Assembly: GCA_900473745.1 (NCBI GenBank)
Contig: UCMW01000007.1
Span: 682,001 to 746,000, forward strand
From: Hyphomicrobiales bacterium
GTDB taxonomy: Bacteria > Pseudomonadota > Alphaproteobacteria > Rhizobiales > Rhizobiaceae
Direction of reading: 5' to 3'
DNA: 64,000 nucleotides
Position numbers and translations under genes: made by a program. A model generated the notes under the pieces. That model was not told where the DNA came from and did no database searches. It saw nothing but the letters and a program-made list of their open reading frames with translations. Of this stretch, positions 1 through 64,000 are shown piece by piece (positions within the stretch are counted from its first letter, which is position 1; each line of letters opens with the position of its first letter).

Positions 1-2
1 CC

Positions 3-1163
3 ACACTCGACACTCTTCCCGGCAAACACCTCGCCCGGCCACTGATCCGCCGACCGATCCTGCTGAACTATGGTTTTTCCGGTGAGATCGAAGACGAGAA
101 GGCCTGCTCCGCCGCGATCCGGCGAGGGTCGAAATCCTTTCATCTGGCCTCCCTGCTCCTCCCCGCCCAGACGCGACAAGCGGCCCGCGCGCTCTACGCG
201 TTCTGCCGCCATTCGGACGATCTGATCGACGACCCGAGGAGCGGCATGCCGGCCCTGACAAGGCTGAGACAGCGTCTCGACCTGATCTACGACGGGGATC
301 CCGCACCCTTCGCCTGCGACCGTGCATTTTCGCGCGTCGTTCACGATCACGCCATCCCCAAACCGGTGGTCGAGGCCCTGCTCGATGGCTTTGCCATGGA
401 TCTCGAAGGTCGTCGCCACGAAACGATCGATGATGTGAAGGCCTATGCGACCTGTGTCGCGTCGAGCGTCGGCCTGATGATGGCTTCGGTCATGGGTGTG
501 CGCGACAGAGCGGCGCTGGCCCGTGCCGCCGACCTCGGCATCGCCATGCAGCTGACCAACATCGCCCGTGACGTCGGCGAGGATGCGCGAAACGGCAGGC
601 TCTATCTGCCGCTCGACTGGCTGGGTGAACAGAGCATCGATGCAGAGGCCTTTCTACGCGAGCCGCGCTTCTCCCCGGCACTCGGCGCCGTCGTTGAGCG
701 CCTGCTCGATGAGGCGGCCCGACATTACCGGCTCGGCCATGCCGGCATTCGCAGCCTGCCCAAACCGTGCCGACACGCAATCAGAACCGCAGCCCTTGTC
801 TACGAGGCGATCGGGACGAGCATTGCGGCAAACGGCTATGACAGCGTTTCGAAACGAGCAACGACCGGGCTCGGAACCAAGATCGGCCTGATGATCAGGG
901 CGCGATACGAAGACAGCCGCTGGACCGCAATGGCAATCCGGGATCTGCATAGCCGCGCCGATCCCGCTGCGCGAGACCTCGTGACAGTAAGCGGCAGCCT
1001 GCAGCAAGGCCACGCCTCGTTGCGTCCGGCCGCTTCGGAGAGGAAAGACGACAACACAATCGGGCGCGTGACGGGCATTCTCCTTCGCCTCAACGCAGAG
1101 GGGCGCATGCAAGCCCTCGAACGGCGGCGCGCCGCTCGGGACAAGGCGGCGACCCTTGCTTGA
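3..1163 (+). CDS. crtB: Phytoene synthase CrtB (5' end outside window)
   Basis: Condenses two geranylgeranyl diphosphates to phytoene, the first committed carotenoid step. The frame is open to the left edge. The family block GSKSFHLASLLLP and the first Asp-rich motif DDLIDD lie upstream of the first in-frame ATG at 246, so that ATG cannot be the start. No ATG, GTG or TTG occurs in frame between 3 and 246, so the start lies off the window. The second Asp-rich motif DVGEDARNGRLYLP is clear. About 386 codons are visible, somewhat more than the usual 340-350, so there may be an N-terminal extension, or the first bases may overlap an upstream crtI. Confidence 0.9.
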   Translation, partial: TLDTLPGKHLARPLIRRPILLNYGFSGEIEDEKACSAAIRRGSKSFHLASLLLPAQTRQAARALYAFCRHSDDLIDDPRSGMPALTRLRQRLDLIYDGDPAPFACDRAFSRVVHDHAIPKPVVEALLDGFAMDLEGRRHETIDDVKAYATCVASSVGLMMASVMGVRDRAALARAADLGIAMQLTNIARDVGEDARNGRLYLPLDWLGEQSIDAEAFLREPRFSPALGAVVERLLDEAARHYRLGHAGIRSLPKPCRHAIRTAALVYEAIGTSIAANGYDSVSKRATTGLGTKIGLMIRARYEDSRWTAMAIRDLHSRADPAARDLVTVSGSLQQGHASLRPAASERKDDNTIGRVTGILLRLNAEGRMQALERRRAARDKAATLA

Positions 1164-1320
1164 GAGCTATTTCGGCCTGATCGAGGCAGCCTTTGTCTTC
1201 AGCCTCGCGATCGCATTCTATATCTGGCAGATGCGCGATCTGCGAAAAGAGAAGCTGAAAGCGGAGGCACGCGCACAGGCTGCCGAGCAGGAAAGCCAGC
1301 GAGATGACAAAACGGGTTAA
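1156..1320 (+). CDS. Small single-pass membrane protein downstream of crtB
   Basis: This 54-codon ORF starts at a TTG that overlaps the crtB stop by 8 bases and ends at TAA, touching the crtC stop on the other strand. The product reads LESYFGLIEAAFVFSLAIA, then FYIWQMRDLRKEKLKAEARA and a charged tail. It therefore has one N-terminal transmembrane helix with an aromatic/tryptophan interface, followed by a basic cytoplasmic helix. Similar short ORFs are, as far as I recall, found after crtB in other alphaproteobacterial clusters. Function is unknown; a membrane tether or accessory for carotenoid enzymes is only a guess. Translation is probably coupled to crtB. Confidence 0.55.
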   Translation: MLESYFGLIEAAFVFSLAIAFYIWQMRDLRKEKLKAEARAQAAEQESQRDDKTG

Positions 1321-2393
1321 GCCCGTCGCGGCATGCGGAAAGGCAGCATGAATTTGACCAGTGGATTGGCCAGCCGCCGGCAATCGAGGGTCTCGTGCAT
1401 CATGACCAAGCGCTCGCCGTCGATCTCGGTCTGCACCAGGGAGCGCCGATAGAAGGGTGTATCTTCGTAAGTGCTCTGCAAGACCGGATCGGCAATCTGG
1501 TCGCAGGCAATGCCGCCGCCCACACGCCAGAAGCCAGGCCTCAGTGCCTGCCGCGGTGGCAGTTCGATTTCACGAACCTCATCATGGGTATAAACGAGGC
1601 CAAAGCGCCTGCCGGATCCGCTCGCAAGCATCGCGTCGTAGAGAAGGATCGCACGGCCATCGTCGGTAGCACCTCGCGCCCAGTCCCAGCCCGCAAAATC
1701 GTCCTCCAGAGGCCGGCTCCCATAGTTCATGTCGTGATAACCCTGCCCGGACCAACCGCCATCCGGCAAGGCATCGCCGAAAACCGTGACGCGACCCTTT
1801 GGCATAACCGGTTGCCACAGATGCCGCCCCGCCGGGTCAAGCGGATAGGCCTGATCCGCGTGAACGTCTGCAGCAAGACGAATTTCGCCGCGCATGCGCT
1901 TGGGCCACCACCTCTGCCCCGGCCATGGCAGAAAGACTTCGTCGAAGGCGATCACCAGTTCCGCACCGTCAATCCGCATGGAACTGCTGCCGATCTCCAA
2001 CCTCCGGCGTCCACGCCGCAAATGCCGCGTACCGCGCTCCGTCATTGCCCAGGCATGACCCTGGGGACCGTAAAGCGCGACGTTGAACGCCACATGGTTC
2101 TGCGGATCCTTGCGGCCCGACCAGTGATAATAGGGCGAAAAGACGGAACCCACGAAGGCGATCACGGTGAAGGCGAAGCGCCTGCAATCGCTCGTTCCGT
2201 CGACATACCACCAGTGGTAGCCCCCCGCAGGGACTGGCTGGTCAAAGGCCGGTCCGCCATCAACCGCTCGGCCGCGCGTTTGCCCGACAGTGCTGCCATC
2301 GGCAGACCCGGCCCCGGATGCACGCTGCCCCCCGCGAGATAAAGCCCCTTCAGTGGCCCCTCCGATCCCGGCCGGGCGAAGGACGCCATCCAT
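1317..2393 (-). CDS. crtC: Hydroxyneurosporene synthase (carotenoid 1,2-hydratase) CrtC
   Basis: Adds water across the terminal C1-C2 double bond of acyclic carotenoids in the spirilloxanthin pathway. The protein has the AttH/CrtC lipocalin-like fold signature HWWYVDG and the block FVGSVFSPYYHWSGRKDPQN. The start is uncertain. A GTG at 2165 overlaps the crtD stop as GTGA and would give about 282 aa, like the Rhodobacter enzyme. However, the conserved FDQPVPAGGYHWWYVDG is encoded in frame upstream of it, and the only standard start that includes it is ATG 2393 (358 aa). That start gives a 232-base overlap with crtD. The interval listed is the longer form. Confidence 0.85.
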   Translation of the reverse strand: MDGVLRPAGIGGATEGALSRGGQRASGAGSADGSTVGQTRGRAVDGGPAFDQPVPAGGYHWWYVDGTSDCRRFAFTVIAFVGSVFSPYYHWSGRKDPQNHVAFNVALYGPQGHAWAMTERGTRHLRRGRRRLEIGSSSMRIDGAELVIAFDEVFLPWPGQRWWPKRMRGEIRLAADVHADQAYPLDPAGRHLWQPVMPKGRVTVFGDALPDGGWSGQGYHDMNYGSRPLEDDFAGWDWARGATDDGRAILLYDAMLASGSGRRFGLVYTHDEVREIELPPRQALRPGFWRVGGGIACDQIADPVLQSTYEDTPFYRRSLVQTEIDGERLVMMHETLDCRRLANPLVKFMLPFRMPRRA

Positions 2394-3736
2394 CCGTGTG
2401 AGGCCATCCCGTAAAGAGCCCCTCCGGTTCCCGGATAAAGCTCCGCGAAACGGTCCGGTGTGGTGATGCTCGCCGGCGCCGGGCTCTGGGTGAGTGTCAG
2501 GCCGTTCAGCGCCAGCCGCTGTTCCATGCTCTTCAGACATGCGCTGACCTCACTTTCGTCGCGACGGCGACGATCACCGTCCGCCGGCAGATTCATCAGG
2601 GCGTATATCCGTTCCGGACCGTCATGCTTCGAAGGCAGACCACCTTCGGCGTTGCGATCTTGGGCACAGAGATAGACGGTCGGGTCAGCAGGAGCCTCGC
2701 GGCGAGCAAAGATCGCGTCGAACTCCCGCTGATAGTCGTCGGAAAAGAACACCGTGTGATGGGCGAGCGGCACACCATGTGGTTTAGCGAGGCTGCAGCA
2801 CACCAAGGCGGAGAGCGAGCGCTGGGCTTGGGACTTGCTTGCATCAGGAGGCACGCCCATCAAAAGCCCGAGCGCCGCAACGTCCCCATTGTAGATGATC
2901 TGTCTGGCATCGAGGCGGTACCCCGCCGCTGTGACAACACCGGAGACCGCACGCCGCGATGGATCCTCAAGAAGCCGGATAACAGCATCGCCGTAACGAA
3001 ACTCGACCCCGAGCCCCACTGCCAGAGCCTCGAGCCGTTTTGCCAGTGCACGGATGCCGCCCTGCACCGTCCACACACCTTCCTGCTCGACATGGGCCAC
3101 CAGCATCAACGTGGCTGGAGACAGATAGGGCGAGGAGCCGCAATAGGTGGCGTAACGACCGAACAACTGGCGGAGGCGCACGTCGGAAAAGTAGCCCCCG
3201 AGCGCGGACCAGAGTGTCGCAAAGGGCTTGATCGCGAAGAGATCGGCAGGACGACCAATGCGGCCTGACAGGGAGAGCGGATTGGGCCTTGAGGCATCGA
3301 TGAAACTGTCCTTCAGGACCTCGAAGATCCGCCGACTGTCTAACGCGAAACGGCGATAGCCATCTGCCTCCCGTCGGCCAGCGAAATCCGCGATCGCTCG
3401 CACTGTTTCGTCCGGATTGGAATGAAGGTCGAGACTGGCCCCGCCCCGCCAATAGTGCCGCGCGACGACGGTGGACGGAGCGAGCTTCAGCTCCTCGTCG
3501 ATCTCGCGGCCGGCTACGGCAAACAGTGCTTCGAACACCCATTTCATCGTCAGCACGGTCGGGCCGCCATCAAAGCCGATACCATCGACATCCACCCGCC
3601 GCATCTTGCCACCGGCTTCGTCCTGCGCCTCGAGCACGACGACACGATATCCACCGGCAGCAAGCCGGATGGCCGCCGCAAGTCCCGCCATGCCGGCGCC
3701 GATCACCACGACGGTGTTATCGGTCGATACGGACAA
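2162..3736 (-). CDS. crtD: Methoxyneurosporene (3,4-)dehydrogenase CrtD
   Basis: A CrtI-family FAD desaturase that introduces the C3,4 double bond in 1-hydroxy carotenoids. The N-terminal Rossmann motif VVVIGAGMAGLAAAIRLA (GxGxxG at 13-18) is followed by an acidic residue and AGGKMRR. The C-terminal CrtI-type FAD block reads LYLAGGSVHPGPGLPMAALS. At 524 aa it is of normal family size (about 500). CrtD rather than CrtI is chosen because it sits directly before crtC and divergent from crtE, the usual PGC order. It shares the intergenic PpsR-type palindrome at 3775-3792 with crtE. Confidence 0.9.
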   Translation of the reverse strand: MSVSTDNTVVVIGAGMAGLAAAIRLAAGGYRVVVLEAQDEAGGKMRRVDVDGIGFDGGPTVLTMKWVFEALFAVAGREIDEELKLAPSTVVARHYWRGGASLDLHSNPDETVRAIADFAGRREADGYRRFALDSRRIFEVLKDSFIDASRPNPLSLSGRIGRPADLFAIKPFATLWSALGGYFSDVRLRQLFGRYATYCGSSPYLSPATLMLVAHVEQEGVWTVQGGIRALAKRLEALAVGLGVEFRYGDAVIRLLEDPSRRAVSGVVTAAGYRLDARQIIYNGDVAALGLLMGVPPDASKSQAQRSLSALVCCSLAKPHGVPLAHHTVFFSDDYQREFDAIFARREAPADPTVYLCAQDRNAEGGLPSKHDGPERIYALMNLPADGDRRRRDESEVSACLKSMEQRLALNGLTLTQSPAPASITTPDRFAELYPGTGGALYGMASHGWMASFARPGSEGPLKGLYLAGGSVHPGPGLPMAALSGKRAAERLMADRPLTSQSLRGATTGGMSTERAIAGASPSP

Positions 3737-3774
3737 AACCCACTCCTTTGACCGGTTGACTTACAGCGCACATG

Positions 3775-3792
3775 TGTCAATCTTTATTGACA
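3775..3792. promoter_or_regulatory. PpsR/CrtJ-type palindrome between crtD and crtE
   Basis: TGTCAATCTTTATTGACA is an exact TGT-N12-ACA site with extended TGTCAAT/ATTGACA arms. It lies 39 bases upstream of crtD and 54 bases upstream of crtE. PpsR/CrtJ repressors bind this consensus at photosynthesis promoters, and a ppsR gene is in the window. It probably controls both directions. Confidence 0.8.
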
Positions 3793-3845
3793 CCATAGTT
3801 AGTTCAGAAAATTTTACAATCGCGCATTCTCTAGAGGTGAGCCAC

Positions 3846-4712
3846 ATGGATTTCCCCGAGCGCATCGAATCCGGCATGCAGCGCTCCTTGCGTTATGCCA
3901 CCGCAAACGGATGTCCGCCCATCCTGGCGAAAGCTTTGCGGCACGCGGTATTTCCCGGTGGTGCGCGCATCAGGCCCCGCCTTTGTCTCGCGGTTGCTGC
4001 TGCCTGTGGAGACCGCGAACCTCTTGCCGCAGACAGTGCCGCCGTGGCGATCGAATTGCTGCATTGTGCATCCCTCGTGCATGACGACATGCCCTGCTTC
4101 GACAACGCCATGACGCGCCGAGGGGCACCCAGCGTGCATGCCCAGTTCGGCGAGGAGATCGCCCTTCTCGTCGGCGACGGCCTGATCATCGCCGCCTTCG
4201 AGACGGTGGCGCGCGAAACACAGACGACCCCGCTTCTGACCGCACCGATGATCGCGACCATCGCCAACGCCGTCGGCAGCCCCTACGGCCTGGTGGCCGG
4301 ACAGGCCTGGGAAAGCGAACCGGAGATCAACATCGCCGCCTACCACCGCGCCAAGACGGCCTCGCTGTTCAGCGGCGCCGTATCCACCGGCGCGATCGCA
4401 TCCGGCGGCAACCCAAGAGAATGGCTGGTTTTGGCAGACGCCCTCGGCGCCGCCTATCAGGTGGCAGATGATCTCTATGATGCAGTCGGACAATCGGACG
4501 CAGGCAAGCCCGCCGGCCAGGACAGCCGCAACGGCAAGCCCAACATCGTTGCAAGCATCGGCCTGGAAGCCGCCCTCGTCCGCCTGAAGCGCCTCGTAGC
4601 GGAGGCTGTCGACAGTGTCCCGGATTGCCCGGGTGCCGAAGCCTTCCGCTCGATGATCCGAAACGAAGCGACGCGGCTGATGCCGAAGACGCTCGCCACC
4701 AGCGCAGCGTGA
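3846..4712 (+). CDS. crtE: Geranylgeranyl diphosphate synthase CrtE
   Basis: Trans-prenyltransferase giving the C20 diphosphate used for phytoene and for the bacteriochlorophyll tail. The first Asp-rich motif DDMPCFD is at 80-86 and the second, DDLYD, at 208-212. The substrate-binding GGARIRPRL block is at 38-46. The start is ATG 3846, preceded by gaggtga at 5-11 bases. The frame is open further upstream, but that stretch is antisense to crtD and covers the promoter region, so it is not coding. The 288 aa length is normal. crtF follows with a 4-base gap, so they form one operon. Confidence 0.93.
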   Translation: MDFPERIESGMQRSLRYATANGCPPILAKALRHAVFPGGARIRPRLCLAVAAACGDREPLAADSAAVAIELLHCASLVHDDMPCFDNAMTRRGAPSVHAQFGEEIALLVGDGLIIAAFETVARETQTTPLLTAPMIATIANAVGSPYGLVAGQAWESEPEINIAAYHRAKTASLFSGAVSTGAIASGGNPREWLVLADALGAAYQVADDLYDAVGQSDAGKPAGQDSRNGKPNIVASIGLEAALVRLKRLVAEAVDSVPDCPGAEAFRSMIRNEATRLMPKTLATSAA

Positions 4713-4716
4713 TGCC

Positions 4717-5913
4717 ATGGACACCGGCGGTGGAAGAGGCTTTCAGGCCAACCTGCCGATCGGCGGCACCGCCGACCTGACACCGGACGATCAGGATAGG
4801 GCGTATCCGCTCGCCGTCCGGCTACGGCTGTGGCGCAACCGCCAGATCGCCTCACCCCGTTTCCGTTCCCTCCTTGCCCGCCTTCCTGTTCTGCGCGGCA
4901 TCGCCAACCGCAAGGCGAACAACCTCTTCCGCCTGACCACCGGCTTCGTCCACACCCAGATCCTGTCGGCCTGCGTGCATCTCGGCCTTTTCGAGGCGTT
5001 GGAGGGGACGGTGCGTTCGACCGCCGCTCTCGCTGCGCGCTGCGGCGTGCCACCCGAACACATGCGGCACCTTCTCGATCAGGCAAGGCGCCTCGACCTC
5101 GTGGCAAGCGCCGGCCCCGATCTGTGGATTTTGTCCGATGCCGGCACAGTGCTCGCCGCCGACCGTGGTCTGCGCGAAATGATCCGCCATCATGACATGT
5201 TGTACCGTGACATTGCCGATGCGGCTGCCTTCTGGCGCGGGGAGGTCGGTGATACGGAATTGCGCCGCTACTGGGCCTATGTTCGCGGCAACGCTCCGGC
5301 CATGATGGGGAGTGCGGAGGTCGCCCCCTATTCGGCCCTGATGCGCGAGAGTCAGGCCATGCTCGCGGACTGCATTCTCACCTCGTATGACTTCGGACAG
5401 TATCGATCCGTACTCGACATCGGCGGCGGGGAAGGTGCCTTTCTCTGCGCACTCGGTGTCCGCCATCCAGACCTGAAACTCGCCCTCTTCGATCTCCCTG
5501 CTGTGACCGAGCTCGCATCGCGCCACCTGCGCATGCAGGGCATACTAGACCGCGCCACGCTGCATTCCGGCGACTTCGCCACGGACCCGATTCCCGCAAC
5601 CCATGACTGCGTGACACTGATCCGCATCCTTTGTGACCATGACGACGAGCGCGCGCTGCAGATCCTGTCGAACCTGCACCGCCATCTGCCTCCTGGAACG
5701 AGCCTGGTTGTTGCAGAAGCCATGGCTGGTGACAGCGAAGGCCCGAATCTCGCCGCTCTCTATTTCGGTACCTATTTCGCAGCCATGGGCTCGGGTCGCT
5801 GCCGGACAGCGTTGGAAATCATTGACTTGCTGGCGCAATGCGGCTTTCGCGATGCGACGGCATCGACCTCCACGAACCCACTATTGGCCGGGTTCGTCAC
5901 TGCCAGACGCTGA
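4717..5913 (+). CDS. crtF: Hydroxyneurosporene O-methyltransferase CrtF
   Basis: Methylates the C1 hydroxyl of demethylspheroidene or rhodopin-type carotenoids using S-adenosylmethionine. The SAM motif VLDIGGGEGAFLCALG begins at about residue 232. The protein has the two-part layout of class I plant-type O-methyltransferases: a helical dimerisation region with winged-helix-like block FVHTQILSACVHLGLFEALEG, then the Rossmann catalytic domain. Length is 398 aa, like Rhodobacter CrtF. It is translated right after crtE. The genes crtB, C, D, E and F together support synthesis of spirilloxanthin or its intermediates; no crtA is visible. Confidence 0.9.
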   Translation: MDTGGGRGFQANLPIGGTADLTPDDQDRAYPLAVRLRLWRNRQIASPRFRSLLARLPVLRGIANRKANNLFRLTTGFVHTQILSACVHLGLFEALEGTVRSTAALAARCGVPPEHMRHLLDQARRLDLVASAGPDLWILSDAGTVLAADRGLREMIRHHDMLYRDIADAAAFWRGEVGDTELRRYWAYVRGNAPAMMGSAEVAPYSALMRESQAMLADCILTSYDFGQYRSVLDIGGGEGAFLCALGVRHPDLKLALFDLPAVTELASRHLRMQGILDRATLHSGDFATDPIPATHDCVTLIRILCDHDDERALQILSNLHRHLPPGTSLVVAEAMAGDSEGPNLAALYFGTYFAAMGSGRCRTALEIIDLLAQCGFRDATASTSTNPLLAGFVTARR

Positions 5914-5939
5914 ATGAAGTGGTTAGGCACAGGACTTTG

Positions 5940-5957
5940 TGTAAATTTAGATTGACA
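5940..5957. promoter_or_regulatory. PpsR/CrtJ-type palindrome upstream of bchC
   Basis: TGTAAATTTAGATTGACA matches TGT-N12-ACA and lies 68 bases before the bchC ATG, in the short crtF-bchC gap. It implies that bchCXYZ-puf has its own light- or oxygen-regulated promoter inside the crtEF-bch-puf superoperon. Confidence 0.78.
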
Positions 5958-6025
5958 CTTTGTAGCGTAATCTTAAGATGACATTTGGGAGCAGCAGGCA
6001 TCCCGTGTCCGGGGAGGGCACGATA

Positions 6026-6964
6026 ATGCGGACCGCAGCCGTCGTATTCGAAAATCCAGGAATGCTTGCCGTCAGGCAGTTGGCACTCAACCCGCCAGAG
6101 CCCTCCGACGTGGTTGTCGAATCCATTTTCAGCGGCATTTCCAGCGGCACCGAGAAAATGCTCTACGAAGGCACGATGCCGGTTTTCCCAGGCATGCGTT
6201 ATCCGCTTGTTCCCGGTTACGAGACGGTCGGCACAGTGATCGAGGCCGGCGCATCTTCCGGCCGTGCGGTCGGGGACCAGGTCTTCGTGCCCGGCGCCAG
6301 CTGTTATGCCGAAGCGGCCGGCCTGTTCGGCGCGAGTGCCGCAAGGCTGGTGGTGCCGGGACCGCGGACGGTCCAGATCCGCTTCGAGCGCCCCGAAGAA
6401 GCAGCTCTTCTGGCGCTTGCGGCAACAGCCCATCACGCCGTCAGTCGTTCCACGCGGCCGGCGTCTCTGGTTATCGGCCACGGAGTGCTCGGGCGCCTCA
6501 TTGCACGCATCGTCATGGCCGCCGGACATCCGGCACCGACCGTCTGGGAAAATCTGAACGTCCGCCGCGCTAGTGCGCAGGGCTACGCCGTCACCACATC
6601 CGAGGACGATCGAGACCAACGCCATGACGTCATCATCGACGCGAGCGGAGACGCGGCAGTCATCGACACCGCCATCGCCCGTCTCAACCGACAGGGCGAA
6701 CTTGTTCTTGCAGGATTTTATGGTGGCCGTGTCGATTTCGGCTTCCCGACGGCCTTCATGAAGGAGGCCATGATCGCCATTGCCGCAGAGTTCACGCCGT
6801 CAGATCTCGATGCCGTACTCGGCATGGTCGGCGCCGGGCGCCTCTCGCTAGGCGGCCTCATCACCCACCATTCCGCCCCTTCCGATGCCGCTTCGGCCTA
6901 TCGGACGGCATTCACCGACCCCGACTGCCTGAAAATGATCATCGACTGGAGGAACGCCGCATGA
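6026..6964 (+). CDS. bchC: Bacteriochlorophyllide a dehydrogenase BchC
   Basis: Oxidises the 3-hydroxyethyl group of bacteriochlorophyllide to 3-acetyl, a late step before tail addition. It is a zinc-less medium-chain dehydrogenase-like protein with MRTAAVVFENPG at the N-terminus, GISSGTEKMLYEGTMP, PLVPGYETVG and a nucleotide-binding region near VIGHGVLGRLIARIV. The start at 6026 has ggggaggg 7 bases upstream and gives 312 aa, matching the family (about 313). Its stop overlaps the bchX start as ATGA. Confidence 0.93.
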   Translation: MRTAAVVFENPGMLAVRQLALNPPEPSDVVVESIFSGISSGTEKMLYEGTMPVFPGMRYPLVPGYETVGTVIEAGASSGRAVGDQVFVPGASCYAEAAGLFGASAARLVVPGPRTVQIRFERPEEAALLALAATAHHAVSRSTRPASLVIGHGVLGRLIARIVMAAGHPAPTVWENLNVRRASAQGYAVTTSEDDRDQRHDVIIDASGDAAVIDTAIARLNRQGELVLAGFYGGRVDFGFPTAFMKEAMIAIAAEFTPSDLDAVLGMVGAGRLSLGGLITHHSAPSDAASAYRTAFTDPDCLKMIIDWRNAA

Positions 6965-7968
6965 GCCTCGATCTCGCACCGGACGGCTTGGAGCGCCTGC
7001 AGGAGAACCTCCGCGAAGAAGCAGCCATCGAACCCGATGCACCGGCAACCGGCAAGGTGACCAAGGAGACGCAGATCATTGCGATCTATGGCAAGGGCGG
7101 CATCGGCAAGAGCTTCACGCTCGCCAATCTCTCCTACATGCTGGCCCAGCTCGGCAAGAAGGTGCTGCTGATCGGCTGCGATCCGAAGAGCGACACGACC
7201 TCGTTGCTCTTCGGTGGGCGCGCCTGTCCGACAATCCTCCAGACGGCTTCACGCCGCAAGGAAGCCGGCCAGGAAGTCTCGATTTCAGACGTCTGCTTCA
7301 AGCGTGACGGCGTCTACGCCATGGAACTGGGAGGCCCGGAAGTGGGTCGCGGCTGCGGCGGACGTGGCATCATCCACGGCTTCGAAACGTTGGAAAAGCT
7401 CGGCTTCCACGACTGGGACTTCGACTTCATCCTGCTCGACTTCTTGGGCGACGTGGTCTGCGGCGGCTTCGGCCTGCCGATCGCCCGTGACATGTGCCAG
7501 AAGGTCGTCGTCGTCGGATCCAATGACCTGCAGTCGCTCTACGTCGCCAACAATGTCTGTTCGGCGGTCAAGTATTTCCGCAATCTCGGTGGCAATGTGG
7601 GCGTCGCGGGTCTCGTCATCAACAAGGATGACGGCACGGGCGAGGCCCAAGCCTTTGCGGACGCGGTTGGCATCCCGGTGCTCGCGTCGATCCCGCAGGA
7701 TGACGACATCCGCCGCAAGAGTGCCAACTATCAGATCATCGGCACCCATGAATCGCAGTGGGGTCCACTGTTCGAAGCGCTCTCCATCAATCTTGCCGAA
7801 GCCCCCCCGATGTTGCCGCGACCACTCGACCAGGACGGGCTGCTCGGCCTGTTCGACGCCAGCGAAACCGGCGCCGATTACAAGCTGCAGCCGGCGACGC
7901 CAGAAGACATGTGCGCGGCAGGCACTCTGAACAGGCCTTCCCTGGAAGTCGTCTACGACAACGTGTGA
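6961..7968 (+). CDS. bchX: Chlorophyllide a reductase iron protein BchX
   Basis: NifH-like ATPase that passes electrons to BchYZ for reduction of the chlorin B ring, giving the bacteriochlorin. The P-loop GKGGIGKS is at 44-51. The 4Fe-4S cysteines lie in GRGCGGRGI and DVVCGGFGLP. It is longer (335 aa) than BchL (about 300) and has the N-terminal extension typical of BchX. Its position next to bchY and bchZ separates it from bchL and nifH. Confidence 0.95.
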   Translation: MSLDLAPDGLERLQENLREEAAIEPDAPATGKVTKETQIIAIYGKGGIGKSFTLANLSYMLAQLGKKVLLIGCDPKSDTTSLLFGGRACPTILQTASRRKEAGQEVSISDVCFKRDGVYAMELGGPEVGRGCGGRGIIHGFETLEKLGFHDWDFDFILLDFLGDVVCGGFGLPIARDMCQKVVVVGSNDLQSLYVANNVCSAVKYFRNLGGNVGVAGLVINKDDGTGEAQAFADAVGIPVLASIPQDDDIRRKSANYQIIGTHESQWGPLFEALSINLAEAPPMLPRPLDQDGLLGLFDASETGADYKLQPATPEDMCAAGTLNRPSLEVVYDNV

Positions 7969-7983
7969 GATCGGGTGAGCATC

Positions 7984-9561
7984 ATGGATGACCTTCGCAA
8001 GGAATTTGAGCCGGACGAGACCAACGGGACAGCTCCCGTCGGCACCGATGCGGCCGTCCTTGCCGACGGTGCAGACGGAAATGGCATCGGTTGCCATGGT
8101 GGCGCGGAACTCTCCAAGGCAGCAGCGCGCGCCGCCGGCCAGGGTGAGCTCATGGACCGCTTCGAAGCAGACTACCCCAAAGGTCCGCACGATCAGCCGC
8201 AATCCATGTGCCCGGCCTTCGGCTCGCTCCGCGTCGGCCTTCGCATGCGCCGCGTCGGCACCATCCTCTCGGGCTCGGCCTGCTGCGTCTACGGCCTGAC
8301 CTTCACCTCGCATTTCTACGGCGCCAAGCGCTCCGTCGGCTACGTGCCCTTCAACTCGGAGACCCTGGTCACTGGCAAACTCTACGAGGACATCGTCGAG
8401 GCCGTGCACCTGATGGCAGATCCGGCCAAGTTCGATGCCGTCGTCGTCACCAATCTCTGCGTCCCCTCAGCCTCAGGCGTGCCGCTCCGGATGCTGCCAC
8501 GCGAGATCGACGGCGTGCGCATCGTCGGCATCGACGTGCCCGGCTTCGGCGTTCCGACACATGCGGAAGCGAAAGACGTGCTGTCAGGTGCCATGCTCGC
8601 CTATGCCCGTCAGGAAATCGGCGAAGGCCCGGTCCAGCGCCCGCGCGGCGGGCTGAAGGACAGACCGACCGTCACCCTGCTCGGCGAGATGTTCCCAGTC
8701 GATCCGGTCGTCATCGGTGGCATGCTGGAGCCGATGGGCCTGGCCGCTGGCCCGACCGTTCCCGTTCGCGAATGGCGCGAACTCTATTCGGCTCTCGACT
8801 GCGCCGCTGTGGCCGCGATCCATCCCTTCTACACGGCGAGCATTCGCGAATTCCAGGCGGCCGGCCGCCCGATCATCGGCTCGGCTCCTGTCGGTGTCGA
8901 CGGAACCGATGCCTGGCTGAAGGCGATCGGCGACAGCTGCAACGTACCGGAGGCAAAGACCAATATCAGCCGCAACGCAATGCGCAGCGCAATCAAGGCG
9001 GCACTCGCCGAGCACAGAATCAAGGGCCGCATCACACTCTCCGGCTATGAAGGTTCCGAATTGCTGGTCGCTCGCCTGCTCGTCGAACTCGGCGCGGATC
9101 TCCGCTATGTCGGCACCGCCTGTCCAAAGACGCCCTACAACCGCGAAGATGCCGAGTGGCTCTCCGCGCATGGGGTGCAGTTGCGCTTCCGCGCATCGCT
9201 GGAGCAGGACCTCGCTGCCTTCGCCGAATTCAAGCCCGACCTCGCCATCGGCACGACCCCCGTCGTTCAGAAAGCTAAGGAGGCAGCTACCCCTGCCCTC
9301 TACTTCACCAACCTGATTTCCGCCCGCCCCTTGATGGGTCCGGCGGGTGTCGCCTCGCTGCCAGCGGTCATCAATGCCGCCATCGGCAACAAGGACCGCT
9401 TCCTCGCCATGAACGCCTTCTTCGAGGGCGTCGGCAAAGGCGATAGCGCGGGCATCTGGGAAGAAGTGCCAGAAGACCGCAGCGCCTATCGCAAGAAGTT
9501 CGCCGCCAAGGTCAAGCAGTCCCGCAACGCCGTCGACAATGGGGAGAGCGTCGGATGCTGA
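7984..9561 (+). CDS. bchY: Chlorophyllide a reductase subunit BchY
   Basis: One of two catalytic subunits of chlorophyllide a reductase, related to NifD/BchN. Cysteine-bearing blocks [21 protein letters not shown] and [10 protein letters not shown] are consistent with a cluster-bearing subunit. ATG 7984 is chosen because gggtgag lies 5 bases upstream; a GTG at 7975 in the same frame overlaps that ribosome-binding site. This gives 525 aa. The N-terminal 60 residues are acidic and poorly conserved-looking. It overlaps bchZ by 7 bases. Confidence 0.93.
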
Positions 9562-11006
9562 TCCTCGACCACGACAGAGCCGGCGGCTACTGGGGCAGTG
9601 TCTATGCCTTCACCGCGATCAAGGGGCTGCAGGTCATCATCGACGGCCCTGTTGGCTGCGAGAACCTGCCGGTCACATCGGTCCTTCACTACACCGACGC
9701 CCTTCCACCGCATGAACTGCCCATCGTCGTCTCCGGCCTGTCGGAAGACGAACTTGGCCAGCATGGCACGGAGGGCGCGATGAAGCGGGCGCGTCTCGCG
9801 CTCGATCCGGACCTGCCGGCTGTCGTCGTCACCGGCTCGATCGCCGAAATGATCGGCGGCGGCGTGACGCCTGAAGGCTCCAACATCGTCCGCTTCCTGC
9901 CGCGCACCATCGACGAAGACCAATGGCAGAGCGCCGACCGCGCGCTGAAATGGCTGTGGACAGAGTTCGGCCCGAAGGGCGGCAAGGTGCCGGCTCCGCG
10001 CCGGCGCCCCGAAGGCGCAAAGCCGCGTGTCAATATCATCGGCCCGATCTACGGCACCTACAACATGCCATCGGATCTCGCCGAGATCCGCCGCCTCGTC
10101 GAGGGGATGGGCGCTGAGATCAACATGGTCTTCCCGCTGGGCAGCCATCTCGAAGACGTACGCAAGCTTGCCGATGCCGATGCCAATATCTGCCTCTATC
10201 GCGAATTCGGCCGTCTGCTCTGCGAGACGCTCGATCGCCCCTATCTGCAGGCTCCGATCGGCATTCATTCGACGACGGCCTTCCTGCGCGAACTCGGCGA
10301 CATGCTCGGGCTCGACCCTGAACCCTTCATCCTGAAGGAAAAACACACGACGCTGAAGCCGCTCTGGGATCTCTGGCGCTCCGTCACCCAGGACTTCTTC
10401 GCCACTGCGAGCTTCGCGATCGTCGCAAACGAGACCTATGTGCGCGGCATCCGCAATTTCCTCGAGGAGGAAATGGGCCTGCCCTGCAACTTCGCGATCC
10501 CGCGCAAGGCGGGATCGAAGACCGACAATATCGAGGTCGCGGAGCTCACGGCCAAAAAGCCGCCGATGATCATGTTCGGCTCGTTCAACGAGCGCATGTA
10601 CATGGCTGAGCGCGGTGCTCGCGGCAAGTTCGTCCAGCTGTCCTATCCCGGCGCCATCGTTCGCCGCCATCCCGGCACGCCTGTCATGGGCTATTCGGGT
10701 GCGGCCTGGCTTATCCAGGAAGTCTGCAACGCCCTCTTCGACATGCTGTTCGACATTCTGCCGCGCGCCGGAGAACTCGACGCGATCGAAGCGACGACGG
10801 CCCGTCCCCGCAGCGAGATGGCCTGGCAGTCCGATGCCCAGGCATCACTGGAAACATTCATCGGTAACGAGCCCGTGCTCGTGCGCATCTCGGCCGCAAA
10901 GCGACTGAGGGAAGCGGCGGAGCGTGAGGCCCGCCGGGCAGAAGAACACGAAGTTACCCGTGACCATGTCGAGACGGCCGCCCGCCTCGAGGGAGCCTAC
11001 GCATGA
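9555..11006 (+). CDS. bchZ: Chlorophyllide a reductase subunit BchZ
   Basis: Second catalytic subunit (NifK/BchB-like) of chlorophyllide a reductase. The N-terminus [20 protein letters not shown] and the block [18 protein letters not shown], with its cysteine, are typical of BchZ. The C-terminal region has an Ala/Arg/Glu-rich helix ending in [12 protein letters not shown]. Length is 483 aa. It overlaps bchY at the start and a possible ATGA start of the next small ORF at its stop, consistent with bchXYZ-puf co-transcription. Confidence 0.94.
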
Positions 11007-11050
11007 GCAACGGAACGAGACCCTTGCGAGGGACAACTGGAGGTGAAGCC

Positions 11051-11284
11051 ATGATCACTGCAACCCGATCCGATCAGGACCTGCGTCGACATCGCGACCG
11101 CCAGTCAGAGCGCAAGAACATGCAGCGTCTCTACCTGCTCCTTTATCCGCTGTGCCTATGCGCAGCCTTGACATCGAGGCTCGCCGGCCATGCCGAGGAC
11201 GCTGCCGGGCGCCCCGACCAATCCATCTTCGCCGAGGCTCGCTCCTCGGCCTATGCAGCTGCCGGTTACGCATTCCACGCGTGA
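11051..11284 (+). CDS. pufQ: PufQ-like small membrane protein
   Basis: A 77-aa ORF in the pufQ position between bchZ and pufB. ATG 11051 is favoured because ggaggtg lies just upstream; an ATG at 11003 overlapping the bchZ stop would give 93 aa. The product has a basic N-terminus (DLRRHRDRQSERKNMQRL), a hydrophobic segment LYLLLYPLCLCAALTSRL and the C-terminal block SIFAEARSSAYAAAGYAF. Size and topology fit PufQ, which is proposed to help bacteriochlorophyll delivery or complex assembly. Similarity to Rhodobacter PufQ is weak by eye, so the symbol rests mainly on position. Confidence 0.6.
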   Translation: MITATRSDQDLRRHRDRQSERKNMQRLYLLLYPLCLCAALTSRLAGHAEDAAGRPDQSIFAEARSSAYAAAGYAFHA

Positions 11285-11296
11285 CCCGATCCCTTT

Positions 11297-11317
11297 GCCG
11301 GTGTTCTCGACACCGGC
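11297..11317 (+). other. RNA hairpin 1 in the pufQ-pufB leader
   Basis: GCCGGTGT-TCTCG-ACACCGGC is a perfect 8-bp stem with a 5-base loop, 13 bases after the pufQ-like stop. It is not followed by a T run, so it is more likely an mRNA processing or stability element than a terminator. Confidence 0.55.
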
Positions 11318-11324
11318 AGAACCC

Positions 11325-11350
11325 CGGCAAGTCTCCTCAAAGACTTGCCG
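11325..11350 (+). other. RNA hairpin 2 in the pufQ-pufB leader
   Basis: CGGCAAGTCT-CCTCAA-AGACTTGCCG is a perfect 10-bp stem with a 6-base loop, the strongest of three tandem hairpins before pufB. Hairpins here in other puf operons shape segmental mRNA stability; that role is inferred. Confidence 0.55.
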
Positions 11351-11358
11351 AAACCCAG

Positions 11359-11375
11359 CCGCGGGGGCGCCGCGG
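11359..11375 (+). other. RNA hairpin 3 in the pufQ-pufB leader
   Basis: CCGCGG-GGGCG-CCGCGG is a 6-bp all-GC stem ending 9 bases before the pufB Shine-Dalgarno (taggaggtg). It may protect the 5' end of a processed pufBA transcript. Confidence 0.45.
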
Positions 11376-11400
11376 TGTTCGAGACTAGGAGGTGAATTTG

Positions 11401-11622
11401 ATGGCTGAAACATCAAATGTTTCACTTTCGGGTCTGACCGAAAGCGAAGCGCGCGAGGTCCATGGATTCTTCATCCAAGGCTTCATGATATTCACGGCGA
11501 TAGCCATCGTCGCGCATATCTTGGTCTGGATGTGGCGTCCCTGGATCCCGGGTCCGGAAGGTTACAGCTCTCTCGAGGGCATTAACCAGACGGCTCTCAC
11601 GCTTCTGCCGATGTTGACCTGA
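11401..11622 (+). CDS. pufB: Light-harvesting complex 1 beta subunit PufB
   Basis: Inner-antenna beta polypeptide that binds bacteriochlorophyll in the LH1 ring. A single TM helix follows a polar N-terminus. His39 in [12 protein letters not shown] is the bacteriochlorophyll ligand and His21 is the conserved second histidine 18 residues before it. ATG 11401 is chosen with aggaggtg 7-8 bases upstream; a GTG at 11392 lies inside that site. At 73 aa it carries a C-terminal extension ([18 protein letters not shown]) beyond the usual WRPW-proximal end. Confidence 0.95.
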
Positions 11623-11634
11623 GGAGGACGCGAT

Positions 11635-11832
11635 ATGTGGAGAGTCTGGCTTATGTTCGACCCGCGCAAAGCGCTGGTTGCACTGTCTGTATTCCTGTTC
11701 ACGCTTGCGATCCTGATCCACTTCATCCTGCTGAGCACGGAACGCTTCAACTGGCTGGAGGGCAAGCCCCTCACGACCAGTTCTCTGGAGCAATCCCTCT
11801 CTGAAGGCGTGGATTTCAGGCTCATCGGCTGA
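11635..11832 (+). CDS. pufA: Light-harvesting complex 1 alpha subunit PufA
   Basis: LH1 alpha polypeptide, 65 aa. The N-terminal [14 protein letters not shown] is classic. The AxxxH ligand motif is A25-H29, with Trp40 eleven residues on as expected for LH1 alpha. One TM helix; the C-terminal tail is extrinsic. It lies 12 bases after pufB with gaggagg upstream, and is followed by a 99-base gap before pufL. Confidence 0.95.
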
Positions 11833-11931
11833 AAGCCCAAGACGGCAGCGGGCGGCACCTCGGTCTCGCCCGCCGCCAAATGGCATGACCCGACAACGCC
11901 GCCTGGCTGATCACCTCTGGAGGAAACGAAC

Positions 11932-12777
11932 ATGGCGCTGCTGAGTTTTGAACGCAAATATCGCGTACGAGGCGGGACGCTGCTCGGAGGCGATCTCTTC
12001 GATTTCTGGGTAGGTCCGTTCTATGTGGGCTTCTTCGGCGTCACCACGGCCTTCTTCGCCACACTCGGAACGGCCCTTCTGATCTATGGCGCGGCACTCG
12101 GTCCGACATGGAACATCTGGCAGATTTCGATCGCGCCGCCGGACCTGTCCTATGGGCTTGCACTGGCCCCGCTGAAGGAAGGCGGTCTTTGGCAGATCGT
12201 TACGGTCTGTGCGCTGGGGGCCTTCATTTCCTGGGCGCTGCGCGAAGTGGAGATCTGCCGGAAGCTCGGCATGGGCTACCACGTGCCCTTCGCCTTCTCC
12301 TTTGCGATCTTTGCCTATACGACGCTTGTCGTCTTCCGCCCACTGCTGCTCGGTGCCTGGGGCCATGGCTTTCCCTACGGCATCTTCAGCCATCTCGATT
12401 GGGTGTCCAACGTCGGCTACCAATACCTGCATTTCCACTACAATCCGGCGCATATGATTGCGGTGACCTTCTTCTTCACCACGACGCTGGCGCTGTCCCT
12501 GCATGGCGGGCTCATCTTGTCGGCTGCCAATCCGGGTGCATCGAACACCGAGCCCGGCAAGCAGGCCGAAGTGAAGACACCTGAATACGAAGACACATTC
12601 TTCCGCGACATCATCGGCTACTCGATCGGCACGCTGGGCATCCACCGCCTCGGCCTGATCTTGGCGCTGAACGCGGGCTTCTGGAGCGCCGTCTGCATCA
12701 TCATCAGCGGACCGTTCTGGAACCAAGGCTGGCCGCAATGGTGGAACTGGTGGCTGACGCTGCCGATCTGGAACTGA
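11932..12777 (+). CDS. pufL: Photosynthetic reaction centre L subunit PufL
   Basis: Core TM subunit binding the special pair, accessory pigments and quinone. The start [20 protein letters not shown], the [10 protein letters not shown] and [10 protein letters not shown] blocks and five hydrophobic segments identify it. Length 281 aa equals the family norm. ctctggagg precedes the ATG. It pairs with pufM 13 bases downstream. Confidence 0.97.
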
Positions 12778-12790
12778 GGGGGACCGGACC

Positions 12791-13756
12791 ATGTTCTTAG
12801 CGCAGTATCAAAACATCATCACGCCCATACAGATCAGCGGTCCGCTGGAAGAGGGCATGCCCCTTCCCGCCGGCGACAGTCCGCGCGCCGGCAAGCCAAC
12901 CCTGGTGCGCCTGTTCGGTATGATCGGCAACGCCCAGATCGGGCCGATCTATCTGGGCTACCTCGGCACGCTCTCGCTCGTCTTCGGCTTCATCGCCTTC
13001 GAGATCATCGGCCTCAACATGCTGGCGTCCGTCGGCTGGGATCCGATCCAGTTCGTCCGCCAGCTCTTCTGGCTGGGGCTGGAACCGCCCAGTGCCGAAT
13101 ACGGGTTGAAGGTCCTGCCGCCACTGGCGGAAGGTGGCTGGTGGCTGATCGCCGGCTTTTTCCTCACGACATCCGTTCTCCTGTGGTGGGTGCGCGTCTA
13201 TCGCCGCGCACGTCAGCTGGAGATGGGCACCCATGTCGCCTGGGCTTTCGCCGCAGCGATCTTTCTCTTCCTGTCATTGGGCTTCATTCGCCCGCTCCTG
13301 ATGGGCAATTTTTCGGAAGCCGTGCCCTTCGGCATCTTCCCGCACCTGGACTGGACCGCGGCCTTCTCGATCCGTTACGGCAATCTCTACTACAATCCGT
13401 TCCACTGCCTCTCAATCGTCTTCCTGTATGGCTCCGTCCTGCTCTTCGCGATGCATGGTGCAACCATCCTCGCCGTCGGCAAATATGGCGGTGAGCGCGA
13501 GCTCGAGCAGATCACCGACCGCGGCACCGCTTCCGAACGCGCAGCCCTCTTTTGGAGATGGACCATGGGCTTCAATGCCACGATGGAATCCGTCCACCGC
13601 TGGGCCTGGTGGTTCGCCATTCTGACCCCGATCACCGGCGGCATCGGCATCCTGCTGACAGGGACTGTCGTCGACAACTGGTACCTCTGGGGCATCAACC
13701 ACGGGATCGTGTCCCCGCTGCCGGGCTATCCCGGCGTCGTCGACCCGGCGCTTTGA
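12791..13756 (+). CDS. pufM: Photosynthetic reaction centre M subunit PufM
   Basis: Partner of PufL in the reaction-centre core. Blocks include [39 protein letters not shown] and [11 protein letters not shown]. Length is 321 aa with a C-terminal [20 protein letters not shown], which has the extended tail of species carrying a cytochrome subunit. No pufX follows; pufC does. Confidence 0.97.
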
Positions 13757-13767
13757 GGAGAACGACG

Positions 13768-14973
13768 ATGAAACTCTGGATTCCCTTCGCCGTCTCCGCC
13801 GGTTCCCTGCTGACGATCGCAAGCTTCGTCGGCGCCGGCTGGGATGCGCCTCCTGTCGAAACCACGCAGATCGGCTTCCGCGGTACAGGCATGTATATTC
13901 ACCGTGACGTCGAGAAGCAGGAAGCGCTCGCAGTCGCCAATGTGGCACCGGAAGCCCCTTGGGAGGCCGATCCGGCCGGAGACAAGGCACGCGACTTGTA
14001 TGAGAACGTCCAGATCCTGGGCGATCTCTCCGACGATCAGTTCAACCAGTTCATGGCCTCGATCACGGAATGGATCGCGCCGGAGGCCGGCTGCAACTAC
14101 TGCCACAACCCGGAAAACCTCGCCTCCGACGAAGTCTACCAAAAGGTCGTCGCCCGCCGCATGATCCAGATGACCCAGGCGATCAATGTCGACTGGCAGA
14201 GCCATGTCGGCCAGGTCGGCGCCACCTGCTACACCTGCCATCGCGGCCAGGCGATCCCCGTCAACTACTGGTACGAGGATCTGGAACCCAAGCCGGCCGG
14301 CGGCATGACACAGAACCGGGCGGGCCAGAATGTCGTCGCCAAGTTCGGCGGCAACTCTTCGCTGCCGCAGAATGCCCTGAAGGACTACCTGCTGGATGCC
14401 AAGCAGATCCGTGTACACTCGACGACGGCTCTGCCGACCGGCACCAATCTCGCCGGCACCAAGCAGACGGAGGCGACATGGTCGCTGATGATGCACATGT
14501 CGGAATCGCTCGGCGTGAACTGCACGACCTGTCACAACAGCCGGGCCTTCAACGCCTGGGACGAAAGCCCGCCGCAGCGCGTAACCGCCTGGCACGGGAT
14601 CAGACTGGTACGTGACATCAATGCCAATTACATGGTCGGCCTGACCCCGGTCTTCCCGGCAACCCGAAAAGGACCTGAGGGCGACGTCTTCAAGGTTGGT
14701 TGCGGCACCTGCCATGCGGGCGTCCAGAAGCCTCTGAATGGCGTCTCGATGCTGCAGGCCTATGCGGACTCGCTGGTGAAAAAGGGCCCCATGGAAGTTC
14801 CGGACTTCACCACCTACCAGCCTGGCATCACTCAGGTCATGGCACCTGCGGGACAGGCTGCCACGCCCCCGGCTGAACCTGCGGTGGCCACACCACCGGC
14901 AGATCCGGCGCCCGCTACGCCGCCGGCTGACCCAACCGTTGTCACGCCACCGGCGGCTCCAGCGACACCCTAG
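13768..14973 (+). CDS. pufC: Reaction-centre tetraheme cytochrome c subunit PufC
   Basis: Periplasmic cytochrome that re-reduces the oxidised special pair. Four c-type heme motifs are visible: CNYCH (109-113), CYTCH (154-158), CTTCH (252-256) and CGTCH (312-316). ATG 13768 has gaggag 8 bases upstream. The N-terminal hydrophobic segment lacks a lipobox cysteine, so it is probably an uncleaved TM anchor rather than a lipoprotein. The C-terminus ends in about 40 residues of Pro/Ala-rich repeats (PPAEPAVATPPADPAPATP and similar). It is the last puf gene. Confidence 0.95.
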   Translation: MKLWIPFAVSAGSLLTIASFVGAGWDAPPVETTQIGFRGTGMYIHRDVEKQEALAVANVAPEAPWEADPAGDKARDLYENVQILGDLSDDQFNQFMASITEWIAPEAGCNYCHNPENLASDEVYQKVVARRMIQMTQAINVDWQSHVGQVGATCYTCHRGQAIPVNYWYEDLEPKPAGGMTQNRAGQNVVAKFGGNSSLPQNALKDYLLDAKQIRVHSTTALPTGTNLAGTKQTEATWSLMMHMSESLGVNCTTCHNSRAFNAWDESPPQRVTAWHGIRLVRDINANYMVGLTPVFPATRKGPEGDVFKVGCGTCHAGVQKPLNGVSMLQAYADSLVKKGPMEVPDFTTYQPGITQVMAPAGQAATPPAEPAVATPPADPAPATPPADPTVVTPPAAPATP

Positions 14974-15030
14974 CCGATTGCGGCGGACCGCCCGCCGACA
15001 GAGTAACGGCCTCCCAAGGCGGGCCGCAAC

Positions 15031-15060
15031 GGGAAGGGGAGCTCTGGGGCTTCCCTTCTT
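15031..15060 (+). terminator. Possible puf operon terminator
   Basis: GGGAAG ... CTTCCC (15031-15055) forms a stem around a GAGCTC-containing loop and is followed by TTCTT. It lies 58 bases after the pufC stop. The stem is short and the loop long, so support is moderate. Confidence 0.4.
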
Positions 15061-15180
15061 GCTGTGTGCCGTCCTGCATTCTGCAAGCTTTTTAAAGACC
15101 GCGCGCCAAGAATGGCGCTGCCGGTATGTGGCCGACGCCGATGGATTAGCGATTGGATTTGGGAGGATTGACGCTCGGCC

Positions 15181-15714
15181 TCAGGCCGCTTCCAAGAAGC
15201 TCAAGCCGGGGAAGCGTTGTAGATAGATCCGGAACCAGGGTGTGAAGTCCTGCGGGCGCTCCTGCACCTCTTTGCGGAGCGCAACCGGCGCAATCCAGCG
15301 GACATCCTCGACCTCGGCCTCGACAGGCTCGATCCGAAGCGTCCGTTTGTCGACCTGAGCGCTGAACAACGTTACGCGTTCATGCTCCTTCAGCCCCTGC
15401 CCAACATCTGCTGCGTATTCCACTGTCTGGTGGCGCGTGAGCGGCACAGTGAAGCCGAGCTCCTCGGTCAGGCGCCGCTCGGCGCAATGTTCGACGGTCT
15501 CGTCCCAGTGGGGATGCGTGCAGCAGGTATTGGCCCAGAGGCCGGCGCAATGATACTTGCTCGACGCGCGTTTCTGGATCAGCAGCAGATCGCCGTCGAA
15601 CACGAAGACCGATACAGCAAGATGCAACTGACCGTCGAGATGCGCCTGCATCTTCTCGATCGGATAAAGCGATCCGTCACCGGCGATCGCCGGGATGTAA
15701 ATGCTTTCGGTCAT
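15181..15714 (-). CDS. idi: Isopentenyl-diphosphate delta-isomerase, type I
   Basis: Interconverts IPP and DMAPP, balancing precursors for carotenoids and the bacteriochlorophyll tail. The Nudix-like block CAERRLTEELGF and the active-site cysteine region WANTCCTHPHW are present. MTESIYIPAIAGDG at 15714 is taken as the start, with a ggacagg upstream, giving 177 aa as expected. A longer open frame to 15795 would overlap hemA. It is the last gene of the minus-strand superoperon, 53 bases after hemA. Confidence 0.92.
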   Translation of the reverse strand: MTESIYIPAIAGDGSLYPIEKMQAHLDGQLHLAVSVFVFDGDLLLIQKRASSKYHCAGLWANTCCTHPHWDETVEHCAERRLTEELGFTVPLTRHQTVEYAADVGQGLKEHERVTLFSAQVDKRTLRIEPVEAEVEDVRWIAPVALRKEVQERPQDFTPWFRIYLQRFPGLSFLEAA

Positions 15715-15767
15715 CCTGTCCGGTTCCACACAGATCCCAGAGCTTGCCGATACGGCCTTTGCCCCGA

Positions 15768-16985
15768 CTACGCAACCGCCCTTGCAAGAGCACATTGTGA
15801 CCAGAGCGAACAGAGCGCTTCGGCCAGATGCTCGATATCAGCGTCGCTGTGCAGCGGCGTCGGCGTAATCCGCAGGCGCTCCTTGCCGACAGGCACAGTC
15901 GGATAGTTGATTGGCTGCACATAGATGCCGAAATCGTCGAGCAGTACGTCCGAGATCCATTTGCACTTTGCCGCATTGCCGACCATGACAGGCACGATAT
16001 GGCTGGGATTGTGCATATGCGGAATGCCCCGAACATCGAGCGCACGCCGAACCTTCGCGACGGTGGATTGATGCAAATGGCGCTCGAAGCTGCTTTCCTT
16101 GAGATGCCGGATCGACGCAGTTGCCGCTGCCGCCAGTGCCGGCGGGATCGCGGTCGTGAAGATGAAACCCGAAGCGAAGGAACGGACGAAGTCGACGAGC
16201 ACGGCCGGCCCGGTGATATAGCCGCCCATGACGCCGAATGCCTTGCCCAACGTACCCTCGATGACAGTCAGTCTGTCCATCAGGCCTTCGCGCTCGGCGA
16301 CACCGCCGCCGCGCGGCCCATACATGCCGACCGCATGCACTTCGTCGAGATAGGTGATCGCGCCGAACTGGTCGGCGACATCGCAGATCTCCTTGATCGG
16401 CGAGATGTCGCCATCCATCGAATAGACGCTCTCGAAAGCGACAAGTTTCGGCGCGGCCGGATCGTCGGCTGCCATCAGCTCGCGCAGGTGCTTGTAGTCG
16501 TTATGCCGGAACTGCCGCTTGATGCAGCGGGAATGACGGATGCCTTCGATCATCGAGGCGTGATTGAGCGAGTCCGAATAGCAGATGATGCCCGGGATCT
16601 TTGCGAGCAGCGTGCCGAGCGCTGCCCAGTTCGACACGTAACCCGAGGTGAATATCAACGCACCTTCCTTGCCATGCAGGTCCGCCAGCTCCTGCTCGAG
16701 CAGGACGTGATAGTGATTGGTGCCGGAAATGTTGCGCGTGCCGCCGGCACCGGCGCCGCACTTGCGGATGACCTCGATCATGCGCTCGGTCACGAGCGGG
16801 TTCTGGCCCATTCCGAGATAATCATTCGAGCACCAGACGGTGACCTCGCGGGCCGTCCCGTCACCATTATGAAACGCGGCTTTCGGAAAGGCCGAGCAGT
16901 GACGCTCCAGATCCGCGAATACGCGGTAGTTGCCGGCAGTGTGCAGGCCGGCGAGCGCCTCTTCCATGTGCTGGAAAACAGTCAT
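15768..16985 (-). CDS. hemA: 5-aminolevulinate synthase HemA
   Basis: PLP enzyme that condenses glycine and succinyl-CoA to 5-aminolevulinate, the entry to tetrapyrroles (C4 pathway). Landmarks are [39 protein letters not shown] and the PLP-lysine block EGTLGKAFG. Start ATG 16985 overlaps the puhE stop (TGATG), indicating coupling; length 405 aa is normal. An open frame continues far upstream antisense or out of frame to puhE and is not coding. Being within the PGC, it is likely a photosynthesis-regulated isozyme. Confidence 0.94.
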
Positions 16986-17884
16986 CAGTCTTTCCTCTTC
17001 CCGATCGTGTCTTTTGCAATTGCTGTCCAGGAGGTGTGAGGCACGGACACAGGCCCACCCTCCTTGAGTGCGGCGACACCGTCCGCCGCAGGGCGAATGG
17101 CAAGTTTGGCCCGTTCCTGTTTTGCCATTGCCCAGCGCCAGAGCGCCGTGTCGGAAATGGGAAGCACGAGGACCAGGTGTTCGATGATGGCAAGCGCCAT
17201 GAACGTGGCGAGCAGCGTGTGGCCGACGACGGAATGCGCCTGGGTTGCGCGGTTTGCTCCCACAATGAGGATGGCGAACAGGCCTGCCGCGATCGCCAAA
17301 AAGATGGGAAACAGGGGCGTCAACCGATCCGTCTTGAAATAGCTCTTCAGGTGCCGGATGCCCTTCGGCATCAACTCGCTGACGGCATGCGGCGCGCCGA
17401 GGAAAATGACAAGCTTGGCTGAGATTCGCATGCCCCAGAGCAGCCCGAATGCGGCAAGCCCGAAGAGGTTGACGGAGCCTTCGAGCGACAGCCAAAGGGC
17501 AATCGCAGTGACCAGAATGGCGATCTCGTGATCGCTGACCGCCTCCCAGGCGGCGCGGAAACGGCTGAATCCCGTCAGTCCCGGCGGGCACTCACCCGTC
17601 CGACGTCCGGTCAGTATCCCAGTCAGGAAAGCTGCCTCGTGCCATGCCCATACGAGCAATGCGCCGAAGAAGCCGACATAGGAACCGAGCACCGTCGGTT
17701 CCTGTGCCCCCCACAGCATCAGGATGAAACCGAAGGCCCCGACCAGTGTCATCAGCCCCATCAGAGAAAGGGCCCTGCCCCGCGGCCCGTCGGAGCGGTT
17801 GACCATGGCCAGCACCAGCCCGGTCGAAAGCCACCATACGGAGATGGCGACCAGAACGACAGCGAGCGGGTGCGTGAAGGTCAT
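16985..17884 (-). CDS. puhE: Photosynthetic complex assembly protein PuhE
   Basis: Polytopic membrane protein of the PuhE (DUF3623) family, proposed to modulate bacteriochlorophyll use and reaction-centre/LH1 assembly. About seven hydrophobic segments are seen, starting [20 protein letters not shown] and including [15 protein letters not shown] and [19 protein letters not shown]. Length is 299 aa. It lies 10 bases after acsF and overlaps hemA by one base. Confidence 0.88.
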
Positions 17885-17894
17885 GACAATCTCC

Positions 17895-19004
17895 TCACCA
17901 GACCGGCTGCAGGCGGGACGTGGCTGGGATGGCGTTGGATTTGGTCGGAATCACATACATCCGGACAAAATTGACGGCCGCCGCAGCCGACCAGAAGCCC
18001 TTGGCGATCTTTCCGCCGAGCCCACCTTTTTCATTGGCCGCCATGATCTTGCGGTTGATCCGCTCCATCCGGCGGAAACCCTCATGCAGGGCCGGATTGT
18101 CGAGATCGAGCACGAGCGGAAAGCACTGGCGCGAGATCTCGCTAGTCAGCCGGAAGACCTTCATGTCGTAGTCGTCGATATCCACGCCGAGCCCCTTGTG
18201 GAAGGCCGGCCGCATATGGTCGCGCACATACATGGTCGCAAATACCGCGAGCAGGAAGAACTTGATCCAGTACTTGTTCATGCCCTCCATCAGCCGCTTG
18301 TCGGAGCGGATGATCAGCGAGAAGGCCTCGCCATGGGAGAACTCGTCATTGCACCACTCGCGGAACCACTTGAAGATCGGGTGGAAGCGCTGTTCGGGAT
18401 GCTTTTCGAGATGCCGGAAAATGGTGATGTAGCGGGCATAACCGATCTTCTCGGACAGATAGGTCGCGTAGTAGATGAATTTCGGCTTGAAGAAGGTGTA
18501 CTTCTTCGCCTTGGCAAGGAAGCCCATGTTCACGCCGATGCCGAATTCCTTCAGCGCATCGTTGATGAAGCCGGCATGGCGGGACTCGTCGCGGCTCATG
18601 TAGCCGAAGAGCTCGCAGATCTCCTGGTTCTTGCCGCGTCGCTTCATCTCCTTGTAGAGAACGCAGCCCGAGAATTCGGAGGTGAGCGACGAGACGAGGA
18701 AGTCGATGAACTCCTCGCGCAGGTCGTCCGGCAGCCCTTCGATGTCGATATCGTCCCACTGCTCGTTGCGCTTGAAGTGCCCGCGGTTCGGATCGCTCTT
18801 CATCTGCGCGATGAGCACGTCCCACTCGGCGCGCACCGGCTCGACATTGATCTTGTCCATCTCTTCGAAATCGGTGGTGTAGAAGCGAGGTGTCAGCATC
18901 GTGGAGACGAGCGCGCTGCGGGTCGTATCGCTGACCCCAGCCATGCGCTCCTCGACGGTCGGCTCGTGATCGGAAAGATCGCTTGGCGAAACATGGTTGT
19001 TCAT
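17895..19004 (-). CDS. acsF: Aerobic Mg-protoporphyrin IX monomethyl ester cyclase AcsF
   Basis: Oxygen-dependent diiron enzyme that forms ring E of chlorophyll precursors. Iron-binding motifs are visible as DESRHAGF and NDEFSHGEAF, with the upstream glutamate helix EEFIDFLVSSLTSEFSGC. ATG 19004 overlaps the upstream small gene stop (ATGA). Length is 369 aa. No anaerobic BchE gene is seen in the window, which suggests ring E closure needs oxygen. Confidence 0.95.
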   Translation of the reverse strand: MNNHVSPSDLSDHEPTVEERMAGVSDTTRSALVSTMLTPRFYTTDFEEMDKINVEPVRAEWDVLIAQMKSDPNRGHFKRNEQWDDIDIEGLPDDLREEFIDFLVSSLTSEFSGCVLYKEMKRRGKNQEICELFGYMSRDESRHAGFINDALKEFGIGVNMGFLAKAKKYTFFKPKFIYYATYLSEKIGYARYITIFRHLEKHPEQRFHPIFKWFREWCNDEFSHGEAFSLIIRSDKRLMEGMNKYWIKFFLLAVFATMYVRDHMRPAFHKGLGVDIDDYDMKVFRLTSEISRQCFPLVLDLDNPALHEGFRRMERINRKIMAANEKGGLGGKIAKGFWSAAAAVNFVRMYVIPTKSNAIPATSRLQPVW

Positions 19005-19306
19005 GACATTGCCCTCTCCGTGAAGCTGAATTCGCACAATTCCATCATATCCAGGTCGCCGGTGGCGCGGATCCAGGCCCGTTCCAGTGCGCCGGCCCGG
19101 GTGATGGTTGCCTTGCGGCGAAAATTCTGGCTGGAGCCATAGGGGATCTGGACCGGTGCGCCGTGCACGAGCACTTCATCACCCGGATGGACGACTACCC
19201 CGTTGTCGAACCTTAAGTGCGCACCAAGCGCCTCGAAGGTGTTGTTGATCTCGACGGTACAATCGACCGTCTCCTTCCGTCGCATCAAGGCAAAGACCGG
19301 GTTCAT
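19001..19306 (-). CDS. Conserved PGC protein of unknown function between puhC and acsF
   Basis: A 101-aa protein starting MNPVFALMRRKETVDCTVEI with ggaggag 5 bases upstream. It overlaps puhC at its start and acsF at its stop, both as ATGA. The middle (GVVVHPGDEVLVHGAPVQIP) looks like a small beta-rich domain with a PGDEVLVHG turn. The C-terminus is helical and acidic (TGDLDMMELCEFSFTERAMS). It has no membrane segment. Its fixed position before acsF suggests a role with the cyclase or complex assembly, but I do not recognise a characterised family. Confidence 0.75.
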   Translation of the reverse strand: MNPVFALMRRKETVDCTVEINNTFEALGAHLRFDNGVVVHPGDEVLVHGAPVQIPYGSSQNFRRKATITRAGALERAWIRATGDLDMMELCEFSFTERAMS

Positions 19307-19797
19307 TGGCTTTCTCCTCCCTGTGAGCCCAGAAGGGCTTCGAATGCAGCCACGTTGTCGCGGCCAAAGGCATCGAGATAAATCCGTTCGCCGGTTCCCG
19401 TATCGGACAGGCTGATTCCACCGGCGTCCCACTTGATCAGTCGGTAGGGCGTATCGAACGGCACCTTGGAGACCTGACGCATGCGCTCGAAAGCGCGCAG
19501 CGAACCGGGCACGAAGCCACCGGCCTGCGGAGCATAGCTTGCGATCTCCTGGCCCGTCGTAGCATCAGTCACGACGACGAAGTCAGCCGAGCTGCGGGTA
19601 ATGATGACGTCGCGGATGGCGATCGGTGCAGCCTGCTGCTGCTTGACGAGACCGAGCCCCGTGGTCTTTCCGAACAGGATTGCGCCCGCCGTAAAGGCGA
19701 GAAGACCGACAAGACCGAAAAACAAGCCACGGGGGACCCGATTAGGCGTCTTGCCCTTGCGGTCTGCCCAGTAGCCGAGATGCGAGGCCGATCCCAT
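19303..19797 (-). CDS. puhC: Photosynthetic complex assembly protein PuhC
   Basis: 164-aa bitopic membrane protein needed for efficient reaction-centre/LH1 levels in Rhodobacter. One TM helix (GLFFGLVGLLAFTAGAILFG) is followed by a periplasmic domain with the family signature VVTDATTGQEIASYAP and GGFVPGSLRAFERMR. It begins 9 bases after puhB and overlaps the next gene by 4 bases. Confidence 0.9.
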   Translation of the reverse strand: MGSASHLGYWADRKGKTPNRVPRGLFFGLVGLLAFTAGAILFGKTTGLGLVKQQQAAPIAIRDVIITRSSADFVVVTDATTGQEIASYAPQAGGFVPGSLRAFERMRQVSKVPFDTPYRLIKWDAGGISLSDTGTGERIYLDAFGRDNVAAFEALLGSQGGESQ

Positions 19798-19806
19798 GAC
19801 GCGCTC

Positions 19807-20481
19807 CTATTCGGCTGCGACGACGGAAGGCGGCATGGCACTTCCGGCTGTCTCTTGCACGATGATCCGTGGCTGCTCTGCGCGCGCGCCACGATACTGT
19901 CCGATCGCAGCCGACAGCACACTGGCCACCTTTGTCGCGTCCGGCAGGTAGATCAGGCTCGGCTCCGGCTTGGCGAAGCGGAAGCCGCGCACATGCGGCC
20001 ACTGGATGAGCCAGGAAAGGCGCTGTTCCGGCACCAAAGCGATCGCGATCAAACCAGCCTTGTCGCCGATCCGGGCGAGCGACACGCTGTCGATCTGTCG
20101 GAAGGGGAGATTGAGGGTCATCGAGATCGCTACACCGAAGCGCATCACTACGCGCTCCGTTGTGATCGTGTAGAGGGTCGTCTTCTCCACCGCCCAGGAA
20201 AACAGCTCGATCATGCCGATCAGCAGACCGGCCAGCGCCGTCAGAACCGCGACCGAGAAGAGGATGCCGCCCGCCGGGTGGCCATCCGAAAGACCGGCCG
20301 CGATCGCCCAGCTGGCGAGGATGAGGAAGTAGCCGACGATCCAGCGGACCTTCAGCAGATGGCGGGCGACGAGGGCAGAGGATGGCCGCCCTTGCCACAG
20401 GATGACCTCACCGACCGGAGGCACGCCGGGAAGGCCCGGCAGCGGCTCGATCTCGTGTTCTCGCGTGACGAACTGTTTCAC
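19807..20481 (-). CDS. puhB: Photosynthetic complex assembly protein PuhB
   Basis: 224-aa reaction-centre assembly factor with a PH-like (bPH2) domain. Features are the GEVILWQGRPSSALVARHLL start, about three hydrophobic segments, TTLYTITTERVVMRFGVAI and LPFRQIDSVSL. It overlaps the puhA stop (ATGA). Together with puhA, C and E it forms the standard puh set. Confidence 0.92.
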   Translation of the reverse strand: MKQFVTREHEIEPLPGLPGVPPVGEVILWQGRPSSALVARHLLKVRWIVGYFLILASWAIAAGLSDGHPAGGILFSVAVLTALAGLLIGMIELFSWAVEKTTLYTITTERVVMRFGVAISMTLNLPFRQIDSVSLARIGDKAGLIAIALVPEQRLSWLIQWPHVRGFRFAKPEPSLIYLPDATKVASVLSAAIGQYRGARAEQPRIIVQETAGSAMPPSVVAAE

Positions 20482-21257
20482 AGCAGTGGCTCCTGACGAA
20501 GGCGATCCGCATAGAGGAGACCGGCGCCGAAATAGGCGGCGATCTTGTCTTCCTCGAGCAAGGTCACGAGTTCGGGGCGAGCGGTCGCGGGCACATCCGC
20601 GAACTGCGCCGCGGTCACCGCATGCACATAGAGATGCCGGACATTGCCGCGGCCGGTCTGGAATACGACGAAGTTGTTGGGCAGAAGCACCGTGCGCCCG
20701 CCTTCACCAAGCTCCACTTCGTAGTAGCGGATCAGATGTTCGGCACGGTCCACCCACATGTCCCTGACGGTTCCCGCCACCTGACGGTCGCAACCGAGGA
20801 CAACCAGACCACGCGGATCGGCGGCACCTTCGGCGAGACCGAAACCATCAGCCACGCGCATTGGCACGATGCGCGCATCGCCATGAGCTGTGACGTCAGG
20901 CTTGTCGGAACGCTCGGCCCAGGAGCCGGGACCAATGCCGGCGAGCAGCGGATTGCCGACCGGTTCGGACGGATAGCCGGGAGCCGGCGCGATGCGGCGG
21001 CTGGAGAACTTGCGCTCGTCGCGCTTGAAGTCCGGAACCTGCTTGATCCCCTGGCCATGCGGCAGGAGGAAGGTCTTCTTTGGTGGCACGAAGAGCCAGG
21101 GGCTCTTGTTGTAGCGACCCGTCACATCCTCTTCGAGCGGATAGCCCTCGCGGCGGTCTTCCTGGCGCAGATACCAGATCAGCCCCGCAAAGAAGAGCCA
21201 GAACGCGTAGAGCACCACTTGTGCGACATCGATATTCCCAACCAGCGACCCGGTCAT
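20478..21257 (-). CDS. puhA: Photosynthetic reaction centre H subunit PuhA
   Basis: Caps the cytoplasmic face of the reaction centre and shapes proton transfer to QB. An N-terminal TM helix (VVLYAFWLFFAGLIWYLRQE) is followed by REGYPLEEDVTGR and a PRC-barrel cytoplasmic domain with DPRGLVVLGCDRQVAGTV. Length is 259 aa. It lies 36 bases after lhaA. Confidence 0.95.
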   Translation of the reverse strand: MTGSLVGNIDVAQVVLYAFWLFFAGLIWYLRQEDRREGYPLEEDVTGRYNKSPWLFVPPKKTFLLPHGQGIKQVPDFKRDERKFSSRRIAPAPGYPSEPVGNPLLAGIGPGSWAERSDKPDVTAHGDARIVPMRVADGFGLAEGAADPRGLVVLGCDRQVAGTVRDMWVDRAEHLIRYYEVELGEGGRTVLLPNNFVVFQTGRGNVRHLYVHAVTAAQFADVPATARPELVTLLEEDKIAAYFGAGLLYADRLRQEPLL

Positions 21258-21293
21258 ATCAGACCCTCCCGTGTAAAGCGCTTCCGCCGGCGG

Positions 21294-22733
21294 TCAGCCG
21301 GGCAGCTCCGCCAATCCAAAACGCATGTTGTGCAGATAGTCCCTCTGGTAGCGCCGGCCGGTGAGCGGACCCAAGACCGCCAGGCACAAGAAGAGAAGAA
21401 TGATTTCAAAGGTATAGACGACGAGATAACCAGCAGCCGGCGTCATCATGGCCTCGCCCAGCGAGCCGTTGAGCGCCAATGCATTGATCGTGTTCTTGAT
21501 CACGCCACCAGCCAGCATGCTGGCGCCAATGGCGGTCGCCTGCACAGCGCCCCAGGCACCGACGACAAGGCCGCTGTCCGAGCGATCGGCAATGCCGATG
21601 GCGGCCAGCATGGTGCCAACGGCAAATAGCCCACCGCCCAGACCGATACCGAAGGCACCGAGATGAAAGAGCGCATTGAAACCGAGCGGCGAGGCAAAGA
21701 TGACAGCGCAGAAGGCCCCGAGACCGATCAGCAAGCCCCTAGCTGCGACCCGGTACATCTGCGCGCCACGCTGAAGGCTGTGGGCCGCCCAGGCGAAACC
21801 GACCATGGTTCCGAAGGCCCAGAGCCCCGTCAGGCGCGTCGTTTCCCCGACGGTGAGGCCGAGGATTTCGCCACCATAGGGCTCAAGCAGGATATCCTGC
21901 ATCGAGAAGGCAGCCGATCCGATGGCAACGGCGAGCAGCAGACGCATGACGCCAGGCGCGCTGCGATAATCATCGAGGGCATCGAAGAAGCTCGACAGAT
22001 CCCGGTCAACAGCGGTGCGGCGCACATCACGCGCTTCCTGCTTCCAGATCGCGATCACATTGATGATGATGGTGAGCAGCGCCGTGCCCTGGATGACCTG
22101 GATCAGAACCTTCGGGGAGAAATCGACCAAAAACACGCTGTAGAAGCTGGAGGCCCCGATCATGCCCGTCAGCAGCATGAAATAAAGCAGTGCCACGACC
22201 CGCGGACGCTTTTCCTCTGGCACGAGATCGCTGGCGAGTGCCAGGCCCGCCGTCTGCGACATATGCATGCCGAAGCCGGTGAGAATGAAGGCAAGGCTTG
22301 CACCTGCAGCCCCGGCCCAATCGGGTCCAAGCGTCTGCGATTGCAGGAGAAGAAGAGCAAAGGGCATGATCGCCAGGCCGCCGAATTGCAGCAGGCTGCC
22401 GAGCCAGACATAGGGCACGCGCCGCCAGCCGAGCACCGATTTATAGGTGTCCGATCGGAAGCCGAAGAGCAGGCGCAGCGGAGCGGCCAGAACCGGAATG
22501 GCGACCACCGCCGAGACGAGCGCGACGGAAACGCCGAGCTCGACGATCAGCACACGGTTCAGTGTGCCGGTCAGGAGAACGAGCACGCACCCGGCCGAAA
22601 CCTGGAACAACGAAAGACGCAGCAGACTCGACAACGGCATCTCGGCCGACGCCGCATCCGCAAACGGCATGAAGCGCGTTCCAAGCTTCTGCCAGAACGA
22701 GATCATTTTGCGGTTGGCGGCAGCAATCGTCAT
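21294..22733 (-). CDS. lhaA: LH1 assembly protein LhaA (PucC/BCD family)
   Basis: Twelve-helix MFS-type protein of the bacteriochlorophyll delivery (BCD) family that helps assemble the LH1 antenna. Landmarks are LLRLSLFQVSAGCVLVLLTG, TLNRVLIVELGVS, LFGFRSDTYKSVLGWRRVPY and DILLEPYGGEILGLTVGETT. At 479 aa and lying between bchM and puhA it matches lhaA rather than pucC. It overlaps bchM by 4 bases. Confidence 0.92.
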   Translation of the reverse strand: MTIAAANRKMISFWQKLGTRFMPFADAASAEMPLSSLLRLSLFQVSAGCVLVLLTGTLNRVLIVELGVSVALVSAVVAIPVLAAPLRLLFGFRSDTYKSVLGWRRVPYVWLGSLLQFGGLAIMPFALLLLQSQTLGPDWAGAAGASLAFILTGFGMHMSQTAGLALASDLVPEEKRPRVVALLYFMLLTGMIGASSFYSVFLVDFSPKVLIQVIQGTALLTIIINVIAIWKQEARDVRRTAVDRDLSSFFDALDDYRSAPGVMRLLLAVAIGSAAFSMQDILLEPYGGEILGLTVGETTRLTGLWAFGTMVGFAWAAHSLQRGAQMYRVAARGLLIGLGAFCAVIFASPLGFNALFHLGAFGIGLGGGLFAVGTMLAAIGIADRSDSGLVVGAWGAVQATAIGASMLAGGVIKNTINALALNGSLGEAMMTPAAGYLVVYTFEIILLFLCLAVLGPLTGRRYQRDYLHNMRFGLAELPG

Positions 22734-23446
22734 GACCGGATCACCTCCATGGCTTGCGAGGTATAAAAGCCTACGGCAACCTTGTGGCTGCGAGCTGCCT
22801 GCCAGTGGGCAAACTCCGGATGGTCGATCATCTCGGCGATGAGTCGTGATGGATCGACCGGATAGATCGCCGGCGCCCGGTTTCCGCGTGGAAAAACCTT
22901 GCCCGCAGCCAGCATGGCCCGCAGCAGGCGCGAGCCGGGGGCGAGCGTGAAGATCATCTGTCGCGAAGTGCGCTCAGCGAGTGTGTGCAGAACACGCACG
23001 GCATCGGCCGGACGGTAATGGATCAGCACGTCCATCGCGACCACGGCATCGAAATGTCCGTGACGGGGGTCCAGCATGTCGCCGCTGTGGAAGGTGACCG
23101 AGCCCTTGAAGCGCCCGTGTGCGGCTTCAATCTCATGCGCCCGCTGGCGGGCATGGGCGATCATCTGCGCCGAGAGATCGATGCCGACGACTTCGGCGCC
23201 GCGTGCGATGAGTTCGAAGGATAGAACTCCGGAACCGCAGCCTGCGTCCAGGATCCGCCAGCCCGTCAGGTCCGCCGGGAGCCAGGAGGCGAGCGTGCCA
23301 CGCATCTCTTCGCGACCTTTCCGCACTGTGGCGCGGATGCCGCTCACTGGCTGGTCGCCGGTCAGGCGTTTCCAGGCATCGAGCGCCGTACGGTCGAAGT
23401 AGTGTTCGATTTCACCGGTGCGTCTGATGTAATCGGCCTGGCTCAT
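22730..23446 (-). CDS. bchM: Mg-protoporphyrin IX O-methyltransferase BchM
   Basis: SAM-dependent methyltransferase that esterifies the C13 propionate of Mg-protoporphyrin IX before AcsF acts. The SAM motif ILDAGCGSGVLSFELIARGA is clear, as is the family start YIRRTGEIEHYFDRTALDAW. Length is 238 aa. Seven bases separate it from bchL; its stop overlaps lhaA. Confidence 0.94.
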   Translation of the reverse strand: MSQADYIRRTGEIEHYFDRTALDAWKRLTGDQPVSGIRATVRKGREEMRGTLASWLPADLTGWRILDAGCGSGVLSFELIARGAEVVGIDLSAQMIAHARQRAHEIEAAHGRFKGSVTFHSGDMLDPRHGHFDAVVAMDVLIHYRPADAVRVLHTLAERTSRQMIFTLAPGSRLLRAMLAAGKVFPRGNRAPAIYPVDPSRLIAEMIDHPEFAHWQAARSHKVAVGFYTSQAMEVIRS

Positions 23447-23453
23447 GACAACC

Positions 23454-31527
<8,074 letters not shown>

Positions 31528-31592
31528 CCCTTCTCCCGTCCCTCCCAAGGGCAATCGGGATTGAGCAAAGACTACGCCCCTCACGATGAAAG

Positions 31593-31610
31593 TGTCAACT
31601 TAGATTGACG
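31593..31610. promoter_or_regulatory. Degenerate PpsR/CrtJ-type palindrome between bchF and aerR
   Basis: TGTCAACTTAGATTGACG keeps the TGTCAA/TTGAC arms but ends ACG instead of ACA. It lies 65 bases upstream of bchF and 120 bases upstream of the AerR-like gene, so it could serve the 16-kb bchF-idi superoperon and the regulator operon. The rest of the 203-base gap is AT-rich around 31610-31640, with no other clear element. Confidence 0.65.
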
Positions 31611-31730
31611 TATATTTTTATTTACAGAAATGAAAACTGAGTTCATGCTCCTCTAGCTCGTCCGACGGAACCTCGCACGTCTCCGCTCGACGCCGCATAA
31701 TGGTCGTTTCGCGGGCGGGGAGCTTGGCGC

Positions 31731-32687
31731 GTGATGATGGACGGTTCGCTTCAAGACGGGAATGATCCGCAAAACACCGGGAAACCTTCGCGGCGGGAAG
31801 GGTTTAAGCCCCTCCCAGGGCTTGCGGCCGATAGCAAGAGCACATACCTAACCCAGAGCGAGGGAGAAAAACTCCGACGCCTGATTAAGGGAACGGTGGC
31901 TTCGATGACGGCCGAGAAGCTGTCGACGCGTTATGACCGGGGTTTGGAGCACGATCGCCTGTATGAGAAGGCGCTCGCAGAGTTTCGTTTTCTGATCTTG
32001 AACCCGCGCACGCGCGCGGCATCTCTCAGGGCATTCCTCGAGCACGAACTGCCGCCGGGACGGCCGAATTATGTCAAGGTCCTCTTCCTCGAGACCATTG
32101 CCCGGCAGCTCGGCAAGGATTGGGTCTCGGATGAATGCGATTTCATCGATGTCAGCATCGGAACCGCTCGCCTTCAAGAAATGGCGACCTCCTTGTCGAT
32201 GGAACTTCGCGGTTCACCTCATGGCGCCGACACACCGAGCGCGCTGATTCTGGCTCCTTACGGGGAACAGCACACATTGATGCCGCATCTCATCGGACTG
32301 CTCTTCGACAGCCTCGGTTGGTCGAGCCAGGTCCTTGAGCCGGCAGCGTCGAGGACGGGCGCCCTCGCGCGAGCGCTCGAGGGCGCCGACGTCGCCTGCA
32401 TTGGTTGGAGCAACGTAAGACTGGCGAAAGAGTTCAAGACCCTTGTCCAGGATATCCGCAAGCTTCGCAAAGGGTCGCGAATACCCCTCGTCGTCGGCGG
32501 CGCGGCCGCACTGGATTCCATTGATTTTCTTGTAAGTTTGGGGATTGATTGCATCTGTGACAGCGTTTACTCCGCCGTCAAGATCTGCGACAGTTATTAC
32601 GAACTAGAAAGAATCAGCCAACAGGCCAGCGCCGCTGGCAAAACGGCAGTGGTTTCACCCGGCGGTATCGATTGGCTCACTCCATGA
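31731..32687 (+). CDS. ppaA: AerR/PpaA-type cobalamin-binding antirepressor
   Basis: Regulator with a C-terminal B12-binding (SCHIC) fold. In Rhodobacter such proteins bind cobalamin and act on the PpsR/CrtJ repressor in response to light or oxygen. The block APYGEQHTLMPHLIGLLF carries His181, placed like the proposed cobalt ligand, followed by GADVACIGWSNV and VVGGAAALDS. The N-terminal half is helical and lacks a DNA-binding motif. GTG 31731 or ATG at 31734/31737 could start it. Its stop overlaps the ppsR ATG (ATGA), so the pair is co-translated. Confidence 0.87.
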   Translation: MMMDGSLQDGNDPQNTGKPSRREGFKPLPGLAADSKSTYLTQSEGEKLRRLIKGTVASMTAEKLSTRYDRGLEHDRLYEKALAEFRFLILNPRTRAASLRAFLEHELPPGRPNYVKVLFLETIARQLGKDWVSDECDFIDVSIGTARLQEMATSLSMELRGSPHGADTPSALILAPYGEQHTLMPHLIGLLFDSLGWSSQVLEPAASRTGALARALEGADVACIGWSNVRLAKEFKTLVQDIRKLRKGSRIPLVVGGAAALDSIDFLVSLGIDCICDSVYSAVKICDSYYELERISQQASAAGKTAVVSPGGIDWLTP

Positions 32688-34135
32688 AGCCCCTGAACGG
32701 TCATAGTGGTACGGATGGCTTCGCAGTTGCTGACAGCCTGCTGAAGACCCTGGACCTCGATTCGATCGGTTCTCTCGTAAGCCTCGGCGCCGATGTCGTC
32801 ATGCTGGTGGACCGCAACGACATCGTCTCCCAGATCTACATCGCCGGCAAGGACCTGACTGATTACGATCTCGCAAAGACGGTCGGCAAACGCCTTCAGG
32901 ACTGCGTCACGATCGAGTCGGTGCCCAAGATCGATTCCATGCTCTCGGCGGGCAGCCACCACCACCCTGTGCGCGGCTATCAGGTCAACCACAAATGTGC
33001 AGGCAAGCCAGATCTCCCGGTCGTGTACTCCGCCTACAGCGCCAAAGACTTTCCCTATACGATCGTGGTCGGCCGTGAATTGCGCCAGCAGATGCACGAC
33101 CAGCAGCGCCTCGTCCAGACACAGTTGGAACTGGAGGCGGATTACCGGGAGCTGAAGGAAGCCGAAACCCGCTATCGGACCGCCTTCAAGGTCGCCACCG
33201 TCGCCTATGTGATGCTGGATGGCGAACGGCGAACTATCCTGGATGCGAATCCGGCAGCGGCATCCCTCTTGTCTTCGACCTCCGCCCCCCTGTCGGGGAA
33301 ATCCATTCGTGACCTCTTCGGAAAGCAGGACCGGGATCGCTTAGGAGATGCGATCAGCGAGGCTCGCCACAGCCCGGACCCGGTCAATCTGGATGGCATC
33401 AGCATTGCGAAGGGACCGACCGTCTCCCTGACGATCCGCTCCTACCGAGAAAACGGCATCACCAATGTGCTGCTTGCGCTCTGGCCGTCCGAGCAGGACC
33501 AGGAGACGAAGCGGCAGCGTACGGAAAAACCGGTGGGTGGCGCGGCGATCGAACTTGCCGATCTGCCGGAAGCAGTCATCCAGACCGACATGAACGGCCT
33601 GGTTATTTCGGCAAACACGCTGTTCCTCGACTTGATCCATGCCCCGTCTTTGACCCAGGTTCTCGGCCGCAATGTTACGTCCTGGTTCGGTGGTGCGGCC
33701 ATCGATATTCGCGTCTTGTACACACGCCTGCTCGACGAACCTTGCGTTCGGGGCTTCACCTCGACGCTCACCGACAATCTCTCGGCCGAGAGCGCCGTCA
33801 CCATCTCCGCACGCCTCAATCTGTCGAGCAATACGGTCCAGCTCATCGTGGTTCCTCAGGCAAACAGTGGTGAGCGCCTGACCATTCCTTCGCCAGGCGT
33901 TCCCGACCAGGCAGAAGGTTTCTCGGCCCTCGTCGGCAAGGTCCCCTTGAAGGATCTCATTCGGGAATCCCTCGACGTGATCGAGAAGATCTGCATCGAG
34001 GCCGCCCTCGACCACACCAACAACAACCGCGCCTATGCGGCAGAGATCCTAGGGCTCTCGCGCCAGAGCCTCTACATCAAGCTGCGTCGGCATGGTCTGG
34101 AAGACTACCGTCCAGGTGCCGGTCAACCGAACTGA
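32684..34135 (+). CDS. ppsR: Photosynthesis gene repressor PpsR/CrtJ
   Basis: PAS-containing transcriptional repressor of photosynthesis genes. An N-terminal domain, two PAS regions (around YRTAFKVATVAYVMLDGE and LPEAVIQTDMNGLVISANTL) and a Fis-type HTH (NNRAYAAEILGLSRQSLYIK, about 446-465) are visible. Start ATG 32684 overlaps the upstream stop. Cysteines are at about 74, 105, 354 and 437. Cys437 (KICIEAAL) sits where the redox cysteine of the HTH region is in Rhodobacter; the inter-PAS cysteine has no counterpart. Length is 483 aa. Confidence 0.93.
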   Translation: MKPLNGHSGTDGFAVADSLLKTLDLDSIGSLVSLGADVVMLVDRNDIVSQIYIAGKDLTDYDLAKTVGKRLQDCVTIESVPKIDSMLSAGSHHHPVRGYQVNHKCAGKPDLPVVYSAYSAKDFPYTIVVGRELRQQMHDQQRLVQTQLELEADYRELKEAETRYRTAFKVATVAYVMLDGERRTILDANPAAASLLSSTSAPLSGKSIRDLFGKQDRDRLGDAISEARHSPDPVNLDGISIAKGPTVSLTIRSYRENGITNVLLALWPSEQDQETKRQRTEKPVGGAAIELADLPEAVIQTDMNGLVISANTLFLDLIHAPSLTQVLGRNVTSWFGGAAIDIRVLYTRLLDEPCVRGFTSTLTDNLSAESAVTISARLNLSSNTVQLIVVPQANSGERLTIPSPGVPDQAEGFSALVGKVPLKDLIRESLDVIEKICIEAALDHTNNNRAYAAEILGLSRQSLYIKLRRHGLEDYRPGAGQPN

Positions 34136-34149
34136 ACGACAGATAGAAC

Positions 34150-34167
34150 TGTCAATTTAAGTTGACA
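34150..34167. promoter_or_regulatory. PpsR/CrtJ-type palindrome upstream of bchG
   Basis: TGTCAATTTAAGTTGACA is a near-perfect palindrome of the TGT-N12-ACA type. It lies 14 bases after the ppsR stop and 29 bases before the bchG start, so it likely controls bchG and the downstream genes. It may overlap the core promoter. Confidence 0.8.
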
Positions 34168-34196
34168 CATTCCCGGGTGCGGCTTAGCCTTCACCC

Positions 34197-35120
34197 ATGG
34201 CTCAAACTCATTCCCATGTTCCGGCAGCCTCGCATCCGTCCCCTACGGCGGTCCTGCAGCTATTGAAGCCGATCACCTGGTTTCCGCCGATGTGGGCTTA
34301 TGCCTGCGGCGCGGTCGCTTCGGGCGCGGGCATGGGGGAAAGATGGCTTCCGATCGCCCTGGGCATCGTCCTCGCCGGCCCGCTGCTCTGTGGCACCAGC
34401 CAGGCCGTCAACGATTGGTTCGATCGGCATGTGGATGCGATAAACGAACCGGATCGTGTCATCCCTTCGGGACGGATGCCGGGCCAATGGGGGCTGTTCG
34501 TGGCCATCGCCATGTCCATTCTCTCCATGGCTGTCGCTGCCCTGCTGGGTCCGCTGGTCTTCGCCGCCGCGCTGGTGGGCCTCGCGCTGGCCTGGGGTTA
34601 CAGCGCACCACCCTTCCGTTTCAAACAGAACGGCTGGATCGGCAATGGGGTCGTCGGACTGAGCTACGAGACACTGCCCTGGATCACGGCGGCAACGGCA
34701 GCACTCGGTCACGCCCCGTCGGGAATGACAATCGTGGTGGCGATCCTCTACGGTCTGGGAGCCCACGGCATTCTGACCCTCAACGATTTCAAGTCGATCA
34801 AGGGCGATCGCGAGATGGGCGTCGACACCCTGCCGGTGTTGCATGGTCCGAGCAACGCGGCCCGGATCGCTTGTCTGGTCATGGCGACGACGCAACTCGG
34901 CGTGATCCTGCTGCTGGCGCAGGCGGCCCTGACGACAGGTGCGGCCCTGGTCGGCCTTGTCCTGCTTCTCCAAGTCCTCTGCATGCTGCGTTTCCTCCGT
35001 GATCCGGAAGGCAGGGCCGTCTGGTACTCGGCGGTGGGCGTCGGGCTTTATGTCAGCGGCATGATGGCTGCAGCGATTGCGTTGCGCTCGATCCCCCTTG
35101 CTACCGCGACCGTCGGATAG
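34197..35120 (+). CDS. bchG: Bacteriochlorophyll synthase (geranylgeranyl transferase) BchG
   Basis: UbiA-family prenyltransferase that esterifies bacteriochlorophyllide a with geranylgeranyl diphosphate. The Mg-diphosphate motif NDWFDRHVDAINEPDR and the second Asp motif NDFKSIKGDREMGVDTLP are clear, with about eight TM segments. Length is 307 aa. The next gene starts 10 bases after its stop. Confidence 0.94.
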   Translation: MAQTHSHVPAASHPSPTAVLQLLKPITWFPPMWAYACGAVASGAGMGERWLPIALGIVLAGPLLCGTSQAVNDWFDRHVDAINEPDRVIPSGRMPGQWGLFVAIAMSILSMAVAALLGPLVFAAALVGLALAWGYSAPPFRFKQNGWIGNGVVGLSYETLPWITAATAALGHAPSGMTIVVAILYGLGAHGILTLNDFKSIKGDREMGVDTLPVLHGPSNAARIACLVMATTQLGVILLLAQAALTTGAALVGLVLLLQVLCMLRFLRDPEGRAVWYSAVGVGLYVSGMMAAAIALRSIPLATATVG

Positions 35121-35130
35121 GAGGCGGGTG

Positions 35131-36495
35131 ATGGGCCGGGCAATTTCAAATACGGCGAAGCACCGACCCTCCATCGAAGGACTGGGCTGGCTTGCGATCA
35201 TCCGCCTCGGCCTTGTCCAGGCAGCACTCGGCGCGATTGTAGTGCTGACGACCTCGACGCTTAACCGTGTCATGATCGTCGAACTCGGTCTGGCGGCCGT
35301 GATCCCGGGCCTCCTGGTCGGCCTGCATTACGGCGTCCAGATTACGCGACCGGTCTGGGGGCACAAATCGGATACCGGGCGCTCGCGAACTCTATGGATC
35401 ATCGGCGGCCTCGCACTTCTCGCCTGCGCCGGAACCGGTGCCGCAGCCACGACGCTTCTCTTCGAACTCTCCTTCCTCGCCGGCGCCATCGCCGCGGTGC
35501 TCGCCTACATCCTGATCGGGATCGGTATCGGCGCTTCGGGCACCTCGCTGCTGGCGCTGATCGCCATGAAGACCGCGGTGGAGAGACGCGCCGCAGCGGC
35601 GACAATCACCTGGATGCTGATGATTACAGGCATCATCGTCACCTCGATTGTGGTCGGATCACAACTCGATCCCTATTCGCACGAGCGGCTGATTGCGATC
35701 ACGGCTGCAACAGGCCTGGCTGCGTTTGTGCTCGGTCTCGTCGGCGTTGCCGGCATGGAGGCCCGACCGACCGTCGAGACATCAAGATCCCGGGAAGTAT
35801 CGACGAGCTTTCGCGACAGCCTCAAAGATGTTCTCGACGATCGTGAGGCGAGACTCTTCACGGTCTTCATCTTCCTTTCGATGCTGGCCTTCGCCACGCA
35901 GGACCTCATTCTCGAGCCCTATGCCGGACTGCTCTTCGGCATGACGCCGGGCGAGACCACCAGCCTGTCGGGCACGCAACATGCAGGCGTTCTCCTCGGC
36001 ATGATCATGGTCGGTCTTTCAGGGGCCTTTTTCGGCAAACGCTATCAGGACCTTCCGCGCCACTTCATCACATCCGGCTGTTTTGGATCCGCTCTTGCGC
36101 TTGCAGCGCTCGCTCTCTCGGCCCAGACGGCACCGAATTGGCCTTTGCAGATCAACATTTTCCTGCTCGGCACCGCCAACGGCGCCTTCGCCGTTGCCGC
36201 CATAGGCACGATGATGATCCTCGCTGGCCGCGGCCGAACATCGAACTACGGGATGCGCATGGGCATCTGGGGCGCGGCGCAGGCCGTGGCCTTCGGGCTG
36301 GGCGGCGTCCTGGGCACGGTAGCCCTCGATCTGGGTCGCTGGCTGACGGCCAACGATGCACACGCCTTTGCTGCCGTCTTTTCGATCGAAGCTGCCCTGT
36401 TTCTCATCTCTGCCCTTGTTGCCACGCGCATCGGCCGAACGGGCAAATCACCCCGGGAGACCATGCCCGACACTGCCTTCATGCCTGGAGAATGA
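35131..36495 (+). CDS. PucC/Bch2-family MFS protein (BCD family) between bchG and bchP
   Basis: Twelve-helix membrane protein related to LhaA and PucC, at the position of Rhodobacter Bch2/ORF428. It shares TLNRVMIVELGLAAVIPGLL, WGHKSDTGRSR and DLILEPYAGLLFGMTPGETT with the BCD family. ATG 35131 has ggaggcgg upstream; the open frame before it overlaps bchG out of frame. Length is 454 aa. It probably handles bacteriochlorophyll between BchG/BchP and the apoproteins; direct evidence for that is lacking. Confidence 0.87.
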   Translation: MGRAISNTAKHRPSIEGLGWLAIIRLGLVQAALGAIVVLTTSTLNRVMIVELGLAAVIPGLLVGLHYGVQITRPVWGHKSDTGRSRTLWIIGGLALLACAGTGAAATTLLFELSFLAGAIAAVLAYILIGIGIGASGTSLLALIAMKTAVERRAAAATITWMLMITGIIVTSIVVGSQLDPYSHERLIAITAATGLAAFVLGLVGVAGMEARPTVETSRSREVSTSFRDSLKDVLDDREARLFTVFIFLSMLAFATQDLILEPYAGLLFGMTPGETTSLSGTQHAGVLLGMIMVGLSGAFFGKRYQDLPRHFITSGCFGSALALAALALSAQTAPNWPLQINIFLLGTANGAFAVAAIGTMMILAGRGRTSNYGMRMGIWGAAQAVAFGLGGVLGTVALDLGRWLTANDAHAFAAVFSIEAALFLISALVATRIGRTGKSPRETMPDTAFMPGE

Positions 36496-36530
36496 ACCCT
36501 GGCGCCGGCCCTGCCGGCACGGAGACGCGC

Positions 36531-37736
36531 ATGCGCAAGTTCTATGATGTCGCAGTCATCGGCGGTGGCCCTTGTGGTGCCATGGCAGCCGAGAGATTGG
36601 CCGAGATGGGCCATAGTGTCGTTCTCATTGACCCCGACAATCGCATCAAGCCCTGCGGCGGCGCCATTCCATCGCGAGCCCTTGCCGATTTCGCTATTCC
36701 GGAAACGCAACTGGTCTCGCGGGCAAATGCCGCCCGCATTATCGCGCCCTCCGGTCGGAGCGTCGACATGACCATCGGCGACATCGGCTATGTCGGCATG
36801 GTCGATCGCGCAACCTTCGACCCCTACCTGCGAAAGCGCGCCGCCGATGCTGGCGCTGACCGCCTGACCGCAAAGCTGGAGACGATCAGCGAAGGAGCGA
36901 ACGACGCGCTCGAGCTCACCCTGACACCAACCGCAGCCGAGGCGGATCGTGCGGCCATCCAGATCAAAGCACGCCGCGTGATCGGCGCCGACGGTGCCAA
37001 CTCCGCCGTAAGGCGACTGATGTTTCCCGCCGCGCGAAAGCCGCCTTATGTCTTTGCCTATCACGAGATCGTCGAAAGCCCTGTAAAAGCCGATCCGGCG
37101 GTCTTCCGCGCCGATCGGTGTGATGTCGTTTATGACGGCCGGATTTCGCCCGACTTCTACGGCTGGGTTTTCCCACATGGCGGTCACACCAGCATCGGCA
37201 CAGGGACAGCGGTCAAGGGACACAACATCCGCGAAGCGACCGCAAAGCTCAAACACGCGGCCGGCCTCGCTGATTGTCGTGTCGTCAGGCGCGAGGGAGC
37301 CCCTCTGCCGCTGAAGCCGATGAAGCGCTGGGACAACGGCCGCAACGTGCTTCTCGCCGGCGATGCCGCCGGCACCGTCGCGCCATCCTCGGGAGAAGGA
37401 ATCTACTATGCCATGCTGTGCGGCCAACTATCGGCAGACGCCACGCATCAATCGCTGCTTGTGGGCAGCGGCAGGCCTCTCACCGAGGCCCGCAAAAACT
37501 TCATGCGCGCGCACGGACGCGTATTCCTGATCCTCGGCATCATGCAGACGGTATGGTACCGCAACGATCGCTTCCGCGAAAAATTCGTGGCCATGTGTGC
37601 AGATCCGGATGTGCAACGCCTGACATGGGAGTCCTACCTCAACAAGAAGCTCGTCCGCCGCGATCCGCTGGCCCATATCCGCGTCTTCGCCAAGGATCTC
37701 GCACAGCTCTTCGGGATACCGGCAGGCCAGAGATGA
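36531..37736 (+). CDS. bchP: Geranylgeranyl reductase BchP
   Basis: FAD-dependent reductase that saturates the geranylgeranyl tail to phytyl. N-terminal FAD motif YDVAVIGGGPCGAMAAERLA, then KPCGGAIPSRAL and, in the middle, LLAGDAAGTVAPSSGEGIYY. ATG 36531 with ggag upstream gives 401 aa, close to the family size (about 390-400). An ATG at 36492, overlapping the previous stop as ATGA, would add 13 residues and may be used for coupling. Confidence 0.93.
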   Translation: MRKFYDVAVIGGGPCGAMAAERLAEMGHSVVLIDPDNRIKPCGGAIPSRALADFAIPETQLVSRANAARIIAPSGRSVDMTIGDIGYVGMVDRATFDPYLRKRAADAGADRLTAKLETISEGANDALELTLTPTAAEADRAAIQIKARRVIGADGANSAVRRLMFPAARKPPYVFAYHEIVESPVKADPAVFRADRCDVVYDGRISPDFYGWVFPHGGHTSIGTGTAVKGHNIREATAKLKHAAGLADCRVVRREGAPLPLKPMKRWDNGRNVLLAGDAAGTVAPSSGEGIYYAMLCGQLSADATHQSLLVGSGRPLTEARKNFMRAHGRVFLILGIMQTVWYRNDRFREKFVAMCADPDVQRLTWESYLNKKLVRRDPLAHIRVFAKDLAQLFGIPAGQR

Positions 37737-38035
37737 CGGCATGGTTCACGGCACTCTTCACGTCCGGCTGGATCAGCGTGATTGCGATCGTCGTTCTCTG
37801 GACAGTCTCGATCATGGCCGCCTGGCGGTCTTCAACCCCTGCCGCCATGCTCCGTAGCTTCATTCCCAACGCCATTTCGGGAAGCGCCCTACTCGCGGCT
37901 TTTGGCCTGGCGATGCGTCAAGGCCCGGTCACCGTGCTCGCGGCGCTGCTGGCTGTCTCGTTGATCGCCTTCCTCCTGGACCTGCGATCGAGATTGGCAG
38001 CTCAGGCCCCGGGATTGAGGCGACGAACGGAATGA
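37733..38035 (+). CDS. Small two- to three-helix membrane protein after bchP
   Basis: A 100-aa ORF whose ATG overlaps the bchP stop (ATGA). It reads MTAWFTALFTSGWISVIAIV at the start. It contains hydrophobic segments around VIAIVVLWTVSIMAAW, SGSALLAAFGLAM and VLAALLAVSLIAFLLDL, and ends in a basic tail. The last 34 bases overlap tspO tail to tail. I do not recognise a named family; position suggests a membrane accessory of pigment synthesis. Confidence 0.65.
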   Translation: MTAWFTALFTSGWISVIAIVVLWTVSIMAAWRSSTPAAMLRSFIPNAISGSALLAAFGLAMRQGPVTVLAALLAVSLIAFLLDLRSRLAAQAPGLRRRTE

Positions 38036-38487
38036 TTGAGGGTGGCAGCGGCCGTCACCCAAGTGAGATAGGGCACGAAAAGCACAGAGGCGAGCGGCGC
38101 GACCGGCCAGGCAGTCAGAATGAACAGAGCAACCGCCAGCCACAGGACCGCAACATCGATCAACGCCAGATCCATACGGCGACGCCCGAAGAAGAAGTAG
38201 GACCAAAGCGCGTTGACCACCATCTGCAGCGCCCAGAAGGCCATCGGCAACGACCAGCCAACCGTGGTCCACACCAGCCAGCCGGCATAGCCGATCATCA
38301 CATAAAGGATAGACCAGACGACCGGGAAGGCCCAGTTCGGAGGTGTCCAGCCGGGCTTGCGCAAGTTTTCATACCACGCACCAGGCTTGAAGATTGCTCC
38401 ACTGGATGCAGCTGCAAGCACGATGACAACAAAGATGGCTGCGGCCATGATCCGGCTCCGGGTTGGTTTTCGTATAGTCAAACGCAT
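38002..38487 (-). CDS. tspO: Tryptophan-rich sensory protein TspO
   Basis: TspO/MBR family five-helix membrane protein that binds porphyrins and, in Rhodobacter, negatively modulates photosynthesis gene expression. Signature blocks are WYENLRKPGWTPPNWAFPVV, LYVMIGYAGWLVW and ALWSYFFFGRRRMDLALIDV. ATG 38487 (MRLTIRKPTRS) gives 161 aa; an ATG nearer the first helix (MAAAIFVV) is an alternative. It is divergent from cycA with a TGT-N12-ACA site in the gap. Confidence 0.93.
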   Translation of the reverse strand: MRLTIRKPTRSRIMAAAIFVVIVLAAASSGAIFKPGAWYENLRKPGWTPPNWAFPVVWSILYVMIGYAGWLVWTTVGWSLPMAFWALQMVVNALWSYFFFGRRRMDLALIDVAVLWLAVALFILTAWPVAPLASVLFVPYLTWVTAAATLNHSVRRLNPGA

Positions 38488-38565
38488 AAGGCCTGCGTCT
38501 CGGTTCCGCAAATGGGACGGCGACCCGAGGCACACCACACTCCCGGCTTGGGGAGTATGGAAAAA

Positions 38566-38583
38566 TGTCATGCCAGCATTACA
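38566..38583. promoter_or_regulatory. Candidate TGT-N12-ACA site between tspO and cycA
   Basis: TGTCATGCCAGCATTACA matches the minimal PpsR consensus but has a GC-richer core and weaker arms than the bch/crt sites. It lies 36 bases before cycA and 78 before tspO. A chance match is possible. Confidence 0.4.
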
Positions 38584-38619
38584 TATGATTTGCATCCGCG
38601 ATTCCATGGGAGGATACAC

Positions 38620-39003
38620 ATGTCGAGGATAATTGCAGCCGCATGCACCGCCGCAGCACTTCTGCTGTCTTCCAACGCCTTTGCCCAGGATGTGGCGGCC
38701 GGCGAGACGGTGTTTAAGAAGTGTGCCGCCTGTCACAATGTCGACAGCGACAAAAACAAGATCGGTCCTTCGCTTCAAGGCGTGATCGGCAGGCAGCCAG
38801 GCACTGTAGAAGGCTTCAAATACTCCAAGGCAATGACCGATTTTGGCGCCGGCAAGGTGTGGGACGATGCCCAGCTCACGACCTATTTGGCGAACCCTCG
38901 TGGGGTCGTGAAGGGGACGCGCATGGCTTTCGTAGGTCTCAAGGATCCGAAAGACGTGACCGACGTGATTGCCTACCTGAAAACCTTCAGCACAGCCCAA
39001 TAA
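38620..39003 (+). CDS. cycA: Cytochrome c2-like soluble cytochrome c
   Basis: A periplasmic mono-heme cytochrome, 127 aa. A signal peptide (MSRIIAAACTAAALLLSSNA, then FAQ) precedes the heme motif CAACH at 35-39. The axial methionine is likely in KGTRMAFVGL. The small-loop class I sequence NKIGPSLQGVIGRQPGTVEG resembles c2/c550 electron carriers. In this context it is the obvious donor to PufC or the reaction centre. gggagg lies 5-10 bases upstream of ATG 38620. Confidence 0.88.
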   Translation: MSRIIAAACTAAALLLSSNAFAQDVAAGETVFKKCAACHNVDSDKNKIGPSLQGVIGRQPGTVEGFKYSKAMTDFGAGKVWDDAQLTTYLANPRGVVKGTRMAFVGLKDPKDVTDVIAYLKTFSTAQ

Positions 39004-39016
39004 TTGGTCTGCTTTC

Positions 39017-39044
39017 TTCCGCCGGGATGAAAATTCCGGCGGAA
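39017..39044 (+). terminator. Hairpin downstream of cycA
   Basis: TTCCGCCGG and CCGGCGGAA form a perfect 9-bp stem with a 10-base loop, 13 bases after the cycA stop. No T run follows, so termination may be weak or the hairpin may stabilise the 3' end. Confidence 0.5.
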
Positions 39045-39057
39045 ATCGAGAAGAATG

Positions 39058-39075
39058 TGTAAAAAAAAGTTTACA
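39058..39075. promoter_or_regulatory. Candidate TGT-N12-ACA site upstream of dxs
   Basis: TGTAAAAAAAAGTTTACA fits TGT-N12-ACA with TGTAAA/TTTACA arms in an AT-rich stretch, 130 bases before dxs. It would place dxs in the PpsR regulon, though the arms differ from the TTGACA type. Confidence 0.5.
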
Positions 39076-39205
39076 TATCGCTCGTCTTCTCCGAATATGT
39101 GCATATTGGACCATTCTCAGGCATTCGTTGCCGTTCCTGCCAAATGGGCAGCCTCGTCAGCACCGCGTCTAGAAGAATTGGCCACATGCGTGGGAGGAGA
39201 GCGCA

Positions 39206-41095
39206 GTGGGTTTGTCTTGTGCGAATGACGTCGCCACCCCTTTGCTCGACCAGGTGAAATCACCGGACGATCTGAAGCGCATGGATCAGGCCGAACTTTG
39301 TGATCTGGCGCGGGAATTGAGGGGAGAAACCCTCAGGATTGTCTCGGAGACGGGTGGCCATCTCGGATCCAGCCTCGGTGTCATCGAATTGACGGTCGCG
39401 TTACACTCGGTCTTCGACGCCCCGAGAGACACCATCATCTGGGATGTGAGCCACCAGTGCTATCCCCACAAGATCCTCACGGGACGACGCGACAGGATGC
39501 GGAGTCTGAGAAAGCGCAACGGCCTTTCCGGTTTCACCCGCCGCATGGAAAGTGCTTTTGATCCCTTCGGGGCCGCTCATTCCTCCACCTCCATTTCCGC
39601 CGGCCTCGGGTTTGCCACGGCACGCGACCTCAAGGGCGAAAACGGACACGTTGTTTGCATTATTGGCGACGGCGCCATGTCTGCCGGCATGGCCTTCGAG
39701 GCCATGAACAATGCCGGCAGGTCGGGTCGCCGCCTGATCGTGATCCTGAACGACAACGACATGTCTATCTCGGCGTCCACTGGCGCGCTGACCGGTCATC
39801 TGGCCGCGATCCGAGATAGGGCACAAACCTTGGCGGGCAATCTGTTTCAGAATTTCGGCTTCGACTATCGTGGCCCGGTGGATGGCCACGATCTCGACGT
39901 CCTGATACCGCTTTTGACTGACCTACACGAGACCGATACCGGTCCGGTTCTGCTGCATGTCGTGACAAGGAAGGGTGCAGGTTATGATCCGGCGGAACAG
40001 GCCGCCGACAAATACCACGGCGTCAATCCCTTCGACGTGACGACCGGTGTCCAGGTCAAGGTGCCGACCAAGGCGCCGAGCTATACGAAGGTCTTCGCGG
40101 ACGCCTTGATCAACGAGGCGAAGGCAGATGACCGGATCGTCGCCATTACGGCGGCCATGGCCTCCGGCACCGGCATCGACCGCTTCGAAGCCGCCTTCCC
40201 GGACCGCACATTCGATGTCGGGATCGCGGAACAACACGCAGTGACCTTCGCCGCAGGCCTGGCAGCAAGCGGCATGAAGCCCTTCTGCGCGATCTATTCG
40301 ACCTTCCTGCAGCGCGCCTACGACCAGATCATCCATGACGTTGCCCTGCAACAGCTTCCGGTGCGTTTCGCGATCGACCGTGCCGGACTGGTCGGTGCCG
40401 ACGGACCGACCCATGCCGGCGCTTTCGATATAATGTATCTCGCCCATCTCCCGGGTTTCACCGTGATGGCCGCGAGCGACGAGGCGGAACTTGTCCATAT
40501 GGTGGCAACCGCCGCCGGGCACGACGAGGGTCCCATCGCCTTTCGTTATCCACGCGGTGAAGGCACGGGCGTCACCTTGCCAGCGAAGGGAGAAATGCTG
40601 CCGATCGGCCGCGGCCGCGTCGTCGAACAGGGAACCCAGGTTGCCCTGCTTTCATTCGGCACGCGGCTCGCAGACTGCCTGAAGGCACGCCGCCTGCTCG
40701 CTCTGGAGGGCATTTCGGTCACCGTTGTCGATGCGCGTTTTGCCAAACCGCTGGACACGGCCCTGATTGCCGATCTGGTCGACAACCACGCCATGCTCGT
40801 CACGGTCGAGGAAGGCGCAACGGGCGGCTTCGGAGCACTCGTCCTGCATCACCTCGCCAATCGCGGAATGCTCGACGGGCGCTGTGCTGTACGAACATTG
40901 ACCTTACCCGACACGTTCATTGCACAGGCAAGCTCTGACGACATGTACGAGGAAGCGAAACTGACAGCGCGGCATATCGCGGCTGTGGCCCGCAATGGCA
41001 TCGCTTCGAGCCGCGTTCATGGCGACATGCGCCGGTCGGGAAGGGCCGGCCAGCAGGAACTGACAACGCGTCTCCACCGCGCGGAGGATCGCTGA
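39206..41095 (+). CDS. dxs: 1-deoxy-D-xylulose-5-phosphate synthase
   Basis: TPP-dependent enzyme that starts the MEP isoprenoid pathway from pyruvate and glyceraldehyde 3-phosphate. [18 protein letters not shown], the TPP motif starting GDG at 154-156 and running to NN, and the catalytic glutamate E342 in VGIAEQHAV are present. GTG 39206 follows ggaggaga. Length is 629 aa. Sited with idi, crtE and hemA in the PGC, it is likely a photosynthesis-linked copy feeding carotenoid and phytyl synthesis. Confidence 0.94.
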
Positions 41096-41177
41096 AGCTA
41101 AACCGCAGGACGCCGACTGACGTATAAGACTACGAGAAGTTTGCGGTAACGAGAGAATGGAGTAGTATCCCATCGGG

Positions 41178-42143
41178 ATGAGCGAAACCGCCCAAGCCGA
41201 TGACCGGGAGGGTGACATGGCGGGTGATAGATTTGGGGGGCCGCCGAAAGGGACGGATGAGCCTCCTTACAAGAATAGTGGCAGATCAGGACAGAATGCA
41301 GGCGACCCGAGGCTCTCCAGCCTCGAGCAGAAGATTCTGGAGAGTGCAATCAGGGGTGCCGTCCCTCGACTTGTCGAGGCGGCGCAGAAGGAGTTCGTGA
41401 CCGATCTCCTGGACGACAAGGTCCCGCCGGAGATCGACCTCCACCTGTATCCGGAACTCGACCCGAAGGCGCGGGAGCTTCCGGGGACGGAAAAGGCGAT
41501 CACCTATCGTGAAGCTCTTGCCCAGGTGCTGGTGCAGCCGGATCCTCGCGGCCATCGCGAGATGATCGAAGAATTACAGCGCAGCGATATTCCGATGCAT
41601 ACGCTGGCAATCCACCTGTTCTCACCCGTGGCAGCACAGCTCGGGCGTCTCTGGTGCAATGATGAGACGGATTTCATCCAGGTGGCCGTTGCGTCAACAA
41701 GGCTGGGCATGATCGTCAATCATCTGTCCCAGAATCGTAGCCAGACAATGCGAGATCGACAACGGGCGAGACGCGTGCTGCTCGCACGGACGCAAGGGGC
41801 CATGCACACGATCGGCGTTTCGATCGTCGCCTCCTGTTTCCGTGACATGGGCTGGGACGTCGATGGTGGCGCGGACCTGGAACTCGACGACAGCCTCTAC
41901 ATGCGCCTGTCGAATTCTTCCTATGCCCTTCTCGGCATATCTGTCGGCCGCGTCGACGAGGTCGAAGAATGTGCCGAGGCCATTCGGCGCGTCCAATCCA
42001 ACAAGGCCCTGAGCCGAATGAAGATTGCGGTCGGCGGACCGGCCGTCATGAAGAACCCCGTCGCCTTCGGCGCGATCGGGGCCGACATGGTCGCAAAATC
42101 TGCGCTCGAAGTCATGCAGTTGGCCGACAGGATGAGTGCCTGA
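41178..42143 (+). CDS. Second cobalamin-binding regulator-like protein (PpaA/AerR-like)
   Basis: A 321-aa protein with a helical middle domain (TLAIHLFSPVAAQLGRLWCN, then DETDFIQVAVASTRLGM) like the B12 cap region. A C-terminal B12-binding fold follows: LLARTQGAMHTIGVSIVASC, SSYALLGISVGRVDEV and KIAVGGPAV. His210 in GAMHTIG lines up with the likely ligand histidine of the AerR-like gene at 31.7 kb. The first 45 residues are polar and disordered-looking. There is no HTH. It stands alone, after dxs, at the edge of the PGC. A light or redox antirepressor is likely but unproven. Confidence 0.78.
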   Translation: MSETAQADDREGDMAGDRFGGPPKGTDEPPYKNSGRSGQNAGDPRLSSLEQKILESAIRGAVPRLVEAAQKEFVTDLLDDKVPPEIDLHLYPELDPKARELPGTEKAITYREALAQVLVQPDPRGHREMIEELQRSDIPMHTLAIHLFSPVAAQLGRLWCNDETDFIQVAVASTRLGMIVNHLSQNRSQTMRDRQRARRVLLARTQGAMHTIGVSIVASCFRDMGWDVDGGADLELDDSLYMRLSNSSYALLGISVGRVDEVEECAEAIRRVQSNKALSRMKIAVGGPAVMKNPVAFGAIGADMVAKSALEVMQLADRMSA

Positions 42144-42171
42144 AAAACCTCGACCTCTGTCGGCCAGGCCA

Positions 42172-43974
42172 TCAGTGCCCGGCCGTAATGCCGAAGACCA
42201 GCGACCATGCCCCAACTCCGTCCGGACGATGTTCGCCGAGGGCGTAGAGTACATCGGTGACATCCGCTTGCATCTGCGTGCGAATGTAGCGGTCTGACGG
42301 ATTGGCGACGAGGAGATAGACCCGCCCATCGTCGAGCGGCCACTCGACACGCAAGACACCCTCGCTCACCCAGTGCCGCCCACCTTTCGACATCATCGAA
42401 ACCAGGGGAACAACACGTTCGCGCCGCAGGCCGATCATCTGCCTATAGCGTTCGACCCAGACAGATCCGGATTCGGATGAAGCGACCTCCCAATCGAGCA
42501 CCGAAGAGCGGAAGGTCTCTTCGGCAGTCGGGTCGAGGACATGCTCGCCATCAAAACCCGGCATTTGCGACAGTTCCTCTTGCCGACCTTCGCGCACCGC
42601 TTCATTCAGATCTTCATCGAAGTCACAGAAGTATGGGAACGGTCGCTTCGAACGCCATTCCTCCCCCATGAACAACATGGGCACCTGTGGGGAGAGCAAC
42701 ATCAACGAAACGGCAAAGGCGAGCGCAGGCTCCGGCAAGGTTGCCATCACCCTATCTCCGTCGGCACGATTGCCTATATGATCGTGATTGTGCAGAAAGG
42801 AAACGAAGGCTGTGGGTGGAAGGTGGCCGCTTGGTGCACCACGTCGTTCGCCGCGATAGGGCATGACCTCCCCTTGGTAGACAAACCCCTCGGCCAGTGC
42901 CTTCGCCAAGGCCTCGATGGCCTCCGCATAGTCGCCATAGTAGCCGAATGTTTCACCTGTTGTCGCGACATGCAGCGCATGATGCACATCGTCGTTCCAC
43001 TGGGCGTCGAACAAGGACGCGCGAGCGACCGCGTCCCGGGACAAGAGCCCAGGATCATTCTCCTCGTTTTCGACGATCAGATGCACATGGCGATCCGGAA
43101 ATTTTCGGCGGATACGGACTGCGAGTTCTTCGAGAAAATGGCGGGCGCTGTCGTCACGGATTGCATGGACCGCGTCGAAACGAAGGCCGTCGATATGAAA
43201 GTGCTCGATCCAGTAAAGCGCATTTTGCAGCAGAAATTCGCGGATCGGACCATTCTTTGCGTCGTCGAAATTGATCCCGTCGCCCCAAGACGTCTGGTGA
43301 TGCGGCGTGAAGAGCGGCGCATAGGCGGGCAGGAAATTGCCCGATGGTCCGAAGTGGTTATAGACGACATCGAGGAAAACCGAGATCCCTCGCCTGTGTG
43401 CTGCCTCGACGAGTTCGAACAGATGCTCCGGTCGTCCGTAGCGGCTATCCGGCGCATAGGGCAGCACGCCGTCATAACCCCAGTTCCACCGCCCCGGAAA
43501 ATCGGCAATGGGCATGAGCTGGATCGCCGTAACGCCGAGCTTGGACAGATGATCGAGCCGATCGATGGCGGCGCGAAAAGTCCCCTCCTCGGTAAACGCT
43601 CCGACATGCAGTTCGTAGAGCACCGTTTCGTGCCACGGCCTCCCGCGCCAGACGGAATCTCTTGCCCAGAGGTCGCCCAGATCAACGACCTCGCTCGGAC
43701 CGAACGCGTCGTCCGGCTGATGACGGCTGGCGGGATCCGGAACGGAAAGACCGTCCGGCAGGAGGAAGCGATAGCGCGTCCCGCATTTTGCCTCGGAAAC
43801 CTTGACCTGGAACCATCCGTCGGCATGCACCTCCATTTCCTGCCGCGGGGCACCATCGAACTCGATGAAAACTCTTTCGACTTGCGGCGCCCAGAAGCGA
43901 AACAGGACACCGTCATTTTCGATGAGGGGCCCGAAGGAATACTCTGTCACCACTGCTTCTCCGTCGTTCGACAT
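42172..43974 (-). CDS. treZ: Malto-oligosyltrehalose trehalohydrolase (TreZ-like, GH13)
   Basis: Releases trehalose from maltooligosyl trehalose. An N-terminal CBM48-like domain (LFRFWAPQVERVFIEFDGAP) is followed by the GH13 barrel with WNWGYDGVLPYAPDSRYGRP, the nucleophile block IDGLRFDAVHAIRDD, acid/base VENEEND and FLHNHDHIGNRADGDR. ATG 43974 gives 600 aa; the frame stays open upstream to 44145 but overlaps the neighbouring gene, so the extension is rejected. The partner treY is not in the window. Confidence 0.88.
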   Translation of the reverse strand: MSNDGEAVVTEYSFGPLIENDGVLFRFWAPQVERVFIEFDGAPRQEMEVHADGWFQVKVSEAKCGTRYRFLLPDGLSVPDPASRHQPDDAFGPSEVVDLGDLWARDSVWRGRPWHETVLYELHVGAFTEEGTFRAAIDRLDHLSKLGVTAIQLMPIADFPGRWNWGYDGVLPYAPDSRYGRPEHLFELVEAAHRRGISVFLDVVYNHFGPSGNFLPAYAPLFTPHHQTSWGDGINFDDAKNGPIREFLLQNALYWIEHFHIDGLRFDAVHAIRDDSARHFLEELAVRIRRKFPDRHVHLIVENEENDPGLLSRDAVARASLFDAQWNDDVHHALHVATTGETFGYYGDYAEAIEALAKALAEGFVYQGEVMPYRGERRGAPSGHLPPTAFVSFLHNHDHIGNRADGDRVMATLPEPALAFAVSLMLLSPQVPMLFMGEEWRSKRPFPYFCDFDEDLNEAVREGRQEELSQMPGFDGEHVLDPTAEETFRSSVLDWEVASSESGSVWVERYRQMIGLRRERVVPLVSMMSKGGRHWVSEGVLRVEWPLDDGRVYLLVANPSDRYIRTQMQADVTDVLYALGEHRPDGVGAWSLVFGITAGH

Positions 43975-44054
43975 GAGGAACCCAAACGCCGCTGGCAGCG
44001 AATGGTTCAACCCTGGAGAGCACCCTGGTACATAGGGCGGAAACTGCGCTCCCT

Positions 44055-45164
44055 TCAACGCGGAGAAAATGACAACGGGAACGTCACAGCTTGGCCGGTC
44101 TCTGCCGATTGCTGCGCAGCAAGCCCCATGGCCACGGCCCACCATCCGTCGTCGAGGGCAACTTCTACCTGTCGTCCTCCCAGCAATGCTTTCTGGAAGC
44201 GCTGATGCTGGTAGAAGGTCGACCCATTGTGGTCGCCAGCCTCCAGCAATTGCGGATCAACAGGGATTTCCACCACACGCGGCCCCTTGGGGTCACGTGG
44301 CGAGACGATGACCTGCGCAACCGGGGGCTCGCCGAGATGTTCGGGCCAGAAGCGGCCCGGACCGGGAACCAGGCATTCGATCTTGCCGTCAGGACCGACG
44401 GCCGAGATCTCCTCCTGATAGCGGGCACCTTCGGCAAACATGCAGAGCTCCAGCATGGCGCGCGCGCCGGAGGCAAAGTCGACGATGACATAGGCATTGT
44501 CCCAGATGTCGGAAGGCTTCCCATCATAGACCTCATCGAGATGGTTCACAGACTGGCCGCCGGACGCCATGACGCGCACCGGATCGGATTTCAGGATGTG
44601 CCGCATCAGATCGAAGAAGTGGCAGCATTTCTCCACCAGCGTTCCGCCAGTGTTGTGGTTGAAGCGGTTCCAGTCTCCGACCTTCTCGAGGAAGGGGAAG
44701 CGATGCTCGCGGATGGTCAGCATGCGGATGCCGCCGGTCGCCTCGTCCGCCTGCTCGATCATCCGGGCAACGGGCGGCATGTAGCGGTATTCCATGGCGA
44801 CCCAGATCGGCGCCGGATAGGCGGCGCGGAGCGCTGCAAGGCGCGGCGCATCGGCGGGATCGGTGAACAGCGGCTTCTCCACCAGAACCGGCAGCGGGCG
44901 GATCGCGGCAATCTTTTCGAGTTGTTCGAGATGCAGATAGTTGGGGCTTGCGATGAGCAGGCAGTTCACCGCCTCGACGCCGAGCAGGTCTTCGATCGAC
45001 CCGACCATCTTCGCACTCGGAACCGCCTCGGCAGACAGCGCGCGCATGCCGGCATCCGGTTCGAAGATTGCCGCCACCGACGCATCCGGCAAGAGCGCGA
45101 TATTGCGCAGATGCTCCTGCCCCATCATGCCGCAACCGATGATCCCGTATTGAAGTCCTGTCAC
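44055..45164 (-). CDS. Gfo/Idh/MocA-family NAD(P)-dependent oxidoreductase
   Basis: Sugar or polyol dehydrogenase family protein, 369 aa. The Rossmann motif YGIIGCGMMGQEHLRNIALL and the family LVEKPLF lysine-proline motif are present, with the C-terminal GFO_IDH_MocA domain (HNTGGTLVEKCCHFFDLMRH). Substrate is unknown. It lies 37 bases after the GntR gene, in the same direction, and may be its co-transcribed partner. Confidence 0.87.
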   Translation of the reverse strand: MTGLQYGIIGCGMMGQEHLRNIALLPDASVAAIFEPDAGMRALSAEAVPSAKMVGSIEDLLGVEAVNCLLIASPNYLHLEQLEKIAAIRPLPVLVEKPLFTDPADAPRLAALRAAYPAPIWVAMEYRYMPPVARMIEQADEATGGIRMLTIREHRFPFLEKVGDWNRFNHNTGGTLVEKCCHFFDLMRHILKSDPVRVMASGGQSVNHLDEVYDGKPSDIWDNAYVIVDFASGARAMLELCMFAEGARYQEEISAVGPDGKIECLVPGPGRFWPEHLGEPPVAQVIVSPRDPKGPRVVEIPVDPQLLEAGDHNGSTFYQHQRFQKALLGGRQVEVALDDGWWAVAMGLAAQQSAETGQAVTFPLSFSPR

Positions 45165-45201
45165 TCTTTCCTCCTGGATTGGACCGCTCCCCGCGACCCT
45201 G

Positions 45202-45921
45202 TCATTTCAGCCGCGCGACGTAGCGGGCGACGGTGTGATCGAGCCAGGACCGCGAGACTTCCGCGCGGACGCCCTCCTGATCCTGGCTGATGCGTTGAAT
45301 GTGTGTGACCGGCGCGCCGGCCGCCTGGCCAAAGCTCGCAGGCGCCCAGTCCGGCACGATGTCGAGGCCAATCTGATCTTCCGCGCGGGCGATCCAGAGC
45401 GAGAGCTTGGTGCGGTAGAAGAGATAAAGGGATTCCGACACCGCCTCGATATGGATTCTCTCGACATAGGAGCCGTCGAGCCAGATCTCCTCAAGCGCCG
45501 CCGGTCTGCCGGAGAGACGACGCAGACGCCGGATGCGATGCGCCTCTGTGGAACTGCCGAAACTGGGCAGTTCCGAAGGCTTCGGAAGGCGGTCGATCGA
45601 AAGGATCTCGGCCGTCGGCAATCCGCCTCCGCCCAGGAGTTCCAGCCGGAACATCGCATAGACCGACTGCGGATCCGAGATCGCCCGCACGTAGTTGCCG
45701 GAGCCCTGTATGCGCTCAAGAAGCCCGCGATTCTGCAGCTCCGCCAAGGCCTTGCGCAGCGTGCCGACGGCAATGCCGAGTTCTTCGGCCATGTCCCGTT
45801 CCGGCGGCAGCTTTTCGCCGTCGATCAGCCGCCCTGCCGCGATGTCACGCACCAGGAGTTCGGTGATCTGCACATAGATCGGAAGGCTGCCGGGCGGCTG
45901 CGTTGCGGGGTTTTGTGGCAC
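45202..45921 (-). CDS. GntR-family (HutC subfamily) transcriptional regulator
   Basis: 239-aa regulator. The N-terminal winged HTH contains PPERDMAEELGIAVGTLRKAL, then LQNRGLLERIQGSGNYV; the C-terminal UTRA ligand-binding domain includes LRRLSGRPAALEEIWLDGSY. It is divergent from the monooxygenase operon at 46.0 kb with a palindrome in the gap, so it probably controls both directions. Confidence 0.9.
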   Translation of the reverse strand: MPQNPATQPPGSLPIYVQITELLVRDIAAGRLIDGEKLPPERDMAEELGIAVGTLRKALAELQNRGLLERIQGSGNYVRAISDPQSVYAMFRLELLGGGGLPTAEILSIDRLPKPSELPSFGSSTEAHRIRRLRRLSGRPAALEEIWLDGSYVERIHIEAVSESLYLFYRTKLSLWIARAEDQIGLDIVPDWAPASFGQAAGAPVTHIQRISQDQEGVRAEVSRSWLDHTVARYVARLK

Positions 45922-45952
45922 TTCGGTACGCCCAGAAAAAATTGATACACTA

Positions 45953-45966
45953 TTGATCTACATCAA
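45953..45966. promoter_or_regulatory. Candidate GntR operator (TTGAT-N4-ATCAA)
   Basis: TTGATCTACATCAA is an inverted repeat 32 bases upstream of the GntR gene and 48 bases upstream of the monooxygenase gene. A further ATTGAT half-site lies at about 45941. Likely operator by position; not matched to a known consensus. Confidence 0.45.
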
Positions 45967-46013
45967 ATCGAGTGTTAGGCAAGAGGAAAGTTGGAGCCTT
46001 GGAGGAGACCTCA

Positions 46014-47171
46014 ATGACTGTCGTACCCGTCACATCGGCCGATCTCGATGGCGCAGAAGTGTCGTGGTTCGCCGCCCTCTGCTCTGACGATTATCAGTTT
46101 CTCGGCGTGCCGGATGGCGCCCTGCGCTCAAGCTGGGAGCATTGCTCCGACATCGTGTCAAAGGCCGAGCAGCTCGGCTTCCGCAACATCCTCTGCCCGT
46201 CCTCCTATCAGGTCGGCCAGGACACGCTGAGCTTCGTCGCCGGCTGCGCGCCAATCACCTCCAAGATCAACATGCTGGCCGCCATCCGCTGCGGCGAGAT
46301 GCAGCCGATCATGCTCGCGCGGACCGTCGCCACGCTCGACCACATGCTGAAGGGTCGCCTGACACTCAACGTCATCAGCTCCGATTTCCCCGGCGAAGTC
46401 GCAGACAGTGCCTTCCGCTACAAACGTAGCCATGAGGTGGTCGAGATCCTGCGCCAGGCCTGGACCCGCGACACCATCGATCACGAGGGTGAGGTCTACC
46501 AGTTCAAGGGCGTATCCACCGAACCCGCCCGACCCTACCAGCAGAATGGCGGCCCCCTGCTCTATTTCGGCGGTTACTCCCCCGATGCCCTCGAGCTCTG
46601 CGGCGCGCAATGCGACGTTTATCTGATGTGGCCGGAGAAGAAGGACCAGCTCGCAGAACGCATGAAGGCCGTGCATGCGCGCGCTGAAGCGCATGGCCGC
46701 ACGCTGGACTATGGTCTGCGCGTCCACATGATCGTGCGCGACACGGAAAAGGAAGCCCGCGAATACGCCGAATACATCGTCTCGAAGCTCGATGACGAAT
46801 ACGGCAAGCTGATCCGTGATCGCGCGCATGACTCGATTTCGCTGGGTGTCGCCCATCAGGCCCGCGCCCGCGAACTCGCCGACCAGTTCGGCTACATCGA
46901 ACCGCATATGTGGACCGGCATTGGTCGCGCGCGCTCCGGCTGTGGTGCGGCCCTTGTCGGTTCGACGGACCAGATCCTCTCGGAACTCGAAGCCTACAGA
47001 AAAATGGGTATCCGCGCCTTCATCCTGTCAGGATATCCCCATATCGACGAGGCGGTTCACTTCGGCACCAAGGTGCTGCCGGAACTCAAGACCGTCTCGC
47101 TCCCCCATGCTTATGGCCGCGTTCCCTCGGAAACGCCGCCCACACCTCTCGGAAATGGAGTTCGCCGCTGA
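46014..47171 (+). CDS. SsuD-like flavin-dependent (LLM class) monooxygenase
   Basis: Luciferase-like TIM-barrel monooxygenase, 385 aa, most like alkanesulfonate monooxygenases that use FMNH2 and O2 to cleave C-sulfonate bonds, giving an aldehyde and sulfite. Landmarks: SWFAALCSDDYQFLGVP, RLTLNVISSDFPGEVADSAF, GGPLLYFGGYSPDALELCGA, GIGRARSGCGAALVGSTDQI and AFILSGYPHIDEAVHFG. ATG 46014 has ggaggaga upstream. It is co-translated with a reductase pair and followed by TRAP and YeiH genes, which supports an organosulfonate substrate. The exact substrate is not readable. Confidence 0.87.
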   Translation: MTVVPVTSADLDGAEVSWFAALCSDDYQFLGVPDGALRSSWEHCSDIVSKAEQLGFRNILCPSSYQVGQDTLSFVAGCAPITSKINMLAAIRCGEMQPIMLARTVATLDHMLKGRLTLNVISSDFPGEVADSAFRYKRSHEVVEILRQAWTRDTIDHEGEVYQFKGVSTEPARPYQQNGGPLLYFGGYSPDALELCGAQCDVYLMWPEKKDQLAERMKAVHARAEAHGRTLDYGLRVHMIVRDTEKEAREYAEYIVSKLDDEYGKLIRDRAHDSISLGVAHQARARELADQFGYIEPHMWTGIGRARSGCGAALVGSTDQILSELEAYRKMGIRAFILSGYPHIDEAVHFGTKVLPELKTVSLPHAYGRVPSETPPTPLGNGVRR

Positions 47172-48064
47172 TGCAGCGCGTCAATCTCACCCCAGACCTC
47201 ACCTTCAGCCGCCTCGTCTACGGCATGTGGCGCATCGGCGACGATGCCGATACCTCGCCCAAACACGTCCAGGCCAAGATCGAGGCTTGCCTCGCCCAGG
47301 GCATAACCACCATGGACCAAGCGGACATCTATGGCGGCTACACGGCGGAAGCCGTGCTCGGCAACGCGCTGAAGGCCTCGCCCGGCCTGCGCGACAAGCT
47401 CGAGATCGTCACCAAATGCGATATCGTTGCACCCGCAGGCCGGCACTCGGCAGCCCGCGTCAAGTATTACGACACGTCGGCGGCTCACATCACCGCGTCG
47501 GTCGAAGCCTCGCTCACCGACATGGGCACTGATCATATCGACCTGTTGCTGATCCACCGCCCCGATCCGTTGATCGATCCGGACGAAACGGGCCCGGCGC
47601 TGGATGCGTTGGTGGCCTCCGGCAAGGTGCTGGCAGTTGGCGTCTCGAACTTCCGGCCCTGGGATTTCTCCCTCCTGCAGTCGTCGATGGAGAACAATCT
47701 CGTCACCAACCAGATCGAGATGAGCCTGCTCGCGACCGACACCTTTGTGAACGGCGATCTCGCCTATCTGCAGGAGCGCATGGTCCCGCCCATGGCCTGG
47801 TCACCGCTCGGCGGCGGTCGCCTCATGGACGGGTCAAAGCCCGAGCTCATGGCAGCCCTGAAGCGCATCGGCGCCGAACACGGCATCGATGAAACCGCCG
47901 TGGCGGTGGCTTGGCTGCTGCGGCATCCGGCCACCATCCTGCCGGTCATGGGCACCAATTCGCTCGATCGCATCGCCAGGATCGCAGACGCAGCCAAGCT
48001 GGAGATGGATCGGCAGACCTGGTTCGAACTTTACACACTCGCGATCGGACGGGAGGTTGCCTGA
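47171..48064 (+). CDS. Aldo/keto reductase
   Basis: 297-aa NAD(P)H-dependent aldo/keto reductase. The catalytic tetrad is visible as Asp (TTMDQADIYGGY), Tyr in the same block, Lys (IVTKCDI) and His (DLLLIHRPDPL); the cofactor region includes AVGVSNFRPWDF. Its start overlaps the monooxygenase stop (TGATG) and its stop overlaps the flavin reductase start in the same way. It could reduce the aldehyde produced by oxidative desulfonation. Confidence 0.9.
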   Translation: MQRVNLTPDLTFSRLVYGMWRIGDDADTSPKHVQAKIEACLAQGITTMDQADIYGGYTAEAVLGNALKASPGLRDKLEIVTKCDIVAPAGRHSAARVKYYDTSAAHITASVEASLTDMGTDHIDLLLIHRPDPLIDPDETGPALDALVASGKVLAVGVSNFRPWDFSLLQSSMENNLVTNQIEMSLLATDTFVNGDLAYLQERMVPPMAWSPLGGGRLMDGSKPELMAALKRIGAEHGIDETAVAVAWLLRHPATILPVMGTNSLDRIARIADAAKLEMDRQTWFELYTLAIGREVA

Positions 48065-48582
48065 TGATGGCTGCCAATCACATTCATGCGATGGAAGCCC
48101 TCTTCGTTCCCGGGGGCGACAACCATCGCGCATACCGCAATGCGCTCGGCAGCTTCACCACAGGTGTGACCGTGGTGACGGCGATGACAGCCGAGGGTCC
48201 GATCGGCATGACGGTGAATAGCTTTGCCTCGGTTTCGCTCGATCCGCCTCTGGTGCTCTGGTCGCCGGCCAAGAGCTCATCTCGATACGGCGCATTCACG
48301 GGCGCCCGTCATTTCGCGATCCACGTGCTCGGCGCGGATCAGGATCACCTGAGCGCTGCCTTTACACGCGGCGGCCATGGTTTCGACGGGATCGAGGTCA
48401 GGTTCAACGACGAAGGCGTTCCGGTTCTGCCGGGCACGCTCGCGCGATTCGAATGCACCGAGCAGGCACAGCATGACGCCGGCGATCACACGATCATCAT
48501 CGGCAGGGTGTTAAGGGTCGCACATCGGCAGGGAGAACCGCTGTGCTTCTCGGGAGGACGGTTCGGACGCTTCGCCGTCTGA
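48064..48582 (+). CDS. Flavin reductase (DIM6/NTAB family)
   Basis: 172-aa FMN-binding reductase domain protein supplying reduced flavin to the monooxygenase two genes upstream. Family blocks: YRNALGSFTTGVTVVTAMTA, GPIGMTVNSFASVSLDPPLV and FSGGRFGRFAV. The start at 48064 overlaps the upstream stop by one base. The 184-base gap after it shows no clear gene. Confidence 0.9.
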   Translation: MMAANHIHAMEALFVPGGDNHRAYRNALGSFTTGVTVVTAMTAEGPIGMTVNSFASVSLDPPLVLWSPAKSSSRYGAFTGARHFAIHVLGADQDHLSAAFTRGGHGFDGIEVRFNDEGVPVLPGTLARFECTEQAQHDAGDHTIIIGRVLRVAHRQGEPLCFSGGRFGRFAV

Positions 48583-48766
48583 GCGGAGAGTTTGGGAGGA
48601 GGTCGTCGGTGCATGCCTGGCATGCGCGGCGAGGCAATTGAGGACGATCCGGAACAAGTGCCGCAAGGAGGATTTTACTCCGCCGCGGCCTGAAACTGGA
48701 ACAGCCGTGTTTGCGCGGCGGGGGAGAGTCTTCGATAATTTTGCTGGATTTGACCGATGACAAGAA

Positions 48767-49369
48767 ATGGGTGGAGACATGACGGCATTATCAAATCTGA
48801 CCAATCTGCTCGGCCGGCTCAACGCCGCCGTTCTGATGGTCGGCCTCTGGCTGGGCGCAGGCGCTCTCGGCATCATGCTGTTTTTCATGCTGATGCAGGT
48901 ATTCTTCCGCTATTTCCTGGGTAATGCTTTGCCGTGGAGCGAAGAGGCTTCGCGCTTTCTGATGCTCTGGATGACCGGCCTTCTGGTACCAACGGCCTTC
49001 CGCCAGGGTGGCTTCGTTGCGATCGGCATGATCATCGACCATCTGCCACGGCTACTCTCCACCCTGATCACCTTTGTCTTCCTCCTGCTGAGCGCGACCG
49101 TTCTTTACGTCGGCATGCGCATCGGCTGGAACGAAGTAACAGGGATTGGCGGCCGGTTCGCGATGTCGGCGATCGCCGTTCCGACCTCCTTAGACCTCTC
49201 GACCTGGATGAAGGTGCCGCGCGGCTGGATGATGGCTTCGCTCGTCGTCGGCATCACCTTGATGCTCGTCGTCAACATCGAGCTTTTGCTGCGCGCGCTA
49301 CTGAGGCTGGCGGGCCGCGACCGGGAACTGATGCCGATCCGCATTGCCGGACAGTTGGGAGCGGAATGA
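48767..49369 (+). CDS. TRAP transporter small permease (DctQ-type)
   Basis: 200-aa four-helix membrane subunit of a tripartite ATP-independent transporter. Typical block ALPWSEEASRFLMLWMTGLL with VPTAFRQGGFVAIGMIID. ATG 48767 is taken; an ATG at 48779 has a ggag too close to serve well. It overlaps the large permease start by 4 bases. Confidence 0.9.
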   Translation: MGGDMTALSNLTNLLGRLNAAVLMVGLWLGAGALGIMLFFMLMQVFFRYFLGNALPWSEEASRFLMLWMTGLLVPTAFRQGGFVAIGMIIDHLPRLLSTLITFVFLLLSATVLYVGMRIGWNEVTGIGGRFAMSAIAVPTSLDLSTWMKVPRGWMMASLVVGITLMLVVNIELLLRALLRLAGRDRELMPIRIAGQLGAE

Positions 49370-50658
49370 TGCTGAGCCTCTTTCTCCCGATCTTCATCGT
49401 CTTCCTCCTTTTCGGCCTGCCGATCGTTTTCAGTTTGATCGCAGCTCCCGCTATCATCCTCTGGTGGAACGGCCAGGAGCGCGACATCGTGCTGCTCTAT
49501 CGCAACATCTATGCGGGCATGGATAGTTTCCCGTTGATGGCGATCCCCTTCTTCATGCTGACAGGCGAACTGATGAACCGGGCGGGTATAACCGTCCGCA
49601 TCGTTCGTTTTGCCCAATCCATGGTCGGCCACATGCGTGGCGGCCTCGCCCAGGTCAACGTCGTCGACTCCATGATGTTCGCCGGCATTTCCGGCTCGGC
49701 CGTAGCCGACGTCTCTGCCCTCGGTGCGATGCTGATCCCGGCCATGGAAAAGGAAGGCTATACCCGCCGTTTCGCGGCCGGCATCACGGCGGCGTCTGCC
49801 ATCATCGGCCCGATCATCCCGCCCTCCGGCATCATGATCATCTACGCCTATGTGATGGGTGAGAGCGTCGCTGCCCTCTTCCTCGCCGGCATCGTGCCCG
49901 GCATTCTCATCGGCGTCAGCCTCATGGTGATGATCCGGCTGCTAGCCAATCACTACGATCTGCCGGCCGCAACCAAGCGCGCCTCGTGGCGCGATCGTGG
50001 CCGGGCCATGATCGGCGCGTTCTGGCCGCTCCTCACCCCCGTCATCATCATGGGCGGCATCCTCGGCGGCGTCTTCACACCGACGGAAGCCGCAGCGATT
50101 GCCGCCGGCTATGCCTTCTTCCTCGGCCTCTTCGTCATTGGCACGCTGAGGTTCAAGGATATACCGGGCATCCTGATGCGCTCGGCGATGACCTCGGCAG
50201 TGGTGCTTCTGCTGATCGGGGCCGCCATGGCCTTCAAGACCGTGGCATCGCTTGCACATACGCCAGAACTGCTGGCCGATCTATTCCTCAGCCTCAGCGA
50301 CAACCCGCTCGTCCTGCTCTTCCTAGTCAATATCCTGTTGTTCGTCGTCGGCATGTTCCTCGATGCAGGACCGGCGATCATTGTGCTGGGACCGATCCTC
50401 GGGCCAATCTTCACGTCGCTCGGCGTCGATCCGGTCCACTTCGCGATCATTATGGTCGTGAACCTGACCGTCGGCCTGTTGACACCGCCGATGGGCCTCG
50501 TTCTCTTCGTCACGTCCTCCGTCTCCGGACTGAAGGTCGAAACAGTGGCCAAGGCCGTCCTGCCATTCCTCTTGGCGGAGATCGTGGTGATCTTCCTGAT
50601 CACCTACGTCCCCGCCCTGACCCTTACGGTCCCGCGTCTCGCGGGCTTCGTAGACTAG
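49366..50658 (+). CDS. TRAP transporter large permease (DctM-type)
   Basis: 430-aa, about 12-helix channel subunit. Typical family blocks are DSFPLMAIPFFMLTGELMNR, MMFAGISGSAVADVSALGAM, IIGPIIPPSGIMIIYAYVMG and LLTPPMGLVLFVTSSVSGLK. Its start overlaps the small permease (ATGATG), and the receptor gene follows 24 bases after its stop, so the three-gene system is complete. Confidence 0.95.
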   Translation: MMLSLFLPIFIVFLLFGLPIVFSLIAAPAIILWWNGQERDIVLLYRNIYAGMDSFPLMAIPFFMLTGELMNRAGITVRIVRFAQSMVGHMRGGLAQVNVVDSMMFAGISGSAVADVSALGAMLIPAMEKEGYTRRFAAGITAASAIIGPIIPPSGIMIIYAYVMGESVAALFLAGIVPGILIGVSLMVMIRLLANHYDLPAATKRASWRDRGRAMIGAFWPLLTPVIIMGGILGGVFTPTEAAAIAAGYAFFLGLFVIGTLRFKDIPGILMRSAMTSAVVLLLIGAAMAFKTVASLAHTPELLADLFLSLSDNPLVLLFLVNILLFVVGMFLDAGPAIIVLGPILGPIFTSLGVDPVHFAIIMVVNLTVGLLTPPMGLVLFVTSSVSGLKVETVAKAVLPFLLAEIVVIFLITYVPALTLTVPRLAGFVD

Positions 50659-50682
50659 CTTGAGAAAACGGGAGGTACCAGA

Positions 50683-51738
50683 ATGCTCAAGTCCATGTTC
50701 AAGACCCTGCTGCTCGCCAGCGCGCTGACGATCAGCGGGGTAGCGCAGGCAGCTGACATCACGCTCCGCGCCACCGCAAACTCTAACGAGAACGACGAGG
50801 ATTATGACGGCCTCGTCGTTTTCAAGAACTATATCGAGAACGCATCAAATGGTACGATTGCCGTCGAAATCTTCATGGGCACACAGCTTTGCGCCACCGG
50901 AGAAGAATGCCTGCAAGGCATCGCCGATGGCTCGCTGGACGTCTACATCTCGACTTCGGGCGGGGCTGCCGGCCTCTTCCCTTATATCCAGGTTCTCGAC
51001 CTGCCCTACCTGATGAGCGACGACCGGATTGCCGAGGAAGTGCTGACCGGCGACTTCACCCGCAAGCTCCGCGAAAAGGCGCTCGCCGACAGCGACAACA
51101 AGATCCGTCTGATGACGATCGGCAATACGGGTGGCTGGCGCAACTATGCGAATACCCAGAAGACGGTGAAGACCCCGGAGGATCTCAAGGGTCTGAAAAT
51201 GCGTACCGTCCCGGCCGACCTGCCGCAGCAGGCCGCCACCGCGGTCGGTGCCGCGCCGACCCCGATCCCGTGGCCGGAACTCTTCACCTCTCTGCAGACG
51301 GGCGTCGTTGAAGGCACCGCCAACGGCATCACCGACATCATGTCGATGAAGTTCCCCGATGCCGGCCTTAAGTATCTGACCCTCGACGGCCACAGCTACA
51401 TGGGCGCCTTCTGGTGGATGTCGAACGACCGCTTCCAAGGGCTGACGCCCGAGCAGAAGCAGATCGTCGTCGATGGCTTCGCAGCCCTGCAGCAGGCAAC
51501 CTTTGCCTCGCCGAAGCGCAAGGAAATCGCAGCCTACCAGGACTTCGCCAAGGCCGGCGGCGAGATCTACGTGCCGACACCTGCCGAGAAGGAAGCCTTC
51601 AAGACCGCCGTTTCGCCGGTCTTCGACTGGTTCAAGACGAACGTCACCGGCGGCGCCGAAGTGTTTGACCAGTTCACGGCAGCGGTCGCCGATGCTCAGA
51701 AAAAGGTTGACGCCGAGCGCGCGGCTGATCTGAACTGA
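50683..51738 (+). CDS. TRAP transporter substrate-binding protein (DctP-type)
   Basis: 351-aa periplasmic receptor with signal peptide (MLKSMFKTLLLASALTISGV, cleavage near AQA). The substrate-contact block GLKMRTVPADLPQQAATAVG has the conserved arginine used by DctP proteins to bind acidic groups, followed by PIPWPELFTSLQTGVVEGTA. The ligand is probably an anion; a sulfonate would suit the neighbours. Good gggagg upstream. Confidence 0.92.
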   Translation: MLKSMFKTLLLASALTISGVAQAADITLRATANSNENDEDYDGLVVFKNYIENASNGTIAVEIFMGTQLCATGEECLQGIADGSLDVYISTSGGAAGLFPYIQVLDLPYLMSDDRIAEEVLTGDFTRKLREKALADSDNKIRLMTIGNTGGWRNYANTQKTVKTPEDLKGLKMRTVPADLPQQAATAVGAAPTPIPWPELFTSLQTGVVEGTANGITDIMSMKFPDAGLKYLTLDGHSYMGAFWWMSNDRFQGLTPEQKQIVVDGFAALQQATFASPKRKEIAAYQDFAKAGGEIYVPTPAEKEAFKTAVSPVFDWFKTNVTGGAEVFDQFTAAVADAQKKVDAERAADLN

Positions 51739-51746
51739 CGAACACA

Positions 51747-51771
51747 GGATGCGCGGCCACGCCGCGCATCC
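51747..51771 (+). terminator. Hairpin after the TRAP receptor gene
   Basis: GGATGCGCGGC-CAC-GCCGCGCATCC is a perfect 11-bp stem with a 3-base loop, 8 bases after the stop. No T run follows; it may terminate or reduce read-through into the YeiH gene. Confidence 0.55.
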
Positions 51772-51834
51772 CTCCCAACCGCCCTACGCATCGCGCGATA
51801 TTTCAATCTCGGGGCGACCCACCAGAGGTGATTC

Positions 51835-52881
51835 ATGCCAGAACCATCGACCGCCTCGCCCGATCCGGAGCGAGAACGCCACTCTGCGACCTTGAGCGAG
51901 CGATGGCAGAAGCTTTTCCCCGGTCTGTCCGTGACCGTGTTGATCGCGCTGGCCTCAGCTTTCCTGTCCGAACACTACGGCGCGCCGGCCATGCTGCTCG
52001 CGATTCTGATCGGGCTTGCGCTGCACTTCCTGGCCGAAGACCCGAAGACTGCTGCAGGCCTCGACTTCGCCTCGCGCACGGTTCTTCGCATCGGTATTGC
52101 CCTGCTCGGCCTGAGGGTCAGCGTCGCGATGTTCGCCGAGCTCGGTGCGGCCGTGATCGCGATGATCGTCGGCGCTGTGCTGCTCACCATTGTCTTTGGC
52201 ATCCTAGCCTCTCGCCTCTCTGGACAGGGCACGGCCTTCGGCGTCCTGACCGGTGGTGCTGTCGCGATATGCGGGGCTTCGGCAGCCCTTGCGATCTCCG
52301 CAACGCTTGGAAACCGCAGCAAGGAAGCCGACCAGCAGATGGTCTTCACCGTCATCGGTGTGACCATGCTGTCAACGCTGGCCATGATCTTCTACCCGAT
52401 CCTCGCAAGTCTGGCAGGGTTGGACGATCACCAGACCGGCATCTTCCTCGGTGCGACAATCCATGATGTGGCCCAGGTCGCTGGCGCCGGCTTCTCTGTT
52501 TCCGTGCCCGCAGGCGAGACCGCTGTCTTCGTCAAGCTCATCCGCGTGACCATGCTGGCGCCTGTGGTCCTCGTGGCAGCACTCGCCTTTCGAAGCACGG
52601 TCTCCGGCGATGTGAAGCGCCCGCCGCTGCTGCCGGGCTTCGTGGTGGCCTTCCTGTTGCTGGCAGCACTGAACTCGCTTGTGACCATCCCCCCCATGGT
52701 GGCCGATTGGGCAGGCATCGTCTCGCGCTGGGCCCTCCTGGTCGCCATTGCCGCCGTCGGCGTAAAGACTTCACTTCCAGAAGTCTTCAAGATCGGCGGA
52801 CGCGCGATCGGCGTGCTGGTCGCTGATACCGTCTTCCTTGCACTGATCGTACTGGCAGTCCTCGTTTTCGTCGGGCTTTAA
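51835..52881 (+). CDS. YeiH-family (UPF0324) putative sulfite exporter membrane protein
   Basis: 348-aa polytopic membrane protein. Typical blocks are FASRTVLRIGIALLGLRVSV, LTGGAVAICGASAALAISAT and ATIHDVAQVAGAGFSVS. Members of this family often lie next to sulfonate-degrading genes, where they are proposed to export sulfite; that fits the monooxygenase/TRAP cluster upstream. No biochemical proof for most members. Confidence 0.87.
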   Translation: MPEPSTASPDPERERHSATLSERWQKLFPGLSVTVLIALASAFLSEHYGAPAMLLAILIGLALHFLAEDPKTAAGLDFASRTVLRIGIALLGLRVSVAMFAELGAAVIAMIVGAVLLTIVFGILASRLSGQGTAFGVLTGGAVAICGASAALAISATLGNRSKEADQQMVFTVIGVTMLSTLAMIFYPILASLAGLDDHQTGIFLGATIHDVAQVAGAGFSVSVPAGETAVFVKLIRVTMLAPVVLVAALAFRSTVSGDVKRPPLLPGFVVAFLLLAALNSLVTIPPMVADWAGIVSRWALLVAIAAVGVKTSLPEVFKIGGRAIGVLVADTVFLALIVLAVLVFVGL

Positions 52882-52967
52882 CGGAAACGACCGGGACCAT
52901 TGGGCAGGCGGTGAAAATCCGCTAGAGGATCATGACCCGGCATGCCGGCGAAGCATGAGGAGGATCC

Positions 52968-53627
52968 ATGGCAAAGACACCCAAGACAGCGAAAAGCGCC
53001 CAGAAGCCGGCGCTGACGCAGGATCCCCATGCGGTGCGCGAGCCCCGCGCCAACAATCTCGAGATGGCGATCGGCCATGAAGTCCGCACCTATCGCAAGA
53101 AGCTCGGCATTACCGTCGCCGATCTCGCCGCAGCCACGGGCATGTCGGTCGGCATGCTGTCAAAGATCGAAAACGGCAATATATCGCCTTCGCTGACCAC
53201 GCTTCAGGCGCTATCGAAGGCGCTGGGGATGCCGATCACCGCCTTCTTCAAGGGCTTCGAGGAGCCGAAGTCGGCAAGCTTCGTGAAGGCGGGTGAAGGC
53301 GTGAACCTGGAGCGCCGCGGAACCCGGGCCGGCCATCATTACAGTCTGCTCGGCCATATCGAGAACAACACCTCCGGCGTTGTCGTGGAGCCCTATCTGA
53401 TCACGCTGAACGCGGAATCGGACGTCTTTCCGACCTTCCAGCACGAAGGCATGGAGTTCCTCTACATGCTGGAAGGCGAAGTGGTCTATCGGCACGGGGA
53501 TAGCCTCTATCGGATGCAGGCAGGCGACAGCCTGTTCTTCGACGCCGATGCACCGCACGGGCCGGAAGAACTCGTAAGCCTGCCCGCACGATACCTGTCG
53601 ATCATCTCCTATCCCCAGCGCCGATAG
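52968..53627 (+). CDS. XRE-cupin transcriptional regulator
   Basis: 219-aa regulator: N-terminal XRE HTH (TYRKKLGITVADLAAATGMS, then VGMLSKIENGNISPSLTTLQ) and C-terminal cupin domain (FPTFQHEGMEFLYMLEGEVV and DSLFFDADAPHGPEEL). It is 89 bases upstream of glxB in the same direction, the usual place for a regulator of glxBCD-glnT-type operons. ggagg precedes the ATG. Confidence 0.9.
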   Translation: MAKTPKTAKSAQKPALTQDPHAVREPRANNLEMAIGHEVRTYRKKLGITVADLAAATGMSVGMLSKIENGNISPSLTTLQALSKALGMPITAFFKGFEEPKSASFVKAGEGVNLERRGTRAGHHYSLLGHIENNTSGVVVEPYLITLNAESDVFPTFQHEGMEFLYMLEGEVVYRHGDSLYRMQAGDSLFFDADAPHGPEELVSLPARYLSIISYPQRR

Positions 53628-53716
53628 TTGCCCATCAGGAAAACTTTATTCCTTTCGGTTGATTTTCGTGATCGCCGCTGCTAGCCCTTTCTCCAGAGAC
53701 TTTGGAGGGCGTGGCC

Positions 53717-54622
53717 ATGTGCGGCATTGTAGGTCTGTTTCTCAAGGACAAGGCGCTGGAGCCCCGGCTCGGCGATCTCCTCTCGGACATGCTGATCACC
53801 ATGACCGACCGAGGACCGGACTCGGCCGGCATCGCCATCTATGGCGGCGTCGATGGCAAGACCGCCAAGGTCACCATCCAGTCCGCCGCCCCGGAAACTG
53901 ATTTTGCCGGACTGGCAGAAGATCTGGCGACAGCCGGCATCGCCGCGGAAATCGAATTGAAGAGTACCCATGCGGTCATCTCGATCGCCGCAAGCAAGTT
54001 GACCGAGATCCGGACGGCCCTCGCCGAAATCCGCCCTAACGTCCGCATCATGGGCTCGGGCCAAAGCGTCGAGATCTTCAAGGAAGTCGGCCTTCCGAGG
54101 GAAGTCGTGCAACGTTTCGGCGTCCGCGCCATGGGCGGCACACACGGCATCGGCCATACCCGCATGGCGACCGAAAGCGCGGTCACAACGCTTGGGGCCC
54201 ATCCCTTCTCGACCGGGGCCGACCAGTGCCTCGTGCACAATGGCTCGCTGTCGAACCACAACAATCTGCGCCGCGAGCTGATCCGCGAAGGCATGTCCTT
54301 CGAGACCCAGAACGATAGCGAAGTCGCCGCTGCCTATCTCACAGCCGAGATGGCCAAGGGCAAGGATCTCGGCGAAGCCCTGACCGGCGCCCTTGATGAT
54401 CTCGACGGCTTCTTCACCTTCGTCGTCGGGACCAAGACCGGTTTCGGCGTCGTGCGCGACCCGATCGCCTGCAAACCCGCCGTCATGGCCGAGACCGACC
54501 AGTATGTGGCCTTCGGTTCCGAGTACCGCGCTCTGGTCAACCTGCCGGGCATCGAGACCGCCCGCGTCTGGGAGCCGGAACCGGCCACCGTCTATTTCTG
54601 GGACCACGAAAAGGCCGCCTGA
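53717..54622 (+). CDS. glxB: Class II glutamine amidotransferase subunit (GlxB/MgsA)
   Basis: 301-aa protein whose Met is followed by Cys (MCGIVGLFLKDK), the N-terminal nucleophile of Ntn amidotransferases. GIGHTRMATESAV and DQCLVHNGSLSNHNNLRREL complete the glutaminase-type site. It corresponds to the N-terminal amidotransferase part of glutamate synthase, here as a separate subunit, as in N-methylglutamate synthase MgsA. tggaggg upstream. Confidence 0.9.
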   Translation: MCGIVGLFLKDKALEPRLGDLLSDMLITMTDRGPDSAGIAIYGGVDGKTAKVTIQSAAPETDFAGLAEDLATAGIAAEIELKSTHAVISIAASKLTEIRTALAEIRPNVRIMGSGQSVEIFKEVGLPREVVQRFGVRAMGGTHGIGHTRMATESAVTTLGAHPFSTGADQCLVHNGSLSNHNNLRRELIREGMSFETQNDSEVAAAYLTAEMAKGKDLGEALTGALDDLDGFFTFVVGTKTGFGVVRDPIACKPAVMAETDQYVAFGSEYRALVNLPGIETARVWEPEPATVYFWDHEKAA

Positions 54623-54648
54623 ACCGCGATACCAAGAAAGCTTGTAGA

Positions 54649-55335
54649 ATGCCGATTTTCGACCTCTCCCATACCCCGCTTCGCGAGTTGAACAGCGCGC
54701 TCCACACTCTCGGCGAAGGCTCGAATGACACCCTGTTCGAAGTGGTGAACCCGCGCGGCCACCATGCTGTCGCCGTCGGCATCGATGCGCCTGTTACCGT
54801 CGAGGTGAAAGGATCGGTCGGCTATTATTGCGCCGGCATGAATGACGGCGGGACCGTCACCATCCATGGCTCTGCCGGGCCGGGTGTGGCCGAAAACATG
54901 ATGTCCGGCACGGTGGTGATCGAGGGCGATGCCAGCCAGTATGCCGGTGCCACCGGTCGCGGCGGCCTGCTGGTTATCAAGGGCAATGCCGCCTCCCGCT
55001 GCGGCATCTCGATGAAGGGCATCGACATCGTCGTGCACGGCTCGATCGGCCACATGTCGGCCTTCATGGGCCAGTCCGGCCACCTCGTCGTGTGCGGCGA
55101 TGCGGGCGAAGCCCTGGGCGACAGCATCTATGAAGCAAAGCTCTTCGTGCGCGGCTCGGTGAAGAGCCTCGGCGCCGATTGCGTCGAGAAAGAAATGCGC
55201 CCCGACCATCTCGAAAAGCTCGCCGAGCTGCTGGCGAAGGCCGGCGTGACGCATGCGGAGCCCGAAGAGTTCAAGCGCTACGGTTCGGCCCGCAAACTCT
55301 ACAATTTCAACATCGACAATGCCGACGCGTATTGA
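54649..55335 (+). CDS. glxC: GXGXG-motif protein, glutamate synthase gamma-like subunit (GlxC/MgsB)
   Basis: 228-aa protein of glycine-rich beta-helix repeats (MNDGGTVTIHGSAGPGVAEN; ASQYAGATGRGGLLVIKGNA), like the C-terminal domain of glutamate synthase large subunits. It is encoded separately between glxB and glxD. The ribosome-binding site is weak, so translation is probably coupled with glxB, 26 bases upstream. Confidence 0.9.
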   Translation: MPIFDLSHTPLRELNSALHTLGEGSNDTLFEVVNPRGHHAVAVGIDAPVTVEVKGSVGYYCAGMNDGGTVTIHGSAGPGVAENMMSGTVVIEGDASQYAGATGRGGLLVIKGNAASRCGISMKGIDIVVHGSIGHMSAFMGQSGHLVVCGDAGEALGDSIYEAKLFVRGSVKSLGADCVEKEMRPDHLEKLAELLAKAGVTHAEPEEFKRYGSARKLYNFNIDNADAY

Positions 55336-55349
55336 GGCGAGGAACAGCC

Positions 55350-56678
55350 ATGAGCTACCACAACCCCTTTACCCCACCGCGCAAGTCCGCCACCTTCGAT
55401 GACCACACACTCGCCGAAATCCGCCGCGCTGCAGCCACCGGCATCTACGACATCCGCGGCGGCGGCACGAAGCGCAAGGTGCCACATTTCGACGACCTTC
55501 TCTTCCTCGGTGCATCGATCTCCCGCTATCCGCTCGAAGGCTATCGCGAAAAATGCGACACCTCGGTGGTCCTCGGCGCGCGCTTTGCCAAGAAGCCGAT
55601 TGAGCTGAAGATCCCGATCACCATCGCCGGCATGAGCTTCGGCGCGCTGTCAGGCAATGCCAAGGAAGCGCTCGGTCGTGGCGCGACGCTCGCAGGCACC
55701 TCGACCACGACGGGCGACGGCGGCATGACCGACGAGGAGCGCGGCCATTCGGAAAAGCTGGTCTATCAGTATCTCCCCTCTCGTTACGGCATGAACCCGA
55801 GAGATCTGCGCCGCGCCGATGCGATCGAAATCGTGGTCGGGCAGGGGGCAAAGCCCGGCGGCGGCGGCATGCTGCTCGGCCAGAAGATCTCCGACCGCGT
55901 CGCCCAGATGCGCAATCTGCCGATGGGCATCGACCAGCGCTCCGCCTGCCGTCATCCCGATTGGACAGGCCCCGATGATCTCGAAATCAAGATCCTCGAG
56001 CTCCGCGAAATCACCGACTGGGAAAAGCCGATCTATGTGAAAGTCGGCGGCGCTCGCCCCTATTACGACACCGCTCTTGCAGTGAAGGCTGGCGCCGATG
56101 TCGTCGTGCTCGACGGCATGCAGGGCGGAACGGCAGCCACGCAGGACGTGTTCATCGAGAACGTCGGCATGCCCACCCTCGCCTGCATCCGCCCCGCCGT
56201 CCAGGCACTGCAGGATCTCGGCATGCATCGCAAGGTCCAGCTGGTGATCTCGGGCGGTATCCGCTCCGGCGCCGATGTCGCCAAGGCCTTGGCGCTTGGC
56301 GCTGACGTCGTCTCGATCGGCACGGCAGCGCTCGTTGCGATCGGCGACAACGATCCGAAGTGGGAAGAGGAATACCAGAAGCTTGGCACCACAGCCGGGG
56401 CCTATGATGACTGGCACGAAGGCAAGGACCCGGCCGGCATCACCACGCAGGATCCCGAGCTTGCCGCCCGCCTCGACCCGGTCGCTGCCGGCCGCAGGCT
56501 TGCCAACTACCTCAAGGTCATGACGCTGGAGGCGCAGACCATCGCCCGCGCCTGCGGCAAGAACAAGCTGCACAACCTGGAGCCGGAGGATCTTTGCGCA
56601 TTGACGATGGAGGCCGCCGCCATGGCGCAGGTGCCGCTCGCCGGCACCAGCTGGTACCCCGGCAAGGGAGGTTTTTAA
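55350..56678 (+). CDS. glxD: FMN-binding glutamate synthase-type subunit (GlxD/MgsC)
   Basis: 442-aa TIM-barrel synthase domain. FMN and substrate blocks: PITIAGMSFGALSGNAKEAL, GQGAKPGGGGMLLGQK and VVVLDGMQGGTAATQDVF. It pairs with GlxB and GlxC to make a three-subunit glutamate-synthase-like enzyme. In methylamine-using bacteria the same set makes N-methylglutamate. gaggcgagga precedes ATG 55350. Confidence 0.92.
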   Translation: MSYHNPFTPPRKSATFDDHTLAEIRRAAATGIYDIRGGGTKRKVPHFDDLLFLGASISRYPLEGYREKCDTSVVLGARFAKKPIELKIPITIAGMSFGALSGNAKEALGRGATLAGTSTTTGDGGMTDEERGHSEKLVYQYLPSRYGMNPRDLRRADAIEIVVGQGAKPGGGGMLLGQKISDRVAQMRNLPMGIDQRSACRHPDWTGPDDLEIKILELREITDWEKPIYVKVGGARPYYDTALAVKAGADVVVLDGMQGGTAATQDVFIENVGMPTLACIRPAVQALQDLGMHRKVQLVISGGIRSGADVAKALALGADVVSIGTAALVAIGDNDPKWEEEYQKLGTTAGAYDDWHEGKDPAGITTQDPELAARLDPVAAGRRLANYLKVMTLEAQTIARACGKNKLHNLEPEDLCALTMEAAAMAQVPLAGTSWYPGKGGF

Positions 56679-56685
56679 AAGCCTG

Positions 56686-56725
56686 ATGGCCGCATCCTGA
56701 TACCACGGATGCGGCCATTTCATTT
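56686..56725 (+). terminator. Hairpin between glxD and gmaS/glnT
   Basis: ATGGCCGCATCC and GGATGCGGCCAT (56686-56718) form a perfect 12-bp stem with a 9-base loop, followed by TTTCATTTC. It can act as a terminator or attenuator, so glxBCD and the synthetase gene may be expressed at different levels. Confidence 0.65.
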
Positions 56726-56764
56726 CAACACATGTGTCTCAATCCATAAAAACAGGGGAACGAC

Positions 56765-58072
56765 GTGACACAGGATCTGGCAGGCTTCGCTGCGGAGCGG
56801 GGCATCAAATACTTCATGATCAGCTATACCGACCTCTTCGGCGCCCAGCGCGCCAAGCTGGTCCCATCTCAGGCCATCGCCGACATGCAGAAGGACGGCG
56901 CAGGCTTCGCCGGCTTTGCCACCTGGCTCGACCTGACGCCCGCCCATCCCGACCTCTTCGCCATCCCTGACGCCTCCTCGGTGATCCAGCTGCCCTGGAA
57001 GAAGGATGTCGCCTGGGTTGCTGCCGACTGCATGATGGACGATCAGCCGGTCGCCCAGGCGCCCCGCGTCATGCTAAAGAAACTGGTCGCCGAAGCTGCG
57101 GAACTTGGCCTCCGTGTCAAGACCGGCGTCGAGCCGGAATTCTTCCTGATCTCTCCGGACGGCGAGACGATCTCAGATCAATACGACACCGCCGAAAAGC
57201 CCTGCTACGACCAGCAGGCCCTGATGCGCCGCTATGACGTGATCGCCGAGATCTGTGACCACATGCTAGCGCTCGGCTGGAAGCCCTACCAGAACGACCA
57301 CGAGGATGCGAACGGCCAGTTCGAGATGAACTGGGAATATGACGACGCGCTGAAGACCGCCGACAAGCATTCCTTCTTCAAGTTCATGGTGAAGTCGGTC
57401 GCCGAGAAGCACGGCCTTCGCGCCACCTTCATGCCGAAACCCTTCAAGGGCCTGACCGGCAACGGCTGCCACGCGCATATCTCCGTCTGGGATCTCGACG
57501 GAAAGGTCAACGCCTTCGCCGACAAGGACATGCCCTTCGGCCTCTCGGCCAAGGGCAAGACCTTCCTCGGCGGCATCATGAAACACGCTTCGGCGCTTGC
57601 CGCTGTCACCAACCCGACAGTCAACTCCTACAAGCGCATCAATGCGCCGCGGACCGTCTCCGGCGCGACCTGGGCACCGAACACGGTGACTTGGACCGGC
57701 AATAACCGCACCCACATGGTGCGCGTCCCCGGTCCTGGCCGCTTCGAACTCCGCCTGCCCGATGGTGCGGTGAACCCCTACCTCCTGCAGTCGATCATCA
57801 TCGCCGCGGGATTGAGCGGCCTGAAGAGCAATGCAGATCCCGGCCCCCATTACGACATCGACATGTATCGCGATGGTCACTCGGTAAAGGATGCTCCACG
57901 GCTGCCTCTGAACCTTCTCGACGCGCTACGCGCTTTCGAGCAGGATGACGCGCTGAAGTCAGCTCTAGGGTCGGAGTTCTCCGACGCCTATCTCAAGCTC
58001 AAGCACGATGAGTGGAACAGCTATTGCGGCCATTTCACCGCCTGGGAGCGCCAGACGACGCTGGACATCTGA
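56765..58072 (+). CDS. gmaS: Glutamine synthetase type III / gamma-glutamylmethylamide synthetase-like
   Basis: 435-aa ATP-dependent ligase of the glutamine synthetase superfamily. Blocks: KYFMISYTDLFGAQRAKLVP, TGVEPEFFLIS (metal ligand), YQNDHEDANGQFEMNW, GNGCHAHISVWD and NNRTHMVRVPGPGRFELRLP. It resembles GmaS/GlnT, which makes gamma-glutamylmethylamide from methylamine and glutamate, more than housekeeping GlnA. The glxBCD neighbours agree. GTG start at 56765 with gggga upstream. GlnT is an alternative name; substrate cannot be settled by eye. Confidence 0.88.
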   Translation: MTQDLAGFAAERGIKYFMISYTDLFGAQRAKLVPSQAIADMQKDGAGFAGFATWLDLTPAHPDLFAIPDASSVIQLPWKKDVAWVAADCMMDDQPVAQAPRVMLKKLVAEAAELGLRVKTGVEPEFFLISPDGETISDQYDTAEKPCYDQQALMRRYDVIAEICDHMLALGWKPYQNDHEDANGQFEMNWEYDDALKTADKHSFFKFMVKSVAEKHGLRATFMPKPFKGLTGNGCHAHISVWDLDGKVNAFADKDMPFGLSAKGKTFLGGIMKHASALAAVTNPTVNSYKRINAPRTVSGATWAPNTVTWTGNNRTHMVRVPGPGRFELRLPDGAVNPYLLQSIIIAAGLSGLKSNADPGPHYDIDMYRDGHSVKDAPRLPLNLLDALRAFEQDDALKSALGSEFSDAYLKLKHDEWNSYCGHFTAWERQTTLDI

Positions 58073-58087
58073 CGGATGATCACCGGA

Positions 58088-59167
58088 TCAGTCCGCGATA
58101 TCGATCCGACTTTCGCTGTCTGCATCGAACAGGTGCAGATGCGCCGGATCGAAGCCGAGAGACATCATCTCGCCATGCCGGAGCGAGTGCCTTTCGGAGA
58201 CGACGACATTGATCTCCGGTTGGCTGGCAGAGGTGATGTAGGTCATCGAGCCCGTGCTCTCGACGATGCCGACTGGCAGCCGGATCTGCGCCTCGCTTTC
58301 CGACACCAGCCGTAGATGCTCGGGTCTCAGACCAACGATCAGGTTCGAAGCTGTAGGAACAGGCCGATCGAGAGCGATCACCTGTGGCGTACCCAGATCC
58401 AGCACCAGCGACTTCCCGTCGGCACCCACCGTCGCTGGAATGAAGTTCATCGCCGGTGACCCGATGAAGCCTGCGACGAACTTGTTGACCGGACGGTCAT
58501 AGAGTTCCAGCGGCGCGCCCTGTTGCTCGATCACGCCGTGCCGCATGACGACGACATGATCGGCCATGGTCATCGCCTCGATCTGGTCGTGGGTGACATA
58601 GACGGAGGTCGCGCCGAGCCGGTCATGCAACGAACGGATCTCCTTGCGCATGTGCACGCGCAGCGCCGCGTCGAGATTGGACAGGGGCTCGTCGAACAGG
58701 AAGGCCTTCGGGTTGCGGATGATCGCACGGCTCATCGCGACGCGCTGGCGCTGGCCGCCGGAAAGTTCGCGCGGATAGCGATGCAGCAGATTTGAAAGAC
58801 CGGTCGTCGCCGCCACCTCCTCCGCCGCCTTCTTCGCCTCCGCCTTCTTCACGCCGCGAATGCGCAGCGAGTAGGTGAGGTTTTCCTCCACAGTCATATG
58901 CGGATAGAGCGCATAGGACTGGAAAACCATGGCAAGGTCGCGCTTGCGCGGCGGCACACCGTTCATGCGCTCGCCGGCGATGACAAGGTCGCCTGCCGAG
59001 ATGCTTTCGAGGCCGGCCAGCGACCGCAGCAGCGTCGACTTTCCACAACCGGAAGGACCGACCAGCGCCACGAAGGAGCCCTTCTTGATTTTCAAGTCGA
59101 TGTCCCGCAGGGCGTGATAGGCGCCGTAATATTTGTTGACGCCGGAAAGTTCGATCTGATGGGTCAT
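58088..59167 (-). CDS. Sugar ABC transporter ATP-binding protein (MalK/UgpC type)
   Basis: 359-aa ATPase. Walker A GPSGCGKST, signature LSGGQRQRVAMSRAI, Walker B AFLFDEPLSNLDAAL and switch VYVTHDQIEAM are all intact, followed by a C-terminal TOBE/MalK regulatory domain (IVGLRPEHLRLV). ATG 59167 overlaps the upstream permease stop (ATGA). It is the last gene of the minus-strand operon and converges on gmaS with a 15-base gap. Confidence 0.93.
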   Translation of the reverse strand: MTHQIELSGVNKYYGAYHALRDIDLKIKKGSFVALVGPSGCGKSTLLRSLAGLESISAGDLVIAGERMNGVPPRKRDLAMVFQSYALYPHMTVEENLTYSLRIRGVKKAEAKKAAEEVAATTGLSNLLHRYPRELSGGQRQRVAMSRAIIRNPKAFLFDEPLSNLDAALRVHMRKEIRSLHDRLGATSVYVTHDQIEAMTMADHVVVMRHGVIEQQGAPLELYDRPVNKFVAGFIGSPAMNFIPATVGADGKSLVLDLGTPQVIALDRPVPTASNLIVGLRPEHLRLVSESEAQIRLPVGIVESTGSMTYITSASQPEINVVVSERHSLRHGEMMSLGFDPAHLHLFDADSESRIDIAD

Positions 59168-59991
59168 TTGAGAGCTCCAGACGTGAGCCCGGAGACGATC
59201 CGGCGCTGCAGAAGGACGAAGGCCGCGAGAATCGGCGTCACATAGATCGAGGCGAAGGCCATGATGTTGTTCCACTCGTTGGTGTTCGGCCCCATGAAGG
59301 AATTCAGCCCCACGCTTGCCGGCTGCAATTCGACATCCTGGATCATCGATTTCGAATAGACGAACTCGCCGAAGGCCTGCATGAAGATCAGAATCGCAGC
59401 GACCAGAATGCCGTTGCGAGCAAGCGGGAGGACGATGTGGAAAAAGGCGCCGACCCGCGAATTGCCATCGACCAGCGCGGCCTCCTCGAGCTCGATCGGC
59501 ACGCTCATGAAGGTGGCCCGTACCAGCACCACGAAGAAGGGCATGCTTTTCGCCGCAATCGCGATGATGACGGCGAGCCTGGGATAGTCGAGCATACCGA
59601 GCTGCGAGAAGCCGACGAAAATCGGCGTAATCATCAGCGAGGCAGGCAGAACCTGTAGCATCAGAATGAGAAACAGCCCGACATCGATCCAACGGTTGCG
59701 ATAGCGGGCGAGCACATAGGCGCAGCCCGTGCCGAGTACCGTGATCAGGCTCACGGCACCCACGGCGATCACCAGCGAATTCCACATGTAGCGGGCGAGA
59801 TTGCGGCTCTCCCAGACGTAGGCATAGGTCGACCATTGGGGATAAGATGGCCAGAAGCTGGGCGGCGTGGCGAACATCGCCGAGCCGGATTTCAGCGTCG
59901 TCAGATACATCCAGTAGAGCGGGAAGAGGTAGATCGCGGCGAGCACAAGCGCGATCCCCAGCATCAACCGGTTTCGAGTGGTCTCGCTCAT
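59164..59991 (-). CDS. Carbohydrate ABC transporter permease (MalG type)
   Basis: 275-aa inner-membrane permease with six hydrophobic segments. The coupling motif EEAALVDGNSRVGAFFHIVL is clear. It overlaps the partner permease by 4 bases and the ATPase by 4 bases. Confidence 0.92.
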   Translation of the reverse strand: MSETTRNRLMLGIALVLAAIYLFPLYWMYLTTLKSGSAMFATPPSFWPSYPQWSTYAYVWESRNLARYMWNSLVIAVGAVSLITVLGTGCAYVLARYRNRWIDVGLFLILMLQVLPASLMITPIFVGFSQLGMLDYPRLAVIIAIAAKSMPFFVVLVRATFMSVPIELEEAALVDGNSRVGAFFHIVLPLARNGILVAAILIFMQAFGEFVYSKSMIQDVELQPASVGLNSFMGPNTNEWNNIMAFASIYVTPILAAFVLLQRRIVSGLTSGALK

Positions 59992-60890
59992 CCGCGCACC
60001 TCATGTCTTGTGGACCGCACATAGACGACCGAGGCAAACATCACGAAGACGATCATGATGACGGAGATCGTGGCGCCCTGGGCGAAGTCGTATTGGCGGA
60101 AGGAAAGATCCCAGGCCCAGTATTGCGTGACGTTCGACGAATTATTTGGTCCGCCGGAGGTAATGGCGGCGAAAAGGTCGAACTGCTGCAGGGTGAAGAT
60201 CAGACCGAGCGAGATGATCGCGCCGATGGTCGAGCGCATCATCGGCAGGGTGATGGTCCAGAACCGCTGCCAGACATTGGCACCGTCCAGCTCCGCAGCC
60301 TCATAGAGATCCTTGGGAATACCGGAGAGGCCGACCGACAGCAGGATCATGTTGAAGGACGTACCCAGCCAGATATTGGCGATGATGACCGCCCAGAGCG
60401 AAAAATCAGGATCAGAACGCCAGAAGATGTTGCTCGAAATGATGCCGGTCTCGCGCAGCATGAAATTCAGCACGCCGAAGTCGCCGGACAGGATCCAGTT
60501 CCAGATGGCGCCGACAACGAGACCAGGCATCACCCAGGACACGAGAAACAGGCCGCGTAGCCAAGACGCACCCGGGAAATTCACCCAGAAGAACAAGGCG
60601 AGCGAGAAGCCGATGATAAACTGGCCGATGATGGAGGCGACGACGAAGAGGGCGGTATTACCGAGGATCGGCCAGGTTTCGCGCTGGGAAAACAGCGTCT
60701 CGTAGTTCTCGAAGCCGACGAACGGTCGAAAGAAGGTGCCGAGCGAGAACATGTCGACTTCCTGGAAACTCATCAGCACATTGTAGATGAGCGGCAGGCC
60801 GGACATCAGGAAGAGGAAGCCGAGCGGCAGTGTCACAAGGCCAATGTCGAAGCCTCGTCCGTCGGTCAGGCTGGTCAGGATCTTGCGCAT
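59988..60890 (-). CDS. Carbohydrate ABC transporter permease (MalF type)
   Basis: 300-aa permease with about six TM segments and the EAA-loop YEAAELDGANVWQRFWTITL. It lies downstream of the binding-protein gene after a 118-base gap that contains a strong hairpin. Confidence 0.92.
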   Translation of the reverse strand: MRKILTSLTDGRGFDIGLVTLPLGFLFLMSGLPLIYNVLMSFQEVDMFSLGTFFRPFVGFENYETLFSQRETWPILGNTALFVVASIIGQFIIGFSLALFFWVNFPGASWLRGLFLVSWVMPGLVVGAIWNWILSGDFGVLNFMLRETGIISSNIFWRSDPDFSLWAVIIANIWLGTSFNMILLSVGLSGIPKDLYEAAELDGANVWQRFWTITLPMMRSTIGAIISLGLIFTLQQFDLFAAITSGGPNNSSNVTQYWAWDLSFRQYDFAQGATISVIMIVFVMFASVVYVRSTRHEVRG

Positions 60891-60974
60891 GCATGTCTCC
60901 GCACTGCCAATGCTCCCCGGTCGGGCCGCCCCCCGATAACAAGACGAGGGACGGCCTTCCGGGAGGTTTCGAAG

Positions 60975-61002
60975 GGCAGGCGCAAGGATTGGTGCGCCTG
61001 CC
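60975..61002 (-). other. Hairpin between binding-protein and permease genes
   Basis: GGCAGGCGCA and TGCGCCTGCC make a perfect 10-bp stem with an 8-base loop, 6 bases past the binding-protein stop. It probably stabilises the upstream mRNA or attenuates read-through, raising receptor over permease levels. Confidence 0.55.
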
Positions 61003-61008
61003 GATTGG

Positions 61009-62241
61009 TCAGCCGAGAACGGCGCTGATTTTTTCCGCCGCCTGATCCAGCGCTTCCTTGGCCGACATCTGGCCCGTCAGTGCCCCCTGGATGGCATCCT
61101 GGATCGCTTTCGAGATCTTAGGCCATTCCGGATGCGGTCCGCGCGGCTGAGCATATTGCAGCTGCTCGATGAAGACCTTGAGACCCGCGTCCTTCAGAGC
61201 CTCGCCGGTGGGCGGGATGGTGATGTCGGAGCGCGGCGGAAGCTGTCCGAAGTCCTTGAACATGCGGTCGTCCTGAGACACGAAGTATTCGAGCACCTTG
61301 AAGGCTTCGTCGGGGTGTTCGGTATTAGAGAAGATCGCCCAATTGAAGTCGCCCATGGCGGAGGATCGTTGTGCGCCCTCCTCCGGCACCGGCAAAAGCG
61401 CGACTCCCCAGTCGAACTTCGCTTCCTTGACCATGCGGTCGAGTTCCCAGGGACCGGAGATCGCCATCGCGGCATTTCCGGAATTGAAGGTACCGGTCGA
61501 ATCCCACTGGCTGCGCGTCAGGGTATCCGGCGAAGCGAGCTTTTCGTCGATGATAGCCTTCCAGGTTTCGAGTGCCTTCACCGCGCCGTCGGAATTGATC
61601 TTGTCGTAACTGCCTCCGCCCATCTGGGCCCAGGGCAGGAACTGGAAGGTACCTTCCTCATTGGCCTTGGCGGAGAAGGTCAGGCCATAGATGTTCTTCG
61701 AGGGATCAGTGAGCTTGCGCGCCGTCTCCACCAGCTCAGCCCAGGTCTGCGGCGGTTTGTTCGGATCCAGCCCTGCCGCCGTAAACATGTCCTTGTTGTA
61801 ATAGAGCGCGATCGTGTTTGTCGCCTTGGGGATGCCGAAGTACTTGCCGTCCCACATGACGGATTTCAGCGGACCGGGATAGTAATTGTCAGGCTTCACC
61901 ACATCCGAGGCCGCGATCTTGTCGCTCAGATCAAGAAACGCACCACGCGACGCGAAAAGCGCATGCTCTGGATTGTCGATCGCGATGATGTCAGGCGCCT
62001 GACCGGTCGAATAAGCACGCATCGCCTCGCTGACGACGTCGTCGAACTGGATCTGGCGATATTCGACCGTGATGCCGTTACCCAGCGCATTGAAGTCCTT
62101 GATCAAATTGGGAGCCGGCTGAATGTCGCGGTCGAGCGACCAGACGGTGATCTTGACGTCTTCTGCCTGGGCGGAAAGCCCGAACAGGGAGACACTGGCC
62201 AGCGCCAAGGCGCCGAAGACGATATGCTTGCGAATACCCAT
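61009..62241 (-). CDS. Sugar ABC transporter substrate-binding protein (family 1)
   Basis: 410-aa periplasmic receptor. Signal peptide [20 protein letters not shown] with cleavage near SAQA; mature part opens [18 protein letters not shown]. Family 1 landmarks are [38 protein letters not shown] and [22 protein letters not shown] 62241 with gaggagg upstream is chosen over an upstream in-frame ATG at 62292. Sugar specificity is unknown. Confidence 0.92.
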
Positions 62242-62304
62242 GGTTTCCTCCTCTTGGGTTTCTGCATGGGTCTTGTCCTCCACAAGACCCATATTTCCGA
62301 GAAC

Positions 62305-63207
62305 TCAGGCCGGATCGGTGACGAAATCCCCGCCCCGGCAATTCTTGAGGTAATTCAGGCCATGCACCTGGCCGGTCATCTCCAGCGCGTCGCGATAGAC
62401 CGGATCGTGCCAGCCCTCGATATCGATCGAGCCGGACCAGCCGGCGAGCCGAAGCTCCGAGATAACATCGGTCCAGTTGGTGTCGCCGAAGCCCGGCGTG
62501 CGCATGAAGACGAAGGGATGTTTGCCGAAGACACCATGTTCGCGGATCACGTCCCAGCGGATCGTCGCGTCCTTGCCATGCACGTGGAAGAACTTGTGCG
62601 CCCATTTGCGGACCTGCGGGATCGGATCGATCAGATAGACCATCTGATGGCACGGCTCCCATTCGAGCCCGATATGCTCGTCCGGCGTCTCGTTGAAGAT
62701 CAGCTCCCAGGCATCCGGATTATGCGCGATGTTCCAGTCGCCGGTCTGCCAATTGCCGTCCATGGCGCAGTTTTCAAACGCGATCTTCACGCCCTTGTCC
62801 GCCGCGCGCTTGGCAAGCTCGCTCCAGATCTCGCGGTAGCGCGGGAGGCTTTCCGTCAGTGGACGGTTACGTATGCGTCCAGTAAACCCAGCGACGCAGG
62901 TCGCACCGAAATGATGCGCGTTGTCGATGCAGTCCTTCCAACCCTGCAGCGTCTGCAGATCCATGTCGGTCTCTTCGAGCGGATTGCCGAACATGCCGAG
63001 CGTCGAGATCGTGATGTCGCGATCGCCGATCGCCTCGACGCAACGCTTGCCGAGGTCGGCGAGGTCCTGACCGTTGGTCGTCTGCCAGAAGAAGGGCTCG
63101 AAGCTCTCGAAGCCCATATCGGCGATCTGTCCAATACGGTCGGCCGCCTTACCGCCGCTGGCGCTGACCATGGTTCCGATACGAATGGAATTTGCGGGAT
63201 TGCTCAC
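62305..63207 (-). CDS. Sugar phosphate isomerase/epimerase-like TIM-barrel protein (AP endonuclease 2 family)
   Basis: 300-aa xylose-isomerase-like barrel. Metal-ligand style blocks are FENCAMDGNWQTGDWNIAHN, LEWEPCHQMVYLID, FFHVHGKDATIRWD and GSIDIEGWHDPVYRD. The start lies 4 bases after the upstream dehydrogenase stop. Together with the Gfo/Idh gene and the ABC transporter it forms a sugar or cyclitol catabolic operon. Exact reaction unknown. Confidence 0.87.
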   Translation of the reverse strand: MSNPANSIRIGTMVSASGGKAADRIGQIADMGFESFEPFFWQTTNGQDLADLGKRCVEAIGDRDITISTLGMFGNPLEETDMDLQTLQGWKDCIDNAHHFGATCVAGFTGRIRNRPLTESLPRYREIWSELAKRAADKGVKIAFENCAMDGNWQTGDWNIAHNPDAWELIFNETPDEHIGLEWEPCHQMVYLIDPIPQVRKWAHKFFHVHGKDATIRWDVIREHGVFGKHPFVFMRTPGFGDTNWTDVISELRLAGWSGSIDIEGWHDPVYRDALEMTGQVHGLNYLKNCRGGDFVTDPA

Positions 63208-63211
63208 GGGC

Positions 63212-64000
63212 TCAATGTCCTTCGACTGAAATGCTGACGGGAAGTCCGGTCCGGGCGCTTTCGATCGCGCCGAAGACCATGGAAAGGCTTTTGATATTGT
63301 CGTCGCTTGCGGTCTCAGGCTTTCGCCCGGACTTCACCGCATCGACGAAGTCGGTGAGCACGCTTGCGTGCCCGTGTGTTTCGTCTTCGTCGGGGGCTAG
63401 GGGAACGGGGACAGTTTGATGGCCGCGCAGGAGACCCGGCTCGTCACCGGCGACCGTCGCCTCGAAGCTGTCCTCGCCATCCCAGGTGATCATGCCCTTT
63501 GAGCCGACCAGTCTCCAGGCGCTTTCCCAGCTTGTCCGCCGCCCTTCGGCACACCAGGAACCGCGATAGGTGAAGACGGCATCTCCCGAGAGCTTGAAAA
63601 TGGCATTTGCCGATGCGCCATGCGCGTACCAGGAGCCAGCAGGATTGGTCTCGACGCAATAGACCGAGAGCGGCAGCTTGCCCGAGACGAAGCGGGCCGC
63701 GTCAAAGGTATGAATTGCCATGTCGAGCAGCAGGACATTGTCCATCGCCTCGCGGAACCCACCGAAGTGCGGACCGATGAAGAAGTCGCAGTGAATGCCG
63801 CTCACCTCTCCGATAAGTCCATCCTCGACGGCACGGCGCAAACGGCGGATGCCGGAGATGAAGCGGCGGTTCTGGACCACGGCGTGCACCCGACGCATTT
63901 CCATCGCGAGCGCAAGCAGAGCCTTAGCCTCGTTCATGGACGCCGCCAGCGGCTTTTCAGAGAGAACGTGGCAGCCGAGCCGGAGCGCTGTCGAGACCAC
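63212..64000 (-). CDS. Gfo/Idh/MocA-family oxidoreductase (N-terminus outside window)
   Basis: The frame runs off the right edge, so the N-terminal Rossmann motif is missing. The visible 262 residues start in the region with LSEKPLAASMNEAKALLALA (the EKP motif) and continue through the C-terminal domain (MDNVLLLDMAIHTFDAARFV). It is the first visible gene of the minus-strand sugar operon. Different from the Gfo/Idh gene at 44-45 kb. Confidence 0.88.
   Translation of the reverse strand: MVSTALRLGCHVLSEKPLAASMNEAKALLALAMEMRRVHAVVQNRRFISGIRRLRRAVEDGLIGEVSGIHCDFFIGPHFGGFREAMDNVLLLDMAIHTFDAARFVSGKLPLSVYCVETNPAGSWYAHGASANAIFKLSGDAVFTYRGSWCAEGRRTSWESAWRLVGSKGMITWDGEDSFEATVAGDEPGLLRGHQTVPVPLAPDEDETHGHASVLTDFVDAVKSGRKPETASDDNIKSLSMVFGAIESARTGLPVSISVEGH

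Follow-up and report, generated by a model that had tools for sequence, protein, structure and literature searches.

The question raised by this locus is which sulfonate its enzymes degrade, and what is carried by the TRAP importer encoded beside them. Within the window (the whole stretch of 64,000 nucleotides that was analysed), the original prediction had placed a monooxygenase, an aldo/keto reductase, a flavin reductase, a TRAP system and a YeiH-type protein under a divergent GntR regulator, and each of these was found at the place and on the strand given for it. On the forward strand, genes for a luciferase-like protein, predicted to be a SmoC-type FMNH2-dependent sulfoquinovose (SQ) monooxygenase (46014–47171), a SmoB-type aldo/keto reductase (47171–48064) and a SmoA-type flavin reductase (48064–48582) are followed, after a gap of 184 bases, by a complete TRAP set, consisting of the small permease DctQ (48767–49369; PF04290), the large permease DctM (49366–50658; PF06808, with TIGR00786 above its cut-off) and the solute receptor DctP (50683–51738; PF03480), which has a signal-peptide-like start. 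The first three genes had been described as fused into one coupled unit. Their overlaps are real, with TGATG junctions at 47169–47173 (SmoC/SmoB) and 48062–48066 (SmoB/SmoA), but the three genes are separate, the stop codon of one overlapping the start codon of the next. The reverse strand carries the GntR-UTRA regulator (45202–45921; PF00392 and PF07702) as the first gene of the divergent side. With high confidence, we read the sequence as a TRAP-fed sulfo-SMO operon that serves the use of the plant sulfolipid sugar; the genome is Rhizobiaceae-like and lies near Peteryoungia.

The monooxygenase is 88.3% identical to the protein of PDB entry 7olf (339/384 residues) and 86.2% identical over 384 residues to that of 7oh2, and the aldo/keto reductase is 79.5% identical to 7bby (236/297 residues). 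We take the 7olf/7oh2-type monooxygenase to be SmoC, and 7bby to be SmoB, of the sulfo-SMO pathway for SQ, so that the comparison with these two proteins, which had been proposed as a check, came out in favour of the original prediction. The protein of entry 7oh2 has 100% identity to that of the Xaviernesmea oryzae locus (L064), and 7olf, which was deposited as a methanesulfonate sulfonatase, has 99.2% identity to that of an Agrobacterium locus (L034). The dedicated flavin reductase (PF01613) is syntenic with those of Agrobacterium-type loci and 79% identical to its counterpart in Agrobacterium pusense (L029). A lack of sulfonate-binding residues in the monooxygenase had been named as grounds for abandoning the idea; instead, W206, R236, H238, R307, Y341 and H343 align with SsuD W196, R226, H228, R297, Y331 and H333, which are presumably sulfonate binders, and all six candidate substrate residues are invariant in 93/93 SmoC rows. 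In the available text of PMC13372026, sulfo-SMO is recognised where SmoC and SmoB are both encoded within a short stretch, and the two genes are adjacent here.

It had further been claimed that neither an ABC importer nor a sulfoquinovosidase lies in the operon. The first half of this claim holds, as no SmoF orthologue was found in the genome (best match 29%), but the second overlooked a gene at 44055–45164 on the reverse strand, which belongs to the divergent side, starts 37 bases past the end of the GntR gene and lies just beyond the stretch that had been considered. The gene looks like that of a Gfo/Idh/MocA dehydrogenase, yet judged by its sequence it belongs to the GH188 NAD+-dependent sulfoquinovosidases and is SqgA-like, with PDB matches to 8zn9 (E = 1.5e-163) and 8qc2/8qc3 (E about 1e-114). 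The sulfonate triad R166/L170/K172 (ArSqgA numbering) is kept as R155, L159 and K161, ArSqgA residues K107, Y136, E189, H193 and H321 are kept as K97, Y126, E178, H182 and H312, and the acidic residue given as Glu163 in the available text of PMC10755693 (164 in the numbering used here) is kept as E153. All nine SQ-contact or catalytic positions checked are thus retained, as they are in 58/58 aligned sequences. The gene is present as a single copy, the next match in the genome being 31% over 179 residues. A genome search for a GH31 sulfoquinovosidase gave a single PF01055 match of 29.2 bits, in a 798-aa protein that was rejected as such an enzyme on reading its sequence and which we take to be GH36-type.

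The GH188 protein is probably cytoplasmic, since its sequence opens directly with the Rossmann motif, and no signal peptide is visible by eye. Because the family also requires NAD+ (according to the available text of PMC10755693), a glycoside should enter the cell intact to be used. This bears on the possibility that the TRAP system imports free SQ only, with SQ-glycerol entering by another way or being cleaved outside the cell. Such an arrangement would fit the fact that the sulfonate which DctP must hold is on SQ, and no lipase or outer-membrane transporter was seen among the ten genes scanned, but the sole sulfoquinovosidase found is of an NAD+-requiring family and has no visible signal peptide; we regard it as rather unlikely.

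A GntR orthologue (at least 45% identity) is present in 79/80 related loci, L061 being without one, and between the GntR and SmoC genes lies the element ATTGATACACTATTGATCTACA (45941–45962), in which two ATTGAT repeats stand 11 bases apart. The ATTGAT-repeat motif is found in 88 of 89 GntR–SmoC intergenic regions (the window's own counted; L078 lacks it), among them regions of both importer types, and the element is the only site in the genome at up to 3 mismatches, the reversed-pattern control giving 0. Because the element is conserved in this way, we infer that it is operator-like and a candidate GntR site for both transcripts. A TTGAT-N4-ATCAA palindrome at 45953 was also considered as the operator and rejected, as it is absent from many relatives. 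A promoter scan gave 1 site against a shuffle mean of 1.6, with nothing above the shuffles; terminator-like sites numbered 9 against a mean of 4.8, and none was relied upon.

The order SmoC, SmoB, SmoA, DctQ, DctM, DctP recurs in 22/80 related loci, where the TRAP genes adjoin SmoCBA and the matches to SmoA and DctQ lie 60 to 239 bases apart, and the arrangement is therefore not a matter of chance; the TRAP genes also adjoin SmoC in 10 of the 11 plasmids inspected. None of the 22 TRAP loci has a GH31 gene or an Agrobacterium-type ABC receptor (SmoF-type, at least 40%), and 21 of them have GH188, the exception (L016) being an 8.4-kb contig that ends before the place of that gene. In 33 of the 80 loci, neither a window-type TRAP nor a SmoF-like receptor is present in the fetched flank, and 16 of these carry a SmoE-like ATPase. 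Across a class-wide set of 385 genomes, DctP (at least 68% identity) was found in 11, SmoC (at least 74%) in 9 and both in 8 (hypergeometric 4e-12, own genome excluded). In the three genomes with DctP and no SmoC match, the TRAP genes sit inside another SQ-type cluster (L093–L095) with genes for a PfkB kinase, a LacD-type aldolase, an SQ-isomerase-like protein, an epimerase and GH188, families that were assigned by family tests in L094 and by similarity to L094 in the other two; the isomerase-like proteins score 246 and 300 bits, far under the NCBIfam SQ isomerase cut-off of 700. These sulfo-EMP2-like isomerase/aldolase clusters share TRAP orthologues (DctP about 70%) and GH188 (50–53%) with the window, but have sugar-chain cleavage genes instead of C–S cleavage and a DeoR-type regulator.

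As the TRAP system is both a conserved partner of SmoCBA and represented by orthologues in this second SQ-type cluster, its cargo is likely to be SQ or SQ-glycerol. The DctP clade is discrete, the next DctP after 69% identity being at 38% in a comparison of 58 genomes; that 38% protein (in G011) is encoded near amidohydrolase and creatininase genes, with no SQ gene recognised among the 9 scanned of 20 listed ORFs. Distances between SmoC and DctP agree modestly (r = 0.37; 19 rows, near-copies removed) compared with those between SmoC and GH188 (r = 0.79), from which it follows that one importer has now and then replaced another. On a tree of 93 SmoC rows, with a midpoint root only and TRAP scored as a receptor in the same fetched locus, TRAP needs 11 changes, 9 of them forced by starred branches, and ABC needs 4; TRAP is found on branches of Rhodobacterales as well as on several rhizobial branches.

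In the receptor itself, DctP residues R153, R174, N214 and W197 are kept in 31/31 rows and correspond to R156, R177, N217 and W200 in IseP, a receptor for isethionate (available text of PMC11668362). Among 22 DctP paralogues, R174 is found in 22, R153 in 15, N214 in 19 and W197 in 12, and by this comparison an anion site like that of DctP is also typical of receptors for carboxylates. Other IseP features, as given in the same text, are not kept: Tyr153 aligns to G150, and the hydrophobic Pro-Met-Ala cap to N33-S34-N35. A model built from a 38-row alignment that included paralogues has the DctP fold with a pLDDT of 93.3; an earlier model, built from 27 rows of mostly close sequences, had a mean pLDDT of 68.2, left half of the pocket unresolved and was discarded. 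Fold searching with the former returned many acid and sugar-acid receptors (Z 41.9 to 36.4 among the 50 matches listed), no SQ receptor being among them, and the fold does not name the ligand.

It could accordingly be argued that the enzymes degrade SQ and that the TRAP system is a mere neighbour importing another acid, such as a hexuronate or a C4 acid. The Arg/Asn anion set cannot separate sulfonate from carboxylate, the closest solved receptors by fold include, among the matches listed, the sugar-acid receptor 7bbr, and in one genome (G310) the TRAP genes lie apart from SmoC, on a different contig (a further genome, G193, is highly fragmented). We nevertheless consider this improbable in view of the repeated adjacency in 22/80 loci and 10 of 11 plasmids, the lack of a SmoF-type receptor (at least 40%) from the 22 loci and of a SmoF orthologue from this genome, the occurrence of this DctP clade in the other SQ-type cluster, which also has GH188, and the discreteness of that clade, whose nearest outsider has no recognised SQ gene among the 9 of 20 nearby ORFs that were scanned. 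The option that the route serves some other sulfonate (alkanesulfonate, isethionate, taurine or methanesulfonate), which the original prediction had kept, can be given hardly any weight: the monooxygenase has the SsuD fold, 7olf bears a methanesulfonate name, and TRAP systems have been proposed for taurine and sulfolactate (available text of PMC10507020) and shown to bind isethionate in the case of IseP (PMC11668362, likewise), but the SsuD equivalog TIGR03565 scores 239.4 bits against a cut-off of 518.2, it is not evident what a coupled SmoB and GH188 would do with such substrates, the IseP tyrosine and cap are missing from DctP in the alignment, and SmoC, SmoB and GH188, like the shared regulatory element, all indicate SQ.

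The preferred reading, SQ-type desulfonation with a TRAP importer, is thus upheld by the SmoC and SmoB identities, the kept sulfonate residues and GH188. In the periplasm, SQ-glycerol or SQ would be captured by DctP, and DctQM would import it by ion symport. In the cytoplasm, GH188 SqgA would use NAD+ to free SQ and glycerol. SmoA would provide reduced flavin to SmoC, SmoC would then cut the C–S bond with O2 to yield sulfite and 6-oxo-glucose, and SmoB would convert 6-oxo-glucose to glucose, while GntR may act at the ATTGAT-repeat element to govern the two divergent transcripts. The enzyme steps are predicted from close homology to characterised families. The weakest step is the last, in which the YeiH-type membrane protein (51835–52881, forward strand), a proposed sulfite or sulfate exporter, probably exports sulfite: it matches PF03601 (209.9 bits), scores 123.2 bits against the TIGR00698 cut-off of 232.6, and has counterparts (at least 40% identity) in 14/22 TRAP loci, being missing from 8. 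One PF03404 match (sulfite oxidation) was seen on another contig.

Overall, the locus is a widely distributed version of a system already known, for which we infer the ligand of the importer. It shares with Agrobacterium sulfo-SMO (sulfo-ASMO) the SmoC, SmoB and SmoA orthologues in the same order, a divergent GntR that is orthologous (70% in L029) and the ATTGAT-repeat element, but has TRAP in place of an ABC importer and GH188 in place of GH31, and it ends with a YeiH-type gene. GH188 is found with SmoC in Roseobacter-group sulfo-SMO clusters as well (available text of PMC10755693), and on plasmids of Ruegeria, Roseivivax, Salipiger and Roseicitreum the position of GH188 is taken by a Gfo/Idh/MocA gene, with GntR, SmoCBA and TRAP following the order seen in the window; unlike these, the host here is Rhizobiaceae-like, and in 13 fetched Rhodobacterales-type loci a gene for a MauG-like di-haem protein lies near DctP. 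IseP resembles the window's DctP in fold (8te9: Z 38.4, rmsd 1.9 across 306 residues) and in its Arg/Arg/Asn/Trp set, but is 26% identical, and an acidic D38-D42 segment stands in the latter instead of the tyrosine and hydrophobic cap described in the available part of PMC11668362.

The characterised importer of the sulfo-SMO pathway is ABC-type (available text of PMC9594981). The phrase "TRAP transporter" is absent from the searched main text of PMC10755693, and in the literature searched for SQ and TRAP together the passages concern taurine, sulfolactate and isethionate, SQ appearing in reference lists only. If true, the assignment proposed here would be the first of a TRAP system to a sulfosugar within that literature; no first report is claimed, because the TRAP genes may already be shown in Liu 2023 or in the figures and supplement of PMC10755693. 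We think it probable that the discrete DctP clade is an SQ/SQ-glycerol TRAP importer, common to oxygenolytic C–S and aldolase SQ pathways, that travels with GH188. About 10 billion tons of SQ are produced each year (PMC10755693, main text), and importers decide which organisms can use it. The TRAP system would, if true, be the ion-driven counterpart of the GH31-linked ABC importer, and a plain-looking Gfo/Idh/MocA dehydrogenase gene can fill the role of a "missing" glycosidase. A second importer class tied to GH188 in rhizobia and the Roseobacter group would be a marker for SQ users missed by GH31/SmoF searches.

The cluster in the window (G000:C16:682001-746000 of a 5.2-Mb genome) is a sulfo-SMO operon of the TRAP and GH188 kind. 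All of the genes named in the original prediction were found: a GntR regulator (45202-45921) points leftward, while genes for the monooxygenase, aldo/keto reductase, flavin reductase, DctQ, DctM, DctP and a PF03601 membrane protein run rightward in that order, with the claimed TGATG overlaps seen at the monooxygenase/reductase and reductase/flavin reductase junctions. The comparison with SmoC and SmoB proposed at that stage gave close matches, the monooxygenase being identical to PDB 7olf at 339 of 384 residues and to 7oh2 at 331 of 384, and the aldo/keto reductase to 7bby at 236 of 297. We take 7olf and 7oh2 to be SmoC structures, and 7bby the SmoB structure, from the sulfo-SMO work; 7oh2 is identical over 384 residues to the Xaviernesmea oryzae protein (L064), and 7olf is 99.2% identical to an Agrobacterium protein (L034). 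The sulfonate-binding residues suggested as a check are also present, at six positions aligned with SsuD W196, R226, H228, R297, Y331 and H333, and none of them varies among the 93 SmoC rows, the window's own included. The nearest relatives of the window SmoC (99%) are from Peteryoungia aggregata and other Rhizobiaceae.

The original prediction had noted that neither an ABC importer nor a sulfoquinovosidase lies in the operon. No SmoF orthologue was found in the genome; the best match, at 29% identity, lies within the window at 61015-61998 and belongs to a sugar ABC system. The sulfoquinovosidase, however, had been overlooked: the protein encoded at 44055-45164(-), leftward like GntR, has PDB hits to 8zn9 (E=1.5e-163) and, at E about 1e-114, to the SqgA structures 8qc2 and 8qc3. 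PMC10755693 describes SqgA as an NAD+-dependent sulfoquinovosidase of family GH188 and reports GH188 where sulfo-SMO clusters have no GH31. The window protein retains the sulfonate triad along with six other residues for contact or catalysis; the Glu163 of that source is valine by our count, glutamate being residue 164. GH188 is present as a single copy, and no GH31 sulfoquinovosidase was recognised in the genome. As the N-terminus is a Rossmann motif with no signal peptide visible by eye, the glycoside should enter the cell intact.

Several other genes flank the operon. An alpha-amylase-domain gene (42172-44145) has counterparts in some relatives only; its longest ORF shares ~90 bases with the GH188 gene, and its true start probably lies further in. 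The stretch 52968-58072, with an XRE-cupin regulator, then a glutamine-amidotransferase-like gene and later a glutamine-synthetase-domain gene, is probably a separate unit, as not all relatives have it downstream. At 58088-63207 lie another, separate ABC system for sugars (receptor 61009-62292, permease and ATPase), whose receptor is the remote SmoF match mentioned above, and a xylose-isomerase-like gene.

A SmoC scan of genome contigs gave at least 587 relatives, of which the best 80 (84-99% identity) were analysed, a choice that favours close relatives. Among these best 80 of at least 587, a TRAP receptor (at least 45% identity) was found in 22 loci, a SmoF-type ABC receptor (at least 40%) in 25, and neither inside the fetched flank in 33, 16 of which have a SmoE-like ATPase. 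GH188 was present in 44 of the same 80 and GH31 in 34; none had both, and the two with neither lie on short contig ends. GH188 accompanied 21 of the 22 TRAP loci and GH31 none, whereas GH31 accompanied 24 of the 25 ABC loci and GH188 one. SmoB (at least 50%) was absent from the fetched flank in eight GH188-bearing loci of this best 80 (L031, L035, L041, L044, L047, L048, L051, L076), where a different reductase must serve or the SmoB gene must lie elsewhere. In several loci from rhizobia and Phyllobacteriaceae, a GH88 protein and a KduI-like gene are encoded near GH188, the GH88 family having been tested in L020 and L040, and KduI in L035 (by similar N-termini in L020, L040, L043 and L065); one might guess at SQ-uronate conjugates as substrates there. 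The family search assigned no family to an 826-aa ORF in L035. SmoC matches were also found in 24 plasmid records, of which the 11 above 74% identity were inspected and 13 below 60% left out. TRAP genes adjoin SmoC or SmoCBA in 10 of the 11, and 9 of these 10 carry a Gfo/Idh/MocA gene in the position of GH188; the Qingshengfaniella plasmid has TRAP by SmoC without SmoB, SmoA or the Gfo/Idh/MocA gene in the stretch viewed. The Marinovum algicola plasmid has an ABC system instead of TRAP, and an annotated acetyl esterase (L109, 9066-9962) between flavin reductase and ABC system, which conceivably acts on acylated SQ-glycerol.

A tree built from 93 SmoC rows requires 11 changes for the TRAP label and 4 for the ABC label. 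SmoC and DctP distances correlate at 0.80 over all 31 TRAP rows; with near-copies removed (19 rows), the correlation drops to 0.37 (1 of 2000 permutations as high), that of SmoC with GH188 being 0.79. The importer therefore mostly moves with the cluster, yet has been swapped at times. An element, ATTGAT[AG][CT]A-N2-ATTG[AT]T, was found in 88 of 89 GntR-SmoC intergenic regions, the window's own included and many from close relatives, in ABC and TRAP types alike. The window copy (45941-45962) is the sole genome site with up to three mismatches, so there is no second copy in the 184-base gap before DctQ; it probably serves both the GntR/GH188 side and the SmoCBA side.

The sulfo-SMO pathway, GH188 and their association are already published. 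A TRAP importer is described for isethionate in PMC11668362, and others have been proposed for taurine and sulfolactate; the literature searched, which did not include the papers closest to the topic, yielded none for SQ, and priority is not claimed. DctP R153, R174, N214 and W197, invariant in 31 of 31 orthologues, align with R156, R177, N217 and W200 of the isethionate receptor IseP, where both arginines and the asparagine contact the sulfonate and W200 lines the site (PMC11668362). As R174, N214 and R153 also occur in 22, 19 and 15 of 22 paralogues, respectively, this residue set indicates an anion site only. Features specific to the clade, present in 16 of 16 rows and in no more than 15% of the 22 paralogues, include D38-E39-D40-Y41-D42, C70, C76, W152, D218 and W244-W245, and IseP Tyr153 is replaced by Gly150; such a site would suit a larger, hydroxylated ligand. 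The AlphaFold model (pLDDT 93.3) shows a DctP fold, with a best Z of 41.9.

A sample of 385 genomes of the class allowed a test that does not start from SmoC. DctP relatives (E<=1e-100) occurred in 12, 11 of them at >=68% identity, and SmoC (>=74%) in nine, 12 further at 49-53% being left uncounted. Both occurred in eight genomes (chance overlap ~4e-12, own genome excluded, a guide only as the genomes are related). In a 58-genome sample, receptor identity drops from 69% to 38% with nothing between, and no SQ gene was recognised near the 38% case among the 9 of 20 listed ORFs scanned. TRAP genes lie beside SmoC in six of the 11 DctP genomes; in G310 the two are on separate contigs, and G193 is too fragmented. 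A MauG-like di-haem gene is a neighbour of DctP in SQ clusters of Rhodobacterales type, for either pathway (L083, L085, L089, L093-L095, L097, L100-L105; L107 and L108 by annotation), and also accompanies the TRAP genes that stand alone in G310; in L094 it matches PF03150, with TIGR03981 below cut-off. The remaining three genomes (G022, G117, G222) have DctP and no SmoC match, and their TRAP cluster encodes a PfkB kinase, a DeoC/LacD aldolase, an SQ-isomerase-like protein, an epimerase and GH188 (50-53% identity), the families having been tested in one locus, L094, and assigned in the other two by similarity to it. The L094 protein matches the NCBIfam SQ isomerase at E=7e-73 (246 bits, cut-off 700). 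In G335 (L096), the twelfth DctP genome and a third importer/sulfoquinovosidase combination, a DctP of about 50% clusters with GH31, an aldolase again of the LacD type and an SQ-isomerase-like protein (300 bits). GH188 and TRAP genes are common to the SmoC clusters and those of G022, G117 and G222, the sugar would appear to be so too, and these shared features are the strongest argument for the TRAP ligand.
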